Source: Lutibacter agarilyticus (GTDB taxonomy: Bacteria > Bacteroidota > Bacteroidia > Flavobacteriales > Flavobacteriaceae). From it: a stretch of 64,000 bases of DNA. The DNA is taken from the NCBI RefSeq assembly GCF_900188235.1, contig NZ_FZNT01000001.1:124001-188000 (forward strand), given 5' to 3'. Shown one piece after another: positions 1 through 64,000 of this stretch. Position 1 is the stretch's first letter; each line of letters begins with the position of its first letter. The translations under genes were made by a program, and so were the position numbers. The notes under the pieces are model-generated. The model did not search any database and was not told the origin of the DNA. It saw only the letters and a program-made list of their open reading frames with translations.

Positions 1-276
1 TTTGCTAAAAACTTTTGGTTAATTTTAATCATGGCTGTTTTTCATTATGCAGCTTCAGCATTATTTGCTTTCGCAGCATTTAAATTAGGTGAAATAGGTA
101 ATACTGTTGGGTATGCAATTTTTAATACTTCATGTGTTGCTACTGCTATTGTAAGCGGAATTATTACCAAAGAATGGGTAGACGCATCTAGTAAAGCTAA
201 AAACTATTTATATCTAAGTTTAGCTTGTATGATTCTTGGAATTGTAATCATTGCTGTTGGTAATGGAATTTCATAA
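1..276 (+). CDS. RhaT-type sugar/proton symporter, C-terminal part (cut by window edge)
   Basis: The reading frame is open from base 1, so this is the C-terminal 91 residues of a longer inner-membrane transporter. It has three hydrophobic segments and ends in IIAVGNGIS. The complete RhaT-like protein encoded at 24279-25307 ends in ITIAVGNGI, and both share a G-x-x-G-FAIFxT-type motif, so they are paralogues of the L-rhamnose-proton symporter family. The gene is followed after 37 bases by a GH117 lipoprotein gene on the same strand. Co-transcription is likely, and the substrate is then probably a sugar released from the algal glycan. Substrate specificity cannot be read from this piece. Confidence 0.72.
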   Translation, partial: FAKNFWLILIMAVFHYAASALFAFAAFKLGEIGNTVGYAIFNTSCVATAIVSGIITKEWVDASSKAKNYLYLSLACMILGIVIIAVGNGIS

Positions 277-313
277 AAACTCAATATTAAATATTAAAAA
301 ATAAATAATACAA

Positions 314-1534
314 ATGAAAAAATCAATATTTTTATTACTTGCTATTACAGGAGTAAGTTTAATTTCTTGTAAGTACGATGACAAAAAAACGAATTCAGAA
401 ACAACTGCAACTATTGAAATTACAGATGCACAACAAGATTATTTGGGTATAACAAATAAAGATAAATTAAGTGCAGCTTCAAAAAGAGCTTTAGAGTGGC
501 CTACAGACCTAGGAAATGATTGGTTTTTTGAATACAAAGTTGAAGATTTAAAAGGCGATTTTGCTTATGAAGAAGGTGTTGTGCGAAGAGATCCTAGTGC
601 TATGATAAAACACGATGGTAAATATTATACATGGTATAGTAGAAGTACAGGTTTGTCTCAAGGATTTGGAGGCGATGTAACAAAAGATAAAGTTTTTCCT
701 TGGGATAGATGTGATATTTGGTATGCAACTTCTGAAGATGGAATTACTTGGAAAGAAGAAGGTTTAGCAGTTGCTCGTGGAGAAAAAGGAGCGTATGATG
801 ATCGTTCAGTATTCACGGTTGAAATTATGATTCATGACGGTATTTATTACTTGTGCTACCAAACAGTAAAAGATCCTTATAGTGTTCGTGTTAAAAATCA
901 GGTTGGTTTGGCTTGGTCTAATTCACCAAATGGTCCTTGGACAAAAAGTGAAGAACCAATTTTAAGTCCTGCAGATAATGGTATTTGGAAAGGTGAAGAG
1001 CAAAACAGATTTAATGTTGAGAAAAAAGGAGATTTTGACAGTCATAAAGTACACGATCCTTGTATTATTCCTTTCAAAGGAAAATTCTACTTATATTATA
1101 AAGGTGAGCAAATGGGTGAGCAAATTACATTTGGTGGTCGTCAAATTAGACATGGAGTTGCTATTGCTGATAATCCAAAAGGGCCATATGTAAAGTCGCC
1201 TTACAATCCAATTAGTAATAGTGGTCACGAAATTTGTGTATGGCCTTACAATGGTGGTATTGCCTCTTTAATTACAACAGATGGACCTGAAAAAAATACA
1301 GTACAATGGTCTCCTGATGGAATTAATTTTGAAATAATGGGAGTGGTAAAAGGAGCACCTCACGCTATTGGATTAAACAGAACAGCAGACAATGAGAAAA
1401 ACCCAACGGAAATTTTAAGATGGGGATTAACACACGAATATAAAAGTTGGGACTATCAATATATTAGAGGTTTCAAAACTTGGAATATGAAAAACCATAC
1501 AGCTAAAGGCGAAAAGGCTACTAGCAAAGAATAA
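314..1534 (+). CDS. GH117 family 3,6-anhydro-L-galactosidase-like lipoprotein
   Basis: A 406-residue lipoprotein: the N-terminal signal ends in a lipobox (GVSLISC), which predicts periplasmic or outer-membrane anchoring. The five-bladed propeller signature of GH117 is visible: RRDPSAMIKHDGKYYTWYSR, then DIWYATSEDG, YDDRSVFTVEI, KVHDPCIIPFKGKFYLYYKGE and NSGHEICVW. GH117 enzymes remove terminal alpha-1,3-linked 3,6-anhydro-L-galactose from neoagaro-oligosaccharides, and some members act on other anhydro-sugars. It follows a RhaT-like transporter gene and is followed by a strong hairpin terminator. A second, distinct GH117 gene starts at 63533. Family assignment is firm; agar versus another substrate is inferred. 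Confidence 0.85.
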   Translation: MKKSIFLLLAITGVSLISCKYDDKKTNSETTATIEITDAQQDYLGITNKDKLSAASKRALEWPTDLGNDWFFEYKVEDLKGDFAYEEGVVRRDPSAMIKHDGKYYTWYSRSTGLSQGFGGDVTKDKVFPWDRCDIWYATSEDGITWKEEGLAVARGEKGAYDDRSVFTVEIMIHDGIYYLCYQTVKDPYSVRVKNQVGLAWSNSPNGPWTKSEEPILSPADNGIWKGEEQNRFNVEKKGDFDSHKVHDPCIIPFKGKFYLYYKGEQMGEQITFGGRQIRHGVAIADNPKGPYVKSPYNPISNSGHEICVWPYNGGIASLITTDGPEKNTVQWSPDGINFEIMGVVKGAPHAIGLNRTADNEKNPTEILRWGLTHEYKSWDYQYIRGFKTWNMKNHTAKGEKATSKE

Positions 1535-1571
1535 TAGAATATCTCATTAAGAAATATTATTTTTAAACAGA

Positions 1572-1652
1572 GGCTGTTTAAAAAGTATCAAAACTTTTCA
1601 TTAGAAACTTAATTTAGGTTCGCAAAAGTTTTACTTTTTAAACAGTTTTTTT
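1572..1652 (+). terminator. Long hairpin with T-run after the GH117 gene
   Basis: Left arm 1572-1598 (GGCTGTTTAAAAAGT...) and right arm 1624-1645 (AAAAGTTTTACTTTTTAAACAG) are nearly complementary over more than 20 bp and are followed by seven T residues. It reads as a factor-independent terminator for the GH117 gene. The stem is unusually long for a plain terminator. Confidence 0.65.
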
Positions 1653-1707
1653 GTTTAAGAATAACAATAGTATAAATCAAGAAAGTAAATTTTGATTAAT
1701 ACAGTAT

Positions 1708-1985
1708 TTAATACATTTTTTTAAAAACTAAAGGCGAGCAACCCATAAATTTTTGAAATTGTCTGTAAAAAAAAGGTAAACTTTCATAACCACAATCGTA
1801 GGCAATTTGACTCACCTGTTTATTCGTTTCAATTAAATATTTACAGGCTAAATTTATTCGGTATTCGTTTACAAAAGTAAAAAATGATTTGTTCAATTAT
1901 TTTTAAAAAAAAAAGACAAAAAGATTCAATCCCCATAGATGCTAAATTTGAAACATTTTGCAGGTTAATTTTTAAAATTAAATAG
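1708..1985 (-). pseudogene. Decayed C-terminal fragment of an AraC-family regulator
   Basis: An open stretch of 62 codons (1896 to 1708) encodes the last part of an AraC helix-turn-helix domain (ACKYLIETNKQVSQIAYDCG). It is almost identical to the end of the intact AraC gene at 8349-9203. Nucleotide similarity continues upstream to about 1985, but small indels in a poly-A/T stretch around 1895-1905 break the frame, and no cupin domain remains. It is therefore a broken paralogue, not a small gene. Together with the intact copy it brackets the GH105 and lyase-like genes in direct orientation, spaced about 6.66 kb apart. Bases 1986-2135 up to the next gene show no further feature that I can support. 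Confidence 0.8.
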
Positions 1986-2135
1986 CTTTATTTTATTTTT
2001 TTGCGTATTCCAATTGAAATTTTTCTAAAAAAACACAATTGATATACTTTTATGAACATTACTGGTAAAATTTGATTGGCATTCAATATACAATCGATGG
2101 TGTATTTTTTATTTTGGCTGAAACATTCAAAACTC

Positions 2136-5100
2136 ATGAAAAATATGAAAAACTTATTGGTTTTAATAGTGCTAATTGGAAACTTATTCTCAATGCAAGC
2201 ACAATCAATCAATCCTATTTTAGTTAGAAATGAAATGCAACGTGTTGCAGATTGGCAAATTGAGCATTTTAGAGATACATATAGTGGAAGAAAAAAACCA
2301 CATCATATTGCAGATTGGACAAATGGGGCACTTTATGTAGGTATGGTTAAATATGCAAAAATGGCTAAAGATGATCGCTATTGGAAATGGTTAAAGGAAA
2401 TTGGTGAACAACAAAATTGGAAATTGCATTGGCGAAAATATATGGCAGATGACCACACAATTGGTCAAATGTATTTAGAATTGTATAGGAAATATGGTGA
2501 TTCAGCAATGATGAAACCTACTATTAAAAGTTTTGAATACATTATTAATAATCCAAGTAAAGAGCCTATTACATTGGATAAATACAAACATTTAGAGCGT
2601 TGGACTTGGTGTGATGCATTATTTATGGCACCACCTGTTTTGGCGAAACTAGGAAAGGAAACTGGAGATAAAAAATATACTGATTTTATGATGAAGGAGT
2701 ATAAAGCGACTCGAGATCATTTATTTGATGCCGAAGAAAATCTTTTTTATCGTGATAATAGTTATATAGGAAAACTAGATGATGGGAATAAAATATTTTG
2801 GGCAAGAGGAAATGGCTGGGTGTTTGGAGGTTTAACATTGCTAATGGATGAATATGAGCCAGGTTCTAAAGAGTATGAATATTTTAAAGATATTTATTTG
2901 AAAATGGCTAAAAAAATAATTGAAATTCAAACTCCAGAAGGGCATTGGGCAATGAGTTTATTAGGGCAAAAAAAATACCCTACACCAGAAACTAGTGGAA
3001 CTTCATTTTTTACTTTTGGCTTGGCTTGGGGTATTAATAACGGTCTGTTAGATGCTAAAACATACCAACCTCATGTTGAGAAAGCTTGGAATTGTTTAAC
3101 AAGTCATATTACTAAAGAAGGAATGTTGGGTTATGTACAGCCAATTGGTGCAGCCCCAGGAAAAGCTTGGGCAGATAAAACAGAGGTGTATGGATCTGGT
3201 GCATTTTTAGCCGCAGGATCAGAAGTTTATAAAATGGTGGGTGGTCAACCAATATTTCAATTATCTGAACCTAATTATAAGAAAAGTCCTAAAACAGGAA
3301 TGACAAGAAAGCACTGGAAAGAAGCTGCTTTATACATGCTAGATGGTGCTTTTAGTTATGTGAATTCTAATGATGATGCTTTGAAATTCCCAAAAATAGG
3401 AACTGTTGGATACCCAAAATGGGATTCTCAAATTCCTGTTGAAAAATTAGAAGGCTTGAGCAGAACCTTATTTGTTGCAGCTCCTTTATTGAAAGAAAAT
3501 CCAAATTTGAAAATTAATGGAATTGATATTGCAGCCTATTATCGCCAAAATATTTTGAATTTAATAGATGAAGAACATCCTTCATTTATTAAAGATAAAG
3601 TGGGGAATTGGCCAGGGCAAACATTGGTTGAATTTGGAGCATTATCTATGTCAATGTTTATGATTCCTGAAGTACTTTGGGATCCTTTAACTAAAACTCA
3701 AAAAGATGTTTTAGCTAAAAAAATGATTAGTTATGCTGACGGTCCAACGGTACCTTCAAACTGGAAGTTCTTCAATATTTTTGTGTTAAGCTTTTTTAAA
3801 GATCAGGGATATCAAGTTAATGAAACACTATTGGTTGATTATTTAAACAAGTCGTTGGAGCATTATCGTGGTGATGGATGGTATAATGACAATCCTGCGT
3901 ATGATTATTACAGTATGTGGGCATTTCAAATGTATGGACCTGTTTGGAACGAATTATTTGGAAATAAATATTACCCCGAAATAGCAAAAAAATTCAAAGA
4001 AAATTTTTTACCTGTAGCTGAAAACTACCCATATATGTTTAGTGAAAATGGTGAAATGATAATGTGGGGAAGAAGTATTACATACCGTTTAGCTTCTGTA
4101 AGTCCTTTTCCATTATTAGGTTTTTATGAAGATGATTTACAAGATGCAAATTGGGGAGGGTTTAGAAGAACAGCTTCGGGTGTATTGTTACAATTTTTAC
4201 AACATCCCGAGTTTATGAAAGACAATGTTCCAACATTAGGTTTTTACGGAGCATTTGACCCCTCAACGCAACCATATAGTTGCAGAGGAAGTGTTTTTTG
4301 GATGGCAAAATCGTTTTTAAGTTTGCTTTCTCCTGAAGGCAGTAAATTTTGGAATGAAGAAGAAAATAATGGTGTTTGGGAAAATGAATTGAAAAACACA
4401 ACCATTACAAATCGTTTTTATGAAGGTTCAGAAATTATGGTTACTAATTATAAAAACATTGGAGCTTCAGAAATTAGAGCGTGGTGTAATGTTCCAAGAG
4501 CTGGAATAAAAGAGCCTTTTCGTTCAAGCGAAAACTATAATAAATTGTCCTACAATTCAGCGTTTCCGTGGCAAGCAGATAACACGGCAGGAACGGCCTC
4601 AATGAATTATGTTTTTAAAACAAATAATGCAGAGTATCCTTTTGAGTCAGGGCATATTTACGATTTTATAAAGTTTGAAGACAATGCTTATTATCGTAAA
4701 CTTACTTCGGAATATATTGATAATGTTGCAATTCAACTTGCCGATATTCCTTTGGAAAATGGAATTTTAAGGGTTGATAAAATTGAAGCAGATAAAGAAG
4801 TTTCAATTAGTTTAGGACATTATTCATTAGCACATATTAATGGTTTTATTTCAAAAAAAGAGAGAACAATTAACGGTAAAGAAGTTCATATTATTGATAA
4901 TGGAAAATATCAATTAGCACTTGTACCAGTAATTGGTTGGAATGAAATTAAAACAATTACGTCTAACAATATTCATCCAGAAACTAAAGAAAGCACTGTT
5001 ATAAATGTTGTTGATATTTACAATCCTTTAGAAAAAAATAATATTTATGTTACTGCAATGCTGTGGAAAAAATCAGGAATTGATTTTACGGATAAAGAAT

Positions 5101-5186
5101 TGAATATTGTTAAGAAGGTGAATGTGAAAAAGGATAAAATAAGATTATATTTTACAGATAAATCTAAAAAGGAAATTAAATTTTAA
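2136..5186 (+). CDS. Secreted GH105 unsaturated glucuronyl/rhamnogalacturonyl hydrolase fused to DUF2264
   Basis: The start at 2136 (or 2145) gives a signal peptide (MKNLLVLIVLIGNLFSMQAQ); the frame is also open 60 bases upstream, but that extension lacks signal-peptide character. Residues about 25-365 are a GH105 (alpha/alpha)6 domain, with WCDALFMAPPVLAKLG and ARGNGWVFGG as the typical active-site segments. GH105 enzymes remove the 4,5-unsaturated uronic acid left by polysaccharide lyases. Residues about 395-770 match DUF2264 (GALSMSMFMIPEVLWDP, WYNDNPAYDYYSMWAFQ), which from memory I associate with CAZy GH154 beta-glucuronidases. The rest is a beta-rich C-terminal region. At 1017 residues it is more than twice a normal GH105. 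It lies 18 bases before a lyase-like gene, which suits a lyase plus unsaturated-uronyl-hydrolase pair. Confidence 0.82.
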   Translation: MKNMKNLLVLIVLIGNLFSMQAQSINPILVRNEMQRVADWQIEHFRDTYSGRKKPHHIADWTNGALYVGMVKYAKMAKDDRYWKWLKEIGEQQNWKLHWRKYMADDHTIGQMYLELYRKYGDSAMMKPTIKSFEYIINNPSKEPITLDKYKHLERWTWCDALFMAPPVLAKLGKETGDKKYTDFMMKEYKATRDHLFDAEENLFYRDNSYIGKLDDGNKIFWARGNGWVFGGLTLLMDEYEPGSKEYEYFKDIYLKMAKKIIEIQTPEGHWAMSLLGQKKYPTPETSGTSFFTFGLAWGINNGLLDAKTYQPHVEKAWNCLTSHITKEGMLGYVQPIGAAPGKAWADKTEVYGSGAFLAAGSEVYKMVGGQPIFQLSEPNYKKSPKTGMTRKHWKEAALYMLDGAFSYVNSNDDALKFPKIGTVGYPKWDSQIPVEKLEGLSRTLFVAAPLLKENPNLKINGIDIAAYYRQNILNLIDEEHPSFIKDKVGNWPGQTLVEFGALSMSMFMIPEVLWDPLTKTQKDVLAKKMISYADGPTVPSNWKFFNIFVLSFFKDQGYQVNETLLVDYLNKSLEHYRGDGWYNDNPAYDYYSMWAFQMYGPVWNELFGNKYYPEIAKKFKENFLPVAENYPYMFSENGEMIMWGRSITYRLASVSPFPLLGFYEDDLQDANWGGFRRTASGVLLQFLQHPEFMKDNVPTLGFYGAFDPSTQPYSCRGSVFWMAKSFLSLLSPEGSKFWNEEENNGVWENELKNTTITNRFYEGSEIMVTNYKNIGASEIRAWCNVPRAGIKEPFRSSENYNKLSYNSAFPWQADNTAGTASMNYVFKTNNAEYPFESGHIYDFIKFEDNAYYRKLTSEYIDNVAIQLADIPLENGILRVDKIEADKEVSISLGHYSLAHINGFISKKERTINGKEVHIIDNGKYQLALVPVIGWNEIKTITSNNIHPETKESTVINVVDIYNPLEKNNIYVTAMLWKKSGIDFTDKELNIVKKVNVKKDKIRLYFTDKSKKEIKF

Positions 5187-5204
5187 TTATTAAAATAAAA
5201 CAAG

Positions 5205-7856
5205 ATGTTAAATACTAGAATTATATTTTTACTTGTATGTTATTTATGCTGCTTTATAGATGCGAATGCGCAACATAATACAAATGATGGTTTCGATTTT
5301 ATTGTTACTAATGATGGTGTATGGACTTGGTATAATGATGAAAGAGCTGCTTTTAAAAATGATAAACTTTACACCTCTTACGTTCGTAAAGACGGAAAAG
5401 TAGCTTTAAGCGTAAACGATATTAAAACAGGAGCTAATGTAGGAACGGAAGTAGTTTTAAGTAATTGGACTCAAAAAGATGATCACAATAATGCCTCAAT
5501 TTTATTAAGAAACGATGGTAAAATTATGGCGTTTTTTAGTCCACATATACGCGAAAAAAATAATTATTACAGAACATCTTTAGTCAATGAGCCTACTCAA
5601 CAAAGTGATTGGAGTGCGCAAATGTCACAAATAACTACCAACGATTCTGATAACAAGGGAGCTACTTATAACAATGCATTTCAATTAAGCGCTGAAGGAG
5701 GCAAGATATATAACTTTATGCGAACCAATAACTTTAACCCCAACTTTAAAGAATATACCTCCAATGGAGCACCAATTAGGGATGGAGCTGATATTATTCT
5801 TTTTAAAAATGGGACTGGAGAAGTTAGACCTTATGTAAAGTACACTTCTAATAATGTAGACCGTATTGATTTCTTTTTTACAGATGGACATCCACGTGTT
5901 GCGGATAATAGTTTATACCATTGTTATTATAAAACAAATATTGATGGTAGCCAAGGTAGTATTTATCAAACAGACGGAACACTAATAGCAACTTTACAAA
6001 ACGCAATTAATGGGACTCCAATAGATGTGTCTCAGGTAAATAAATTATACCTTTTTGGATCCGACGGTACTACAGCCCGAGCTTGGACACATAGTATAAA
6101 TTACGATAGCACTGGAAATCCTGTAGTTACTTATTCTAAACAAAAAAACATAAGTGATATTACCTATCATTATGCAAAATGGAATGGTACACAATGGAAT
6201 AATTATGTTGTTTCTGATGCCGGTAACGGGTTATATAATGGTGAAGACGATTATACAGGTGTTATTACAACAAATCCTTATAATACAAACGAAATTTTTA
6301 TGTCTTCAAACAAAAACCCAATATCGGGAATAGAAAATAATAGATATGAAATTTATTCAGCCATTACTAATGATGGAGGTTCGGCCTGGAATTGGACTGA
6401 AGTAACTAAAAATTCAGACAAGGATAATTTAAGACCTTTTGTTCCAAAAGGAATTACGAATGTAAACGATAGAGTTTTAATGTGGTTTCATGGAACATAT
6501 ACCACATATTCAAATTATCAAACACGTATTGTTGGCGAGTATATTAATAAAATCTACACTGGGCCAGCTCCCGATTTAGGAGAGCCTATACCACCAATTG
6601 AAACAAACATAACTTATGGTATAGATATTAATAGCGTAACTAGCCCTACACTAAGTCCATTTAAACCTTTAAGTGGAACGGCTAATGCGACAGTTATAGA
6701 CAATGGAGTTACTTTTACTCTTTTTGGTACAGTTACAGATAGTAGAGATAGAGGAAGTGCTACTCCAAATGACTTAGTTAGAGATTTTGTGTATGGTTCT
6801 GGCAATGGAACTTCAACGGGAGTAAGAATAGATGGTCTTCCTGCTGGAGAATACACTTTAAACAGTTTTCATTATGATAATGATTTTTCCGCTCCTGTTT
6901 CTGTAATATTAAGAGTCCAAGGAGGAGCACAGATTGGGGATGCAATTGATATAACTGATGAAAGACCAGCTACTTTTAATTTAACAACAGAAGCAAATAC
7001 AAGTTATGAAATAGTAGCCACAAGTTCTGGTCCTAATGGGACTAGATTTAATGGTTTATCAATAATAGATTCTTCAATTGTACCTGCAGATAATAATGTT
7101 TTAATTGATATAAATACAAGTACATCTAATACTAAAACAGGGTACACAGGAATGTTAGGAGTTAATAATACAACACTAACAACACACAACGGTTCCTATC
7201 TAATATTTGGTTTTAATTCACAACCTGCAACAAACACCAATACAGATAATTTATTATTAGATTTTGCTCAAAACTCATCAACTACTGCATCTGCCACACC
7301 AGCTATTGGGTTTAGATTATCAGGATTAGTTCCTGGCACCTATGATGTGAAGAGTTGGCATTATGATCCAACTATTTCAGGAAGTAAAATTAAAGTACAA
7401 CTTCGTGAAGCAGGATTTGGGAATCCTCAAACAGATTTATTAACTGGAATTGATTTAGGGAGTTCTAATTCGATAGATTACCAAATTACAATTGAAACTG
7501 GTAAAAACTACGATTTATTATTTAGAGCTGATGCTGGAGGACTACATTCTAGATTTAATGGAATTGAAATTACACCTACTTCAGTTTTAAGTACTGTTGA
7601 TTTTCAGAAAAAAGAACTTAAACTTTTTACAGTTTTTCCGAATCCGTTTAATGATATTATGAATATTAATATTGAAAAAATAACAAATGCAACTAGGTTA
7701 AAAATTTATAATAGTACAGGACATTTAATTACTGAAAAAAACATAGAAAACAATTCCGTTAAAGTTGCAACTAATAATTTATCTAGTGGGGTATATCTTT
7801 TAGTATTATTTAATAAACAAGAAATAATTTCAACTCAAAAAATTATAAAAAAATAA
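5205..7856 (+). CDS. T9SS-secreted BNR_4 propeller protein, probable polysaccharide lyase
   Basis: An 883-residue protein with a signal peptide (ending in FIDANAQ). Residues about 25-440 form a BNR_4 beta-propeller (GVWTWYNDERA, then KDDHNNASILLRNDGKIMAF). That family includes the ulvan lyases of PL24 and PL25 and related lyases. Two tandem beta-sandwich repeats follow (about 470-625 and 632-785). Each starts with (L/G)IDIN and contains G(L/I)xxGxYxxxSxHYD-like blocks, plausibly carbohydrate binding. The last 80 residues are a type IX secretion sorting domain (VFPNPFNDIMNI ... LSSGVYLLVLF), so the protein should be exported to the surface. The partner GH105 gene is directly upstream. The lyase activity is inferred from the fold and this pairing; catalytic residues could not be assigned. 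Confidence 0.68.
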   Translation: MLNTRIIFLLVCYLCCFIDANAQHNTNDGFDFIVTNDGVWTWYNDERAAFKNDKLYTSYVRKDGKVALSVNDIKTGANVGTEVVLSNWTQKDDHNNASILLRNDGKIMAFFSPHIREKNNYYRTSLVNEPTQQSDWSAQMSQITTNDSDNKGATYNNAFQLSAEGGKIYNFMRTNNFNPNFKEYTSNGAPIRDGADIILFKNGTGEVRPYVKYTSNNVDRIDFFFTDGHPRVADNSLYHCYYKTNIDGSQGSIYQTDGTLIATLQNAINGTPIDVSQVNKLYLFGSDGTTARAWTHSINYDSTGNPVVTYSKQKNISDITYHYAKWNGTQWNNYVVSDAGNGLYNGEDDYTGVITTNPYNTNEIFMSSNKNPISGIENNRYEIYSAITNDGGSAWNWTEVTKNSDKDNLRPFVPKGITNVNDRVLMWFHGTYTTYSNYQTRIVGEYINKIYTGPAPDLGEPIPPIETNITYGIDINSVTSPTLSPFKPLSGTANATVIDNGVTFTLFGTVTDSRDRGSATPNDLVRDFVYGSGNGTSTGVRIDGLPAGEYTLNSFHYDNDFSAPVSVILRVQGGAQIGDAIDITDERPATFNLTTEANTSYEIVATSSGPNGTRFNGLSIIDSSIVPADNNVLIDINTSTSNTKTGYTGMLGVNNTTLTTHNGSYLIFGFNSQPATNTNTDNLLLDFAQNSSTTASATPAIGFRLSGLVPGTYDVKSWHYDPTISGSKIKVQLREAGFGNPQTDLLTGIDLGSSNSIDYQITIETGKNYDLLFRADAGGLHSRFNGIEITPTSVLSTVDFQKKELKLFTVFPNPFNDIMNINIEKITNATRLKIYNSTGHLITEKNIENNSVKVATNNLSSGVYLLVLFNKQEIISTQKIIKK

Positions 7857-7879
7857 AGTAGCCTTTAAATACAAAAAAG

Positions 7880-7913
7880 ACCAGTTTTGAATCTATCAAA
7901 ACTGGTTTTTTTG
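7880..7913 (+). terminator. Rho-independent terminator after the BNR_4 gene
   Basis: Perfect 11-bp stem (ACCAGTTTTGA / TCAAAACTGGT) with a 5-base loop, followed by a run of T residues, 24 bases after the stop codon. Confidence 0.85.
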
Positions 7914-8348
7914 TTTCCTATTTTTACGAACCTATTTTTTATTTAGGTTTTGAATTTCAATATGTAAATAATTTATACTTATAATTTGAAAAATAAAATT
8001 TCTGAAATATTTTGCTCTATCTATGATTTTTACCTTGTTTTAATCCTGCATTTCAAAAAATACAACTTTCCACAGATAAAAAATAAAAAATAAAAAATAA
8101 GAAATAAGAAAAATAAAATTCAAAATCTCAATTAGTAAAATTGTAATGTAGAGGATAAAAATCCGTTAAAAGAAGAGCATTTTTTAAAGAAAATATTTGG
8201 AAGTTTATATGTTGGTGTAATATTCTTAACGATCTCTTAAAAAGGATAATATTAAAGGGGATTTGGTAACTTTTTAACTAATTTAATTGCTTATTCTTTT
8301 CAAGAAATGAAAACCACTTAAATACCTTGCGGTATACTGCTGTGAAAA
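7914..8348. other. Gene-free, low-complexity AT-rich spacer
   Basis: About 430 bases with no credible reading frame. It contains a run of near-identical AAAAAATA-type units at about 8076-8120 and a short hairpin (AACCTA...TAGGTT) near 7930-7950. No RNA gene, insertion sequence or regulator site could be recognised. It lies between convergent genes (the BNR_4 protein and AraC), so it may simply be a 3' intergenic region. Confidence 0.6.
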
Positions 8349-9203
8349 TTATATTTTTATATATTTTTTTTTAAAAACTAAAGGAGAGCAACCCATAAAT
8401 TTTTGAAATTGTCTGTAAAAAAAAGGTAAACTTTCATAGCCGCAATCATACGCAATTTGGCTCACCTGTTTATTGGTTTCAATTAATAATTTACAAGTAT
8501 AATTTATTCTAAATTCATTTACAAAAGTAAAAAATGATTTATTCAATGATTTTTTAAAAAAACGACAAAAAGCTTCATCACCCATAGAAACTAAATTAGA
8601 AACATCTTGCAGTTTAATTTTTTTATCATAGTTTTCTTGAACATAATCGTACACTTTTTCAATTCTGTGATTGGATTTTATATTTAAAGTAGGTGTAAAG
8701 CCTTCAGAAGTTAGTGTTTCAACTTCTTTAAAAGCACTTAAATTTTCTAATAATTGAATAAAATTAAGCAGTTTTTCAAAAGGAGGTTTGGTTAAAATTT
8801 TATTTAATTCTAGCTCCATCTTTTTTGAATTTTTTAAATTGAATTTAATCCCTTTTGAAGCTTTTTTTAATAAAGTTTTTATATGTTGAAATTCATTTTT
8901 ATCAATCCAATTATCGCCTAAAATAGTATCGTTCCATTGAATTACAATAGATTTTACCTTCTCTTTGTTTTGAATGGTGTTTTTCCAACAGTGTGGTAAA
9001 TTAGAGCCAACTAAAACAAAATCACCATGTTCAAATTTCTCAACATTATTACCTACATACCTAATTCCTTCACCTTTCACAATGTAAGTTAGTTCATATT
9101 CAGGGTGAAAATGCCAAGGGGCATCAAAATTTTCGTCTTCATAAATAAAAGCATTAAAAGAGCTATTTGTAGACGATGATATTTTTTCAAATTGAGCTTT
9201 CAA
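8349..9203 (-). CDS. AraC-family transcriptional regulator with N-terminal cupin
   Basis: A 284-residue cytoplasmic regulator. Residues about 20-95 are an AraC-type cupin sensor (APWHFHPEYELTYIVKGEG, then GSNLPHCWKN). Residues about 185-280 hold two helix-turn-helix motifs (KIKLQDVSNLVSMGDEAFCR and QVSQIAYDCGYESLPFFYRQ). It is divergent from the corrinoid methyltransferase operon, with a 157-base gap containing a 16-bp palindrome, so local control of that operon or of the GH105/lyase pair is likely. A decayed copy lies at 1708-1985. A -7-like box TATCTTTG is on the minus strand at 9230-9223, 20 bases before the start. The inducer is probably a sugar, but cannot be identified. Confidence 0.88.
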   Translation of the reverse strand: MKAQFEKISSSTNSSFNAFIYEDENFDAPWHFHPEYELTYIVKGEGIRYVGNNVEKFEHGDFVLVGSNLPHCWKNTIQNKEKVKSIVIQWNDTILGDNWIDKNEFQHIKTLLKKASKGIKFNLKNSKKMELELNKILTKPPFEKLLNFIQLLENLSAFKEVETLTSEGFTPTLNIKSNHRIEKVYDYVQENYDKKIKLQDVSNLVSMGDEAFCRFFKKSLNKSFFTFVNEFRINYTCKLLIETNKQVSQIAYDCGYESLPFFYRQFQKFMGCSPLVFKKKYIKI

Positions 9204-9256
9204 AGTAGGTTCGTTTTAATTTCAAAGATACTCAATAATATCAATATTTGATGTTT

Positions 9257-9272
9257 TATGATTTAAATCATA
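9257..9272. promoter_or_regulatory. Perfect 16-bp palindrome between the AraC gene and the methyltransferase operon
   Basis: TATGATTTAAATCATA is a perfect dyad in the divergent intergenic region, and it is flanked by a further imperfect TTGAT...ATCAA pair. Its position suits an operator for the adjacent AraC protein. It is an operator candidate only; AraC proteins more often bind direct repeats. Confidence 0.5.
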
Positions 9273-9360
9273 TCAAAATAAGGTATTATTTAGCTAATAT
9301 CAAAGTGGAATGTAATAAAGTATGATTATAAATTTGATTAAATATAAATTCACTATAAAA

Positions 9361-10380
9361 ATGACGAAGAGAGAAATAATTAAAATGGTTTTAAACCATG
9401 AAAAACCACCCTATGTTCCGTGGTCTTTTAAGTTCACAAAAGAACCAAAGGAAATGCTTCAAAAGTATTATAAAACAGATGACCTTGATGTTATTCTAGG
9501 GAATCATATTTTGAATTTAGGAAGCGATATTGGTTTTTTTGATGAAATAGAAAAAGATCATTTTCAGGATGTTTTTAAAGTAGTTTGGGATAGAAGTGTA
9601 GATAAAGATATTGGAATGCCAATTGAAGATATTATTAAAGAACCAACAATTGAAGGTTTAGAATTTCCTAACCCACACGATCCTCGTTTTTTTGCCAATA
9701 TTGAGTCTGAAATAGAAAAGAAACCAGATTTATTCCGTGTATTTCAAATAGGGTTTTCGTTGTACGAAAGAGCGTGGTCTATGCGTGGAATGGAAAATTT
9801 GCTAATGGATTTTTATATGTATCCTGATTTTGTGCACGCATTATTTGAAAAAATAGCCGATTATAACATTGCTCAAATTGACAAAGCATTAGAATATGAT
9901 ATTGATGCTGTTTATTTTGGTGACGATTGGGGACAACAACAAGGTTTAATTATGGGAGCTGATTTATGGCACGAATTCATGTATCCGCAAATTAAACGTA
10001 TGTATAAGCGAGTTAAAGATGCTGGAAAATATGTAATGATTCATTCTTGTGGTGATGTTGACGAATTATTTCCTTCGTTAATTGATGCTGGTTTAAACTG
10101 TTTCAATCCTTTTCAACCTGAAGTAATGGATGTACACCAAATTCATGACGATTATTTAGGGAAACTGTGTTTCCACGGTGGTTTGTCTATGCAAAAAACA
10201 TTGCCTTTTGGAACACCTGATGAGGTTAGAGAAGAGTCATTAGCATTAATTGAAATGGGAAAAAAAGGTGGGTATATCTTTTCTCCATCTCACTCTGTTG
10301 AAAGTGACACTACATTAGAAAACATATTAACATTTATTGAGGTTGCACAAGCGCAACTAAAAGAAAAAGAATTAGCGTAA
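9361..10380 (+). CDS. UroD-family corrinoid-dependent methyltransferase, substrate-side (MT-I) candidate
   Basis: A 339-residue uroporphyrinogen-decarboxylase-superfamily protein. The start MTKREIIKM at 9361 matches the usual family start; an upstream in-frame ATG at 9322 would only add 13 hydrophobic residues. The zinc/methyl-transfer motif H-x-C-G is present ([13 protein letters not shown]228 and C230), as is the UroD-typical [11 protein letters not shown]. UroD proteins beside corrinoid proteins are methyltransferases (MtaA-like, or the O-demethylase first component), not heme enzymes. The stop codon overlaps the start of the corrinoid protein gene by one base, so the two are translationally coupled. 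The methyl donor is unknown; the sugar-methyl-ether setting suggests an O-methyl sugar or methanol. Confidence 0.8.
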
Positions 10381-11054
10381 TGGAAGAATTATTAAATAAA
10401 ATTTCAGATTGTGTAGAGTTTGGTAAAATTAATAAAGCTGCACCATATCCACCAAATATGAAAGGTCAAGATGGTGCCGATGAACTAACAGTTCAAGCAT
10501 TAGAACAAGGTATATCAGCCAAAGATGTTTTGTCTAATGGTTTAATTATTGGAATGGAAAAAGTAGGTGTTAAGTTTAGAGAAAACAAAGTGTTTGTTCC
10601 TCAGGTTTTAATGTCAGCCAAAGCCATGAATACAGCAATGGAGCATTTAAAACCATTGTTTGCTGAAGGAAATACAGATAAAAAAGGCGTGTTTATAATT
10701 GGTACTGTTGCAGGTGATTTACATGATATTGGTAAAAACTTGGTTTCTATGATTGTTGAAGGAAATGGTTACGAAGTTATTGATTTAGGTACCGATGTTC
10801 CAGCAAAAAAATTTATTGATACCATCAACGAATTTCCAGATGCAATTATTGGACTTTCTTCATTATTAACAACAACAATGGAGAGTATGGCCAATATTGT
10901 AAAAGAAATTAAAACAGTGTATCCAAATCAAAAAGTAACTATTGGCGGAGCGCCAATTACGCAAGATTTTTGTGAAAAAATTGGAGCAGATAATTTTTCA
11001 GCAGATCCACAAGGGGTTGTTGAATTTATGAATAAACTTAAAATTTCAGCATAA
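10380..11054 (+). CDS. Corrinoid (B12-binding) methyl-carrier protein, MtaC/MetH type
   Basis: A 224-residue two-domain protein. Residues about 1-95 are the helical cap (B12-binding_2, with VFVPQVLMSAKAMNTAMEHL). Residues about 100-224 are the Rossmann-like cobalamin domain with the DxHxxG cobalt-ligand motif (GDLHDIGKN, D113-H115-G118), GLSSLLTTTMESM and GGAPITQDFCEKIGAD. It carries the methyl group on cobalt between the two UroD methyltransferases that flank it. One-base overlaps at both ends (10380 and 11054) imply equimolar synthesis with both partners. Confidence 0.93.
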   Translation: MEELLNKISDCVEFGKINKAAPYPPNMKGQDGADELTVQALEQGISAKDVLSNGLIIGMEKVGVKFRENKVFVPQVLMSAKAMNTAMEHLKPLFAEGNTDKKGVFIIGTVAGDLHDIGKNLVSMIVEGNGYEVIDLGTDVPAKKFIDTINEFPDAIIGLSSLLTTTMESMANIVKEIKTVYPNQKVTIGGAPITQDFCEKIGADNFSADPQGVVEFMNKLKISA

Positions 11055-12427
11055 TGAAAGGTTTAGAATTAGTAAAAGCGGCTATGAACCGTAAAACGGT
11101 TGAACGAGCTCCTTGGGTACCTTTTGTTGGTGCGCACGCCGGACATTTATTAGGTTTAGATGCTACAACGTATTTTAAATCTGAACAACACATTGTTAAT
11201 GGTGCAAACGAAGCCATAAAAAAATACAATCCTGATGGAATTCCTGTAACTTTTGATCTTCAAATTGAAGCTGAAGTGTTGGGATGTGAAATTAAATGGT
11301 CTCAAGATAATCCACCAGCGGTGGTTTCGCATCCATTAGCTGATGGCAGTTTAAAGTTGGAAGATTTAAAAGTGCCTTGTCGTTGCTCAGGAAGAATTGC
11401 AACGGTTATGAATGCTACTTCAAAAATTAAAGAAGCAAATCCAGATATTGCTTTGTACGGTCTAATTACTGGGCCTTTTACATTGGCTTTGCATTTATTA
11501 GGGACAGATATCTTTATGAAATTATTTGAAGATCCTGAGTATGTTGGCAAAGTAATGGATTATTGTACCAAAGTAGGTAAGGCAATGTCTAACTATTATA
11601 TTGAAGCTGGTTGTGATGTAGTTGCGGTGGTTGATCCAATGGTAAGTCAAATAGATCCAATGTCTTTTGAAATGTTCGTTTCACCGTATTGCAAAGAAGT
11701 TTTCAATCATATTAGAGAGTGTGGAGCATTAAGTTCGTTCTTTGTCTGCGGAAATGCTACGCAAAACATTGAAGAAATGTGTAAATGTGAACCAGATAAT
11801 ATTTCGATAGATGAAAATATTCCTTTAGAATTTTTAAAAGAACAATGTGATAAGTATGAAATAAGTTTTGGAGGAAATATGAAATTAACATCGGTATTGT
11901 TAATTGGTACTCCTGAAGATTGCAAGTTTGAAGCTATGGAATGTATGGATATTGGTGGCAAAACCGGATTTATTTTAGCACCTGGTTGCGATTTGCCAAT
12001 GGCAACTCCTGTTAAAAACTTAGAAGCAATTGCAGAAATTATTCACGATGAATATCAGCAAGATGTGTTGAAAGCAAAAGGACAAATAGCTAAAGATGTT
12101 GAGTTATTAGATTTAGAAAATTACTTTACTAACGATAAAGTAAAAATAGATGTAATAACGTTAGATTCTGAAGGTTGTGCACCTTGTCAATATATGATGA
12201 AAGCAGTAGAATTAGCTGTTGAAGAAATTGGAGCTGACAATATTGAGTACGTTGAACATAAAATTAAAAAAGAAGAAGGTATTCAAATGATGCTATCACT
12301 TGGAGTTCGTAATCTTCCTACAATCTGTATTGATGGTAATATAGAATTTATCTCCATAATTCCACCAAAAACAGAACTTAAAAACCGTATCCAAAAGCAT
12401 TTGGATACTAAAGTTGTTGTTAATTAA
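11054..12427 (+). CDS. UroD-family methyltransferase (MT-II candidate) fused to a C-terminal thioredoxin-like domain
   Basis: A 457-residue protein. Residues 1-340 are an MtaA-like UroD fold (YGLITGPFTLALHLLGTDIF, SIDENIPLEFLKE, LAPGCDLPMATPV). Residues about 362-457 are a thioredoxin fold with a C-A-P-C pair (C375, C378) and the cis-proline motif LGVRNLPTICIDG. In MtaA-type enzymes zinc is bound by H-x-C plus a later Cys. Here the first position is Phe (FFVCGN, F230 and C232), while the later Cys is kept (C312). The zinc site is therefore altered, or completed by another residue. The fused redox domain could supply a thiol or keep zinc-site cysteines reduced. It is third in the operon, followed by a palindromic repeat and then the CobW gene. 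Confidence 0.8.
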   Translation: MKGLELVKAAMNRKTVERAPWVPFVGAHAGHLLGLDATTYFKSEQHIVNGANEAIKKYNPDGIPVTFDLQIEAEVLGCEIKWSQDNPPAVVSHPLADGSLKLEDLKVPCRCSGRIATVMNATSKIKEANPDIALYGLITGPFTLALHLLGTDIFMKLFEDPEYVGKVMDYCTKVGKAMSNYYIEAGCDVVAVVDPMVSQIDPMSFEMFVSPYCKEVFNHIRECGALSSFFVCGNATQNIEEMCKCEPDNISIDENIPLEFLKEQCDKYEISFGGNMKLTSVLLIGTPEDCKFEAMECMDIGGKTGFILAPGCDLPMATPVKNLEAIAEIIHDEYQQDVLKAKGQIAKDVELLDLENYFTNDKVKIDVITLDSEGCAPCQYMMKAVELAVEEIGADNIEYVEHKIKKEEGIQMMLSLGVRNLPTICIDGNIEFISIIPPKTELKNRIQKHLDTKVVVN

Positions 12428-12447
12428 TTTAGCATACAAATTCAGTA

Positions 12448-12530
12448 TATCGTCATTCTGAACTTGTTTCAGAATCCCACCAAACTAGGAGTTAAATTGT
12501 GTGAGACCCTGAAACAAGTTCAGGGTGACG
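12448..12530. repeat. Intergenic palindromic repeat (REP-like), type A
   Basis: Imperfect inverted repeat: left arm CGTCATTCTGAACTTGTTTC and right arm CCTGAAACAAGTTCAGGGTG, separated by about 35 bases. It resembles dispersed palindromes that I recall from Flavobacteriia. It lies inside an operon, between the methyltransferase and CobW genes, where it would form a large mRNA hairpin. Confidence 0.7.
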
Positions 12531-12561
12531 AAAATATTAAATGAAAGTAATATAAAAATTA

Positions 12562-13458
12562 ATGACAGATTTAATCTTAATCAGTGGATTTTTAGGTAGT
12601 GGAAAAACAACATTACTTAAAAATCTACTGCATTTAAATACCAATAAAAAAATTGCGGTCATTCAAAATGAATTTGCGTCTAGCGGTGTAGATGGAAAAG
12701 AATTAAAACTATCAAATGATGGTTTTAAACTGGTTGAAATTAACAATGGTTCTGTTTTTTGTGTCTGTTTGTTAAGTAATTTTATTGAAAACATAACAAC
12801 TTTAATTGAACAGTACAATCCTGAAATTATTTACCTAGAAGCTTCAGGAATTTCCGATCCCATTTCAATATGCGAATTATTAAATCACGAAAGCATCAAT
12901 ACAAAAGTAAAATATGCTGGCGCTTGGTGTGTGGTAGATGCCTTAAATTTTGAAAGATCTGCCAATTTTGTACAACGCTCAAAACATCAAGTTAGAGTAG
13001 CTGATAAAATTATTTTGAATAAAATAGATTTGGTTGACGAAAATCAAATTGAAAATGTGCTTCAAAAAGTAAGAGCAATCAACCCGTTTGCAAGTATTGA
13101 AAAGCAAACATTTTGCAACGTGAAAAATGCTAAATTAAATCAAGTTACTACAGTTTCAACATTAACTTCAGAAGATAAAAGACCTGAAGAGATTAAAACA
13201 GCAGTTTATAGAACAACCGATCTTATTTCAGAAGAAAATTTAAAACTGTTTTTGAAGGAGTTAAGTAACCATAGTATTCGAGCTAAAGGATTTGTAAGAG
13301 TTGGTGTTAATACATTTAAAATGTTTCAATTAACCTATGCTAATTTTGAAATAATTTCTTTAGAAAATTATACAGGAAGTTGTGAAATTATTGCTTTTGG
13401 TGAAAACATGGAACTTAAATTGTTACGAAAACTATTTCAACAAGCAAATGAAGAATAA
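12562..13458 (+). CDS. CobW/G3E-family GTPase (metallochaperone-like)
   Basis: A 298-residue G3E GTPase with Walker A GFLGSGKTT (residues 9-17), a Walker B-like EASGISDP and the guanine-specificity motif NKID. The family metal motif C-x-C-C after the switch region appears here as VFCVCLL (C67, C69), lacking the third Cys. Family members deliver metals (Co, Zn, Ni) or handle cobalamin, and its place in a corrinoid operon suggests a cofactor or zinc-loading role, or help in activation. The C-terminal CobW domain (about 190-298) is recognisable but divergent. It overlaps or abuts the next gene. Confidence 0.82.
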   Translation: MTDLILISGFLGSGKTTLLKNLLHLNTNKKIAVIQNEFASSGVDGKELKLSNDGFKLVEINNGSVFCVCLLSNFIENITTLIEQYNPEIIYLEASGISDPISICELLNHESINTKVKYAGAWCVVDALNFERSANFVQRSKHQVRVADKIILNKIDLVDENQIENVLQKVRAINPFASIEKQTFCNVKNAKLNQVTTVSTLTSEDKRPEEIKTAVYRTTDLISEENLKLFLKELSNHSIRAKGFVRVGVNTFKMFQLTYANFEIISLENYTGSCEIIAFGENMELKLLRKLFQQANEE

Positions 13459-13459
13459 T

Positions 13460-14164
13460 ATGAAAGGAACGTATTCGTACAAGTTAGATTTTGCTGATAT
13501 AAAATTAGAAAAAGCAGAAATTTCGGCTTTTATGGGTTTGGGTGAAATTCCGGATGAACCTTTTGGAAGTATGATTGACATTGCAATAGAATTACTTTCA
13601 ACAAATAAAAATATTGAAGGTGGATTTGTAATCAAACCTGTTTCAGAAGTATCCATAAAAGAAGGTACTATTACAATTGAAAATGAAACTTTTACAACGG
13701 GTAAAATGATTTCTTCCTTTCTAAAAAACTCAGAATACGCGGCTTTATTTACGTGTACAGCTGGTTTTGAAGTTGAAAAATACAGCAATCAATATAAAAA
13801 CGAAGGTGATTTTGTGCAAAGTTATGTTATTGATGCTACAGGTTCATTATTGGTTGAAGGAGCTATGGAATTGATTTACGAAAAGCTGCAGCAGATGGCA
13901 ACTCTTAACTATTTAAATCTAACAAACAGGTATAGTCCGGGTTATTGCGAATGGAAAGTAGTGGATCAACAAAAATTATTTTCGTTTTTACCTTCAAAAT
14001 TCTGCAATGTATCATTAAGTGAATCTTCATTAATGAGTCCTGTAAAATCGGTGAGTGGTATTGTTGGAATTGGTAAAAATGTAAAATACTTAGGTTATAT
14101 ATGCGACTCTTGTAAAAGTTTGGGTTGCGTTTACAGAGCCAAAAAAATGTATGTGAAACATTAA
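13460..14164 (+). CDS. MetH-type B12-activation domain protein, corrinoid protein reactivator candidate
   Basis: A protein of about 234 residues resembling the stand-alone C-terminal activation domain of cobalamin-dependent methionine synthase. Evidence is the segment NRYSPGYCEWKVVDQQKLF followed by SESSLMSPVKSVSGIVGIG, which contain the SAM-binding RxxPGY-like element. It ends with a four-Cys pattern (YICDSCKSLGCVYR). In MetH this domain binds SAM for reductive remethylation of oxidised cob(II)alamin. The start is either 13448 (11-base overlap with cobW) or 13460 (1 base after its stop); an ATG further upstream at 13382 is less likely. It replaces the RamA-type iron-sulfur activator usual in anaerobic systems. 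Confidence 0.78.
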   Translation: MKGTYSYKLDFADIKLEKAEISAFMGLGEIPDEPFGSMIDIAIELLSTNKNIEGGFVIKPVSEVSIKEGTITIENETFTTGKMISSFLKNSEYAALFTCTAGFEVEKYSNQYKNEGDFVQSYVIDATGSLLVEGAMELIYEKLQQMATLNYLNLTNRYSPGYCEWKVVDQQKLFSFLPSKFCNVSLSESSLMSPVKSVSGIVGIGKNVKYLGYICDSCKSLGCVYRAKKMYVKH

Positions 14165-14186
14165 AGGTTAATTAGTCTTTATTGCG

Positions 14187-14232
14187 TATTTTGACTTAAT
14201 AACAACTTGTATAATTGTTTGAAGTCAAAATA
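14187..14232. promoter_or_regulatory. Inverted repeat between the methyltransferase and P450 operons
   Basis: Perfect 11-bp arms TATTTTGACTT (14187-14197) and AAGTCAAAATA (14222-14232) with a 24-base loop. No T-run follows, so it may be an operator for the P450 operon rather than a terminator for the upstream operon. The two roles cannot be separated from sequence. Confidence 0.5.
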
Positions 14233-14324
14233 AGCACCTTTTTAGCTAAATAAGGTTATTTATTTCTGCATTGAAATCTTCATTTTTGAAAGACTATTAA
14301 TGAATATTTAAATCAAAAATTTTA

Positions 14325-15479
14325 ATGATGGAGAAAAGTGCAATTAGTGATCCTTTTGAAAAGGCCAGACTTGAAAAAGGTGTAGGTGAAATGGACGACC
14401 AGAACGATCCAGTTACAATGGTTTTGGGCCATAAAGACGTTCGTAAATGTGCTCATAATTGGAAAACATATCAGTCTGGTGCAGAGCCCGGCAGAATTGT
14501 AATTCCTTCCGAAGTAAATATTAGAGACATTCGTCAAATACCTTTTGAAGTAGATCCTCCAATGCACGGCGAATACAGAGCCTTGGTTGAGCAATGGTTT
14601 AAACGTCCGTTAGAAGCTGATTATCAGGCTGCATTAGAAAAACAAATTGGAGCATTGGTTGATGAGGTTTTAACCAAAGATTCGGTTGAAGTTATCAAAG
14701 AGTTTTCATTGATTTTACAATCTCGTGCACTTACTTTATTGTTTAATGTGCCTTTTTCAGAATCTGAAACTTGGATTTCTTGGGGCACCCACGTTTTTAG
14801 AAGTGAAGGAAACGCTTTAGATGGAGACAAAGCAAATATTTTGTACAATTATATTGATAATGAAATAGAAAAAAGCATACAAAATCCGGGTAAAGATTTG
14901 TATTCAGTATTGTTAGCTTCAGAAGTAAATGGTAGAAAATTAACTAAAGAAGAGGTTAAAGGTGTTGTTGTTTTAACTTTTTCTGGCGGAAGAGATACTA
15001 TTATCAATGCTGTTACAAACTCAATTGCTTATTTTTCAGAGCATCCAAAATCATTAGATAAACTTAGAAAAGAACCTGAATTAATCAATTTTGCTATTGA
15101 AGAATTGATCCGATATTTTTCGCCTTTAACACAAATGGGAAGAGTTGCTACAGAAGATACGCAGGTTTGTGAACATGCAATTAAAGCAGGCACAAGAATT
15201 GGCTTAAATTGGGTCTCTGCAAATCGTGATGCTTCCGTTTTTGAAAATGCAAATGAAGTTGTGTTGGATAGAAAAATTAACCCACACGTAGCGTTTGGTT
15301 TTGGAACTCATAACTGCTTAGGAGCAACACATGCACGACAAATATTGAAAGTTTTAATTAAGACATTAATTAAAAAAGTGAATTCAATTGAAATTTTGGA
15401 TGCTAAAGAAAATATTGAAACTTTAGGCGAATTTAAGCGTAAGGTTGGTTTTGATAGCATCAACGTAAAATTTAATTAA
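14325..15479 (+). CDS. Cytochrome P450 monooxygenase, probable methyl-sugar O-demethylase
   Basis: A 384-residue soluble bacterial P450. The heme-ligand loop is AFGFGTHNCLGATHAR (C331), the I-helix oxygen motif is FSGGRDT, and the K-helix ExxR is EELIRYFSP. There is no signal peptide, so it is cytoplasmic. Its own [2Fe-2S] ferredoxin and ferredoxin reductase follow directly, giving a complete class I system. In marine Bacteroidota such sets (from memory the CYP236A group) oxidatively demethylate 6-O-methyl-D-galactose from porphyran, yielding galactose and formaldehyde. The neighbouring ADH and beta-galactosidase-like gene fit that role. The start has two adjacent ATGs (14325 and 14328). Confidence 0.9.
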   Translation: MMEKSAISDPFEKARLEKGVGEMDDQNDPVTMVLGHKDVRKCAHNWKTYQSGAEPGRIVIPSEVNIRDIRQIPFEVDPPMHGEYRALVEQWFKRPLEADYQAALEKQIGALVDEVLTKDSVEVIKEFSLILQSRALTLLFNVPFSESETWISWGTHVFRSEGNALDGDKANILYNYIDNEIEKSIQNPGKDLYSVLLASEVNGRKLTKEEVKGVVVLTFSGGRDTIINAVTNSIAYFSEHPKSLDKLRKEPELINFAIEELIRYFSPLTQMGRVATEDTQVCEHAIKAGTRIGLNWVSANRDASVFENANEVVLDRKINPHVAFGFGTHNCLGATHARQILKVLIKTLIKKVNSIEILDAKENIETLGEFKRKVGFDSINVKFN

Positions 15480-15482
15480 AAG

Positions 15483-15599
15483 CGTCAGTTCGAGTATTTT
15501 TTTGGAATGAAATAAAGTAACAAATGTATCGAGAACTTGTTTGTATAGATAAAGGCTTCTCCATACACTTCTCATAAAACCGAAGCACTCGAAGTGACG
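15483..15599. repeat. Intergenic palindromic repeat, type B, copy 1
   Basis: An element of about 117 bases with outer arms CGTCAGTTCGAGT and ACTCGAAGTGACG and an inner pair TGTATCGAGAA / TTCTCCATACA. It is clearly the same family as 31298-31419. It sits between the P450 and ferredoxin genes, inside a co-directional gene run. Confidence 0.75.
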
Positions 15600-15631
15600 T
15601 AAATATACTAAACTAAAAACTAAAAATAATT

Positions 15632-15940
15632 ATGACGAAAATAACATTCGTAACAAGTGATGATAATTCAATAACTGTTGAAGGAAATACAGGAAATGTG
15701 ATGGAATTAGCAGTTCAAAATAAAATTAAAGGAATTGATGGTAATTGTGGAGGAGTTTGCTCTTGTGCAACATGTCATGTACATGTTGAACCAAAGGATT
15801 GGGAAAAAGTAGGAGCACCAAGTACTATGGAAGCTGATATGCTTGAGTTTGATGAAAAAGTGAGCGATTACAGTCGTTTATCTTGTCAAATGAAAGTTAC
15901 TGATGCAATTGATGGAGTTGTTTTAAAAGTTGCTAAATAA
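15632..15940 (+). CDS. [2Fe-2S] ferredoxin (putidaredoxin/adrenodoxin type)
   Basis: A 102-residue ferredoxin with the cluster motif C-x5-C-x2-C (NCGGVCSCATCHV) and a distal Cys (RLSCQM), the spacing of P450-linked vertebrate-type ferredoxins. One extra Cys sits inside the loop. It transfers electrons from the reductase encoded 5 bases downstream to the P450 encoded upstream. It might also donate to the B12 reactivator of the neighbouring operon, but that is only a guess. Confidence 0.92.
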   Translation: MTKITFVTSDDNSITVEGNTGNVMELAVQNKIKGIDGNCGGVCSCATCHVHVEPKDWEKVGAPSTMEADMLEFDEKVSDYSRLSCQMKVTDAIDGVVLKVAK

Positions 15941-15945
15941 TATTT

Positions 15946-17202
15946 ATGGCAGCAGATACATCATTAGATAAAATTTGTGTAATTATTGGAGCGAGTCACG
16001 CTGGGGTAAATGTTGCTTTTTCTTTACGAAGAGAAGGGTGGGAAGGTAAAATTGTATTGTTTGATAGTGATCCAGAAGTACCTTATCACAGGCCACCTTT
16101 GTCTAAAGCATATTTAAAAGCAGATGACGATTCGCAACTTGATTTGTTGTTTCCTAAGCAAAACTATATTTCGGAAAATATCACGCTATGTTTAGGGAAA
16201 ACAATTGTTGAAATTAATAAAGAATCAAATCAAATTTCTTTATCAGATGGAAGTATTCAAAAATATAATAAGTTAGTTGTTGCAACAGGTGCTCGTCCGT
16301 TTATTCCTCCCATCAAAGGAATTGATTTGGCAAGTAATTTGTTTTCAATGCGGAATTTTGCTGATGCTGTAAATATTCAAAAAGCAATTATTTCTTCGGA
16401 AGAAAAAAGAGTCGTTATTATTGGAGGCGGTTATATTGGATTAGAAACAGCAGCATCTTTAAGAAAACTTGGAGCGAAAGTTACTGTTTTAGAAAGAGAA
16501 AAACGTGTTTTAGCACGTATTACAGCTCCAGAAATGTCAACTTTTTTTAGTAAATTACATCAAGAGAATGGAGTTGATTTATTAGCTAATAAAAATGTGA
16601 TTTTGATTGAAACTTCAGAGGGAGTGAACAAATTACTCTGTGATGATAATACTACATATACCGCAGATTTAATTGTGGTTGGTGTTGGAATTAAGGTAAA
16701 TACTGAATTGGCTGAAAATGCAGGATTGGTAATAGAAAATGGAATTAAAGTTGATTCCAATGCTAAAACAAGTGCTGAAAATATATATGCCATAGGTGAT
16801 TGTACGTATCATTTCAATCCGCATTATAATCGATTTATTAGATTAGAATCTGTTCAAAATGCTGTTGATCAAGCCAAAGTTGCCGCTGCTGCTATTTGTG
16901 GAAACGAGGTAGAATATGATGCCATTCCTTGGTTTTGGTCTGATCAGTATGATGTAAAATTACAAATGGTAGGTTTATCAACCGGATATAACCAAACCAT
17001 TAAACGTATTGAAGATAATAATGAAAAATGCCAATCGGTTTGGTATTTTAAAGATGAAGAATTATTAGCTGTAGATGCTGTAAATAATGGTAAAGCCTAT
17101 GTTTTAGGAACACGTTTTATAAAAGCGAAACAGCAGTTAGATAAAGAAAAATTAATGGATGTTTCTATTCCTATAAAACAAACTAGTTTTTTAAAAGATT
17201 AA
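15946..17202 (+). CDS. FAD-dependent ferredoxin reductase (putidaredoxin reductase type)
   Basis: A 418-residue pyridine-nucleotide oxidoreductase. It has an N-terminal FAD-binding dinucleotide fold (CVIIGASHAGVNVAFSLRR), an NAD(P)-binding fold (RVVIIGGGYIGLETAASLRK), the second FAD motif IYAIGDCTYHFN, and a reductase C-terminal domain (AIPWFWSDQYDVKLQMVG). This is the standard partner of class I P450 systems, oxidising NAD(P)H to reduce the ferredoxin. It is tightly spaced after the ferredoxin gene (5 bases) and 11 bases before the ADH gene. Confidence 0.93.
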   Translation: MAADTSLDKICVIIGASHAGVNVAFSLRREGWEGKIVLFDSDPEVPYHRPPLSKAYLKADDDSQLDLLFPKQNYISENITLCLGKTIVEINKESNQISLSDGSIQKYNKLVVATGARPFIPPIKGIDLASNLFSMRNFADAVNIQKAIISSEEKRVVIIGGGYIGLETAASLRKLGAKVTVLEREKRVLARITAPEMSTFFSKLHQENGVDLLANKNVILIETSEGVNKLLCDDNTTYTADLIVVGVGIKVNTELAENAGLVIENGIKVDSNAKTSAENIYAIGDCTYHFNPHYNRFIRLESVQNAVDQAKVAAAAICGNEVEYDAIPWFWSDQYDVKLQMVGLSTGYNQTIKRIEDNNEKCQSVWYFKDEELLAVDAVNNGKAYVLGTRFIKAKQQLDKEKLMDVSIPIKQTSFLKD

Positions 17203-17213
17203 AAAAAATAATT

Positions 17214-18332
17214 ATGAGTTTAAGATGTAAAGCCGCAATTGCAAAAGGAGATGGAAGTTATGCTATTGAAACCATTGAAGTGCAAAATCCAAAAGATGAT
17301 GAGGTATTAGTTGCTGTAAAAGCGGCTGGTTTATGCCATACAGATCACGATTCATTAAATTGGGGTAAACCTATTGTAATGGGACACGAAGGAGCAGGTG
17401 TAGTTAAAGCAGTTGGACCTAAGGTTAAAAGCGTAAAAGTTGGAGATTCAATCATTTTAAATTGGGCAACACCTTGCGGAACTTGTTTTCAATGTGAAAA
17501 TGAAAACGAACATATTTGTGAAAATAATTCACCTGTTGTTGCTGGTGGAAATGGTTATACGGATGGTCATGCGCATATTGAAGGAACCACTTGGAATGGA
17601 AATTCGATAGAACGTTCATTTAATATAGGAACGCTTTCAGAATATACTTTGGTAAAAGAATCTGCAGTGGTTTTAAATCCAATTCAAGATATGCCGTTTA
17701 GTGCTGCAAGTATTGTAAGTTGCGGAGTTATGACTGGTTTTGGATCGGCAGTAAATTCAGCGAAAGTAACCGAAGGATCTTCAGCAGTAGTTTTAGGAAC
17801 TGGTGGAGTAGGATTAAACGTAATTCAAGGAATTAAAGTTTCAAAAGCAGCAAAAATTATAGCGATAGATATCAACCAACAACGTTTAGATATGGCGGTT
17901 GAATTTGGAGCAACTCATACTATTTTAGCCGATATAAATGATGAAGGTTTATTGAAGGCTGCCGAAAAAGTAAAAGAAATGACCAATGGTAGAGGTGCCG
18001 ATTATGCTTTTGAGTGTACAGCAATTCCGGCATTAGGAGCTGCGCCACTTGCAATGATTAGAAATGCAGGTACAGCCGTTCAGGTGAGTGGAATTGAAGA
18101 AAAAGTTTTAATTGATATGGAATTGTTTGAGTGGGATAAAATTTATATAAATCCATTGTACGGTAAGTGCAATCCTCAAACAGATTTTCCTAAAATAATC
18201 AATCATTATAAAAATGGTGAAATTAAGTTAGATGAAATGATTACAAGAACTTATCCGTTGGAAGAGTTAGAAACAGCTTTTGATGATATGCTTAAAGGTA
18301 GAAATGCCAAAGGAGTCATTGTTTTTGAATAA
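17214..18332 (+). CDS. Zinc-dependent alcohol dehydrogenase (class III-like)
   Basis: A 372-residue medium-chain Zn alcohol dehydrogenase. The catalytic zinc ligands lie in GLCHTDHD and GHEGAG. A structural-zinc four-Cys loop (TPCGTCFQCENENEHIC) and a Rossmann motif (VLGTGGVGLNVIQG) are present. It belongs to the formaldehyde/glutathione-dependent-like subgroup. Directly after the P450 redox chain, it probably oxidises or otherwise consumes the formaldehyde released by demethylation. From memory, ADHs encoded beside P450 demethylases in marine Bacteroidota have been studied, and their exact substrate remained debated. It is cytoplasmic, the fourth gene of the operon, and 42 bases before the GH2 gene. 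Confidence 0.88.
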   Translation: MSLRCKAAIAKGDGSYAIETIEVQNPKDDEVLVAVKAAGLCHTDHDSLNWGKPIVMGHEGAGVVKAVGPKVKSVKVGDSIILNWATPCGTCFQCENENEHICENNSPVVAGGNGYTDGHAHIEGTTWNGNSIERSFNIGTLSEYTLVKESAVVLNPIQDMPFSAASIVSCGVMTGFGSAVNSAKVTEGSSAVVLGTGGVGLNVIQGIKVSKAAKIIAIDINQQRLDMAVEFGATHTILADINDEGLLKAAEKVKEMTNGRGADYAFECTAIPALGAAPLAMIRNAGTAVQVSGIEEKVLIDMELFEWDKIYINPLYGKCNPQTDFPKIINHYKNGEIKLDEMITRTYPLEELETAFDDMLKGRNAKGVIVFE

Positions 18333-18374
18333 ATTAAGAGAAAACCAATTATAGAATACTTCAAAATATAAAAT

Positions 18375-20867
18375 ATGAAACACATTATTTGTTTATTAGT
18401 TTTTTTGGCAACATTGAATAGTACCGCACAAGAAACTGAATTGTTAAAAAATTGGAAGTTCACCAATTATGATTACGGAAATGCACAAGGTACTGACTTT
18501 AATGATGATAATTGGGAGTCTGTAACTATTCCACATGATTGGGCTGTTCAAGAAGATTTCAATTTCACCCATGACATTCAGTTAACAATGGTTATTCAAG
18601 ATGGAGAAACCAAACCAAAGTATAGAACTGGAAGAACAGGAGCTTTACCATATGTTGGTATTGGTTGGTACAGAACAAATTATACTGTTTCAGAAAAAGA
18701 TTTAGAAGAGAAAGTACAGTTGCTTTTTGATGGTGCAATGAGCAATGCTAAAGTTTATGTGAATGGTAAATATGCCGGCGAACGCCCTTTTGGATATATC
18801 TCTTTTCATTTTGACATTACTAAATTATTAAATCCAGGTAACAATGTAATTGCTGTTAGGTTGGAAAATTTCAGCAGTCAATCTCGTTGGTATCCAGGAG
18901 CCGGTTTGTACAGAAAAGTGTCAGTTATTAAAACTAATAAAACACATGTAAAAACTTGGGGGACGTTTGTTTCTACACCACAAATAACTAAAAAAAGCGC
19001 ACAAGTTCATTTAGATTTAGAAATTTTAGGTGAAGGAAATTGTACCGTAATTAATGAAATTTTTAATTCTGAAGGAGTTTTAGTCACTAAAAAATCAACA
19101 GAAGTTAATATAAATGGTGAACTAAAAATTTCAGAAGATTTTACAGTTAAAAAGCCGAAATTATGGAATCTTAAAACACCTCATTTATACCAATTAAAAA
19201 CTTCTATTTTAAAGGAGGGAAAAGAGATAAATACCTATTCAACAACATTTGGAATTAGAAATATTCGATTTGAATTAGACGGATTTTATTTAAATGATGA
19301 AAAAGTAAGATTCAAAGGAGTGAATATGCATCACGATTTTGGACCTGTTGGTGCTGCCTTTCATAAGGAATTATTTCTGAGACAAATGATGAAAATGAAG
19401 GAAATGGGTGTCAATGCTATTCGTTTTTCACACAATCCTCCTGCTCCAGAAGCGTTGGATATTTGTGATGAATTGGGAATATTAGCTATTGACGAAGCTT
19501 TTGATGAGTGGCAAATAGGAAAAGTACTAAACGGTTATTCAAAACATTTTGACTTATGGGCTGAACAAGATTTAACTGATATGATTTTACGAGATAGAAA
19601 TCATCCAAGTATTATTATGTGGAGTATTGGAAACGAAATTATGGAGCAATACAAACACGATCCTAACAATATTACGGAGTACTTACATAAAATTGTGAAG
19701 TCAATAGATACTACACGAGCCACTACAGCAGGATTCAACTCAGCAAATAATGCTTTAAAAAGCGGTATGGCTGCTATAGTTGATGTAGCTGGATTTAACT
19801 ATAAACCTGGAATTTATCATAAAATTAGAGAAATTTACCCTAATTTGAAGTTTTATGGAAGTGAAACAGGAGGCTCTTTAAGTACACGTAATTCATACAA
19901 ATTCCCTGTGACTTTTGATCCTGCACAAAGCAAAAGAGGTACTTCATTAAATACAGAATTGTATGAAGACGGTCAGCCAGGGAATTATGAAAACACCAAT
20001 GTTCCTTGGGGATATGCTCCTTATAAAGAATTTGCTTCACAAGATTATAACAACTTTGTTTATGGTGAATTTGTTTGGACTGGTTATGATTATTTAGGAG
20101 AACCTTCGCCATATCACACTGCAAAATCTAGAAGTTCTTACTTTGCCCCAGTTGATATGGTTGGTCTAGAAAAAGACAAATTCTACTTGTACCAAAGCGA
20201 ATGGAATGAAGATGCTGATGTATTGCATTTTTTTCCACACTGGACTTTGCCAGCAATGGAAGGTAAAGAAATTCCTGTGGTTTGTTATACAACTTATGAA
20301 AAAGCAGAGTTATTTGTAAACGGAAAAAGTTATGGAATTAAAACAAAAATTAAACCTGTAATTCCTGAATTTTTAGCAGAGAATATCGAAAAGGAAGCGT
20401 CAGGAGGAACTTCAATGGCTCAAATGAAAGCATACTCCATTGTTTGGGAAAATGTGATATATGAATCTGGAGAAGCGAAGATAGTTGCTTATAATAAGAA
20501 AAATAAAAAAGTTGGAGAGGTTTCTAAGATTACTGCGGGAACTCCATATGCTATAAAAATTGAACCAGAATTAAATGCAATAAAATCTGGAGAAGTTGGT
20601 GTTTACGTAATTTCTATAGTTGATGAAAATGGAAATTTATGTCCAACCTTTAATGAAAATATGGATATTGAAGTTAGTGGTGCAGCACAATTTTTAGCAT
20701 CAGGAAATGGAGATCCAACAAATGTTCAAAACTTATCTAAACCTCAACGAAAATTATTTAATGGCCAAGCTGTTATATTTGTGCAGTCTACTAAAAAAGG
20801 CGCTATTAATATGAAAACAATTTCAGGAGATTTAAAGGCAACTGACAATTCAATTATTGTAAATTAA
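18375..20867 (+). CDS. Secreted GH2 beta-galactosidase-like enzyme
   Basis: An 830-residue protein with a signal peptide (CLLVFLATLNSTAQ). GH2 domain order: sugar-binding jelly roll (PHDWAVQEDF ... FDGAMSNAKVYVNGKYAGE), immunoglobulin-like domain, TIM barrel from about 310 (RFKGVNMHHDFGPVGAAF), then C-terminal Ig-like domains. The acid/base is E421 (MWSIGNEIMEQ) and the nucleophile E497 (FYGSETGG). It resembles the GH2 encoded at 38561-41029 and is likely exo-acting on terminal beta-linked galactose, possibly 6-O-methylated given the P450 neighbour. It probably acts in the periplasm. Confidence 0.85.
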   Translation: MKHIICLLVFLATLNSTAQETELLKNWKFTNYDYGNAQGTDFNDDNWESVTIPHDWAVQEDFNFTHDIQLTMVIQDGETKPKYRTGRTGALPYVGIGWYRTNYTVSEKDLEEKVQLLFDGAMSNAKVYVNGKYAGERPFGYISFHFDITKLLNPGNNVIAVRLENFSSQSRWYPGAGLYRKVSVIKTNKTHVKTWGTFVSTPQITKKSAQVHLDLEILGEGNCTVINEIFNSEGVLVTKKSTEVNINGELKISEDFTVKKPKLWNLKTPHLYQLKTSILKEGKEINTYSTTFGIRNIRFELDGFYLNDEKVRFKGVNMHHDFGPVGAAFHKELFLRQMMKMKEMGVNAIRFSHNPPAPEALDICDELGILAIDEAFDEWQIGKVLNGYSKHFDLWAEQDLTDMILRDRNHPSIIMWSIGNEIMEQYKHDPNNITEYLHKIVKSIDTTRATTAGFNSANNALKSGMAAIVDVAGFNYKPGIYHKIREIYPNLKFYGSETGGSLSTRNSYKFPVTFDPAQSKRGTSLNTELYEDGQPGNYENTNVPWGYAPYKEFASQDYNNFVYGEFVWTGYDYLGEPSPYHTAKSRSSYFAPVDMVGLEKDKFYLYQSEWNEDADVLHFFPHWTLPAMEGKEIPVVCYTTYEKAELFVNGKSYGIKTKIKPVIPEFLAENIEKEASGGTSMAQMKAYSIVWENVIYESGEAKIVAYNKKNKKVGEVSKITAGTPYAIKIEPELNAIKSGEVGVYVISIVDENGNLCPTFNENMDIEVSGAAQFLASGNGDPTNVQNLSKPQRKLFNGQAVIFVQSTKKGAINMKTISGDLKATDNSIIVN

Positions 20868-20875
20868 GGTTTAAA

Positions 20876-21676
20876 ATGAAATCAAAATTTAGAACTACTG
20901 AAATATCAAACCCAGCCTTTGAAAGTAATAATCTACGTTTTATTACGGTTAAAACTTCAAACTTAAAAGGGAGAGGCGATATTTGTGTATTTGTTCCGCC
21001 AGGGCACAATCTGAAAAACATTCCAATTGTGACATTGTTACATGGTGTTTATGGTAGTGCTTGGATTTGGGCTCATAAAGCAGGTGTACATCTCTCTGCG
21101 TTAAAAATGATGGAAGAAGGACTCATAAAACCGATGGTTTTAGCAATGCCTTCAGATGGTTTATGGGGAGATGGATCTGCTTATTTACCTCACAATACTA
21201 AAAATTTTGAAAGTTGGATTGTTGACGATGTAAACCAAGCTGTTATTGAAAATATAGATTGTGTGAGTGAAAAATCAGATTTGTTTATTTCAGGTTTATC
21301 AATGGGTGGTTATGGAGCATTGCGTTTAGGAGCAAAATTTCCTTCAACATATAAAGCCTTTTCTGGTCATTCTTCAATAACAAATAAAAATCAAATGCAT
21401 TTATTTGTTGAAGAAAATGAAGGTAATTACAATCAAGAAAATAAAATAGATGAAGATGTTTTTGAATTATTATTTCAAAATAAAGAAAAACTACCCAATT
21501 TTAGATTTGATTGTGGTAAAGACGATTTGTTAATTGAATATAATCGAGAACTTCATTTAAACTTAATTGCTGAAAATATTCCACATATTTATCAGGAATT
21601 TGAAGGTAAGCACGAATGGAGTTATTGGGAAGCGCATATTAAAGATACCTTGTTGTTTTTTAATAAGTTTACATAG
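20876..21676 (+). CDS. Cytoplasmic alpha/beta-hydrolase esterase (esterase D-like)
   Basis: A 266-residue serine hydrolase without signal peptide. The nucleophile elbow is GLSMGG, the oxyanion strand is VTLLHGVYGS, and the likely acid and His are in DCGKDDLLIEYN and EGKHEWSYWEAH. The family covers S-formylglutathione hydrolases and carbohydrate acetyl- or feruloyl-esterases. It sits last in the P450/ADH/GH2 operon, 8 bases after the GH2 gene. It could therefore finish formaldehyde detoxification (formyl-thiol hydrolysis) or deacylate an imported sugar; the sequence does not decide. Confidence 0.8.
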   Translation: MKSKFRTTEISNPAFESNNLRFITVKTSNLKGRGDICVFVPPGHNLKNIPIVTLLHGVYGSAWIWAHKAGVHLSALKMMEEGLIKPMVLAMPSDGLWGDGSAYLPHNTKNFESWIVDDVNQAVIENIDCVSEKSDLFISGLSMGGYGALRLGAKFPSTYKAFSGHSSITNKNQMHLFVEENEGNYNQENKIDEDVFELLFQNKEKLPNFRFDCGKDDLLIEYNRELHLNLIAENIPHIYQEFEGKHEWSYWEAHIKDTLLFFNKFT

Positions 21677-21699
21677 AGAATTACAAAATAACTAATAAA

Positions 21700-21731
21700 A
21701 AGCCCTTATTTAAAATCAAATAAGGGCTTTT
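21700..21731. terminator. Bidirectional terminator between convergent operons
   Basis: 12-bp perfect stem AAGCCCTTATTT / AAATAAGGGCTT with A-run and T-run on the two sides, placed between the esterase (plus) and GH2 (minus) genes. Confidence 0.88.
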
Positions 21732-21752
21732 GTGTATTATAAGAATCTCAAT

Positions 21753-24266
21753 TTATTCAAAGCCTCTTGGCTTAATAATATCCTTTTCACTTTCGTATTC
21801 TTCACCGTTTTCTCCAGTTAATATGTCAAAAAACTTATAGTAGTTTCCATAAGAATATATACCATTTCTTTCTCTAATTTTTTCTCCCATGACTTTGAAT
21901 TTTTCAGATGCTTCTTTTTGATTTCCAATTAAAAACATGTATTCGTTTGAAGATAAAATAGTTCCGTTTTCATCTGTCAATTCCATAGTTACATAAAAAT
22001 TATTTTGAACCTTTTTAAGTACATCAGCTTCTAATTCAAAATATTGTTTGGCACTATTTTCTTCAATTTTAGCCACTTTAAAAGTCGCTTCTTTTAACAC
22101 ATTTTTATTATCATCTACTATTGAATATGAAACGTTACAATTTTTATATTCTTTGTAATAATCATTTACAACCCAAAATTCACCTTTAAATTTTTCAGAA
22201 TTCAACCATCTACGTTTTTCAAAATTGAAATTAACCAAAACAGGTTGATAGGCTGTTTTCACATAATTAAAAGAACGTTTAGGTTTTAAATAATTATCAA
22301 TCATTCCCCATTTCATATCTGGCCAATAGGTGATGAAATGGCATAAAGCTATTCCACTAGTTTTTGGTTTATTTCTTCGGAAGTGTTCAATAGACAATTG
22401 AAAAATAATTCCTTGCGCATCTTGTGTTGCATCAACAAACTCTTGTAAAGAACCTGTTTTTTCATCTCCAAAAGCATCAAAATTCTGAATTCTTAATCGG
22501 TCTAAATCTGCCCAATGGTGTCCCCAACTTGGTCCTGGAGGCCATATTTCATTTTCAGGAATAAATTTTTGTAAATTTTCAACATTTGGAACAGATGTAA
22601 TGGCAAGCTCAGGTACAATAGGAAAATCTAACGATTTATACCAATCTTCCATTAACCACCTTCCCATTTGATAAAAATAGCCTAATGCATGAACTGCCTC
22701 TTTTGGTTTGTAACCAGCCTCTTTAGAAACATCACAAGTTAAAGGAGAATCTGGCACGTATGGTAAATCTACCATTCCCTGATATCTGTCGCCCAATGTT
22801 TTTAAGAAATTGTTTGCATATTCTGCATCACTTGCTCTTAACAACATTTCTTCGCCACCTTCCATCATAATAATTGATGGGTTGTTTCTTCTATTTTTAA
22901 TGACATTTTCACCTTCCTGATAAATGCGTTCTAACAATTCAGGCTCGTTAGGAATATTTCCTGTACCTAAAGGAATAATGTCTTGCCAAACAGTAATTCC
23001 TTGTTCATTACACAATTGGTAAAACAATGGAATTTCAGGTGGGTGCCATCCAAAAATACGAATGTTGTTCATATTAGCTTCTTTAGCCAAGGCAATTAAC
23101 TTTCTGTATTTTTCTTCAGAAGTTCTCCCTACAAAAATATCAGGCGGACCACCCCAACAAGCTGAACGGATAAAAATAGGTTTTCCATTAATTAATGTTG
23201 TTCTAGGGAAGCTTACTTCATCTTTTGTAAAACCTGGATTCCAAGCCATTTCAACTTTACGTAATCCATAAGTAAGCTTTTTAAAATCTTGGTTTATTTT
23301 TCCTTCATCTAAAGAAACTTTTGCTTCATACAAATTTGGTTTTCCTAAATCCCAAGGCCACCAAAGTTGAGGGTTTTCAACTTTCACCTCTTTTTTAATG
23401 ATTTGTTTACCTGGTTTTATAACTTCTTTAAAACTTATTGTTTGCTCTTTGCTAGTAAAGTTTTTTCCTTGAAATGAAATTGTTATATTTTTTTCTTTGG
23501 CTATTTTTTCGGTATTATCAACTTCAATTTCAAAAATTACTGAAGCATTTTTATCATTTTTAACAACCGGTTTTGCATACACATCTAAAATTCTAGATTT
23601 CCCCGTAAATACTAAATCAACAGAACCAGTGATACCAAACGGAATTAAATCTCTCCAATAATCGCCAAACCAAGGTGTTTTTAAACCCGCTACATTTGCA
23701 TTTACTTGTGGTGGTGGTGCCAACCTAATAACCAACATATTGGTTGCTTTTAACCAATGTTTATTTGTTAATATAGCTTCGTTAACATCAAATGAAAAAG
23801 AAGAAAATGAGCCTTTATGGCTACCAATAAAATGACCGTTTAGCCAAATATCGCATTCGTGATCTATAGATTCAAAATCCAATCTAGCCACTTTATCGCT
23901 TAAATCTTGGTTCACTTTAAACTGAACAGAATACCACCATTCATACTGCATAACCCATTGTGCTTTTACACTGTTTCTTCCAAAATAAGGGTCTTCAATA
24001 GCTCCTACTTTCCATAAATCAGTATAAACATCTCCGGGTACTTTTGCAGGGTTCCAAACCAGTGTTTCAATATCTCCAGGAGGTAATTTATGAAGTCCTT
24101 CCTTTATACCTTGCCCCGGAAGCATCATTTTCATTTTCCATTTATAACCATCTAAATTAGTGATGGATTGGCTGTTGTTATTATGATTACTAATTGTGCT
24201 TGGTTGTGCAAATAATTTCATACTTGAAAACAATATGAGTGCACAAATTAAAATTTTATATTTCAT
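21753..24266 (-). CDS. Secreted GH2 beta-mannosidase-like enzyme
   Basis: An 837-residue protein with a signal peptide (CALILFSSMKLFAQ). The N-terminal region has the mannosidase-type pattern KVPGDVYTDLWKVGAIEDPY, followed by a GH2 Ig domain and TIM barrel (NNIRIFGWHPPE). The acid/base segment reads IIMMEGGEEMLL, where ordinary beta-mannosidases have a CGNNE-type motif. The nucleophile is probably the Glu in VPELAITSVPN. It is the last gene of a four-gene minus-strand operon that also encodes a RhaT-like transporter, an aldehyde dehydrogenase and an enoyl-CoA hydratase, with gaps of 8-15 bases. The sugar specificity is uncertain, because divergent members of this group act on several beta-glycosides. 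Confidence 0.8.
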   Translation of the reverse strand: MKYKILICALILFSSMKLFAQPSTISNHNNNSQSITNLDGYKWKMKMMLPGQGIKEGLHKLPPGDIETLVWNPAKVPGDVYTDLWKVGAIEDPYFGRNSVKAQWVMQYEWWYSVQFKVNQDLSDKVARLDFESIDHECDIWLNGHFIGSHKGSFSSFSFDVNEAILTNKHWLKATNMLVIRLAPPPQVNANVAGLKTPWFGDYWRDLIPFGITGSVDLVFTGKSRILDVYAKPVVKNDKNASVIFEIEVDNTEKIAKEKNITISFQGKNFTSKEQTISFKEVIKPGKQIIKKEVKVENPQLWWPWDLGKPNLYEAKVSLDEGKINQDFKKLTYGLRKVEMAWNPGFTKDEVSFPRTTLINGKPIFIRSACWGGPPDIFVGRTSEEKYRKLIALAKEANMNNIRIFGWHPPEIPLFYQLCNEQGITVWQDIIPLGTGNIPNEPELLERIYQEGENVIKNRRNNPSIIMMEGGEEMLLRASDAEYANNFLKTLGDRYQGMVDLPYVPDSPLTCDVSKEAGYKPKEAVHALGYFYQMGRWLMEDWYKSLDFPIVPELAITSVPNVENLQKFIPENEIWPPGPSWGHHWADLDRLRIQNFDAFGDEKTGSLQEFVDATQDAQGIIFQLSIEHFRRNKPKTSGIALCHFITYWPDMKWGMIDNYLKPKRSFNYVKTAYQPVLVNFNFEKRRWLNSEKFKGEFWVVNDYYKEYKNCNVSYSIVDDNKNVLKEATFKVAKIEENSAKQYFELEADVLKKVQNNFYVTMELTDENGTILSSNEYMFLIGNQKEASEKFKVMGEKIRERNGIYSYGNYYKFFDILTGENGEEYESEKDIIKPRGFE

Positions 24267-24278
24267 TCTTTATTGATT

Positions 24279-25307
24279 TTAAATACCGTTTCCTACGGCA
24301 ATTGTTATAATTCCTATTGACATAATTGTGAGGCCACTGTATAGCCATTTTTTACTTTTTGAACCAGCATTTTTCCATTCTCCAGAAAACAATCCTAATA
24401 AATTAGCCACCATAATACACCCGGTTTGAAATATTGCAAATCCAACTGAAGTTCCTAAAGGTCCTAGTTCATAAGCTCCTAAACCGTAAATGATTAGAGA
24501 AGCACAATAAACTACCGCCATAATTAAAAGATATAAGATGTTTTTAGAACTGCTTTTATGGTTGAAGTTTTTCCAACTTTTATTTTTTGTGAGTTGAATG
24601 CTGAAGTAAATCATAATTGCAATTCCGCTTCCAATAAATGATGGAAGCATTACCGCTAAGCGTGCAATCCAAGGTGAATTTCCAAATTGCGCTTGTGAGA
24701 TTTGACCAATATGCCCAATATTATCTGCAACGTGGTATGAAAGGTTGAAACCAGCCGCACAAATACCTCCAATTACGCATAAAATAATACCATTTCGCAT
24801 AGTATTTTTGTTCGATTCAACCTTTTTAGTGGCTATGTTTTCATTCTTTTCTCTAAGTAAACCAGCTTTACCATTTGCTATAATTCCAAGCATAATAATA
24901 AAGATTCCACCAAGTATAACCATTCCTTCAGTAGTTGCTAATTTATCAGCTCCTCCCATAAAAAAAGGTAGAATAGAACCTGCTAAAGTTGAAACCCCAA
25001 TCAGCAATGAAAAGCCCAAAGCCATTCCAATTTTTGAAATGCTAATACCCCACAATAAGTTACCAATTCCCCATAAAATACTTAAGAGAAAAATTGATGT
25101 AAAAATTGAATTTGGAACTTGCTTATAGGTTGCACCTAAATCATCAACCAATAGAATTGTTGAGCTAATTGGCACAATAAACATTGCAAGTAACCAAAAA
25201 ACGCCCCATAAATTCTCGAGTTCGTAATTTTTTACAAACTTACTTGGAAAGGCATAAAATCCTAACATTATTGCAGCTAGTAATACCCAAAATATTCCTA
25301 TTTCCAT
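24279..25307 (-). CDS. RhaT-family sugar/proton symporter
   Basis: A 342-residue inner-membrane protein with about ten hydrophobic segments. The family pattern is visible in FWVLLAAIMLGFYAFPSKFV, LLSILWGIGNLLWGISISKI and the C-terminal GPLGTSVGFAIFQTGCIM. It is paralogous to the partial transporter at 1-276 and more distantly to that at 29041-30111. It belongs to the drug/metabolite superfamily branch of L-rhamnose-H+ symporters. The neighbouring AldA-like dehydrogenase suggests a deoxysugar (rhamnose or fucose) or a related neutral sugar as cargo. Confidence 0.8.
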   Translation of the reverse strand: MEIGIFWVLLAAIMLGFYAFPSKFVKNYELENLWGVFWLLAMFIVPISSTILLVDDLGATYKQVPNSIFTSIFLLSILWGIGNLLWGISISKIGMALGFSLLIGVSTLAGSILPFFMGGADKLATTEGMVILGGIFIIMLGIIANGKAGLLREKNENIATKKVESNKNTMRNGIILCVIGGICAAGFNLSYHVADNIGHIGQISQAQFGNSPWIARLAVMLPSFIGSGIAIMIYFSIQLTKNKSWKNFNHKSSSKNILYLLIMAVVYCASLIIYGLGAYELGPLGTSVGFAIFQTGCIMVANLLGLFSGEWKNAGSKSKKWLYSGLTIMSIGIITIAVGNGI

Positions 25308-25315
25308 ACTATTGT

Positions 25316-26773
25316 TTATTCGTAGTTTAAATAAATAGTTCTCTTTTGAAGATAATGGTCTATTCCGAAAACACCATCTTCACCAGCATTTCCTGAAGTT
25401 TTATGTCCGGAATGGTAACCTTGAATATTACCAATAATTTGTTGATTGATAAAAATTGTTCCAACTTCTAAAGAGTCAATTGCTTTTTGATGCAATCTAT
25501 AATCGTTTGTATATAAATATGCAGAAAGACCTTCTTCTCTGTTATTTGCCAAAGCAACAGCCTCATCAAAACCATTTACCTTTACAATTGGCATTACAGG
25601 TGCAAAAAGTTCTTCGCTTATTGTTGGATCATTACCTTTAACATTTCCTAAAATAGTAGGAGCGTACCAGTTCCCTTTTTCAAAGTATGCACCTTCAGGT
25701 TTGTTTCCTCCTAAAAGAAGTTTAGCACCTTTATTTACATTTTCTTGCACTAAATTATTTACACGATCTAAACCAAATTTACTAACGTTTGGTCCCATAT
25801 GCACACCTTCAGCAAAAGGATCTCCAACTTTAATTTGTTGAGTTCTTTTTACAACTTTATCGGTAAATTCATCAGCAATTTTTTCATCAACAAAAACCAT
25901 TTCATTACAAATACAAACTTGTCCGCAGTTTGCATAGCGTGAAATTACTGCAGCTTCAACAGCCTTATCAATATCAGCATCAGCACAAACAATAAATGGC
26001 GCTTTTCCTCCTAATTCTAAAATTAAACCAGTAATATTATCGGCAGCAGCACGGTACATTGCTCTACCAGCTCTTGTGCTTCCTGTTAACGAAATTAATT
26101 TAGTAATAGGACTTTCAACTAATAATGAAGCAGCTTCAGCACTTTTTGTTGAAACCATATTTATCACACCTTTAGGTAAACTAGATTCATCAACTAAACG
26201 ACAAAATTCTGAAGCAGTTGTTGGAGTTAATTCGTGTGGTTTAATAATCATGGTGTTTCCAGTAGCTAAAGCCGGGCCAATTTTTCTTCCAATTAAAGCT
26301 AATGGATAATTAAAAGCACATAAGCCTACAGTTACTCCATAAGGTACTTTGTATATAGAAAGTCTTTTATTAGGTTGTTCCGCAGGAAAAATAGCGCCTT
26401 GAATTCTACGAGCTGCTTCCGCAGAATAGGTCATGTATGTAATTGTATCATCAACTTCACCCAATGCTTCAGGATAGGTTTTTCCTTGTTCTAGCACCAA
26501 AAGCTTGGCAAAATGTTCGCGTTCAGCTTTTAGTTTGTTTGCAATTTCAATAATATGTTGTGCTCTTGTGTTTGCAGGTGTTAACGCCCAGCTAATTTGA
26601 GCTTTTTCAGAAGTTTCCAATGCATATTGAACATCGTTTTTAGTACAAGCAGTAACGGTTGCATACACTTCATTGTTTGAAGGGTTTTCTACTTCAATAA
26701 CTTCTCTTGTATTATCGTCTAACCATTCTCCGTTGATATAACAACGATAATGTTGAATGTCTGTTTGATTCAT
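25316..26773 (-). CDS. Aldehyde dehydrogenase, AldA (lactaldehyde/glycolaldehyde) type
   Basis: A 485-residue NAD(P)-dependent aldehyde dehydrogenase. Catalytic C287 (CGQVCICNE) and the general base E253 (LELGGKAPF) are present, along with the LTGSTRAGRAM cofactor loop. The C-terminus (QGYHSGHKTSGNAGEDG, HYLQKRTIYL) aligns with E. coli AldA. AldA oxidises L-lactaldehyde from fucose or rhamnose breakdown to lactate. A GH29 fucosidase gene and RhaT transporters nearby fit this. It is the second gene of the minus-strand operon, 15 bases after the enoyl-CoA hydratase gene. Confidence 0.88.
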   Translation of the reverse strand: MNQTDIQHYRCYINGEWLDDNTREVIEVENPSNNEVYATVTACTKNDVQYALETSEKAQISWALTPANTRAQHIIEIANKLKAEREHFAKLLVLEQGKTYPEALGEVDDTITYMTYSAEAARRIQGAIFPAEQPNKRLSIYKVPYGVTVGLCAFNYPLALIGRKIGPALATGNTMIIKPHELTPTTASEFCRLVDESSLPKGVINMVSTKSAEAASLLVESPITKLISLTGSTRAGRAMYRAAADNITGLILELGGKAPFIVCADADIDKAVEAAVISRYANCGQVCICNEMVFVDEKIADEFTDKVVKRTQQIKVGDPFAEGVHMGPNVSKFGLDRVNNLVQENVNKGAKLLLGGNKPEGAYFEKGNWYAPTILGNVKGNDPTISEELFAPVMPIVKVNGFDEAVALANNREEGLSAYLYTNDYRLHQKAIDSLEVGTIFINQQIIGNIQGYHSGHKTSGNAGEDGVFGIDHYLQKRTIYLNYE

Positions 26774-26788
26774 GTTTGGTTTATTTTA

Positions 26789-27553
26789 TTATTCAAATTT
26801 TGGTTCTCTTTTTTCTATAAATGATTGAAATCCTTCTTTAGCATCAAATGTATCGTACAAAGTTTTAACCATATTGGTTTCTAATTGAAGGAAATCTTGT
26901 ATGTTTTTTCCAACTCCTTCAGCAAAAGTTTGTTTTATGGTTGCCATTGCTGTTTTTGGACCTTTGGAAAGATTCTTTACATATGTCAAAGCTTCTTCCT
27001 CGGCAGTTTTTTCATCGTATAATTTGTGTACTAAACCAATTCTAAATGCTTCTTCTGAATTAATTGGATTACCAGAAACAACCATTTCAAATGCATAAGA
27101 ATACCCTACAGCATTTACCAATCTTGGAATTCCGCCATTACCAGGCATTAGTCCTAGTTTAACTTCAGGTAAGCCTATTAAGAATTTTTTGTTTGAAGCC
27201 AAGCGAATATCGCAAGCAACTGCCAATTCTAATCCGCCACCCAATGTGTGACCATTTAAAAAAGCAATAAATATTTTAGTGCTTGTACTTATTATTTTGG
27301 CTATTTTATTAGCCTTAGCTACCATTTCGTTGTTTTGTACTACTGTGTTACTTGCAAAAACTTTGATATCGGCACCAGCACAGAAAAATTTAGGAATACC
27401 ACTTTTTAAAAGCAAAACGGCAATATTCTGATCATTTTCAATAGTATTTAAAATGGTTTCAAATTCATTGAAAAAGTGGATATCGTAACTGTTTGCTGGG
27501 GATTTTTCTAAAGTGATAATTCCCAATCTTTCTATTTTTTTATATTGAAACAT
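26789..27553 (-). CDS. Enoyl-CoA hydratase/isomerase (crotonase family)
   Basis: A 254-residue crotonase-fold protein. The oxyanion hole lies in FCAGADIKVF and GHTLGGGLELA, and both hydratase glutamates are kept (E109 in GGGLE, E130 in GLPEVKLG), so hydratase activity is plausible. It is the first gene of an operon with an aldehyde dehydrogenase, a sugar transporter and a GH2 enzyme, an unusual setting for a fatty-acid enzyme. With the CoA-transferases and MaoC hydratase at 31451-36692 it may serve a CoA-thioester route for a sugar-derived acid. That link is inference. Confidence 0.85.
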   Translation of the reverse strand: MFQYKKIERLGIITLEKSPANSYDIHFFNEFETILNTIENDQNIAVLLLKSGIPKFFCAGADIKVFASNTVVQNNEMVAKANKIAKIISTSTKIFIAFLNGHTLGGGLELAVACDIRLASNKKFLIGLPEVKLGLMPGNGGIPRLVNAVGYSYAFEMVVSGNPINSEEAFRIGLVHKLYDEKTAEEEALTYVKNLSKGPKTAMATIKQTFAEGVGKNIQDFLQLETNMVKTLYDTFDAKEGFQSFIEKREPKFE

Positions 27554-27609
27554 ATCTATTGTTTTTTATTGAATTTTCTAGTTATTGGTGTTTTTGTAAG
27601 CTTCTAAAC

Positions 27610-27870
27610 CTAGGTCCATCTCCAATTCCATTTTCCTAAACCAAGTGATGCTGCCCAAACCACATCTGAATTTTTCCATTTAAGAATTAAGTAGTTTGTG
27701 AAAAAAGCTAAAGAAATTCCAATTACTATATTCAGCTTGTTAAAAGAAACTAATTGTCCTCTTTTTTCCGAAGGAACAACTTCAGCAATATGCATTGGTA
27801 CAATAATTAATGCTGAGCTAAGAGCTACAATAAGTGCAATGCGAACTATATAATTACTTTTTTTAGACAT
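27610..27870 (-). pseudogene. Sugar-porter (MFS, XylE-like) remnant with internal deletion
   Basis: The remaining peptide starts like an MFS sugar porter (MSKKSNYIVRIALIVALSSA). It then jumps straight to the loop and helix normally found about 100 residues later (VPMHIAEVVPSEKRGQLVSF, then LNIVIGISLAFFTNYLI) and stops after NWRWT. The first transmembrane helices and the remaining C-terminal two thirds are missing. An in-frame ATG at 27936 would add 22 residues without similarity. The promoter-like box TAGTTTTG upstream is kept and may now drive the downstream enoyl-CoA hydratase operon. Confidence 0.78.
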
Positions 27871-27944
27871 ACTTTTAAGTTGATATTTAGAAGGGTTTTT
27901 AAATTTAACTTGCAATTTTAATGAAGTGTATTTCACATTTGAAA

Positions 27945-27988
27945 CAAAACTATATAATTTATATGTAAAAATATAATTTACATATAAA
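27945..27988 (-). promoter_or_regulatory. Promoter box and 12-bp-arm palindrome upstream of the leftward operon
   Basis: On the minus strand TAGTTTTG (27952-27945) fits the Bacteroidota -7 consensus TAnnTTTG. Next to it, 27958-27988 is a perfect inverted repeat, TTTATATGTAAA ... TTTACATATAAA, with a 7-base centre, placed as an operator overlapping the -33 region. The divergent IclR gene is the natural candidate for the binding protein. Confidence 0.55.
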
Positions 27989-28090
27989 ATATTATATTTA
28001 TGAAACTAGACTTATACTAGACAAGTTTGTAAAAAGCCTGTTTTTATTGAAAATTTAGATTTTTTCCTGATGAAAATATAAAAAACAAAA

Positions 28091-28124
28091 AAACTGATTT
28101 AAATAATTAAATTTAAATCAGTTT
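28091..28124 (-). terminator. Terminator of the IclR gene
   Basis: Perfect 14-bp stem (AAACTGATTTAAAT / ATTTAAATCAGTTT) with a 6-base loop. On the minus strand it is followed by a U-rich run (TTTTTTTGTTTTT). It lies 37 bases past the IclR stop codon. Confidence 0.85.
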
Positions 28125-28160
28125 ATTGAGAGTGGTTTATAAAAGTAAAATTATTGCAAT

Positions 28161-28931
28161 TTAACTTCCTATATATTTATTTATTTCTTGTTGTGTTTTT
28201 TGAAGTGCAATTAAAATATCTTTCATGTTTTGTTCTGTTTCTAAGCTCGAAGTAAATATCGAAATAGCTAAAACTGCAATTAATTCAGATTCATTATCTC
28301 CAATAGAAATTGCTATATCAGTTACACCACTCGTTAATTTACTATCAGAGTAGCTGTAACCGTCTTTTTTAACTTTGTCTATAAAATCTAATAAATTTTG
28401 TTGTTCCTTTTTACTCCATTTGGGGTAATGTGCATCTCTAGATAAAATTTCCATTCGCTCTTTTTCTGAAAGCATCGATAATAAAACACTCCCCGATGTA
28501 GTTTTAGAAAGTGGAAAATGAGTTCCTTCTTCAATAGACAGTGATACGGCGCTTGGACTTCTCATTTGAGAAATAATCAATAATTGATCATTATTCATAA
28601 TGCTTAAGTGACACGATTGTCGTGTAGTTTCAGATAATGATTGCATTGGATAACGTGCAACACGCTTTAATTCATCAAAAGGTGTATGTCTGTGAGATAG
28701 ACTATACATTTTTAACGAAAGTCTATATTTTCCAGCATTGGAACCTCTTGTTAAATAGCCTCTTTCTTCTAAGCAAACCAGCATTCTGTATATTTCACTA
28801 GGAGTTCTGTTTATACCTTGAGCAATTTCTACTTGAGATAAAGGAATACCTTCTTTTGATAAAAATTCTATAATATCTAAGCCTTTGTCAAGTGCTGGAG
28901 TGTTATATTTAGGTTGTGTATTTTCTGTCAT
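28161..28931 (-). CDS. IclR-family transcriptional regulator
   Basis: A 256-residue regulator with an N-terminal winged helix (TPALDKGLDIIEFLSKEGIP, then IAQGINRTPSEIYRMLVCLE) and a C-terminal IclR effector domain (RQSCHLSIMNNDQLLIISQM, DAHYPKWSKKEQ, GVTDIAISIG). The start MTENTQ at 28931 is chosen because the in-frame extension to 29009 has no family similarity and would run into the divergent promoter. IclR proteins commonly sense sugar acids or aromatic acids. It is divergent from the RhaT/SBP/CoA-transferase operon, with AT-rich dyads at both nearby promoters. Confidence 0.9.
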   Translation of the reverse strand: MTENTQPKYNTPALDKGLDIIEFLSKEGIPLSQVEIAQGINRTPSEIYRMLVCLEERGYLTRGSNAGKYRLSLKMYSLSHRHTPFDELKRVARYPMQSLSETTRQSCHLSIMNNDQLLIISQMRSPSAVSLSIEEGTHFPLSKTTSGSVLLSMLSEKERMEILSRDAHYPKWSKKEQQNLLDFIDKVKKDGYSYSDSKLTSGVTDIAISIGDNESELIAVLAISIFTSSLETEQNMKDILIALQKTQQEINKYIGS

Positions 28932-28975
28932 ATTACTTTTAATAGACTGTAAATTTAATAAATCTATTTTTGTTC

Positions 28976-29016
28976 TTGTGTATTTCATATATAAAAAGTA
29001 GTTTTGCATATGAAAT
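28976..29016 (+). promoter_or_regulatory. Promoter of the RhaT-SBP-CoA-transferase operon with flanking dyad
   Basis: A -33 TTG (28976-28978), 20-base spacer and -7 box TAGTTTTG (28999-29006) fit the Bacteroidota sigma consensus, 34 bases before the start codon. A perfect 9-bp inverted repeat (ATTTCATAT at 28982-28990, ATATGAAAT at 29008-29016) brackets the -7 box and would suit IclR repression. Confidence 0.6.
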
Positions 29017-29040
29017 TTTAAAGTAATTAAATAAACAACT

Positions 29041-30111
29041 ATGTCAAACCCATTATTAGGTACCTTAATTCATGCAGTAGGAGGTGTTGCAGCATCCACT
29101 TGTTATGTTCCATATCAAAAAGTAAAAAAATGGTCTTGGGACTCTTATTGGATTGTTCAGGCATCTTTTGCTTGGTTTATTTTTCCTTTTCTTATTGGTT
29201 TTTTAACGGTCCCAAATTTATTGTCAGTTTTTACTGAGGCATCTTCTCAAGTATTAATAAATGCAACATTATTAGGTGCTGTTTATGGTTTTGGAGGTAT
29301 GTGCTTTGGATTTGCAATTAGACATATTGGGTATTCTTTAACTTATACCATATCTATTGGTATTTCGGCTATTTTAGGGACAATTGTACCGTTAATTATG
29401 CACGGAGAATTGATGCAGAAATTTAATGGGCCTGGAGGTGTTACTATTTTCTTTGGAATGTTTTTAGCGCTGTTAGGTATTATTGTATGCGGAGTTGCGG
29501 GTTATAGAAAAGAGAAAGATTTAAAAATTAATAATGCAAATGCAAGTGAACCTTTAACATTTAATATGAAAAAAGGGCTAACGCTAACTATTATCGCTGG
29601 GGTTTTGTCAGCTGTTTTTGGAATTTCTTTAGAAGTTGGTGCTCCAGTTGCTGAAATTGCAGGAAACTACGGTGCTGGTAATTTTGAAGGCAATGCAAAT
29701 TTAATTCTTTCAACAGGAGGTGCATTTATAACAAACTTTATTTGGTTTGGAATTGCAGGTTTTAAGAATGGAACATTAAAGGAATTGGTTGATTTAAAAG
29801 GGATTGGTAAAAAGCATTTCTTTTTAAATCTTGGTATGTCAATTTTAAGTGGTGCTTTGTGGTACGGGCAGTTTTTCTTTTACGGAATAGGACATGTTCA
29901 AATGGGAGCTTACAAGTTTGCTAGTTGGGTAATTCATATGTCAATGCTAATTTTCTTTAGCTATATAGTTGGAATTATTATGAAAGAATGGACGCAAGTT
30001 AGCAAGCGTACTTATGGAACATTATTAATTGCCTTAGCTATATTAATTATTTCATTTGTTGTTATGACATATGGAAGTATGCAAGGTTCAGAAACAGGAA
30101 TGACACATTAA
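29041..30111 (+). CDS. RhaT-family L-rhamnose/proton symporter homologue
   Basis: A 356-residue inner-membrane protein with about ten hydrophobic segments. The N-terminus (CYVPYQKVKKWSWDSYW) and the segment ALWYGQFFFYGIGHVQMG closely follow E. coli RhaT (YAPFKKVKKWSWE; LQFFFYAWGHA), as does the C-terminal IVGIIMKEWTQVSKR. This is the most RhaT-like of the three homologues in the window. It is the first gene of an IclR-flanked operon, 14 bases before a cytoplasmic solute-binding protein gene. The substrate may be rhamnose or another (deoxy)sugar or sugar acid. Confidence 0.85.
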   Translation: MSNPLLGTLIHAVGGVAASTCYVPYQKVKKWSWDSYWIVQASFAWFIFPFLIGFLTVPNLLSVFTEASSQVLINATLLGAVYGFGGMCFGFAIRHIGYSLTYTISIGISAILGTIVPLIMHGELMQKFNGPGGVTIFFGMFLALLGIIVCGVAGYRKEKDLKINNANASEPLTFNMKKGLTLTIIAGVLSAVFGISLEVGAPVAEIAGNYGAGNFEGNANLILSTGGAFITNFIWFGIAGFKNGTLKELVDLKGIGKKHFFLNLGMSILSGALWYGQFFFYGIGHVQMGAYKFASWVIHMSMLIFFSYIVGIIMKEWTQVSKRTYGTLLIALAILIISFVVMTYGSMQGSETGMTH

Positions 30112-30125
30112 TAAATAAAATAGAA

Positions 30126-31280
30126 ATGAGTACAAAAAAAGTGCAATTAAAAGGGATTACTTGGAATCATAGTCGTGGATTTACTTCAATGGTTGCTACG
30201 GCACAACGTTTTTCAGAATTAAACCCTAATGTAGAAATTACTTGGGAAAAAAGATCTTTGCAAGCATTTGCAGATGAGCCAATTAACGAACTAGCTAAAC
30301 GGTACGATTTGTTAATTATTGATCATCCCTGGGCTGGTTTTGCAGGGAAGAATAATGTTATTTTACCTTTGGATGAATACTTGCCAAAAGAATTTTTAGA
30401 AGATTTAGCACAAAATTCTGTTGGTCGTTCACACGAAAGTTATTCTTCAAACGGACATCAATGGGCATTGGCTGTAGATGCGGCAACTCCGGTAGCTTCA
30501 AGTCGTCCTGATATTTTAGAAAAAAAAGGATTAGAATTACCTAAAAATTATGATGATTTATTAGCTCTTGCTAAAAAAGGGTTGGTGATTATGCCTGGAA
30601 TCCCTCAAGATACATTGATGAATTTTTATATGATGTGTTGTAATTTAGGTGAAGAAGTTTGTACTTCAAAAGAGCACGTTGTTAGTGAAGAGGTAGGAAT
30701 AAAAGCATTAAAAATGTTACGTGAATTAGCGGTAGAAATGGATCCTCAAATTTTTGATTGGAATCCAATTAAAGTCTATGAAGCTATGACGCAAACCGAT
30801 AAATATGCATACTGTCCTTGGGCTTATGGATATACAAATTATAGTAGAAATGGATATGCACGTAAATTATTACATTTCCACGATATGGTAGAAATTAATG
30901 GTGTTGGCGCTATTTCAACTTTAGGAGGAACAGGTTTGGCAGTTTCAGCAAAAGCTACAGAATTAGAAACTATTATGAAATATGTGGAATATGTAGGTTC
31001 TGAGGAATGTCAGAAAACAGTATTCTTTGATAATGGAGGGCAGCCAGGTCACAGAAAAGCTTGGACAGATGAGCATACAAATAGCTTAACGGCAAACTTC
31101 TTTAAAAATACATTGCCAGGATTGGATAGAGCATTTTTACGTCCACGTTACAACGGCCATATGTATTTTCAAGATAGAGCAGGAACACCAATTAGAAATT
31201 ATTTGATGAATGGTGGTGATGAAAAAAGTTTGTTAACAGAGTTGAATATAATTTATAAAAAGTCTTTAGAGATTGAATAA
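30126..31280 (+). CDS. Family 1 solute-binding-protein homologue without signal peptide (SBP-1)
   Basis: A 384-residue protein with the fold pattern of ABC sugar-binding proteins: PNVEITWEKRSLQAF, then RYDLLIIDHPWAG, a WALAVDAATPVASSRPDIL hinge segment, and LGGTGLAVSAKATELETI. The N-terminus (MSTKKVQLKGITWNHSRG) has no hydrophobic stretch or lipobox, so it should remain in the cytoplasm. No ABC permease or ATPase is encoded anywhere in the window. It follows rhaT by 14 bases and precedes the CoA-transferases across a 170-base gap holding a palindromic repeat. A ligand-sensing or enzymatic role is possible; transport by ABC uptake is unlikely. Confidence 0.75.
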   Translation: MSTKKVQLKGITWNHSRGFTSMVATAQRFSELNPNVEITWEKRSLQAFADEPINELAKRYDLLIIDHPWAGFAGKNNVILPLDEYLPKEFLEDLAQNSVGRSHESYSSNGHQWALAVDAATPVASSRPDILEKKGLELPKNYDDLLALAKKGLVIMPGIPQDTLMNFYMMCCNLGEEVCTSKEHVVSEEVGIKALKMLRELAVEMDPQIFDWNPIKVYEAMTQTDKYAYCPWAYGYTNYSRNGYARKLLHFHDMVEINGVGAISTLGGTGLAVSAKATELETIMKYVEYVGSEECQKTVFFDNGGQPGHRKAWTDEHTNSLTANFFKNTLPGLDRAFLRPRYNGHMYFQDRAGTPIRNYLMNGGDEKSLLTELNIIYKKSLEIE

Positions 31281-31297
31281 AACTGAACAACTAGTTA

Positions 31298-31419
31298 CGT
31301 CAGTTCGAGTGGTTTATTCGTAACGAAGTGAAGAAAAAAATGTATAGAGAACTTTTCAACTATGAGATCGACTTCTCGATACAATTTTTCTCGTACCTTA
31401 AAAATCACTCGAAGTGACA
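31298..31419. repeat. Intergenic palindromic repeat, type B, copy 2
   Basis: An element of about 122 bases with outer arms CGTCAGTTCGAGTG and CACTCGAAGTGAC and inner arms TGTATAGAGAA / TTCTCGATACA. It is homologous to 15483-15599. It lies within an operon, between SBP-1 and the first CoA-transferase gene. Confidence 0.75.
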
Positions 31420-31450
31420 TGTTTTTTAATTATCAAAAAATAATAATAAA

Positions 31451-32593
31451 ATGAGACCATTAGAAGGTGTTTTAGTTTTAGAGTTTGCTCAATTTATGGC
31501 GGGACCTTCCGCAGGATTAAAATTAGCAGATTTAGGAGCTAGAGTTATAAAAATTGAAAGACCAGGAAGCGGTGAAGCTGGTAGAGGAATTGCATTAAAA
31601 AATTTATTTTTAGATGGTAGCAGTTTGGTTTTTCATACAGCAAATAGAAATAAAGATTCTTACGCAGCCAACTTAAAAGATCCAGAAGATTTAGAACGTG
31701 TTAAAAAATTAATAGCACAAGCTGATGTTATGACTCATAATTTCCGTCCGGGAGTTATGGAGAAAATAGGATTAGACTATAAAACCGTTGAAGCAATAAA
31801 CCCGAAAATGATATATGCTACAGTTACAGGTTATGGAACTGAGGGACCTTGGGCAAAAAAACCAGGTCAAGATTTATTGGTACAATCTATGTCTGGTTTT
31901 GCAAATTTATCTGGAGATAAAGATGATGATCCAGTACCAGTTGGCGCTGCACTTTCTGATATTATTACAGGAACGCATTTAGCACACGGTATTTTGGCTA
32001 GTTTATTGCGTCGTGAAAAAACAAATAAAGGTGCTTTGGTTGAAGTAAGCTTATTAGAATCTACTTTAGATTTTCAGTTTGAAGTAATTACAACGTATTT
32101 GAATGATGGAAATCAAAAACCAGTAAGAGCAAAACAAGGTAATGCACACGCTTATTTGGGTGCGCCTTATGGTGTTTATAAAACGAAAGATAGCTATATT
32201 TCTTTAGCAATGGGTTCATTGTTAACTTTAGGAGAAGTTTTAAAATGTGATGCTTTAGCTGTGTATACTGATTCAGATTCTTGGTTTACAGACCGAGATG
32301 AAATAATGGACATTTTACGCTCTTTTCTTATTGATAAAACAACAGTTGAGTGGTTGGCTATATTAGAACCAGCAGGAATTTGGTGTTCTGATGTGTACGA
32401 CTATAAGAAGTTGTTAAATCACGAAGCATATAAAGTGCTTCAAATGGATCAACGTTTACAATTACTTTCTGGTGAAGAAGTACACACAACTCGTTGTCCA
32501 ATTAGAGTGAATGATGAACGCTTATTTGCAAGTAAACCAGCACCAAGAGTTGGTCAGCATACGGAGGGTATTATTAAAGAATTTAATCTATAG
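31451..32593 (+). CDS. Class III (CaiB/BaiF) CoA-transferase, subunit/paralogue 1
   Basis: A 380-residue protein with the family start [20 protein letters not shown] and [20 protein letters not shown]. It also has the [14 protein letters not shown] and [13 protein letters not shown] elements and the catalytic Asp at D170 ([11 protein letters not shown]), equivalent to Asp169 of formyl-CoA transferase. These enzymes swap CoA between an acyl-CoA donor and a carboxylate through an aspartyl anhydride. It is followed after 4 bases by a paralogue, so a heteromer like the succinyl-CoA:malate CoA-transferase SmtAB is possible. The acid substrate is unknown. Confidence 0.88.
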
Positions 32594-32597
32594 TAGC

Positions 32598-33743
32598 ATG
32601 AAACCATTAGAAGATATATTAATTATAGATTTAAGTCAGTTTTTATCAGCACCTTCTGCAACATTACGATTGGCAGATTTAGGAGCGAGAGTAATAAAAG
32701 TTGAACGACCAGAAACTGGTGATATTTGTCGCCAATTATACGTTTCAAATGTTATTTTAAACGGAGAATCTTCTGTTTTTAGAGCGATAAATAGAAACAA
32801 AGAAAGTTTTCAAGCCGATTTAAAAAACGAAATTGACAAACAACGAGTTTTAAAATTAGTTCAAAAAGCAGATGTGTTAATTCATAATTTTAGACCAGGT
32901 GTAATTGAACGTTTAGGGTTTGATTATGATACTATCAAAAAAATAAATCCTAGTATTGTTTACGGAGATATTTCAGGATACGGTTCTGAAGGTCCTTGGA
33001 AAGCAAAACCAGGACAAGATTTATTAGTACAATCATTATCAGGTTTAACGTGGTTAAATGGTGTTGATGGTAGCGGGCCAACGCCTGTTGGATTGGCAGT
33101 TGTTGATATTTTATCTGGAGCTCATTTGGTACAAGGTATTTTAGCTGCGTTATTAAAAAAGGCTAGAACTGGAGAAGGAAGTAAAGTTTCAGTAAGTATG
33201 TTAGAGTCAATTTTAGATTTTCAATTTGAATCTATTACAACTTTTTATCACGATGGTGGAGCTCCAACAGTTCGTCCAAAATCAAATAGTGCACACGCAT
33301 ATTTAGGAGCGCCTTATGGTGTGTACAAAACTCAAAATGGTTATTTAGCCTTGGCAATGGGTGCAATTCCATTTTTAGGTGAATTGTTAGGTTGTAAAGA
33401 ATTAACAAACTACCCAGAACCTGCAAGTTGGTTTATAGAAAGAGATGCTATTAAAAAAGCATTGGCAGATCATTTAGCTACAGATACTACCGAAAAATGG
33501 TTGTCAATTTTAGAACCTGCAGATATTTGGTGTGCAAATATTATGGATTGGGATACTTTATTTACTCAAGATGGGTTTAAGGTGTTGAATATGATTCAGA
33601 AGGTAACAATGAGAGATGGCTTTGAATACGAAACTACACGTTGCCCAATTAAAATTGATGGAGAATATTTAACTTCATCATTAGGTTCTCCAATGTTAGG
33701 AGAACACACAGATTTAATTTTAAAAGAATTAATTGAAGGTTAA
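32598..33743 (+). CDS. Class III (CaiB/BaiF) CoA-transferase, subunit/paralogue 2
   Basis: A 381-residue paralogue of the preceding protein, keeping D170 ([12 protein letters not shown]). Its start [15 protein letters not shown] at 32598 aligns with the start of the first copy; a longer frame from 32511 would overlap the first gene by 83 bases and is rejected. The stop codon shares one base with the start of the second solute-binding-protein gene (33743), so translation is coupled. Both copies keep the active-site Asp, so neither is an obvious inactive subunit. Confidence 0.87.
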
Positions 33744-34978
33744 TGAAATCAAATAAATTCAGAATAGCTGTACGTAAATTTGATGCTTTTGAATCTTCAA
33801 TAGAAAAGATTTGGAAATTATTTTGCAAAAAAACAGGGTGTAAATTAGAGTTGGAAGCAGTTCCGCTAGATTTACATCCGTTGTATGATACCATTTTAAA
33901 AGAAGATGGATTAAAAAATGGAGTTTGGGATGTTTCGTTGATAAATACAGATTGTATTACAGAGGCTTTTACTTCTAACTCAGTTGAAGATTTAACTTCT
34001 TACATTGAAAAAAATCCACCAGAAGATTTTCCAAATGGTTGGTCTCGATCGTTACTATACAAACAAGAATTTGATGATAAAATTGTTGGATTGCCTTTTC
34101 ACGATGGTCCAGAATGTTTAATTTATAGAAAAGATTTATTTGAATCTATTGAAGAAGGTGTTGCGTATTATAGAGAATACGGTAAACCTTTAGAAATTCC
34201 AAAAACTTGGGACGATTTAATGGAGGTTGCTGAATTTTTTAATAGACCTGAAGAAAATTTATACGGTACTACATTTGCGGCATATCCTGATGGGCATAAC
34301 ACAGTTTTTGATTTCTGTTTACAATTATGGACAAGAAATGGAGAATTATTTGATGAGGATAAAAAGATAAAACTAAATTCTGTTGCAGCTATTGAAGGAA
34401 TGGAATTTTACAGAAAAGCTTTAAAAAACACCAAGGCAATTCATCCAGATTCTTGCGAATTTGATTCTGTGAAATCAGGAATGGCATTTGCAAATGGAAA
34501 TTTAGCAATGATGGTTAATTGGTTTGGATTTGCTTCAATGTGTGAGTTTTTAGAAGATTCAAAAGTAAAAGGCAATGTTGATATTGCAAATGTCCCAGCG
34601 GGTCCAACGGGTGAAGGTACTTCGTTAAATGCCTATTGGATGTATGTGATTGGAGCGGGAAGTAAACAAAAAGATGTAGCCTATGAGTTTATTAAATTTG
34701 CAGTAAACCAAGCAAACGATAAGCTATTAACTTTAGAAGGTGCTATTGGTTGTAGAAAATCTACTTGGCACGATACAGATGTTAATAATGAAGTTCCTTA
34801 TTATTACAAATTAGAAGAGTTGCATAAAAACACACGGTCACTTCCTAGAAAAAGTAATTGGTCTGAAATTGCCGATGTTATAGATCAGCTGGTTTTAGAA
34901 GTTATAAATACTTCCAAAGACATTAAAACTATTTTAGATAAAGCTCAATTAGAAATAGATCGTGTAGAAAATATATAA
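33743..34978 (+). CDS. Family 1 solute-binding-protein homologue without signal peptide (SBP-2)
   Basis: A 411-residue maltose-binding-like SBP_bac_1 protein: WDVSLINTDCITEAF, KIVGLPFHDGPECLIYRKDL, PKTWDDLMEVAEFFNRPEEN, NGNLAMMVNWFGFASM and VPAGPTGEGTSLNAYWM are typical ligand-cleft and hinge segments. The N-terminus ([19 protein letters not shown]) is hydrophilic with no export signal. The gene overlaps the CoA-transferase stop by one base upstream and the oxidoreductase start by one base downstream, so it is an integral, co-translated member of the set. No partner permease is visible. Its function in the cytoplasm is not known to me. Confidence 0.78.
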   Translation: MKSNKFRIAVRKFDAFESSIEKIWKLFCKKTGCKLELEAVPLDLHPLYDTILKEDGLKNGVWDVSLINTDCITEAFTSNSVEDLTSYIEKNPPEDFPNGWSRSLLYKQEFDDKIVGLPFHDGPECLIYRKDLFESIEEGVAYYREYGKPLEIPKTWDDLMEVAEFFNRPEENLYGTTFAAYPDGHNTVFDFCLQLWTRNGELFDEDKKIKLNSVAAIEGMEFYRKALKNTKAIHPDSCEFDSVKSGMAFANGNLAMMVNWFGFASMCEFLEDSKVKGNVDIANVPAGPTGEGTSLNAYWMYVIGAGSKQKDVAYEFIKFAVNQANDKLLTLEGAIGCRKSTWHDTDVNNEVPYYYKLEELHKNTRSLPRKSNWSEIADVIDQLVLEVINTSKDIKTILDKAQLEIDRVENI

Positions 34979-36051
34979 TGATGGAATTACAATATAAACC
35001 AGAATTACCAAAAGAAAAACGTCCAATTTATATTATTGGCGCAGGAGGAATTGTTCGTGATGCGCATTTACCAGCTTATAAAAATGCAGGTTTTGTGGTG
35101 GAAGGAATTACCAACCGAACAAAACAACGCGCAATAGATTTAGCAAAGTCATTTAATATACCAAATGTTTATGATTCTGTAGAAGATATGGTTGAAGCAG
35201 CTCCAAAAAATGCTGTTTTCGATTTAACATTAATGCCAAATCAGTTTGTAGCTACTTTGGAATTATTACCAAATGAAGCAGCGGTTTTAATTCAAAAACC
35301 AATGGGAGATAATTATGAGCAAACCTTAGAGATTTTAGAAGTATGCCGAAGAAAAAAACTAAAAGCTGCTATTAATTGTCAAATGCGTTTTGCTCCTTAT
35401 GTAATGGCTGCAAAATATTTAATAAAACAAGGTTTGATTGGTGAATTGTACGATTTTGAAGTGCGTTTAACAACTTATACACCATGGGAATATTTTCCAA
35501 ACGTGGTAAATCATCCACGTTTAGAAATTCAACAACATAGTATTCATTATATCGATTTAATTCGTTCATTTTTAGGGAATCCAGGGAAGGTGTATTCTAA
35601 AACACTAAAAAACCCAGCAAAACCAATGTCGTCAACTCGTACAACTACAATTATGGATTATAGTGATCGTATGAGAGCGATTATTAATACCAACCACGAT
35701 CATAATTTTGGTGAGAAAAATCAAGAGAGTTTTGTGAAATGGGAAGGCACAAAAGGAGCCATTAAAGCAAGAATTGGATTGTTGTTAGATTATCCAAACG
35801 GAAAACCAGATTTGTTTCAATATTGTATTGTAAAAGAAGGTGAAGAACCAAAGTGGGTTGAGGTTGAATTGGAAGGGTCTTGGTTTCCAGATGCGTTTGT
35901 AGGTACTATGGCTTCGTTAATGCGTTTTGTTGAAGGTGCAACAACCGAATTACCAACAAGTGTTGAAGATGTAGTACATTCAATGGCAATTGTTGAAGCT
36001 GCTTACAAATCTAATAACGATGGAGGAGTGTATCCAAATTATAATCTATAA
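34978..36051 (+). CDS. Gfo/Idh/MocA-family NAD(P)-dependent oxidoreductase
   Basis: A 357-residue protein with an N-terminal Rossmann motif (IYIIGAGGIVRDAHLPAY), the family ExP-like motif at LIQKPMGDNYEQTLE, and the C-terminal alpha/beta domain with the HYIDLIRSFLG segment that carries the usual catalytic His. Such enzymes oxidise or reduce sugars, inositols or sugar acids. The start at 34978 overlaps the SBP-2 stop; a second ATG follows immediately. As the last gene of the operon it may form, or further oxidise, the sugar acid that the CoA-transferases activate. Confidence 0.85.
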   Translation: MMELQYKPELPKEKRPIYIIGAGGIVRDAHLPAYKNAGFVVEGITNRTKQRAIDLAKSFNIPNVYDSVEDMVEAAPKNAVFDLTLMPNQFVATLELLPNEAAVLIQKPMGDNYEQTLEILEVCRRKKLKAAINCQMRFAPYVMAAKYLIKQGLIGELYDFEVRLTTYTPWEYFPNVVNHPRLEIQQHSIHYIDLIRSFLGNPGKVYSKTLKNPAKPMSSTRTTTIMDYSDRMRAIINTNHDHNFGEKNQESFVKWEGTKGAIKARIGLLLDYPNGKPDLFQYCIVKEGEEPKWVEVELEGSWFPDAFVGTMASLMRFVEGATTELPTSVEDVVHSMAIVEAAYKSNNDGGVYPNYNL

Positions 36052-36146
36052 GAGTTCTTCATCAAAATAAAAGACAAATTTATAGCTATTAGTTTTGATT
36101 TTTTTCATAAAACGAATGTCTTTTTATCTATAACAAACGCGTTTAA

Positions 36147-36180
36147 CACTTTAGTTTAAAGTGATATAAGGTTATATTTG
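36147..36180 (+). promoter_or_regulatory. Promoter and dyad before the MaoC-GH29 genes
   Basis: TATATTTG (36173-36180) fits the -7 consensus TAnnTTTG, 62 bases before the MaoC start. Upstream, 36147-36163 is a perfect dyad (CACTTTA-GTT-TAAAGTG) overlapping the expected -33 area, suggesting separate regulation from the preceding operon. Confidence 0.55.
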
Positions 36181-36242
36181 ACTACATTTTTTACAATATA
36201 TAAACAAAATAAGAACATCTAATAAAATTACAACATCTAACA

Positions 36243-36692
36243 ATGCATATCATATCAAGATTTTACGAAGACTACGAATTAGGTAGTAAAAGAGAAACAT
36301 TAGGTAGAACAATTACAGAAACAGATTTTGTAGTTCACGCAGGGCATACGGGCGATTATTTTCCGCATCATATGGACGCTGAATGGTGTGCAACACAACC
36401 TTTTAAACAGCGCATTGCACACGGAACATTAACATTTTCTGTTGGTATTGGAATGACAGCCACCGAAATAAACCCGGAAGCATTTTCAAAAGGGTACGAT
36501 AGATTGCGTTTTGTAAAACCAGTTTATATTAATGATACGATTCGTGTAGTGGTAACAATTAGTGAAAAAAAGGAATCAAAACGCCCTGAATTAGGACATG
36601 TAAATGAGCACGTTGAAATTTTTAATCAAAGAAATGAATTGGTGCTAGTTTGCGATCATATATTATTAGCAAAGAAAAAAACAATTAAATAA
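36243..36692 (+). CDS. MaoC-like (R)-specific enoyl-CoA hydratase/dehydratase
   Basis: A 149-residue single hot-dog domain protein. The hydratase motif region reads [19 protein letters not shown] followed by [15 protein letters not shown], matching the (D)x(N)PxHxD...G...HG pattern of MaoC proteins with substitutions (Tyr-Phe in place of Asn). It hydrates or dehydrates acyl-CoAs in the cytoplasm. It is 8 bases upstream of a secreted fucosidase gene and 191 bases after the CoA-transferase operon, with a promoter of its own. A role as the hydratase of a CoA-dependent sugar-acid route is inferred from context. Confidence 0.83.
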
Positions 36693-36700
36693 TTATATCA

Positions 36701-38266
36701 ATGATGAAATCATATTTATTAGGAATTCTTACTGTTTTATTATTAGTTTCATGTAATTCAAAAGATAAAAAAACAGAAAAAGAAGTAACTCAGGAAATTA
36801 CATATAAAGCCGACTGGGAATCGTTAAAACAACACAAAACACCAGATTGGTTTTTAGATGCAAAATTCGGTATTTATTGCCATTGGGGGCCATATTCGGT
36901 ACCGGCATATGAGACAGAATGGTATGCGCACTGGATGTATGTAAATAAAGACAATCCTGAAGCAAAAAATGGAAAAGCACATAAAATCTACGATTACCAC
37001 GTAAAAACCTACGGGGAATTAGACAAATTTGGATATAAAGACTTTATTCCAATGTTTAAAGCTGAAAAATTTGATGCTGCTGAATGGGCCGATTTATTTG
37101 AAAAAGCTGGAGCTAAATTTGCTGGGCCAGTATCAGAACATGCTGATGGTTTTGCGATGTGGGATAGTGAATTAACCAAGTGGGATTCAAAAGATATGGG
37201 ACCTAAACGTGATATTATGGGTGAACTTTCTAAAGAAATTCGCAAGCGTAATATGAAATTTATAGCCACTTATCACCGTCAATGGTTGTTTGGTTGGTAT
37301 CCAACTTGGGATGAAACTACTGATGCTTCAGATCCTAAATACGCGGGATTATATGGTCCTGAGTTGAAAAAAGGAGACAATAAAATGCCAAAAAGTAAGC
37401 ATCAACTTGACAATGGTGATACGAGTTATTACCCAGTTGGTGATAAAGAGTTTAATGATGAATGGTTAAACAGATTGAAAGAAATTATCAATAAATATAA
37501 TCCTGATTTAGTTTGGTTTGATAATAAAATGGATGTTGTTAGTGAAGAACATAGAAAGGAATTCTTAGAGTATTACTACAATCATGCTGAGAAAAATAAT
37601 CAGGAAGTAGTAGCTACCTATAAGTTTTATGATTTTGCTGAAGGATCTGCAGTGTACGATTTAGAACGTGCCAGAATGAGTGAAAAGAAAGATTTCCCGT
37701 GGTTAACAGATGATTCTATAGACTGGAAAGCTTGGTGTCATATTGATGATCCTAATTATAAGTCAACTAACCGTTTAGTAGATTTCCTAGTAGATGTTGT
37801 AAGTAAAAATGGTGCGGTATTATTAAATATTACGCCAAGAGCAGATGGTACAATTCCAGAGCCCGTTAAAGAGCGTTTATTAGAAATGGGGCAATGGTTA
37901 AAAGTTAATGGTGAAGCAATTTACGGAACCAGAACTTTTGAAATTTATGGTGAAGGTGATGCTGAGGTTGTTGAAGGGCATTTAAGCGAACAAAAAAATG
38001 CTGATAATACAGCAAAGGATATTAGATTTACTACCAAAGGAGAAATCTTATATGCTATTGTGTTAGATTGGCCTGAAGGAGAAGAGTTAGTAGTTCATTC
38101 ATTAAAAGAAGGAAATGAATTATTCACCAATGAAATTGAATCAATTCAATTATTAGGAAGTGAAGGAAATTTAGATTTTAAAACGGATGAAGAAGGTTTA
38201 AAAATTAAGCTTCCTACAAAAGTAGGGGAGCACGCTTTTGCTTTTAAAATTACACCTAAGAAATAA
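36701..38266 (+). CDS. GH29 alpha-L-fucosidase-family lipoprotein
   Basis: A 521-residue lipoprotein (lipobox LLLVSC). The GH29 signature is clear: WFLDAKFGIYCHWGPYSVPA, then GPVSEHADGFAMWDSELTKW and a nucleophile segment DLVWFDNKMD (D274). The C-terminal beta-sandwich starts near residue 425. GH29 enzymes release alpha-linked L-fucose, and some members in red-galactan loci act on alpha-L-galactose-type linkages. It is predicted to be periplasmic or surface anchored, and transcribed with the MaoC gene. A terminator follows. Confidence 0.9.
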   Translation: MMKSYLLGILTVLLLVSCNSKDKKTEKEVTQEITYKADWESLKQHKTPDWFLDAKFGIYCHWGPYSVPAYETEWYAHWMYVNKDNPEAKNGKAHKIYDYHVKTYGELDKFGYKDFIPMFKAEKFDAAEWADLFEKAGAKFAGPVSEHADGFAMWDSELTKWDSKDMGPKRDIMGELSKEIRKRNMKFIATYHRQWLFGWYPTWDETTDASDPKYAGLYGPELKKGDNKMPKSKHQLDNGDTSYYPVGDKEFNDEWLNRLKEIINKYNPDLVWFDNKMDVVSEEHRKEFLEYYYNHAEKNNQEVVATYKFYDFAEGSAVYDLERARMSEKKDFPWLTDDSIDWKAWCHIDDPNYKSTNRLVDFLVDVVSKNGAVLLNITPRADGTIPEPVKERLLEMGQWLKVNGEAIYGTRTFEIYGEGDAEVVEGHLSEQKNADNTAKDIRFTTKGEILYAIVLDWPEGEELVVHSLKEGNELFTNEIESIQLLGSEGNLDFKTDEEGLKIKLPTKVGEHAFAFKITPKK

Positions 38267-38281
38267 ATTATTTTTAATAAC

Positions 38282-38319
38282 AAAAAAGCCTCAAATATTT
38301 AAATGTTTGAGGCTTTTTT
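38282..38319 (+). terminator. Terminator after the GH29 gene
   Basis: 14-bp stem AAAAAAGCCTCAAA / TTTGAGGCTTTTTT with a 10-base loop, 15 bases after the stop codon. The remaining spacer to 38560 holds an AT-rich dyad (TATAATTTT-atg-AAAAATTATA, about 38484-38505) and nothing else that I can support. Confidence 0.87.
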
Positions 38320-38560
38320 ATTTAAAAACTCCAGATATTTCAATTATTAGTAGTTAAAACAAAAGTGATGATTTTTGATTGAAATTACTTATTCAGTTTG
38401 ATAAAAAGACAAAATTATTTAAAAAAAGAACATTTGTTATACTAATTAATATTCTAGGAAACATTGAGAGGCACCGAAAAGTATAATTTTATGAAAAATT
38501 ATAAGTGCAAAAATGGATTTAGAAAATTAACATAAAAAAATAGAATCCAACTAAATTAAA

Positions 38561-41029
38561 ATGAATAGAAAAATGAAAAAAACACTTTTTTTAAGGTATT
38601 TAATGCTGTTGTTTGTTATGTGTAAGCTAAATGCACAAGATGTTAATTTTAACAAAGATTGGTTGTTTAAAAAAGATACAATTATTGGAGCAGAAACAGT
38701 TGCTTTTGATGATTCAAATTGGAGAAATGTAGACTTACCTCACGATTGGGCTATTGAAGGTCCGTTTAGTAATTCAAACAATGCAAGAACAGGTGGATTA
38801 CCGGTGCATGGGGAAGCTTGGTATCGTAAACATTTTTCGGTAGCTAAAAATTTAAAAAACAAACAAATTGCAATTGAGTTTGATGGTGCAATGAGCAATG
38901 CTAAAGTTTATTTAAACGGCGAGTATGTAGGTGAAAGACATTACGGATATATTGGTTTTGAATTGAATTTAACCCCATTTATTAAATTTGGAGAAGAAAA
39001 TGTAATAGCAGTTAAATTGGCTCCTGAAGATTTATCTATGCGTTGGTATCCTGGAGCAGGTATTTACAGAAATGTGAGATTTAAAATTAACAATGCACTT
39101 CACATTCCGCAATGGGGAACTTATATTACAACACCTGTTGTAAGCAGAGAAAGTGCTCAAGTTAATGTGCAAACAACTATTAAAAATACTTCTGAAATAG
39201 TTTCAAATGCAGTTTTAGAGACCCAAATTAAAAATCAAAAAGGTGAAGTTGTAGCTTCAATTTCTAGCCCTATTTCAATAGTTAAAAAGTCTTCAGATAA
39301 AATTTTACAAGAAATTGAAGTTAAAAATCCTGAAATATGGGACATTTCAAAACCCGTATTATATACTGCAATTAGTCAGGTAAAGGTTGATGGAAAATTA
39401 GTAGATGAATTTGTTTCACATTTTGGAATTAGAACTATTGAGTTTGATACCAATAACGGATTTTTATTAAACGGCAAAAGAGTTCAGTTAAACGGTGTTT
39501 GTATGCACCACGATTTAGGCCCTTTAGGAGCAAGTGTAAATTACAGAGCCACAGAGCGTCAAATGCAAATTATGCAAAGTATGGGAGTCAATGCTTTAAG
39601 AACCAGTCACAATCCGCCTTCACCAGAAATGCTTGAAGTTTGTGATAAATTAGGAATTGTGGTGATTGTTGAAGCTTTTGATGAATGGCAATTAGCGAAA
39701 GTTCCAAATGGGTATCACAAACATTTTGATAAATGGCATGAAAAAGATTTACGTGATATGATTAAGCGCGACCGCAATCATCCATCGGTAATTATGTGGA
39801 GTATAGGAAATGAAATTTTAGAGCAAAGCAAAAAAGACGGTTGGAAAATTACCAAAGAGCTGAACGATATTTGCCATAGTGAAGATCCAACACGACCAAC
39901 AACAGCTGGTTTTAATTATTATCCAGCACCCTTTACCAATAAATTAGCTGAGCAAATTGATGTAGTTGGAATGAATTATTGGCCAGCGCACTACAAAGAA
40001 ATTAAAGAAAATTACCCTGAAATTATATTGTATGGTTCAGAAACTTCTTCACAAACAAGTAGTAGAGGTGTGTACCATTTTCCAATTGAATTTAATGAAA
40101 AACACGAAACCAATCACGTATCAAGTTATGATGCTATTGTTGGGCCACCGTGGGCTTATGCACCCGATGTTGAGTTTGATGCACAAGAGCAAAATCCGTT
40201 TTCTTTAGGAGAGTTTATTTGGACCGGTTTTGATTATTTAGGAGAACCTACTCCGTATGGTGGTAGAGACAATTCAACCAATGGATATTGGAATGCAGAT
40301 TGGCCTTCACGTTCTTCCTATTTTGCACCTGTTGATTTATGTGGTTTTCCAAAAGATAGATTTTATTTATATCAAAGTCAGTGGACTACAGAGCCAATGG
40401 TACACGTATTACCACATTGGAACTGGGAAGGTAAAGAAGGTGATGTAATTCCTGTTTATTCATATACAAATTGTGATGAAGTTGAATTGTTTGTCAATGG
40501 AAAATCCTTCGGAAGAAAAATAAAAGGAGTCGATTTTACTGAAATTCCTTCAGAATATCACGGATTTGAAAAAGGTATGTACAAATCTAAATATCGTTTA
40601 TCGTGGAATGTGCCTTACCAAGCTGGAAGCTTAAAAGTAATGGGTTATCGTGATGGTAATGAAGTAGCGACAAAAGAAATTAAAACAGCCGGAGTACCTT
40701 CAAAAATTAAATTAATTGCAGACAGAGTTGAAATTAATGCTGATGGAATTGACTTATCTTTTATCTCTGTTCAAATTGAAGATAAAGATGGAAATATTTG
40801 CCCGATGGCTGAAAATAATATCACTTTTAAAGTTGAAGGAACAGGAGTTTTAGAAGCGATTGGAAATGGAGACCAAACATCGTTGGTTTCTTTTAAAGGA
40901 GATACTATGAAAGCTTTTAGCGGATTATGTTTAGCAATAATAAAATCTACTGATAAACCAGGTGAAATTAAATTAACAGCAACTTCAAAAGGACTTGCTT
41001 CTGATGAAATTAGAATTCAAACAAAATAA
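38561..41029 (+). CDS. Secreted GH2 beta-galactosidase-like enzyme
   Basis: An 822-residue protein (start 38561, or 38573 giving MKKTLFLRY) with a signal peptide ending at KLNAQ. GH2 domains: jelly roll (LPHDWAIEGPF, FDGAMSNAKVYLNGEYVGE), Ig-like domain, TIM barrel (LNGVCMHHDLGPLGASV), C-terminal Ig domains. The acid/base is E418 (MWSIGNEILEQ) and the nucleophile E494 (LYGSETSS). It is closely related to the GH2 at 18375. The last 20 or so bases of this gene recur as a fossil just before the sulfatase gene at 45129, evidence of a local duplication. Confidence 0.86.
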   Translation: MNRKMKKTLFLRYLMLLFVMCKLNAQDVNFNKDWLFKKDTIIGAETVAFDDSNWRNVDLPHDWAIEGPFSNSNNARTGGLPVHGEAWYRKHFSVAKNLKNKQIAIEFDGAMSNAKVYLNGEYVGERHYGYIGFELNLTPFIKFGEENVIAVKLAPEDLSMRWYPGAGIYRNVRFKINNALHIPQWGTYITTPVVSRESAQVNVQTTIKNTSEIVSNAVLETQIKNQKGEVVASISSPISIVKKSSDKILQEIEVKNPEIWDISKPVLYTAISQVKVDGKLVDEFVSHFGIRTIEFDTNNGFLLNGKRVQLNGVCMHHDLGPLGASVNYRATERQMQIMQSMGVNALRTSHNPPSPEMLEVCDKLGIVVIVEAFDEWQLAKVPNGYHKHFDKWHEKDLRDMIKRDRNHPSVIMWSIGNEILEQSKKDGWKITKELNDICHSEDPTRPTTAGFNYYPAPFTNKLAEQIDVVGMNYWPAHYKEIKENYPEIILYGSETSSQTSSRGVYHFPIEFNEKHETNHVSSYDAIVGPPWAYAPDVEFDAQEQNPFSLGEFIWTGFDYLGEPTPYGGRDNSTNGYWNADWPSRSSYFAPVDLCGFPKDRFYLYQSQWTTEPMVHVLPHWNWEGKEGDVIPVYSYTNCDEVELFVNGKSFGRKIKGVDFTEIPSEYHGFEKGMYKSKYRLSWNVPYQAGSLKVMGYRDGNEVATKEIKTAGVPSKIKLIADRVEINADGIDLSFISVQIEDKDGNICPMAENNITFKVEGTGVLEAIGNGDQTSLVSFKGDTMKAFSGLCLAIIKSTDKPGEIKLTATSKGLASDEIRIQTK

Positions 41030-41175
41030 ATGAAAAATATTATGATTCATACTGTTTTGAGTTACGGTTTTAAAAGCTCAAACAAAACCAAACATCATTT
41101 TCATTTTTACAGAGAATCAACAATATAAAATTATGGATTGTGAAGGAAAACAAATAATAAAAATAATTAAATAAG
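41030..41175 (+). pseudogene. Fossil 5' end of a sulfatase gene
   Basis: This spacer aligns along its length with the start of the intact sulfatase gene at 45129: shared blocks include GTTACGGTT, CAAACATCAT, CAATAT and TTATGG(A/G)TTGTGAAGG. Frameshifts destroy the signal peptide and the PNIIF-type motif. The preceding GH2 gene end is also repeated before 45129. It is therefore the left half of a duplicated sulfatase gene that has decayed. Confidence 0.75.
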
Positions 41176-41182
41176 TAATATA

Positions 41183-43405
41183 ATGAAATGTAAAATTATG
41201 ATTGTAGTGTCGGCTGTTATTTTAGCTGCTTGCACTGGAATACCTAAAAAAAGTATTGTTGAAACCGATGAACAAATAGAGACAATACTGAGTAAATTAA
41301 CCCTTCAAGAAAAAGCAGGGCAGCTTAATTTAATTCCCATAGACGGTGAACCTACGGAAGCACATCTTAAAATGATACGAGAAGGCAAAGTAGGAAGTAT
41401 ATTAAAAGTAAATGGTGTAGAAAATATCACCAAACTTCAAAAAATTGCAGTTAATGAATCCAAATCAGGAATACCAATTCTTTTTCAAGAAGATGTGATA
41501 CATGGTTATAAAACTATAGCACCCATTCCAATAGCAGAGGCGGCAAGTTGGGATTTAGAGGCTATACGCAAATCGGCAGCTGTTGCAGCACGAGAAGCAG
41601 CGGTATCGGGTATTAGCCTTACATATGCACCAATGGTTGATATAAGTCGAGACCCTCGTTGGGGACGACTATTGGAAGCTGCTGGTGAAGACCCATACTT
41701 GGGGAGTCTTGTTGCAGCAGCCAGAGTAAAAGGCCTACAAGAATCCAATGAAAACGGTAAAAACATTTTAAGTTGTGTAAAGCATTTTGCAGGCTACGGT
41801 GCATCCTTAGCAGGTAGAGATTACAATATTCAGGATTTTTCAGAACGTGAATTACGCGAAACATACTTGCCTCCATTTCAAGCAGCCATAGACGCTGGTG
41901 TTGCTAGTTTAATGTGTGCTTATTCAGCTTACGATGGTGAGCCATTAACTGCTAATCAGTTTTTAATGCAAGATGTGCTGAGAGATGAAATGGGCTTTAA
42001 AGGTTTAGCAATGACAGATTGGGAAACCATTAAAAATCTTGTTAAAACAGGAGTAGCAGAAAATGATACGATTGCCACAATAAATGCAATGAACGCTGGT
42101 ATTGATATGGATATGAATTCAGAAAAATTTGTAAGTCTGTTACCTATTTTGGTTGAAACTGGTAAAATATCAATAGAACAAGTTGATAATGCAGTAAGAC
42201 GCGTACTTATCCTTAAAAAGAAGGCAGGATTACTCAATGATCCATTTGCGAATTTAAATATTGAGGAAGAAAAGAAAGAACTGCTTTCGGAAAGAAACAT
42301 TGCTGAAACAAAGGATATAGCTTTAAAAAGTATGGTTCTTTTAAAAAATAACAAGCATGTTCTTCCAATTTCATCCAATGTTAAAAACATTGCGGTAATA
42401 GGCCCTATGGCAAAAGCAACCAAAGATTTATTGGGTTGGTGGCATTGTAAGGGTAATGAAAATGATGTTGTTACCTATTTTGATGGCATTTCAAAAAAGT
42501 TTGAAAATGCTAAAATTACATATGCAAAGGGATGCGATATAGACAGTTTTAAAATTGCAGGTAAAGACTTAATTCCTAAAGCTGTTAAAACTGCTCAAGT
42601 AGCTGATGTTGTTATTCTTGTTCTTGGCGAAGAATATTGGATGAGTGGAGAAGGTGGAGGAACAGCATCATTACATTTGCCAGGTGCGCAGGAAGAATTA
42701 TTTGAAGCTATAGCAAAAACCGGGAAGCCAATAATTACAGTAATAAATGCTGGTAGACCTTATATTTTGACTAATATAGATGCGAAATCCGACGCCGTTC
42801 TTTATGCTTGGATGCCTGGAACAACTGGAGGAACTGCTTTAGCAGAAATTCTTTCTGGTGAATTCAATCCGCAAGGAAAAACACCTATGACATTTCCTTA
42901 CCACGAAGGTCAAATACCAATATTTTATAATTATCGCAGAACAAGTCACAGGTTTGTTCCGGGCTTAACAGATAATCGTTATTCTACTACATATCGTGAT
43001 GTTCAAAATGAGCCATTATACCCATTTGGATACGGATTAAGTTATACCAGTTATGATTATTCTGACATTGAATTAAATTCAAAGGAAATGACCGAGAATG
43101 GTTCAATTACTGCTACTGTTAAAATTTCAAATACAGGAAAAGTAAAGGGAACTGAAGTTGTACAACTGTATATTGGAGATAAGGTTTGTTCTGTTACGCG
43201 TCCTGAAAAAGAGTTAAAAGACTTTGCACTAGTTGAAATTGAACCAGGAGAAACTAAAGCGGTTTCATTTGAAATAACCCCTGATAAGCTTATGTTTATA
43301 GGTAAAGGTAAAGCGTATAAAAAAACCATTGAAAAGGGTGAGTTTAACCTTTTTATAGGTAAAAACGCTAACGAATTGAAACAAACAACCTTTATTTTAA
43401 AATAA
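41183..43405 (+). CDS. GH3 beta-glycosidase lipoprotein
   Basis: A 740-residue GH3 enzyme with a lipobox (AVILAAC). The N-terminal TIM barrel has PILFQEDVIHGYKTIAPIPI, YAPMVDISRDPRWGRLLEAA and KHFAGYGASLAGRDYN. The nucleophile Asp is D279 (GLAMTDWETI). The second alpha/beta domain follows from about 390 (KNIAVIGPMAKATKDLLGWW) and a fibronectin III-like domain from about 620 (YPFGYGLSYTSYDY). GH3 enzymes of this shape are beta-glucosidases, beta-xylosidases or beta-galactosidases. It begins just after the fossil sulfatase fragment and probably arrived with the following sulfatase. Confidence 0.9.
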   Translation: MKCKIMIVVSAVILAACTGIPKKSIVETDEQIETILSKLTLQEKAGQLNLIPIDGEPTEAHLKMIREGKVGSILKVNGVENITKLQKIAVNESKSGIPILFQEDVIHGYKTIAPIPIAEAASWDLEAIRKSAAVAAREAAVSGISLTYAPMVDISRDPRWGRLLEAAGEDPYLGSLVAAARVKGLQESNENGKNILSCVKHFAGYGASLAGRDYNIQDFSERELRETYLPPFQAAIDAGVASLMCAYSAYDGEPLTANQFLMQDVLRDEMGFKGLAMTDWETIKNLVKTGVAENDTIATINAMNAGIDMDMNSEKFVSLLPILVETGKISIEQVDNAVRRVLILKKKAGLLNDPFANLNIEEEKKELLSERNIAETKDIALKSMVLLKNNKHVLPISSNVKNIAVIGPMAKATKDLLGWWHCKGNENDVVTYFDGISKKFENAKITYAKGCDIDSFKIAGKDLIPKAVKTAQVADVVILVLGEEYWMSGEGGGTASLHLPGAQEELFEAIAKTGKPIITVINAGRPYILTNIDAKSDAVLYAWMPGTTGGTALAEILSGEFNPQGKTPMTFPYHEGQIPIFYNYRRTSHRFVPGLTDNRYSTTYRDVQNEPLYPFGYGLSYTSYDYSDIELNSKEMTENGSITATVKISNTGKVKGTEVVQLYIGDKVCSVTRPEKELKDFALVEIEPGETKAVSFEITPDKLMFIGKGKAYKKTIEKGEFNLFIGKNANELKQTTFILK

Positions 43406-43454
43406 ATATTAGGTGCAAATTAGAAAGTACTAAAAACAATAACGCATATAAAAC

Positions 43455-43512
43455 ATTAGGGATTTAGCGAGTTAATAGGTTTATATCTAATCAATTACGC
43501 TAAATCCCTAAT
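43455..43512. terminator. 15-bp inverted repeat after the GH3 gene
   Basis: Perfect arms ATTAGGGATTTAGCG (43455-43469) and CGCTAAATCCCTAAT (43498-43512) with a 28-base loop. It lacks a clear T-run, so it may be a terminator, a transcript-stabilising hairpin or the remains of a mobile-element end. Confidence 0.5.
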
Positions 43513-43589
43513 TTAATTGTGAGAGTTGCAGAGTATAATACCGAGAGAAATAGTTAGTAATTAATTGATAGTGAAATAAAAAAACACGA

Positions 43590-44972
43590 ATGAAAAATTT
43601 TATCACATGTTTAATAGGCATATTAACATTAAGCAATATTATTATTGCGCAAGAAAAGCCAAATATCATTGTCATATTATCTGATGATGCAGGTTACGCC
43701 GATTTTGGATTTCAAGGCAGTGAAATTATGAAAACACCTCACTTGGATAAATTAGCTAGTGAAGGAATGAAATTTAAACAAGCTTACGTAACGGCAGCGG
43801 TTTGTGGTCCTTCCAGAGCAGGTTTGTTAACAGGTCGATACCAACAACGATTTGGTTTCGAAGAAAATAATGTTTCAGGATACATGAGCGAATCTTGTTT
43901 GGCTGATGATGAAATGGGCTTACCGCTAGACCAAAAAACCATTGGAGATTATATGAAATCGCTAGGTTACAGCACTGGATATTTTGGAAAATGGCATCAA
44001 GGTAGTACAGATAGGTTTCATCCTTTGAATCGTGGCTTTGATAAATTTGTTGGGTTTCGTGGAGGCGCCAGAAGTTATTGGGAATATAACAATGAAAACC
44101 CAATCTACAACCTAGAGAACAGGCTAGAGTATGGAATGGGTAACTTTAAAGAACCGAAACAGTATCTTACAAAAGTTTTAACACACGAAGCCATATCATT
44201 TGTACAGGAAAACAAAGACAATAACTTTTTTTTAATGTTGGCTTTCAATGCTGTGCACGCCCCAATGGAAGCTGAAAAAGCAGATTTAGACGCGTTTCCG
44301 AACCTTGAAGGTAAAAGAAAGTATTTGGCAGCAATGACTTTATCTATGGATAGAGAATGTGGCTTGTTGTTTAAAAAATTGGAAGAGCTTGGATTAGATG
44401 AGAATACATTAATTATTTTTACAAATGATAATGGTGGGCCTACAGATTCCAATGCATCTGTTAATTTGCCTTTAAGTGGCACAAAAGCCAATCATCTTGA
44501 AGGTGGAATTCGCGTGCCTTTTATTATAAAATGGCCCAATGTAATACCTAAGAATTCAGAATACGATTTTCCGATTAGTACGCTTGATATTTTACCTACA
44601 TCATTTATGGTATCAGGTGGCGTTTCTGATTCTTTAAAAAATATCGATGGAGTTAATTTAATTCCCTATTTAACAGGAAAAAATAACAATAGACCGCACG
44701 AATATCTTTATTGGAAAAAGGAAAACAGAGGTGTTATTAGAGAAGGAGATTGGAAATTGATACGTTTCCCTGATCGACCTGCAGAATTATTTGATTTATC
44801 AACTGATATTTCAGAAAAAAACAATCTGGCATTTAAGAATCCCGAGAAAGTAGCTGATTTGTATAAAAAGCTTTTTAAATGGGAATTAACACTTGTTAGA
44901 CCTTTATGGCAACTACAAAGAAAATACGAAGGAAATGCCATGGAAAGAATGGATAAATATTGGAATAAATAG
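43590..44972 (+). CDS. Secreted S1-family sulfatase A
   Basis: A 460-residue formylglycine sulfatase with a signal peptide ([11 protein letters not shown]). The metal-binding start is [20 protein letters not shown], the activation motif is C-G-P-S-R (C72, to be converted to formylglycine), and the later Asp-Asn metal site is [13 protein letters not shown]. It needs a sulfatase-maturing enzyme, and none is encoded in this window. It removes sulfate esters from the algal glycan, probably in the periplasm. Its stop codon is directly followed by fossil sulfatase sequence, consistent with arrival as part of an insertion with the GH3 gene. Confidence 0.92.
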
Positions 44973-44973
44973 T

Positions 44974-45128
44974 GATGCGCTATTTACAACAATAGGTATA
45001 CAATCCTTTATTAAAGAAAAAGCAGTAAGATGTAAAAAGTGAAGTTTTGGTGCAAAGAATTGATATTGCACCTAACATGTTAAGTTTAGCTCGTGTAATT
45101 GCTTCTGAATAAATTAGAATTCAAACAA
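44974..45128 (+). pseudogene. Fossil sulfatase middle piece plus fossil GH2 tail
   Basis: Bases about 44975-45096 align with the interior of the intact sulfatase gene at about 46150-46270: CCTTTATTAAAGAAAAA, then GTGAAG/GTGATG, TTGATATTGC(A/T)CCTA and ATGTTAAGTTT are shared. Bases about 45100-45128 (TTCTGAATAAATTAGAATTC, then AAACAAATG) match the last bases of the GH2 gene ending at 41029. No reading frame survives. Together with 41030-41175 this outlines a duplicated sulfatase gene interrupted by the GH3-sulfatase A block. Confidence 0.75.
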
Positions 45129-46772
45129 ATGAAAAAAATATTTTTAGTTATCCTATTTGGTGTTACGGTTATAAAAGCACAACAAAAACCAAACATCATC
45201 TTTATTTTAACAGATGATCAGCAATATGGAATTATGGGTTGTGAAGGTAATGAAATAGTAAAAACTCCTAATATTGATAAATTAGCTTCAGAAGGAATTC
45301 AATTTACAAATGCCCATATTTCAAGTGCAATTTGTACACCAAGTAGAATTTCAATTTTGTTGGGGCAATATGAGCGCAAGCACGGTGTTAATTTTAATTC
45401 AGGAACAAGTGTTTCAGATAAAGCTTGGGAAGAATCTTATCCCGTTGTTTTGAGAAGTAACGGTTATTATACAGGTTGGATAGGTAAAAACCATGCACCT
45501 ATTGGTAACGGAGGTTATACAAGTGGTTTAATGGAAAAAAGTTTTGATTATTGGTATGCAGGGCACGGACATTTGAGTTTTTATCCAAAAGAGCGCCATA
45601 AAATTTTTAACGATGCTATTGCTTTCACACAACCTGAAATTATTAATGAAGCTGTAAATGATTTTATAGATCCTAATGAACGAAATTTAAATGGAGCTAT
45701 CAAATTTTTAGATGAAAGACCTGCTGATAAACCGTTTATGCTTTCGGTGAATTTTAATTTGCCTCACGGCGCTAGTACAAGTACTATGAAAATGAATCCT
45801 GAAGACGATGCTATTTATAAAACCTTGTATCGTGATTTAGAAATCCCTTTACCCGACAATTATATTGCTAAAAAAGACATAAAAGAACCAAAATTACCTG
45901 CTGATTTATTAAGAGCTGAAGACAGACAAGCGGGATATAGTTATGTTGATACTCCTGAAGGAACCATAGAAAGATATACGCGTCAATTACAAGCTATGAT
46001 AGGTATTGATCGTTTGGTTGGAAATTTAAGGCAAAAGCTAAAAGAATTGAAACTAGATAAAAATACCATTATTATTTTTACTTCAGATCACGGGTTATTT
46101 ATGGGAGAACAAGGTTTAGGTGGAAAATCGTTGTGTTATGAAAAAACAACACATGTGCCATTTATAGTGTATAACCCTTTATTAAAGAAAAAACAACGAG
46201 GCCTAAAAAGTGATGCGCTTGTTCAAAGTATTGATATTGCTCCTACTATGTTAAGTTTGGCAGGTGTAGCTGTTCCTGAAGGAATTCAAGGGAAAGATAT
46301 TTCTACTTTAATAGCAGGGACAGGTAATGAAGTTAGAACGTATGTGTATACAGAAAATTTATGGTCAACTCAATTTGGAAATCCACGTTGTGAAGCCATT
46401 CAAAATAAAGAATGGAAATACATCCGTTATTATAAAAACAATACGTTTTCTGCTTCCAAAATAATTGCGACAGCTAAATTATTAGGAATCCCACAGAACA
46501 AAATATTATATGCTGTGCACGATCCGGATATTGCTTTGTATAGAGATTTTGTTGAATCACCATTGCAAGGAGAACAACCAGTTTATGAAGAATTATATGA
46601 TTTGAAAAATGACCCGAAGGAACTTCATAATTTAATTGGTGTGTCTGAAAATACTTCAATTTTGAATGAATTAAAAACAGCATGGAAATTGCATATTGAA
46701 TATGCCAGAGGTACTGAAAATCCAAAAGTATATAGATATACAAATGATAGTCACCCAAATGGAGGACATTAA
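45129..46772 (+). CDS. Secreted S1-family sulfatase B
   Basis: A 547-residue sulfatase. The start at 45129 (MKKIFLVILFGVTVIKAQ) gives a clean signal peptide; an in-frame ATG at 45099 lies in fossil GH2 sequence and is rejected. It has PNIIFILTDDQQYGIMGCEG, the formylglycine motif C-T-P-S-R (C69), and TSDHGLFMGEQGLGGKSLCY as the later metal/substrate segment. Iduronate- or choline-sulfatase-like length and C-terminal region (YEELYDLKNDPKELHNLI). It is predicted to desulfate oligosaccharides in the periplasm. The next sulfatase gene follows after 13 bases. Confidence 0.91.
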   Translation: MKKIFLVILFGVTVIKAQQKPNIIFILTDDQQYGIMGCEGNEIVKTPNIDKLASEGIQFTNAHISSAICTPSRISILLGQYERKHGVNFNSGTSVSDKAWEESYPVVLRSNGYYTGWIGKNHAPIGNGGYTSGLMEKSFDYWYAGHGHLSFYPKERHKIFNDAIAFTQPEIINEAVNDFIDPNERNLNGAIKFLDERPADKPFMLSVNFNLPHGASTSTMKMNPEDDAIYKTLYRDLEIPLPDNYIAKKDIKEPKLPADLLRAEDRQAGYSYVDTPEGTIERYTRQLQAMIGIDRLVGNLRQKLKELKLDKNTIIIFTSDHGLFMGEQGLGGKSLCYEKTTHVPFIVYNPLLKKKQRGLKSDALVQSIDIAPTMLSLAGVAVPEGIQGKDISTLIAGTGNEVRTYVYTENLWSTQFGNPRCEAIQNKEWKYIRYYKNNTFSASKIIATAKLLGIPQNKILYAVHDPDIALYRDFVESPLQGEQPVYEELYDLKNDPKELHNLIGVSENTSILNELKTAWKLHIEYARGTENPKVYRYTNDSHPNGGH

Positions 46773-46785
46773 AAGGTAATTTAAA

Positions 46786-48090
46786 ATGAAAAAATATTTC
46801 TTTCTTTTACTGTTTCAAATAGGAACTGTTTTAAGTGTTACATCTCAAGTAAATGTAGTTTTTATAGAATCAGACGATCAAAGTAATCAAGCAATTGGTG
46901 CTTATGGAAATGCCGCTATGTTAACCCCAAATATGGATAAATTAGCTACAGAAGGAACTTCTTTTATGGCTGCTTATAATATGGGGTGTTGGTCTCCAGC
47001 AGTTTGTATTCCAAGTAGAACCATGTTGTTTTACGGTCAAACTTTATGGAAATCTCAAAAAATAAATAAAGAAAATGCACCAAAAGCGTTTCCTGAAATT
47101 TTAAGAGAGAACGGATATGCTACTTATATGACAGGGAAATGGCACGCTTGGGGTAAAAGCCCAAAAGCCATTTTTGATGAAACAGGAAGTATTCAACCAG
47201 GTCAGTTAAAAACGTACAATTCAGCAGGTGGTCATATTACCGATATTACTGGTAATGAAGCCGTAGAGTACATCAAAAATTACAATCAGGATAAACCATT
47301 TTTTGTATATTTAGCTTTTAATGCACCACACGTGCCAAGGCAAACTACTCAAAATTATTATGATTTATATCCAGCCGATGAGGTTGTTTTACCACCAAGT
47401 GTTGTTGATAATTCACCTTTAAATAAAAATGTGAAATATCAATATGCTCCAGATCCATTAAAATCAAAAACAATGCGTTCACGTGTGCAACAAAATAACG
47501 CCATGGTTTCGCATATGGATGATAGAGTTGGAGATATTATAAATGCCTTAAAAGAAAAAGGTGTTTACGATAATACAATTATTGTTTTTATGAGCGATCA
47601 CGGAATAAGTTTTGGTGAAAATGGGGTAGCAGGTAAAGTTTGTTTGTATGAACCAAGTGTTACAGCTCCACTTATAATCAAAGCGCCAAAAGTAAAATCC
47701 AATCATAAAATTGCAGAACGCGTTTATTTACAAGATGTAAATCCAACCTTATTAGAATTGTTAAATATTGAAGTGCCATTAAATATAGATTTTCAAAGTT
47801 TAGTGCCTATAATGAACGAAACTGAAAAGGCTAGAAACTCTATTTATTTAGCCATGTTTGACGATCAAAGAGGAATTATATCTAATAATCAAAAGTTAAT
47901 TGTATATCCTAAAACGGGAGATGTTGAATATTATAATTTAGAGAAAGATCCTTGGGAAACTAAAAATTTAATAAAAGATAAAAAGTCTATTTCTACAGTA
48001 AAATATCTTTTGAATGAATTAAAAGATTGGCAAAATAAAACCAGTGACAAAACAAGTCTTTCCAGTATTTACTCTAATTATTTAAACTAA
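46786..48090 (+). CDS. Secreted S1-family sulfatase C
   Basis: A 434-residue sulfatase with a signal peptide (IGTVLSVTSQ). It has VNVVFIESDDQSNQAIGAYG, activation motif C-I-P-S-R (C74), MTGKWHAWGKSP and FMSDHGISFGENGVAGKVCL. It is shorter than sulfatase B and distinct in the N-terminal motif (ESDD instead of TDD). It is part of the tightly spaced run sulfatase B - sulfatase C - GH28 - sulfatase D. The sulfate position attacked cannot be read from the sequence. Confidence 0.9.
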   Translation: MKKYFFLLLFQIGTVLSVTSQVNVVFIESDDQSNQAIGAYGNAAMLTPNMDKLATEGTSFMAAYNMGCWSPAVCIPSRTMLFYGQTLWKSQKINKENAPKAFPEILRENGYATYMTGKWHAWGKSPKAIFDETGSIQPGQLKTYNSAGGHITDITGNEAVEYIKNYNQDKPFFVYLAFNAPHVPRQTTQNYYDLYPADEVVLPPSVVDNSPLNKNVKYQYAPDPLKSKTMRSRVQQNNAMVSHMDDRVGDIINALKEKGVYDNTIIVFMSDHGISFGENGVAGKVCLYEPSVTAPLIIKAPKVKSNHKIAERVYLQDVNPTLLELLNIEVPLNIDFQSLVPIMNETEKARNSIYLAMFDDQRGIISNNQKLIVYPKTGDVEYYNLEKDPWETKNLIKDKKSISTVKYLLNELKDWQNKTSDKTSLSSIYSNYLN

Positions 48091-48103
48091 AACATCACTT
48101 CAA

Positions 48104-49492
48104 ATGAAAAAAATATTTTTAATAATAATACTTTGTTTTTCACTACAAATTATAGCAAAAGAATATAATGTGCTAGATTATGGAGCAAAAGCCGATGGAG
48201 TTACGTTAGACACCAAGGCGGTTCAAACAGCTATTGATTTATGTTCAAAAGAAGGTGGTGGAACTGTTTTAATTCCTTCAGGAAAAACAGTACTGATTGG
48301 CACTATTTATATGAAGGATTTTGTAACACTTCACGTTGAAAATGGAGCGGTGCTTTTAGGAAGTCCTAATTATGAAGATTATGCAACCGACACGCATAAA
48401 AACACCTACAAAAATGAACCGCATATGGATAGGTGTTTGATTTTTGCGCGTGATGCCAAATCATTTGCTATTGAAGGCTACGGAACTATTGATGGTAATG
48501 GTTACATGAAAAACTTTTCAAAGAAAAAAGGAGGTAGGCCAATGCTATTGCGTTTTATGAATTGCAGTAAAATTCATATGCGTGATATTACGTTGATAAA
48601 TCCTGCAGCTTGGACTTCAGCTTGGTTGTATTGTGATGAAATTGTTGTTGACGGAATTAAAATACACAGTAGAGTAAATAATAATGGAGATGGATTGGAT
48701 TTTGATGGTTGTACCAATGTTCGTGTTTCAAATAGTTCGTTTGATACGAGTGATGACTCTATTTGTTTACAAACTTCAAGAGCCGATAAGCCGTGTAAAG
48801 ATATTGTAATTACCAATTGTGTGTTTACAAGTAAATGGGCTGCAATGCGTATTGGATTGGCTTCTCGAGGCAATTTTGAATCGGTTACCGTTAGCAATTG
48901 TACCTTTCATGACATTCAAGATGCTGGATTAAAAATTCAAATGAATGAAGGTGGGGAAATGAAAAATATGTCGTTTTCAAACTTAGTAATGAAAAATGTG
49001 CCAAGACCCATTTTTATGACTTTCTGCCAGCAAAGAGCAGGAGTTGATGCGCCTATGGATATGTTACCAATGAAGGCTATGCACAGTTTTGTCTTTGATG
49101 GAATTATTGCTGACAACAGTGAGTTAGATAAGAATTCAGCATTTTTTATAACAGGAATGCCTAATAATTATATTACAGATATTCAGTTAACAAATGTACA
49201 GTTTACAGTTTCAGGAGGAGGAACAAAAGAAGACGCTTCAAATAAAATAAAAGAATATACTTTAGAAACTTTGGGAGATTGGTGGCCAGAATTTGGTAAA
49301 GTAGGAACATTACCGGCTTCAGGAATTTACGCACGTCACATAAAAGGTTTATTCATTAATAATGTGCAAATTAATACAGTGAATGCAGATGTACGTTTAC
49401 CAATTATTTTTGATGATGTTTTAGATAGTAACGTGTCTAACATTTTTATAAATAGAAAACCATTGTCAAAAAATCAAATAAGAAGAAATTAA
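48104..49492 (+). CDS. Secreted GH28-family glycoside hydrolase
   Basis: A 462-residue right-handed beta-helix protein with a signal peptide (LCFSLQIIAK). It has the GH28/pectate-lyase-like entry VLDYGAKADGVTLDTKAVQT and YGTIDGNG. The catalytic aspartates lie in NNNGDGLDFDG and TSDDSICLQT. The canonical polygalacturonase G-H-G and R-I-K motifs are absent (MRIGLASRGNFESV instead), so the substrate is probably not ordinary homogalacturonan. It lies between two sulfatase genes and is paralogous to the lipoprotein at 62137-63492. An algal uronic acid or galactose linkage is a fair guess. Confidence 0.82.
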   Translation: MKKIFLIIILCFSLQIIAKEYNVLDYGAKADGVTLDTKAVQTAIDLCSKEGGGTVLIPSGKTVLIGTIYMKDFVTLHVENGAVLLGSPNYEDYATDTHKNTYKNEPHMDRCLIFARDAKSFAIEGYGTIDGNGYMKNFSKKKGGRPMLLRFMNCSKIHMRDITLINPAAWTSAWLYCDEIVVDGIKIHSRVNNNGDGLDFDGCTNVRVSNSSFDTSDDSICLQTSRADKPCKDIVITNCVFTSKWAAMRIGLASRGNFESVTVSNCTFHDIQDAGLKIQMNEGGEMKNMSFSNLVMKNVPRPIFMTFCQQRAGVDAPMDMLPMKAMHSFVFDGIIADNSELDKNSAFFITGMPNNYITDIQLTNVQFTVSGGGTKEDASNKIKEYTLETLGDWWPEFGKVGTLPASGIYARHIKGLFINNVQINTVNADVRLPIIFDDVLDSNVSNIFINRKPLSKNQIRRN

Positions 49493-49502
49493 TTAAAAAC
49501 GT

Positions 49503-51347
49503 ATGAAAATAAAAAGTCAAATTATTTTAACTGTTTGTTTATTGGTTACTATAATAGTTAAAGCCCAAAAACCAAATATTGTTTGGATTGTTTCCGAAGA
49601 TAATTCAAAACATTATATGGAACTATTTGATAAAAATGGTGTAAAAACACCAAACATTGAAAAGTTAGCTAAAGAAGGTATTGTGTTTACCCGAGCATTT
49701 TCAAATGCTGCTGTGTGTAGTGCTGCACGATCTACATTAATAACTTCTACTTACGGACCTAAATTAGCTACACATTACCATAGAGCTGAAGCTAAAATTA
49801 ACTTAGCTCCAGGACAAGAAATGTTTCCTTCATATTTACGAAAAGCAGGTTATTATACTACCAATAATGCTAAAGAAGACTACAATATTTTTAAGGCAGA
49901 AAACGTTTGGGATGATTCATCTTACAATGCCACTTGGAGAAATAGAAAAAAAGGACAACCATTTTTTCATGTATTTAATATAGGAACTACCCACGAAGGA
50001 CAATTGCATTTTTCTGAAGAAGATAAGAAAAACAACAAAACAAAAACAGACCCAGCAACCGTTTTTGTACAACCTAACCACCCTCAAACAGCTTTATTTA
50101 GGTATACAAATGCCTTTTATCGAGATAAAATTGTTGAAATGGACAGTGAAGTAGGTGAGGTAATTAATCAGTTAAAAGATGATGGTTTATTAGAAAGTAC
50201 AATCATTTTTTATTACGGTGATCACGGAGGTGTTTTACCTTATAGTAAAGGTTATTTAACTGAAACGGGTTTACACGTACCTTTGGTTGTTTACGTTCCT
50301 GAAAAATATAAAGATTTAACCATTTTTGAACCTGGAACTAAAACTGATGCCTTTGTCAGTTTTGTTGATTTTGGTGCAACTGTTTTAAACATTGCTGGAG
50401 TTGAAATTCCAAAGAATATGGATGGAAAACCATTTATTGGTAAAAATGTAACTAAAAAAGTCATTAATAAAAGAGATTATACCATAGGATATGCCGACAG
50501 ATTTGATGAAAAATATGACATGGTAAGAAGCATAAGAAAAGGAAAGTTTAAATATATTAGAAATTTTCAGCCTTTTAATCCAGATGCATTGATGAATGAT
50601 TACAGATATAAGCAGTTGGCTTATAAAGAATGGGAGCAATTGTATAGAGATGGAAAGTTGAATAAAGTTCAGTCTAAATTTTTTGAACCAAAAATACCTG
50701 AAGAATTATACGATGTTGAAGCTGATCCATTTGAAACAAATAATTTAGCAGCTAATCCTAATTTTAAGTCAACATTAAAAGAATTGAGAACAACTTTAAA
50801 TGCTGAAATTTTAAAGATGAATGATCTTTCTTTTTATCCAGAATTTTATTTGCTTCAAAATGCATTTGAGAATCCAAAGTCTTTTGGAGAAACTCATAAA
50901 AAGAGTTTAAAAAAGTATTTAAGCATAGCTAATTTAGAGATGGTAAGTTACAAGAAAGCAACTTCAAAACTTCAAAAATATTTAACTTCAACGGATGCTT
51001 GGGAACGTTATTGGGCGTTAAATGTTTGCAGTTCTTTTGGAGAAGAAGCAAAAGAATTTACAGCAAAAATAATTGAAATTTCTAATTCAGATACTGAGTT
51101 AATTAACAAGGTGAAAGCTGCAGAATTTTTAGGGATTACAAAGGTTGAAAATCCTTCAAAAGTAATGATAAAAGCATTGTATGAATCAAAAGATAAAGTA
51201 GAGGCTTTATTAATTTTAAACTCAGTGGTATTAATGCACGATTATTACAGTAATTATTCATTTAATATTCAAGAAGAAAAGTTAAATGATGTTGTAAAAA
51301 ACAGTAATCAAATAAAAAGAAGGTTAGCTTATTTAGTAGTTAACTAA
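49503..51347 (+). CDS. Secreted S1-family sulfatase D with helical C-terminal extension
   Basis: A 614-residue sulfatase with a signal peptide (LLVTIIVKAQ). It has PNIVWIVSEDNSKHYMELFD and a formylglycine motif reading C-S-A-A-R (C72), with Ala in the usual Pro position. This still fits the broader C-x-(P/A)-x-R consensus. YYGDHGGVLPYSKG is the metal-site segment. Residues about 485-614 form a helical, HEAT-like extension (STDAWERYWALNVCSSFGEE, then NKVKAAEFLGITKV). This arrangement differs from sulfatases A-C. It is the last gene of the run, followed by a terminator. Confidence 0.88.
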   Translation: MKIKSQIILTVCLLVTIIVKAQKPNIVWIVSEDNSKHYMELFDKNGVKTPNIEKLAKEGIVFTRAFSNAAVCSAARSTLITSTYGPKLATHYHRAEAKINLAPGQEMFPSYLRKAGYYTTNNAKEDYNIFKAENVWDDSSYNATWRNRKKGQPFFHVFNIGTTHEGQLHFSEEDKKNNKTKTDPATVFVQPNHPQTALFRYTNAFYRDKIVEMDSEVGEVINQLKDDGLLESTIIFYYGDHGGVLPYSKGYLTETGLHVPLVVYVPEKYKDLTIFEPGTKTDAFVSFVDFGATVLNIAGVEIPKNMDGKPFIGKNVTKKVINKRDYTIGYADRFDEKYDMVRSIRKGKFKYIRNFQPFNPDALMNDYRYKQLAYKEWEQLYRDGKLNKVQSKFFEPKIPEELYDVEADPFETNNLAANPNFKSTLKELRTTLNAEILKMNDLSFYPEFYLLQNAFENPKSFGETHKKSLKKYLSIANLEMVSYKKATSKLQKYLTSTDAWERYWALNVCSSFGEEAKEFTAKIIEISNSDTELINKVKAAEFLGITKVENPSKVMIKALYESKDKVEALLILNSVVLMHDYYSNYSFNIQEEKLNDVVKNSNQIKRRLAYLVVN

Positions 51348-51373
51348 AAAGAACGATAAAATTTATTTTGAAG

Positions 51374-51406
51374 AGTCATTAGTCTTTGGTTAATGACTTT
51401 TTTTTT
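51374..51406 (+). terminator. Terminator after sulfatase D
   Basis: 8-bp stem AGTCATTA / TAATGACT with a 9-base loop and a run of nine or more T residues. The rest of the 303-base spacer to 51650 is AT-rich, with an imperfect -7-like AATATTTG at about 51591-51598 that may belong to the susC promoter. Confidence 0.8.
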
Positions 51407-51650
51407 GAAGAAGGTCCTAATATAAGTTTTCCACCTTATATCATTTTTCCTTATAAGAATTTAATAAAAGAGATTTTTATAATTGAGAACACTTAAATTT
51501 TACATGTACTATTTGTAACATTTATCACATTAAAAACATATAAGTCATAAAAAAACACATATGTTTTGTTTCAACTATTGTTAAGTTTTAATATTTGTAT
51601 GATGTCTTACTAGTAAGTAATTCACATTTAACTAAACTTAATACTAATTT

Positions 51651-54600
51651 ATGAAAAAAGAACAACTAACATTACTTGGAAGAAGAAGTATGCTATTACT
51701 GCTTTTTGTGATTTTTGCGATTCCGCAAATTTATGGCCAAAACATTACTGTAAAAGGTACAGTTAAAGATGAACAAAATTTACCGCTACCTGGGGCGAAT
51801 GTTCTTGTAAAAGGAACAAATACAGGTGAGTTAACTGGTTTTGATGGAGATTTTACTATTGTAACAGATAGTAATGCAACTTTATTAATTAGTTTTATTG
51901 GGTATAAATCCCAAGAAGTTGCCATTAATGGGAAAACTGTTATTGATGTAATTTTAACCGAAGATGCAAACGCATTAGATGAAGTTGTTATTGTTGGGTA
52001 TGGTTCGCAAGCGAAATCAGATTTGACTGGTTCAGTTGGTGTTGTAAATTCAAAAGAAATTGACAAATTAACTTATAGTGATCCAGCCCAAGCGCTACAA
52101 GGAAGAATAGCGGGTGTAAATGTAACTACAGGTGGAGGTGCTCCAGGAGCAAAATCGATTGTAACTATAAGGGGGTCAGGAACACTGTCTGATGCCGGAC
52201 CATTATATGTAATTGATGGAATGTTAACAGGAAGTATGAGTTCGATTAACCCAGGTGATATTGCTTCAGTATCTGTATTAAAGGATGCTTCAGCAAGTGC
52301 TATTTATGGATCTAGAGCTGCAAATGGAGTTATTATTATAACCACAAAGAAAGGAAAAAAAGGAGAAGTTAAAATTGATTTTGATTCGAGCTACGGTTGG
52401 CAGAAAGCTGTTAATGTTATTGATTATGCAACAGCAGAGGAATATGCTGCAATTTCAAATAGAGCCAGAGATAATGATGGTGTAGCTAGAGTTCCTGCAA
52501 ATGATTCTGAATTTAATCCAAATTATACGAGTGATATTCAAAATGAATCATTAAGAACAGCTCCAGTTCAAAATTACAATATAAGATTTTATGGTGGAGG
52601 AGAAAATGGAACTTATAGTGTTTCTTTGAATCATTATGATCAAGATGGGATTGTAAAAGAGTCAGATTATCAAAGAACTACTGCCAGATTTAATGTAGGT
52701 TTAGAAAAAGGAATTTTTAAATTAGAATCGTCCGTCGGTTTAACAAGAACTGTTGATAATTATAATAATTATTTTAACCAAGAGCGTGATTTGATTCCAA
52801 CAATTAGAACGAAAGATGACGATGATAATTGGAGTGCTAATGACCATGATGGGGCTTTTGGTGCATTTTATGGAGTAGGGAGTGCTATTAATTCTTTAGG
52901 CTTGGCATCAATTGAAGATAGAACAGTAAAAAGAAACACAGTTATTGGGAATATTGGAGCTTCTCTTAAAATTGTAAAAGGATTGACTTATAAGTTGAAT
53001 TTAGGTATAGAATCTTATGCCGATAATAATTTTAAATTTACGCCAGAGTACTTTTTTAATGAGGCATCTCTCGGGAATACTATATTTGCTGAATTGAATG
53101 AACGAAATACAAACTATTTATCAACTTTAGTAGAAAATACCCTGAGTTACAAAGGAGATTGGGATAAACATAGTCTTGATGCTATTGTAGGATATACAGA
53201 ACAATTATCTAATACTAGATATTTAGGAGCAAAAGCAAGAACTTTTCCAAGTAATGATATTAAGGTAGCATCTGCTGCACAGGATAGAGTTGAAATGCCT
53301 TCACAAGATTTAACAAAAGGAATTCAGTCTTATTTTGGAAGAGTAAGTTATTCTTATGATGAAAGATACTTATTTACTGCTACAGTACGTAGAGATGGAT
53401 CTTCATTATTTAAAGAAGATTTAAGATGGGGAACTTTCCCTTCTGTAGCTATTGGATGGAATCTTAGTAATGAAAAATTCATGTTAAATTTTAAAGCTTT
53501 ATCAGATATTAAATTTAGAGCTAGTTATGGAGAAGTAGGGTCTGATAATGTTGGGATTTATGCAATTTACCCAGAATTAAATTTAAATAGTGAAGCAGTT
53601 ATTGGTAATCCACAAATTAGAGTACCTGGTTACTCAATTACAAAAGGAGTAAATAGTAATATTACATGGGAAACAACAAAAACTACAGATATTGGAATTG
53701 ATTTTACCGCTTTAAATAATAGGTTAAATGTAACGTTAGATTATTTTATTAAAGATTCAGAAGATGTATTGGTAAGTTTAAGGCCTCCATTATATACAGG
53801 TTTTGATAATGATGTTCCTTTTAATTCAGCAAGTGTTTCAAACAAAGGGTTTGAATTTTTAGCAGGTTATAATGATCAGTTCGGAGAGGTATCTTTTAAT
53901 GCTTCAGCTAACTTTACAATTTTAAATAATGAAGTTACAGCCTTGGGAAATGCTACCCCAATTATTGCTGGAGGTTTTACATCTAACGGATTATTAGGTA
54001 CAAAAACGGATGTAGGTCAACCAATTTCATCATTCTTTGGCTATGTAACGGATGGTATTTACCAAACAGATGAAGAGGCAATTGCGGCGAATGATTCTTT
54101 TAATCCTCACGCAGGAGATATCAGATTTAAGGATTTAGACAATGACGGAGATGTAGATACAGATGATCAAACTTACTTAGGAAATCCAACTCCTAATTTT
54201 ATGTATGGTTTTAATGTGTCGGCTGAATACAAAGGTTTTGATTTAAGCTTGTTTTTTAATGGAGTTTCTGGAAATAAAATTTTAAATGGAGTAAGATATA
54301 GAGGTTATTTTGATACGGAAGGAAATTATTTAGCTGATGCTTTAAATGCTTGGACGCCTGAAAATACTTCTTCTAATATTCCAAAAAACACGTTGAGTGA
54401 TACAGGGTACAATAGAAGAATGTCTAATTTCTATTTAGAAAATGGAGCTTATTTTAGATTGAGAAATGCGCAATTAGGTTACTCACTACCTTCTGATATC
54501 ATGGAAAAAATTAAAATTTCAAAAATCAGAATATACGCAAGTGCATCAAACGTATTTACAATTACAAATTATACAGGTTATTATCCTGAAGTAGGAAGAA

Positions 54601-54701
54601 ACTCAAGAGGGAACTCAACTCAAATATTTAGTTCAGGAGTAGATGAGGGATCTTATCCAGTGCCAAGAACAATTCAATTGGGTGTTCAAGTTTCATTTTA
54701 A
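51651..54701 (+). CDS. susC: SusC-like TonB-dependent outer-membrane transporter
   Basis: A 1016-residue protein with a signal peptide ending at IYGQ. A carboxypeptidase-D-like domain (about 33-105: VKGTVKDEQNLPLPGANVLV) is followed by the TonB-box region ALDEVVIVGYG, the plug (LQGRIAGVNVTTGGGAPG, SIYGSRAANGVIIITTKKG) and a 22-strand barrel ending in IQLGVQVSF. It imports glycan oligosaccharides across the outer membrane with the SusD lid encoded next. It starts after a terminator, so SusCD probably form their own transcription unit. Confidence 0.95.
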   Translation: MKKEQLTLLGRRSMLLLLFVIFAIPQIYGQNITVKGTVKDEQNLPLPGANVLVKGTNTGELTGFDGDFTIVTDSNATLLISFIGYKSQEVAINGKTVIDVILTEDANALDEVVIVGYGSQAKSDLTGSVGVVNSKEIDKLTYSDPAQALQGRIAGVNVTTGGGAPGAKSIVTIRGSGTLSDAGPLYVIDGMLTGSMSSINPGDIASVSVLKDASASAIYGSRAANGVIIITTKKGKKGEVKIDFDSSYGWQKAVNVIDYATAEEYAAISNRARDNDGVARVPANDSEFNPNYTSDIQNESLRTAPVQNYNIRFYGGGENGTYSVSLNHYDQDGIVKESDYQRTTARFNVGLEKGIFKLESSVGLTRTVDNYNNYFNQERDLIPTIRTKDDDDNWSANDHDGAFGAFYGVGSAINSLGLASIEDRTVKRNTVIGNIGASLKIVKGLTYKLNLGIESYADNNFKFTPEYFFNEASLGNTIFAELNERNTNYLSTLVENTLSYKGDWDKHSLDAIVGYTEQLSNTRYLGAKARTFPSNDIKVASAAQDRVEMPSQDLTKGIQSYFGRVSYSYDERYLFTATVRRDGSSLFKEDLRWGTFPSVAIGWNLSNEKFMLNFKALSDIKFRASYGEVGSDNVGIYAIYPELNLNSEAVIGNPQIRVPGYSITKGVNSNITWETTKTTDIGIDFTALNNRLNVTLDYFIKDSEDVLVSLRPPLYTGFDNDVPFNSASVSNKGFEFLAGYNDQFGEVSFNASANFTILNNEVTALGNATPIIAGGFTSNGLLGTKTDVGQPISSFFGYVTDGIYQTDEEAIAANDSFNPHAGDIRFKDLDNDGDVDTDDQTYLGNPTPNFMYGFNVSAEYKGFDLSLFFNGVSGNKILNGVRYRGYFDTEGNYLADALNAWTPENTSSNIPKNTLSDTGYNRRMSNFYLENGAYFRLRNAQLGYSLPSDIMEKIKISKIRIYASASNVFTITNYTGYYPEVGRNSRGNSTQIFSSGVDEGSYPVPRTIQLGVQVSF

Positions 54702-54723
54702 TAATATAAAACAGTTAGAAATA

Positions 54724-56280
54724 ATGAGAAAAAAATATAATTATTTAAAAACGATTGTTGCAATGGCTGGTATTTTATTAATATCGGTGAATTGTACTAA
54801 AGACATTTTGGAACAACCTAATCCAAATGCCTTCACACCAAACTTGTTTTGGAAAACACAAGCTGATGCTGAAAAAGGTATCATAGGAACATATAGTACA
54901 TTTACTCATATTTGGTATTATACGCGTTTTGAAATTTTTGCGTCAGATTATAGAGATGATGTAGTTAATGGTTTTGCAACATCAGAGAGAACTGCGCTAG
55001 GCTCTTTCAATGGAGTTTCAACAGCAAACGGAACTAAATGGGTTTGGGCAGCTATGTTCAAAGGAATAAGCAGAGCTAACGAAGTTTTGTATAATGTTCC
55101 AAATATTGAAATGGAACAAATCGCGAAAGACAATATTATGGGTGAAGCTTATTTTATTAGAGCATATAATTATATGGCTTTAGTAAATAGTTGGTTAAAT
55201 GTACCGTTAATTACCTTGCCAATGAGTGAAATACCAGATCCTATAGCTATTGAACAAGCTGATCCGACTGATGTTTGGGCTCAAATTATTTCTGATTTAG
55301 AAATGGCAGCTGATTTATTACCATCATCTTGGCCTGCCAACCAGAAAGGTAGAATTACAGATGGAGCAGCAATAGGAATGTTAGGTAAGGCTTTATTATA
55401 TAATAAAGATTATCAAGGAGCAAAAGATGCTTTTGAAATTATTATGGATGGTAGATTTAAATTAACAGCAAATTATGGTGATAATTTTACAGAAGCTGCA
55501 GAGAACAACTCAGAATCATTGTTTGAAATTCAAATGATAAATGATGGTAATGGTGGCTGGGGAAGTGATGCACCTGGTTCAGGTAAAGGTGCTGCGTTTC
55601 ACCCTGATTTAGCTCCTAGGGGTTTTACAGGTCAAGATGGAATGCGTATAAATGATTGGGTTTTAGATCTATTTTTAGATGAAAAAACAGTTAATAATCA
55701 AATTGACCCTAGAGCATTTACAACATTGTTTTTTGATACTGAAGAAACAACTGATTATCAAGGAGAAGTATTGTCTTCAAAAACATATAGTAATTTAACC
55801 TATCAGGAAGCTTTTCCGGGTGGAACACATGTTTGGGCAAACAAACACTTAGACCAAGCATATAATGGACGCTCTCGTTCTGATGAAGGAGGATGGCATG
55901 GTTCAGGTAATAATTTAAGAATCTTAAGATACGCAGATGTACTTTTAATGTATGCTGAGGCTGAATTTATGTTAAATGGTTCAACAACAAAAGCTTTAGA
56001 TGCTATTAATGAGGTTAGAAGACGATCTGATATGCCTGATTTTACAACTATTACAATGCAAGATATAGAAGATGAACGTGTAAAAGAACTTAGTTTAGAA
56101 CGTACAAGATATTTTGATATATTGCGTTGGGGTAAAGTTGTTGAATATATTGTAAATAAGCCTGAATTAAAATCTGAAAGTGCAGGAACTAGTTCATACA
56201 AACCAGGAAGAGAGTATATTGATATTCCTCAAAATGAAAGAGATACAAATCCTAAATTCAAACCAAATCCAGGTTACTAA
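54724..56280 (+). CDS. susD: SusD/RagB-like glycan-binding lipoprotein
   Basis: A 518-residue lipoprotein. The start at 54724 gives a signal with a lipobox (ILLISVNC); the longer frame from 54643 overlaps susC and is rejected. SusD features are visible: NPNAFTPNLFWKTQADAEKG, TPR-like helices (GEAYFIRAYNYMALVNSW), and the C-terminal RYADVLLMYAEAEFML, LDAINEVRRRSDM and ERVKELSLERTRYFDILRW. It caps the SusC pore and binds the target oligosaccharide at the cell surface. It lies 22 bases after susC. Confidence 0.95.
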   Translation: MRKKYNYLKTIVAMAGILLISVNCTKDILEQPNPNAFTPNLFWKTQADAEKGIIGTYSTFTHIWYYTRFEIFASDYRDDVVNGFATSERTALGSFNGVSTANGTKWVWAAMFKGISRANEVLYNVPNIEMEQIAKDNIMGEAYFIRAYNYMALVNSWLNVPLITLPMSEIPDPIAIEQADPTDVWAQIISDLEMAADLLPSSWPANQKGRITDGAAIGMLGKALLYNKDYQGAKDAFEIIMDGRFKLTANYGDNFTEAAENNSESLFEIQMINDGNGGWGSDAPGSGKGAAFHPDLAPRGFTGQDGMRINDWVLDLFLDEKTVNNQIDPRAFTTLFFDTEETTDYQGEVLSSKTYSNLTYQEAFPGGTHVWANKHLDQAYNGRSRSDEGGWHGSGNNLRILRYADVLLMYAEAEFMLNGSTTKALDAINEVRRRSDMPDFTTITMQDIEDERVKELSLERTRYFDILRWGKVVEYIVNKPELKSESAGTSSYKPGREYIDIPQNERDTNPKFKPNPGY

Positions 56281-56306
56281 TAATTAATTAAAATACAATT
56301 AATTTT

Positions 56307-56333
56307 AAGGAACCATGAAAATCATGGTTCCTT
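56307..56333 (+). terminator. Terminator after susD
   Basis: Perfect 12-bp stem AAGGAACCATGA / TCATGGTTCCTT with a short loop and a partial T-run. It could reduce read-through into the FG-GAP gene. Confidence 0.75.
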
Positions 56334-56361
56334 TTATATTTAAATCTAAACCATATTCCCA

Positions 56362-59300
56362 ATGTATAGAATTTCATTTCTATTAATTATTTTAGCTTTG
56401 GTTTCTTGTGATAAAAAGGAAGCTAAAGTTAACTCAACTACTTTTTTAAACTTAAATGCTGAGCAAACAAACATTAAGTTTTCTAATAATATTTTAGAAA
56501 ATGACACGTTAAATTATTTCAAATTTCCGTATTTATATATGGGTGGAGGTGTATCTATTGGTGATATTAATAACGATAACCTTCCAGATATTTATTTTAC
56601 TGGAAATATGACTTCAAACAAATTGTATTTAAATAAAGGAAATATGCAATTTGAAGATATAACTGATATTTCTAAAACACAAGGCGATAAAAGATGGTAC
56701 ACAGGTACAACTATGGCCGATGTTAATAATGATGGTTGGTTAGATATTTATATTTGTAGTGGAGGTAAGTTTGGTTCTTCTAAAAATCAATTATTTATAA
56801 ATAATGGCGATAATACCTATACTGAAAAAGCAGAAGAATATGGTATAGCAGATGAAGGAGGTTCTATACAAGCTACTTTTTTTGATTATAATAATGACGG
56901 TTTTATTGATTTGTATGTAGGTAATTATCCACATGTTCCAGTAAGTCAAGGTAATTGGTATTATAGAATTAAGATGGATGATAATGCAGCTCATGAATCA
57001 GGCCATTTGTATAGAAATAATGGAAATGATACTTTTTCAGATGTAACAAAGGAAGCCGGAGTTCAAAATTTCGGACTAACTTTAGGAGTAGTGGCATCAG
57101 ATTTAAATAATGATGGCTTTGTAGACTTATTTGTTTCAAATGATTTTAATGTGCCAGATTATTTGTATTTAAATAACGGTGATGGAACTTTTAGAGAGTC
57201 TGTAAAACTAGCAACCAATCAGTTCTCCATGTTTGGAATGGGTTCAGATGCTGCCGATTTTAACAATGATGGTCTAATTGATATCGTTCAAATGGAAATG
57301 ACTCCGAGTAGTCATAAGCGTTCAAAAACCAATATGGCGAGTATGAATCCAACCTCTTTTTATGAAGGTGTTGAAATAGGTTTTCATTATCAATATATGC
57401 AAAATAGCCTACAGTTAAACAATGGAGTATATGACAAAATACCTATTTATAGCAATATTTCCAGAAAAGCAGGTATTGCTACTACAGATTGGAGTTGGGG
57501 TGCCTTATTTGCCGATTTTGATAATGATGGCTTAAAAGATATTATTATTACCAATGGGATGATGCGTGATGTAAATAATAATGATATAAATAATGAATTT
57601 AATTCTCAATCTTTTTTCGGAAAAACAAATCACCTAGACTATTTAAAATATCCTAGCAACCCAATAGATAACTATGTTTATAAAAACAACGGTAATTTTA
57701 CTTTTTCAGAAATGAATGAAGCGTGGAATATTAGTTATAAAGGATTTTCAAATGGAGCTTCTTATGCAGATTTAGACAATGACGGAGATTTGGATATTAT
57801 AATCAATAATTTAGGAGATTTTGCCTCTGTTTTTGAAAATAAAACCAATAATACAAATAACAATTATATAGATATAGTATTGATTGGATCCAATAAAAAT
57901 CCATTTGGTTTAGGGAGTAAAGTCATTTTGAAATATGAAAATGGCATTCAAAAACAAGAATTAACTCTAACAAGAGGGTTTCAGTCAAGTGTTGAGCCAA
58001 AATTACATTTTGGTTTAAATACAGCTAAAATAGTTGATGAAATAAAAGTTGTTTGGCCAACTGGTGAAACACAAATTCTTAAAAATATAAATTCAAATCA
58101 ACAATTAAAAATTGATTTTAAATATGCCGAGAGTGTTGTTGAACAACCATTGAATGTTATAAATAAGTTTACAGATATTACATATTTTTCAGGAATTGAT
58201 TTTAAACATCTAGAAGATGAATATAACGATTTTAAATTTGAACCGCTTATTCCTCATAAAAATTCTCAATTTGGATCTGGTGTTGCTGTTGGAGACGTAA
58301 ATGGTGATGGTTTAGAAGATTTTTTTGTTGGAAATGCAGCAGGAAGTGTTGCAGCAATGTATATTCAAAATTCTAGCGGAAAATTCGATCTTATAAAAGG
58401 GCCTTGGGAAAATGATGCTCAATTTGAGGATATGGAGGTGCTTCTGGTAGATTTAGATAACGATAATGATTTAGACCTTTATGTAGTAAATGGAGGAAAT
58501 GATAAAAATAAAGACGAAAGTTTTTTTCAAGACAGAGTTTATTTAAATACTAAAAATACCTTTGTTAAAGGTATAAATGTGCTTCCAAAAATTACAAGTA
58601 GCGGACAAACTGTTTGCTCAGGAGATTTTAATAAAGATGGAAAATTAGATTTATTTGTTGGTGGAAGAATTGTACCGGGTAAGTACCCATTTCCTGCTAA
58701 AAGTTATTTACTTAAAAATGTTGGTGGAAAAGATTTAGCATTAAGATTTGAAGATGTAACTCATAAAATAATTCCTGAAATTCAAACAGCCGGTCTGGTT
58801 ACTTCAGCAATATGGGACGATTTTAATAATGATGGTAATTTGGATTTAATTATTGCAGGTGAATGGATGCCTATTCGTTTTTTTAAGAATACCAATAATA
58901 AGTTTACTGAAGTAACTAAAGAATTAGGTTTAGATGATAAAACAGGATGGTGGTATGGTTTACAAAAAGCAGATTTAGATGGTGACGGTGATATGGATTA
59001 TTTAGCTGGAAATTTAGGGTTAAATTATAAATACAAAGCAAGTTTTGACAAACCATTTGATGTATATGCTCATGATTTTGATGAAAGTGGTAGTATGGAT
59101 GTTGTTTTAAGTAAAATAAGCAAAAACACTAGATTACCGTTAAGAGGAAGAGAATGTTCTTCTCAACAAATACCTGCCATAAAAAGTAGATTTGAAACAT
59201 TTGAATCTTATGCAAATGCTAGTTTAGAAGATATTTACGGAAAGGGAATGTTAAAAAAAGCATTGCATTACTCTGCAACTACTTTTGCAAGTTATTGGAT

Positions 59301-59655
59301 AGAGAATAAGGGTGGCTCTTTTGAAATGCATCAATTACCTAATAGAGCACAATTCTCATCTATTAATAAATTTGAAGTATTTGATTATAATGGAGATGAC
59401 TATCCTGATATTTTATTAGCAGGGAATCTATACGGTTCTGAAGTTGAAACGCCAAGAAATGATGGGAGTATAGGTTTGGTGTTAACAGGAAATGCAAATA
59501 AAACATTCTCTGTAGTACCGCCTCAAGAAAGTAATTTATTTATAAAGGGAGCAGTTAGCGGTTTGGAAGCAATTGAAATAGAAGGAACGTCAAATAAAAC
59601 TTTTTTATTTTCGGTAAATAATGATAAGCTTAAATTGATACAATTTATTCAATAA
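56362..59655 (+). CDS. FG-GAP/VCBS repeat lipoprotein with ASPIC/UnbV domain
   Basis: A 1097-residue lipoprotein (lipobox LALVSC). It carries many FG-GAP/VCBS-type repeats with calcium-binding D-x-(D/N)-x-(D/N)-G loops (GDINNDNLPDIYFTG, ADVNNDGWLDIYICS, DYNNDGFIDLYVGN, SDLNNDGFVDLFVSN). An ASPIC/UnbV domain lies near 500-585 (NPFGLGSKVILKYENG, PKLHFGLN, VVWPTGETQIL), followed by a second propeller. Such proteins often follow SusCD pairs in Bacteroidota and are thought to be surface glycan-binding or accessory proteins. No catalytic residues are recognised. Confidence 0.88.
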   Translation: MYRISFLLIILALVSCDKKEAKVNSTTFLNLNAEQTNIKFSNNILENDTLNYFKFPYLYMGGGVSIGDINNDNLPDIYFTGNMTSNKLYLNKGNMQFEDITDISKTQGDKRWYTGTTMADVNNDGWLDIYICSGGKFGSSKNQLFINNGDNTYTEKAEEYGIADEGGSIQATFFDYNNDGFIDLYVGNYPHVPVSQGNWYYRIKMDDNAAHESGHLYRNNGNDTFSDVTKEAGVQNFGLTLGVVASDLNNDGFVDLFVSNDFNVPDYLYLNNGDGTFRESVKLATNQFSMFGMGSDAADFNNDGLIDIVQMEMTPSSHKRSKTNMASMNPTSFYEGVEIGFHYQYMQNSLQLNNGVYDKIPIYSNISRKAGIATTDWSWGALFADFDNDGLKDIIITNGMMRDVNNNDINNEFNSQSFFGKTNHLDYLKYPSNPIDNYVYKNNGNFTFSEMNEAWNISYKGFSNGASYADLDNDGDLDIIINNLGDFASVFENKTNNTNNNYIDIVLIGSNKNPFGLGSKVILKYENGIQKQELTLTRGFQSSVEPKLHFGLNTAKIVDEIKVVWPTGETQILKNINSNQQLKIDFKYAESVVEQPLNVINKFTDITYFSGIDFKHLEDEYNDFKFEPLIPHKNSQFGSGVAVGDVNGDGLEDFFVGNAAGSVAAMYIQNSSGKFDLIKGPWENDAQFEDMEVLLVDLDNDNDLDLYVVNGGNDKNKDESFFQDRVYLNTKNTFVKGINVLPKITSSGQTVCSGDFNKDGKLDLFVGGRIVPGKYPFPAKSYLLKNVGGKDLALRFEDVTHKIIPEIQTAGLVTSAIWDDFNNDGNLDLIIAGEWMPIRFFKNTNNKFTEVTKELGLDDKTGWWYGLQKADLDGDGDMDYLAGNLGLNYKYKASFDKPFDVYAHDFDESGSMDVVLSKISKNTRLPLRGRECSSQQIPAIKSRFETFESYANASLEDIYGKGMLKKALHYSATTFASYWIENKGGSFEMHQLPNRAQFSSINKFEVFDYNGDDYPDILLAGNLYGSEVETPRNDGSIGLVLTGNANKTFSVVPPQESNLFIKGAVSGLEAIEIEGTSNKTFLFSVNNDKLKLIQFIQ

Positions 59656-59765
59656 ATTGTTTTTTTGTTTTAAGTTAAATAGGGGAGATAATTTTTATTT
59701 CCTCTATTTTTATGAAGAATGATTTTGAGATGAATCTATTTTTTTAGAATTAGTAAAATTAGTTT

Positions 59766-61046
59766 ATGAGAAAAAAAGTAGCAACCAAGAAGCGGTTTAA
59801 AATTCTTTCAATGTTATTTATAACTGTTGTTATTAATTATTTAGATCGAAGTAATATTTCTGTAGCAGCTTTTGCAATTTCTGATGATTTGAAATTGAAT
59901 TCAATTCAAATGGGATTTATTTTTTCAGCTTTTTCCTGGACATATGCAGGGTTGCAGATACCAGGAGGTATGATTGTAGATAAGGTTAAAGCGCGTGTTA
60001 TATATACTTTTATGTTGGTGTTTTGGTCAATATCAACATTGGTGCAAGGATTGGTAAGTTCTTTTGGGGCGTTAATTGGTTTACGAGCAAGTATTGGTGT
60101 ATTTGAAGCTCCTTCTTATCCTACAAATAATGCAGTTGTTACGAAGTGGTTTCCAGAAAAAGATAGAGCAACTGCCATTGGAATATACACTTCTGGACAA
60201 TATATAGGATTGGCTTTTTTAACACCTGTATTAGTTTCAATTCAAAATTATATGGGATGGCGTGGATTGTTTATAGTCTCGGGTGTAATAGGACTTGTTT
60301 GGGGTGGTGTTTGGTATGTTTTTTACAGAGATCCTGAAAATTATAAAGGAATAAATGAATCCGAATTAAAATATATAAAACAAGATAAAAAGATTGAAAT
60401 AGATCTAGAAACTCTTATAAGAAAAAAATTTAATTGGATAGATTTAAAACATGCTTTTTCAAATCGTAAATTATGGGGTCTATATATCGGTCAGTTTTGT
60501 TTAGTAGCATTATCTATTTTTTTTCTTACTTGGTTTCCAACCTATTTAGTGCAGTATAGAGGTCTAAGTTTTCTTCAATCGGGTTTCTTAGCCTCTATTC
60601 CTTTTTTTGCTGCATTTTTAGGTGTTTTACTTTCAGGACTCACTTCTGATTATTTGATTAGAAAAGGTTATTCGAAAGAAATTTCAAGGAAAGCACCCAT
60701 AATTGGAGGTATGTTATTGTCAACATGTATTATTGGCGCAAATTATACAGATAGTACTTTTTTTATAATATTTTTTTTGGCATTAGCATTTTTCGGAAAC
60801 GGTTTTGCAAGTATTACTTGGGTATTTGTCTCTATTATGGCTCCAAAAAAAATAATTGGGTTAACAGGAGGAGTTTTTAATTTTTTTGGAGGCTTAGCAG
60901 GTGTTATTATTCCTATTGTAATTGGTTATTTAGTTAAAGATGGTGATTTTAAACCTGCATTGTTTTTTATAGGTATTGTCGCTTTGATAGGGGTGTTCTC
61001 ATATGTCATTTTAGTTGGAAGTGTTAAACAAATATTAATTAAATAA
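59766..61046 (+). CDS. MFS transporter, anion:cation symporter type (hexuronate/galactonate-like)
   Basis: A 426-residue, 12-helix major facilitator. The ACS-family pattern is clear: FITVVINYLDRSNISVAAFA, SWTYAGLQIPGGMIVDKVKA, GVFEAPSYPTNNAVVTKWFP and ERAT-like DRATAIGIYTSGQYIG. Relatives (ExuT, GudP, DgoT) import hexuronates, glucarate or galactonate with protons. Here it likely carries an acidic sugar produced by the locus, such as a uronate or 3,6-anhydrogalactonate. It precedes a GntR/FadR regulator gene. Confidence 0.87.
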   Translation: MRKKVATKKRFKILSMLFITVVINYLDRSNISVAAFAISDDLKLNSIQMGFIFSAFSWTYAGLQIPGGMIVDKVKARVIYTFMLVFWSISTLVQGLVSSFGALIGLRASIGVFEAPSYPTNNAVVTKWFPEKDRATAIGIYTSGQYIGLAFLTPVLVSIQNYMGWRGLFIVSGVIGLVWGGVWYVFYRDPENYKGINESELKYIKQDKKIEIDLETLIRKKFNWIDLKHAFSNRKLWGLYIGQFCLVALSIFFLTWFPTYLVQYRGLSFLQSGFLASIPFFAAFLGVLLSGLTSDYLIRKGYSKEISRKAPIIGGMLLSTCIIGANYTDSTFFIIFFLALAFFGNGFASITWVFVSIMAPKKIIGLTGGVFNFFGGLAGVIIPIVIGYLVKDGDFKPALFFIGIVALIGVFSYVILVGSVKQILIK

Positions 61047-61123
61047 ATTCTAAATTAAAAAACATTAAATTTATAAAATTCATGTAAATAAGGTATTTTA
61101 CTAAATCATTTTAAATAAAGAGT

Positions 61124-61855
61124 ATGTTTCATTCGGTTGGAAAAAATAAGCCAATTTCAGAGCAGGTTGAAGATGAGTTAATTGAAGCGATTCGAAATAG
61201 AGAATACTTGCCTGGAGATAAAATTCCAACAGAGAATGAATTATGTCGTATTTTTAATGTTAGCAGAACAACAATACGTGAAGCTGTAAAACGCATGAGT
61301 GCGAGAGGAATTGTAGAAGTTAAAAGAGGAAGCGGAGTTTTTGTGTCTCATATGAATTATGAAACAACTACTGAAGTTTTAAATATGCATTTTGAATTCA
61401 CTACAGATAATGATGTTATTTTACAAACTATTGAAGCTCGATTAATAGTTGAACCAACAATTGCTGCTCAAGTTGCTAAATTAAGAACCGAAAAGCATAT
61501 TGAATTGTTAGAGTTAAACTTTTCAGAATTGAAAAAGTGTAAGTTAGATGATAAAAAGCGTGAGGCAGATTTGGATAATGATTTCCACAAAACGCTTCTA
61601 TCTATGGTAAATAATAAAGTGTTAGATTTATTATTGGGACCTATTTATAACTTAATGCCAAAATATATAGTTGGGGTTTTTGCAAAGCCTAATGGAGGTG
61701 ATTTGTTAGAGGAAAAAAACATTATGCTGTCTTATCATAATAGGATCCTCGAAGCTATAAAAAATGAAGATTCTCAAGAAGCTTTCGATGCTATGAAAAG
61801 CCATATTACTGAAACCAAGGCTAATTATTTGAAATTTAAAATTAATAAGGATTAA
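61124..61855 (+). CDS. GntR-family regulator, FadR/FCD subfamily
   Basis: A 243-residue regulator. The N-terminal winged helix reads VEDELIEAIRNREYLPGDKI then FNVSRTTIREAVKRMSARGI and VKRGSGVFVS. The C-terminal FCD effector domain (about 95-235) contains IEARLIVEPTIAAQVA, DNDFHKTLLSM and HNRILEAIKNEDSQEAFDAM, with the usual Asp/His metal ligands. FCD regulators often respond to uronates or other organic acids, consistent with the acidic-sugar transporter gene 77 bases upstream. Confidence 0.9.
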   Translation: MFHSVGKNKPISEQVEDELIEAIRNREYLPGDKIPTENELCRIFNVSRTTIREAVKRMSARGIVEVKRGSGVFVSHMNYETTTEVLNMHFEFTTDNDVILQTIEARLIVEPTIAAQVAKLRTEKHIELLELNFSELKKCKLDDKKREADLDNDFHKTLLSMVNNKVLDLLLGPIYNLMPKYIVGVFAKPNGGDLLEEKNIMLSYHNRILEAIKNEDSQEAFDAMKSHITETKANYLKFKINKD

Positions 61856-62012
61856 GAACTTCAATAGAATAAATAAAATTAGCACATATCTTCACTATTT
61901 AAATGATAAATAAAGGTTTTTCAATAAAAATCGATTATGTCTTAGTTGTTAAATTGAAATATTCTTTTAGTAGAACAGAATAGTTAAAAAATCATATGTC
62001 ATAGTAATTTAC

Positions 62013-62046
62013 TTGAATGTAGTACTAATGTAATTGGCTAAATTTG
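62013..62046 (+). promoter_or_regulatory. Promoter before the second GH28 gene
   Basis: TAAATTTG (62039-62046) matches the -7 consensus TAnnTTTG, with a TTG at 62013-62015 as possible -33 element (23-base spacer, slightly long). It lies 90 bases before the start codon in a 281-base spacer that otherwise shows no gene. Confidence 0.5.
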
Positions 62047-62136
62047 AGTAGGAGTATTGAAACTGTTAAATTTGACTATCTCTTTAATAGAAAGGGTTTA
62101 TGGTTATTTTTCACACATTTTTAACACTTATTTTTT

Positions 62137-63492
62137 ATGAAATCTTACTATTTTGTACTTATTATTTTTTTAATATTATCCTGTAAATCAAATAAGCAAA
62201 ATATAAATATTAGTGACTTTGGTGCAAAAGGAGATAGCTTAACTATCAATACAAAATTTATTCAAAAAGCCATAGATGAATGTTTTGAAAATGGAGGAGG
62301 TACAGTGGTGGTTTCTGATGGAGTTTATATCACTGGAACTATTTTGTTAAAAGACAATGTTACGTTGCAGGTTAATGAAAATGCAACCCTATTTGGAAGT
62401 GCTAATTTTGCCGATTATATAAATATTGATCCGTTTATTGATGCCACAGGTCAGGCAAGAGGAAACTGTTTAATTGGAGCTAAAGATGCAACAAATATTG
62501 CCATTACAGGTAAAGGTACTATTGACGGTAATGGAGAGAATTTTATAGCTACCAACTATAAAATCCAAAAAGAGAAAAACCCTAATCTGCCAAGTTTTGA
62601 TCGTCCGTTTTTAATTCGCATTGTAAATTCTTCAAAATTAAAAATGCAAGATATTAACATTAGGCAAGCAGCAGCTTGGGCAGTGCATTTGTTTCAATCA
62701 CATGATATTACAATAGACAATGTTGATATTTATAACCACGCAAACAAAAATAACGATGGTATTGATATAGATTCTAGTTATGATATTACCATTACCAATA
62801 CAAAAGTAAATTCTGAAGATGATGCTATTTGTATCAAAGCTACCAGTCCGTTGCCAACATACAATGTAAAAGTGAGTAATTGCGATATAAAAAGCGATTG
62901 GGGTGCTATTAAATTTGGTACTGAATCTATGGGAGATTTTTACAATATTGATATTAGAGATTGTAAAATTCACGACAATAAAGGTGGAGGAATCAAATTA
63001 TTGAGTATGGACGGCACAAATATTTACAATATTGTAATTGATAATATTATAATGGATAACGTTGATATGCCAATTTTTGTTCGCTTAGGTGAGCGTTTAA
63101 GAACGTATAGAGATGTAGAAAAACGACCAGTAGGTTCTATCAATAATGTGGTAATTAGCAATATTAAAGCAACAACTATGGGGTTAGAAAACTCTAGAGT
63201 TTCGCCACCAGCGGGGATCTTAATTACAGGTACACCTAACCATAAAATTGGAAGTCTACAATTAAAAAATATAGACATTCAATTACCTGGAGGTGGTTTG
63301 TTTACAGATGTTGTTGAAGTGCCTGAAGATGAAACTCGTTATCCTGAGTTTAGTTTCTTTGGTGTTTTACCAGCTTACGGAATGTATGCTAGGCATATTG
63401 AAACGTTAGAAACAACCAACGTTAATTTTAAAGTTTTAGGAAAAGATGAGCGTGAAGAAATTATTTTAGAGGATGTTTTTAATCGTAATTAA
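62137..63492 (+). CDS. GH28-family glycoside hydrolase lipoprotein
   Basis: A 451-residue beta-helix lipoprotein (lipobox IFLILSC). It has ISDFGAKGDSLTINTKFIQK and GKGTIDGNGENF. The aspartates typical of GH28 lie in NNDGIDIDSS and NSEDDAICIKA, while the G-H-G/R-I-K region is replaced by GAIKFGTESMGDFYN. It is paralogous to the secreted protein at 48104-49492, both diverging from pectin polygalacturonases. It lies 40 bases upstream of a GH117 gene, so both may act in sequence on the same oligosaccharide. Confidence 0.82.
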   Translation: MKSYYFVLIIFLILSCKSNKQNINISDFGAKGDSLTINTKFIQKAIDECFENGGGTVVVSDGVYITGTILLKDNVTLQVNENATLFGSANFADYINIDPFIDATGQARGNCLIGAKDATNIAITGKGTIDGNGENFIATNYKIQKEKNPNLPSFDRPFLIRIVNSSKLKMQDINIRQAAAWAVHLFQSHDITIDNVDIYNHANKNNDGIDIDSSYDITITNTKVNSEDDAICIKATSPLPTYNVKVSNCDIKSDWGAIKFGTESMGDFYNIDIRDCKIHDNKGGGIKLLSMDGTNIYNIVIDNIIMDNVDMPIFVRLGERLRTYRDVEKRPVGSINNVVISNIKATTMGLENSRVSPPAGILITGTPNHKIGSLQLKNIDIQLPGGGLFTDVVEVPEDETRYPEFSFFGVLPAYGMYARHIETLETTNVNFKVLGKDEREEIILEDVFNRN

Positions 63493-63532
63493 TTATTAAA
63501 AAAAGTAACAAAATTATCTAATATACAAAATC

Positions 63533-64000
63533 ATGAAAATCAAATTATTGAATCTATTAATACTTGTTGTAAGTTCAACTTTATTTATGATCTCTTGTGA
63601 ACCAAAGCAAGATGAAGTCGCTGAACAAAAAAGTTTTCCATTTCAATTACCAAAGGAAAAACCAAATATGCCTTTGAGTAGGGCTATGGAACGTAATTAT
63701 GATAATTATTTAGCACCAAGACCTGAAGATAACGAGTTATATACACAGTTTAAATATACAGAGTTAAAAGGTTTTGATTATAATAATCACGATGGTACTA
63801 TTTCAAGAAGAGATCCTTCAAAAGTAATTTTTGAAAACGGAAAATATTATGTGTGGTACACCCATAGGGAAACACCAACACCACCACAGGGAGCAAAAAA
63901 ATGTAATGATACTATTCCGTCATCAGACTGGGATTTATGTGATATTTATTATGCAACTAGCATAGATGGTTTTACTTGGGAAGAGGAAGGTGTTGCAGTA
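63533..64000 (+). CDS. GH117-like lipoprotein, N-terminal part (cut by window edge)
   Basis: The first 156 codons are present, running open to the window end. A lipobox (STLFMISC) is followed by GH117 signatures SRRDPSKVIFENGKYYVWYT and DLCDIYYATSIDGFTWEEEG, equivalent to the protein encoded at 314-1534 but with a longer loop (TPTPPQGAKKCNDTIPSSDW) between blades. It probably cleaves terminal 3,6-anhydro-galactose from oligosaccharides. The loop insertion suggests a different clade and perhaps different specificity from the first GH117. Confidence 0.82.
   Translation, partial: MKIKLLNLLILVVSSTLFMISCEPKQDEVAEQKSFPFQLPKEKPNMPLSRAMERNYDNYLAPRPEDNELYTQFKYTELKGFDYNNHDGTISRRDPSKVIFENGKYYVWYTHRETPTPPQGAKKCNDTIPSSDWDLCDIYYATSIDGFTWEEEGVAV

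Follow-up and report, generated by a model that had tools for sequence, protein, structure and literature searches.

Solute-binding proteins (SBPs) are seen as transporter components that act outside the cytoplasm, and class III CoA-transferases are not known to depend on an SBP-like partner. BbsEF is a heteromeric enzyme of this class from the toluene pathway, and modules of a feruloyl-CoA type hydratase-lyase and an aldehyde dehydrogenase are also known. The textbook oxidative L-fucose pathway has, to our knowledge, no CoA-transferase, MaoC or cytoplasmic SBP. In the 64-kb stretch of Lutibacter agarilyticus DNA analysed here (the window), two SBPs (SBP1 and SBP2) are encoded together with two class III CoA-transferases (CaiB1 and CaiB2). 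A search of the open-access literature retrieved no description of an SBP-CoA-transferase system, and database annotations of the relatives read ‘extracellular solute-binding protein’ or ‘ABC transporter substrate-binding protein’.

SBP1 and SBP2 differ from the family-1 (cluster D, MalE/TMBP/SmoF-type) ABC SBPs in having no signal peptide, as judged by a hydropathy index, and no dedicated permease that could be found, and in the location of their genes within a CoA-transferase operon. Similar to BbsEF, CaiB1 and CaiB2 are tandem paralogous subunits that both carry the conserved Asp, but their gene context is one of SBPs, sugar transporters, glycosidases and a Gfo dehydrogenase rather than of a toluene pathway, and in five loci they are fused. 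The Alphaproteobacterial clusters hold gene families of the kind expected for the fuconolactonase, fuconate dehydratase and 2-keto-3-deoxyfuconate enzymes of the oxidative (non-phosphorylated) L-fucose pathway, from which the SBP1 system is set apart by its CoA-transferase, MaoC and signal-less SBP. Crotonase and aldehyde dehydrogenase (ALDH) genes next to a CoA-activating enzyme (L148, L166, L167) recall the feruloyl-CoA type modules, although a CoA-transferase replaces the ligase and the context is one of sugars.

The locus and its predicted enzymes

The features of the locus are as follows:

RhaT2, 24279..25307, minus strand: another RhaT homologue, sharing an operon with crotonase and ALDH (NF010022, 2.4e-73)
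ALDH, 25316..26773, minus strand: aldehyde dehydrogenase, AldA (lactaldehyde dehydrogenase)-like (NF007497, 1.7e-135; 452 bits, cut-off 500)
Crotonase, 26789..27553, minus strand: crotonase-family enoyl-CoA hydratase/lyase (PF00378, 6.7e-53)
IclR, 28161..29009, minus strand: IclR-family regulator (PF01614, 2.6e-26; in 36 of 80 loci)
RhaT1, 29041..30111, plus strand: sugar/proton symporter homologue (PF06379, 4.6e-54; in 35 of 80 loci)
SBP1, 30126-31280, plus strand: full-length MalE/TMBP-type SBP without signal peptide, 384 aa; constant partner of the CoA-transferase pair
CaiB1, 31451..32593, plus strand: class III CoA-transferase (PF02515, 4.9e-97, 325.8 bits)
CaiB2, 32598..33743, plus strand: class III CoA-transferase (PF02515, 8.2e-94, 315.2 bits)
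SBP2, 33743-34978, plus strand: second signal-less MalE-type SBP, 411 aa; optional component
Gfo, 34978..36051, plus strand: Gfo/Idh/MocA oxidoreductase (PF01408, 2e-11; in 72 of 80 loci)
MaoC, 36243..36692, plus strand: hydratase-like protein (PF01575, 2.7e-22)
GH29, 36701..38266, plus strand: alpha-L-fucosidase (PF01120, 2.5e-99; in only 12 of 80 loci)

As the initial annotation had it, SBP2 overlaps by one base both CaiB2 upstream (TAATG) and Gfo downstream. SBP1 has no overlap, starting 14 bp after rhaT1 and ending 170 bp before CaiB1. Both CoA-transferases combine the class III domain with an Asp present in all 145 aligned CaiB rows (135 called genes and 10 fusion halves), which we take to be the catalytic residue. 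None of the established equivalogs (formyl-CoA, oxalate, succinate-glutarate, mesaconate or carnitine) fits either protein; all NCBIfam models score far below cut-off, CaiB1 reaching at best 229 of 750 bits and CaiB2 202 of 750. In all five Hymenobacter loci CaiB2 is fused behind CaiB1 (791-815 aa), and the two proteins therefore probably pair as a heterodimer.

The neighbouring genes suggest oxidative catabolism of a 6-deoxy-sugar, perhaps of the L-fucose type, and make the CoA-dependent sugar-acid pathway envisaged at the outset plausible. Gfo is a probable sugar dehydrogenase, GH29 a possible source of the sugar, and the IclR protein probably regulates the SBP1-CaiB operon. The best NCBIfam model for MaoC is the PaaZ C-terminal domain (TIGR02278, 1.1e-22, below cut-off). 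Uptake had been assigned to a RhaT homologue; RhaT1 is indeed present and is the probable uptake transporter, but it is only one of several transporters found next to the system, the others being of MFS or ABC type.

Two binding proteins without recognisable export signals

Both SBPs score above the curated PF01547 cut-off of 26 bits (SBP1, 4.7e-11, 43.7 bits; SBP2, 7.8e-25, 88.9 bits) and have the complete two-lobed fold in their models, with full-length structural matches in Foldseek and, for SBP1, also in VIA-align. The SBP2 model (pLDDT 92.8) reaches a TM of 0.85 to 6dtq. The predicted fold of SBP1 is an intact Venus flytrap, its residues 5-384 aligning on 3-405 of the 6j9w chain, and both SBP1 and SBP2 begin at the point where mature SBPs do. 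Among the best 50 Foldseek rows for each SBP, all are binding-protein structures except 3w15_C (SBP2), which we take to be a thiolase-signal complex, presumably as an MBP fusion. The alignments point to a ligand site in SBP1 that is conserved yet altered. R339 is kept in 46/46 rows and aligns with R356 of a Thermus alpha-glycoside-binding protein, a residue mutated in deposited complexes, judging by the entry titles, while the stacking tryptophan of the same protein (W287) is replaced by T or A, a further departure from family-1 ABC SBPs. Invariant in the same 46 SBP1 rows are also W13, R17, W40, D66, D118, Y234, Y236, Y239, Q296, Q306 and Q349, and in 41/41 SBP2 rows H120, E124, D183, H185, N186 and R338. 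Mean column identity is 55% (46 SBP1) and 63% (41 SBP2), and the genes are open and conserved across several phyla.

Export was assessed as the maximum 11-residue hydropathy within the first 40 aa (threshold 2.0), an index rather than a trained predictor, with the starts of relatives chosen nearest to that of the window protein. No signal-peptide-like N-terminus was found in 86 SBP1 and 82 SBP2 relatives, alternative upstream starts included; the highest values were 1.25 and 1.27, respectively, compared with medians of 2.0-3.0 in secreted control groups. Of the cytoplasmic Gfo controls, 47 of 71 exceed 2.0 as well. Alternative starts within 60 codons upstream occur in 11/86 SBP1 and 11/82 SBP2 genes, none reaching 2.0, and the in-frame open stretch upstream is at most 30 codons in 73/86 and 75/82, respectively. 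For the window genes, the ORF list holds no earlier in-frame ATG, GTG or TTG, and the in-frame stretch ahead of SBP1 contains no methionine. A loose lipobox pattern was present in 7/86 SBP1 and 7/82 SBP2, always without a hydrophobic core. By these measures neither protein shows the signal peptide or lipobox of exported family-1 SBPs, in agreement with what had been read from the window alone, and with no recognisable export signal both appear to be cytoplasmic. The earlier idea of intracellular re-employment gains support from this, with carrier, sensor and enzyme subunit all as possible roles; homologues combining a signal peptide with a linked ABC permease were sought as counter-examples, and none emerged among the 86 and 82 relatives.

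Scanning of the window with Pfam and NCBIfam profiles covered, of 40 ORFs of at least 150 aa, 37 by Pfam and two by NCBIfam only (the remaining one is antisense) and, among shorter ORFs, MaoC; no ABC permease or ATPase was detected in these, as initially stated for the 64 kb. Three PF00528 permeases of the Opp and nitrate/taurine types lie elsewhere in the genome. A cognate family-1 transporter was thus found neither as a sugar-type PF00528 permease in the whole genome nor as an ATPase in the window, and the genome (4.10 Mb, 99.97% complete) holds no PF01547 match beyond SBP1 and SBP2. SBP1 relatives lie near an ABC permease match in 14 loci, 11 on plasmids (0.8-8.7 kb away) and three in Mucilaginibacter (~8 kb). 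Where the plasmid regions are annotated, the ABC system comes with an SBP of its own, and 11 of the 14 ABC-linked control SBPs have a clear signal peptide by the hydropathy index.

Distribution of SBP1 and the CoA-transferases

The order SBP1-CaiB-CaiB-SBP2-Gfo, part of the synteny proposed for a search at the outset, is widespread: 64 of 80 loci have it, with identity of SBP2 falling to 51%, a conservation beyond chance. In one set of 395 Bacteroidota genomes, searched for SBP1, the CaiB clade, SBP2 and MaoC alike, SBP1 was present in 19 (E up to 1e-30; in some genomes only four first-look candidates were scored); these span 10 genera, and the counts ignore descent. The two-CaiB clade occurs in exactly the same 19 genomes, with two copies each at 371 bits or more, the next homologue scoring 188 bits. 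Orthologous MaoC (at least 197 bits) is confined to 17 of the 19, the next homologue reaching 92 bits within long PaaZ-like frames. SBP2 is restricted to 13 of these 19 among the 395 genomes. The overlapping SBP2, initially favoured as the key partner of the CoA-transferases, thus has to yield that place: it is optional, whereas the overlap-free SBP1 is constant.

The partnership extends to gene adjacency, with 108 of 113 distinct SBP1 genes located within 400 bp of a same-strand CaiB gene. The five exceptions are a Microvirga gene without a CaiB match in 21 kb (L093), a gene 599 bp from CaiB (L122), one SBP1 gene each in Fodinibius (L140) and Flavobacterium UMI-01 (L141) with no CaiB in 20 kb, and one in Adhaeribacter with CaiB 8 kb off (L142). 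In L141 a crotonase is adjacent, in the arrangement SBP1-ECH-ALDH-RhaT2; crotonase also lies beside SBP1 or SBP1-CaiB1-CaiB2 in L148, L166 and L167. SBP1 adjoins CaiB in Pseudomonadota and Streptomyces as well, with one CaiB per SBP1, including a pair on pSymB of Sinorhizobium meliloti. CaiB and SBP1 overlap by 4 bp in L087, L090, L092, L094 and L099, and a crotonase subtype, CaiB-SBP-ECH, is found in L094, L095, L096, L098 and L134 and, in a different order, in L138. Martelella (L097) has CoA-transferase and crotonase with no adjacent SBP, SBP1 being 6 kb away. No SBP1-CaiB fusion was seen, the frames measuring 379-443 aa in the 19 genomes and 386-429 aa in 17 places of 12 genomes.

What accompanies SBP1-CaiB1-CaiB2 varies: MaoC, Gfo and SBP2 in the window, MaoC, Gfo and a lactonase homologue in L168-L171, and crotonase and ALDH in L166 and L167, where the 20-kb region gave no match to MaoC, Gfo or SBP2. 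As these downstream modules swap, SBP1-CaiB1-CaiB2 is the constant core. The lactonase homologue occupies the SBP2 slot in four genomes without SBP2; SBP2-bearing genomes also hold more distant lactonase homologues, and SBP2 is therefore not simply the lactonase. In the window genome, lactonase homologues are encoded outside the system. Genes of the mutarotase, Gfo, enolase, SDR and FAH families occur in the Alphaproteobacterial clusters, together with an amidohydrolase resembling fuconolactonase (NF052480, 4.2e-33, 115 bits, cut-off 400). Of the 80 SBP2 loci, one matched the amidohydrolase lactonase, three the enolase and five a propeller lactonase.

Possible roles of SBP1

We tentatively propose that SBP1 is a cytoplasmic, obligate partner of a putative heterodimeric class III CoA-transferase, binding a sugar-acid-like ligand. 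SBP1, CaiB1 and CaiB2 would form one functional unit, in which SBP1, a sugar-binding protein put to a new use, would take a sugar acid, or the lactone or acid produced by Gfo, into its cleft and either deliver it to CaiB1-CaiB2 or retain it while CoA is transferred. The acyl-CoA would pass to MaoC for hydration or dehydration, or alternatively to the crotonase, with ALDH oxidising the aldehyde product, in a 6-deoxy-sugar pathway that is perhaps L-fucose-type; SBP2 may have a related, optional job. From genomic partnership we infer the contact, the ligand and every reaction. Still more speculative is a three-component sugar-acid CoA-transferase, with an ABC-type SBP as the cytoplasmic substrate-binding subunit of CaiB1-CaiB2 and a CoA-thioester route for 6-deoxy-sugars downstream. 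The taxa that this would concern are Bacteroidota, Acidobacteria, Planctomycetes, Pseudomonadota and Streptomyces, some lineages having one CaiB instead of two. The archaeon Halostagnicola has a version with SBP2 and one CoA-transferase.

Rather than serving the CoA-transferase, SBP1 (and SBP2) may be enzymes in their own right, acting on the sugar acid or CoA ester in independent steps such as isomerisation, lactone opening, elimination or acyl migration. Type II PBP-fold enzymes are known from menaquinone, histidine and haem synthesis, the dense invariant residues of both proteins could be read as catalytic, and the lactonase homologue in the SBP2 slot of four genomes would fit. We consider this rather doubtful: the best structural matches are, bar 3w15_C, binding proteins, which is still compatible with catalysis, and in Alphaproteobacteria genes for lactonase, mutarotase, dehydratase and dehydrogenase are present alongside SBP1, so no named pathway gap fits it. 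It is unlikely, too, that the SBPs are cytoplasmic sensors or buffers, reporting to IclR or keeping a free intermediate low without contacting the CoA-transferase. The fold binds sugars, some regulators use SBP-fold domains to sense their effectors, and IclR is matched in 36 of the 80 loci; this is far from the 19/19 co-occurrence with CaiB, and profiles and models revealed no output domain in either protein, be it DNA-binding, kinase or other.

That the proteins are ordinary periplasmic SBPs with a wrong start or unconventional export, serving a distant permease, is highly improbable. PF01547 is otherwise an extracytoplasmic family and 14 SBP1 loci have an ABC permease match nearby, but hydrophobic N-termini are absent from all 86 SBP1 and 82 SBP2 relatives even with alternative starts, the upstream open stretches are mostly short, SBP1 begins at the mature start on 6j9w, and the window genome offers neither a sugar-type permease nor another PF01547 protein. 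Hardly credible is the notion of neutral passengers, left over from an ABC transporter that has since disappeared and retained in the operon by chance; ABC genes do occur nearby in some lineages, yet the open, strongly conserved genes across several phyla and the unbroken SBP1-CaiB co-occurrence argue against it.

Two SBP families thus appear to have turned cytoplasmic, and one of them, SBP1, is always accompanied by the CoA-transferase pair in 19 Bacteroidota genomes. The system points to an undescribed way in which bacteria handle sugar acids. If the proposed role is true, a protein fold that ranks among the most abundant in bacteria would have a new use, marine, soil and plant-associated bacteria would possess a CoA-dependent branch of sugar catabolism, and many names in the databases would be in error.

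The SBP/CoA-transferase operon and its surroundings

The two solute-binding protein (SBP) homologues, SBP1 and SBP2, are encoded in an operon with two class III CoA-transferases, CaiB1 and CaiB2, and the window holds several further gene sets.

Main gene sets of the window
29041-38266, forward strand: operon of rhaT1 (sugar symporter homologue), SBP1, CaiB1, CaiB2, SBP2, Gfo (Gfo/Idh/MocA oxidoreductase), MaoC (hydratase-like protein) and GH29
Divergent from this operon: IclR gene
24279-27553, reverse strand: second operon; in reading order crotonase (ECH), AldA-like aldehyde dehydrogenase (ALDH) and RhaT2 (second symporter homologue), followed by GH2
9322-14164: two URO-D family proteins, B12-binding protein, CobW-type protein and methionine-synthase-activation-like protein
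14325-18332: P450, ferredoxin-reductase-like flavoprotein and zinc alcohol dehydrogenase
36701-56280: fucosidase, GH2, GH3, four sulfatases and GH28, then TonB-dependent receptor and SusD

The coordinates and families given for the SBP/CaiB genes by the initial annotation are correct, and the one-base overlaps that it had claimed for SBP2 with CaiB2 and Gfo were confirmed; SBP1 itself has no overlap. The Lutibacter agarilyticus genome contains two matches each to PF01547 and PF02515, every one of them inside this operon, and its three PF00528 permeases, of the Opp and nitrate/taurine type, are encoded on other contigs. An inverted repeat, GTCAsTTCGAGTG, with four window matches at no more than one mismatch (0.08 expected), bounds two stretches of ~115-120 bp, 31299-31418 and 15484-15598. 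The former fills most of the gap between SBP1 and CaiB1 and looks like a REP/MITE-type element.

The genes at 36701-56280 constitute a polysaccharide utilization locus, the substrate of which is probably a sulfated algal polysaccharide. The 9322-14164 genes form a B12-dependent methyltransferase-like set that possibly serves O-demethylation of methylated sugars, and the 14325-18332 set resembles the module with which users of red-algal polysaccharides demethylate 6-O-methyl-galactose.

Conservation and distribution of the SBP1-CoA-transferase core

SBP1 and the CoA-transferase are the constant core of the system, since the neighbouring genes swap around them. At three related loci (L168, L169 and L170) a lactonase homologue occupies the SBP2 slot and MaoC is found at the opposite side of SBP1; at L171 the slot likewise holds a lactonase homologue, with MaoC downstream. 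Two further loci, L166 and L167, combine SBP1-CaiB1-CaiB2 with crotonase and ALDH, and neither contains a match to SBP2, Gfo or MaoC. The gene orders SBP1-ECH-ALDH-RhaT2 (L141) and ECH-ALDH-SBP1-CaiB1-CaiB2 (L148) indicate that the second operon of the window probably shares the metabolism of the SBP1 operon. In all five Hymenobacter loci (L053, L055, L057, L060 and L061), CaiB1 and CaiB2 are a single polypeptide of 791-815 aa, the N-terminal half being closer to CaiB1 and the C-terminal half to CaiB2. As judged by open-frame length, no fusion of CaiB to SBP1, which would have argued for physical contact, was found in the sets of 19, 12, 3 and 1 positive genomes (some shared). SBP2 was also considered as a replacement for the lactonase: the exchange in this slot holds for four genomes, but exclusivity fails because an amidohydrolase homologue is present in 30 of the 32 genomes searched, several of which also bear SBP2 and have the homologue 4-6 kb from SBP1.

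The best 80 of 148 loci with an SBP2 relative derive from Bacteroidota, Acidobacteria and one Planctomycetes. Among these 80, 64 have the strict single-strand order SBP1-CaiB-CaiB-SBP2-Gfo and three more differ by an extra Gfo; SBP1 is found in 73, at least one CaiB in 77, Gfo in 72 and a MaoC match in 73. Whole-genome searches recovered SBP1 in 12 of 12 genomes, those of six of the seven loci without SBP1 and six others (the seventh locus, L076, was outside this search). Among the SBP1 genes compared, clustered at 99.9% identity, a CaiB gene lies on the same strand within 400 bp in 108 of 113 distinct cases.

The genome surveys scored the best first-look candidates only (four in Bacteroidota, 12 in the two surveys of 149 genomes), so that weak relatives could be missed. 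SBP1 was found in 19 of 395 Bacteroidota genomes, representing 10 genera, and the two-CaiB clade (at least 371 bits) in precisely the same 19, always in two copies, counts that are uncorrected for shared descent; the next CaiB homologues score 188 bits or less and occur in 32 further genomes. SBP2 is present in 13 and orthologous MaoC (at least 197 bits) in 17 of these 19 genomes, and neither was found in the remaining 376; in 13 other genomes MaoC has weaker matches, which score 76-92 bits and belong to long PaaZ-like frames. In G406, one of the 12 genomes searched whole, an additional SBP1 match (C7:11363-12511) is interrupted by a single TAA, and another match elsewhere is free of stops. 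SBP1 is rare in the phyla of an Acidobacteria and a Planctomycetes locus, being found in 3 of 149 and 1 of 149 genomes, respectively, with the centre genome counted. At L028, L037 and L041, SBP2 is accompanied by GH29 and a distant MaoC (36-37%), with no CaiB or SBP1 match within the loci; the same genomes have SBP1 elsewhere, which suggests a fucosidase-linked role of SBP2's own.

The pairing extends to other phyla. A tblastn search with SBP1 against plasmids matched 157 records, mostly Sinorhizobium (90), the others including Rhizobium, Ensifer, Azospirillum, Roseibium, Labrenzia and Streptomyces (three). In the regions examined, CaiB-SBP1 pairs lie near genes for lactonase, IclR, an ABC importer that has a separate SBP, enolase, mutarotase, Gfo, MaoC and SDR, in some cases also FAH or L-fuconate dehydratase. 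The S. meliloti pair is ~12 kb away from the remaining cluster genes; in strain 1021 CaiB and SBP1 are at about 731.3-733.6 kb of pSymB and MaoC is at 751.8-752.2 kb, and genes of this pSymB locus are probably required on L-fucose. A second SBP1 subtype (28.8-33% identity) is arranged as CaiB-SBP-crotonase in L094, L095, L096, L098 and L134, and in another order in L138. SBP2 relatives also occur in Croceibacterium and the archaeon Halostagnicola, in both cases with a CoA-transferase, MaoC, Gfo and a fucosidase close by. ABC permease matches occur 0.8-8.7 kb from SBP1 in 14 loci, three of them from Mucilaginibacter. Downstream of the operon in six Mucilaginibacter/Arcticibacter loci (L046, L050, L052, L058, L062 and L067), RuBisCO-like and Asp/Glu-racemase-family proteins are encoded, an arrangement reminiscent of isoapionate/tetronate-type pathways.

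Export signals and ligand site

A wrong start codon, or a hidden signal peptide, was rejected for both SBPs on the basis of ORF starts and the N-terminal hydropathy of relatives. The ORF listing of the window offers no earlier start for SBP1 or SBP2, and the codons preceding SBP1 contain no methionine. The N-termini of 73 SBP1 and 80 SBP2 relatives were read. On our own hydropathy index, which is not a trained predictor and on which some cytoplasmic controls also exceed 2.0 (47/71 Gfo, 9/135 CaiB, 1/35 IclR), none of 86 SBP1 (maximum 1.25) or 82 SBP2 sequences (maximum 1.27) reached 2.0 with starts chosen nearest that of the window protein; for secreted glycosidases and SusD from these loci the group medians are 2.0-3.0. 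In-frame alternative starts within 60 codons upstream exist for 11 of 86 SBP1 and 11 of 82 SBP2, none giving a value of 2.0 or more, and for 73 of the 86 SBP1 and 75 of the 82 SBP2 the upstream open stretch is at most 30 codons. Of 14 annotated ABC-linked control SBPs, 11 reached 2.0, and 14 annotated family members were at or below 1.21. The three controls under 2.0 are from the halophile L089 (1.65), L091 and L092, the last two with annotated starts that look cut short. No signal peptide was found in the SBP1 members examined that have an identity of at least 28.8%; at 25% or below, the relative in L135 has one (by eye), as does that in L136, an SBP of an ABC operon.

The AlphaFold models of SBP1 and SBP2 are confident predictions (pLDDT 92.8 for both), and the top PDB matches of the SBPs are MalE3, the Thermococcus trehalose/maltose-binding protein, the Thermus alpha-glycoside-binding protein, 5iai and SmoF. 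Residues 5-384 of SBP1 cover 3-405 of a Thermus binding protein (crystal numbering). R339 of SBP1, invariant in 46 of 46 rows, aligns with Thermus R356, T269 (T in 37 rows, A in nine) aligns with Thermus W287, and the position of Thermus D118 faces A120 of SBP1, with an invariant D two residues before it; judging by entry titles, mutants of these Thermus residues are among the deposited ligand complexes. The invariant arginine, the T/A at the tryptophan position and the shifted aspartate argue for a ligand site that is kept but is not the ordinary one, and the invariant R17 and R339 suggest that it may suit an anion. Profile comparison relates SBP1 to SBP2 with 97.4% probability from column 57 on, and the 16% identity rules out recent duplicates, implying an old duplication or separate recruitments.

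Proposed function and relation to known systems

We propose that CaiB1 and CaiB2 would form a heterodimer acting on a sugar acid, with SBP1 as its substrate-binding partner, and that MaoC or crotonase would then process the CoA ester. In the strongest rival explanation, the SBPs would be enzymes in their own right. A role as sensors would also be conceivable for ligand-binding proteins, but is less likely because the SBPs have no output domain and their firm link is to CaiB. The pathway may be one for a 6-deoxy-sugar, perhaps of the L-fucose type, given GH29 (12 of the best 80 of 148 loci), RhaT-type transporters and AldA-like ALDH, together with fuconolactonase-like and mutarotase-like neighbours.

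The proteins are members of known families. SBP1 and SBP2 depart from ABC SBPs in two defining features, since neither a recognizable export signal nor a cognate transporter was found for them, and CaiB1 and CaiB2 fit none of the known CoA-transferase equivalogs. No title describing a cytoplasmic SBP with a CoA-transferase was found in a search of mainly open-access literature; passages of PMC11378808 name fucose enzymes and do not name an SBP/CoA-transferase system. Measured mainly against the open-access literature, the new element is that a signal-less SBP and a CoA-transferase are paired in one constant unit.
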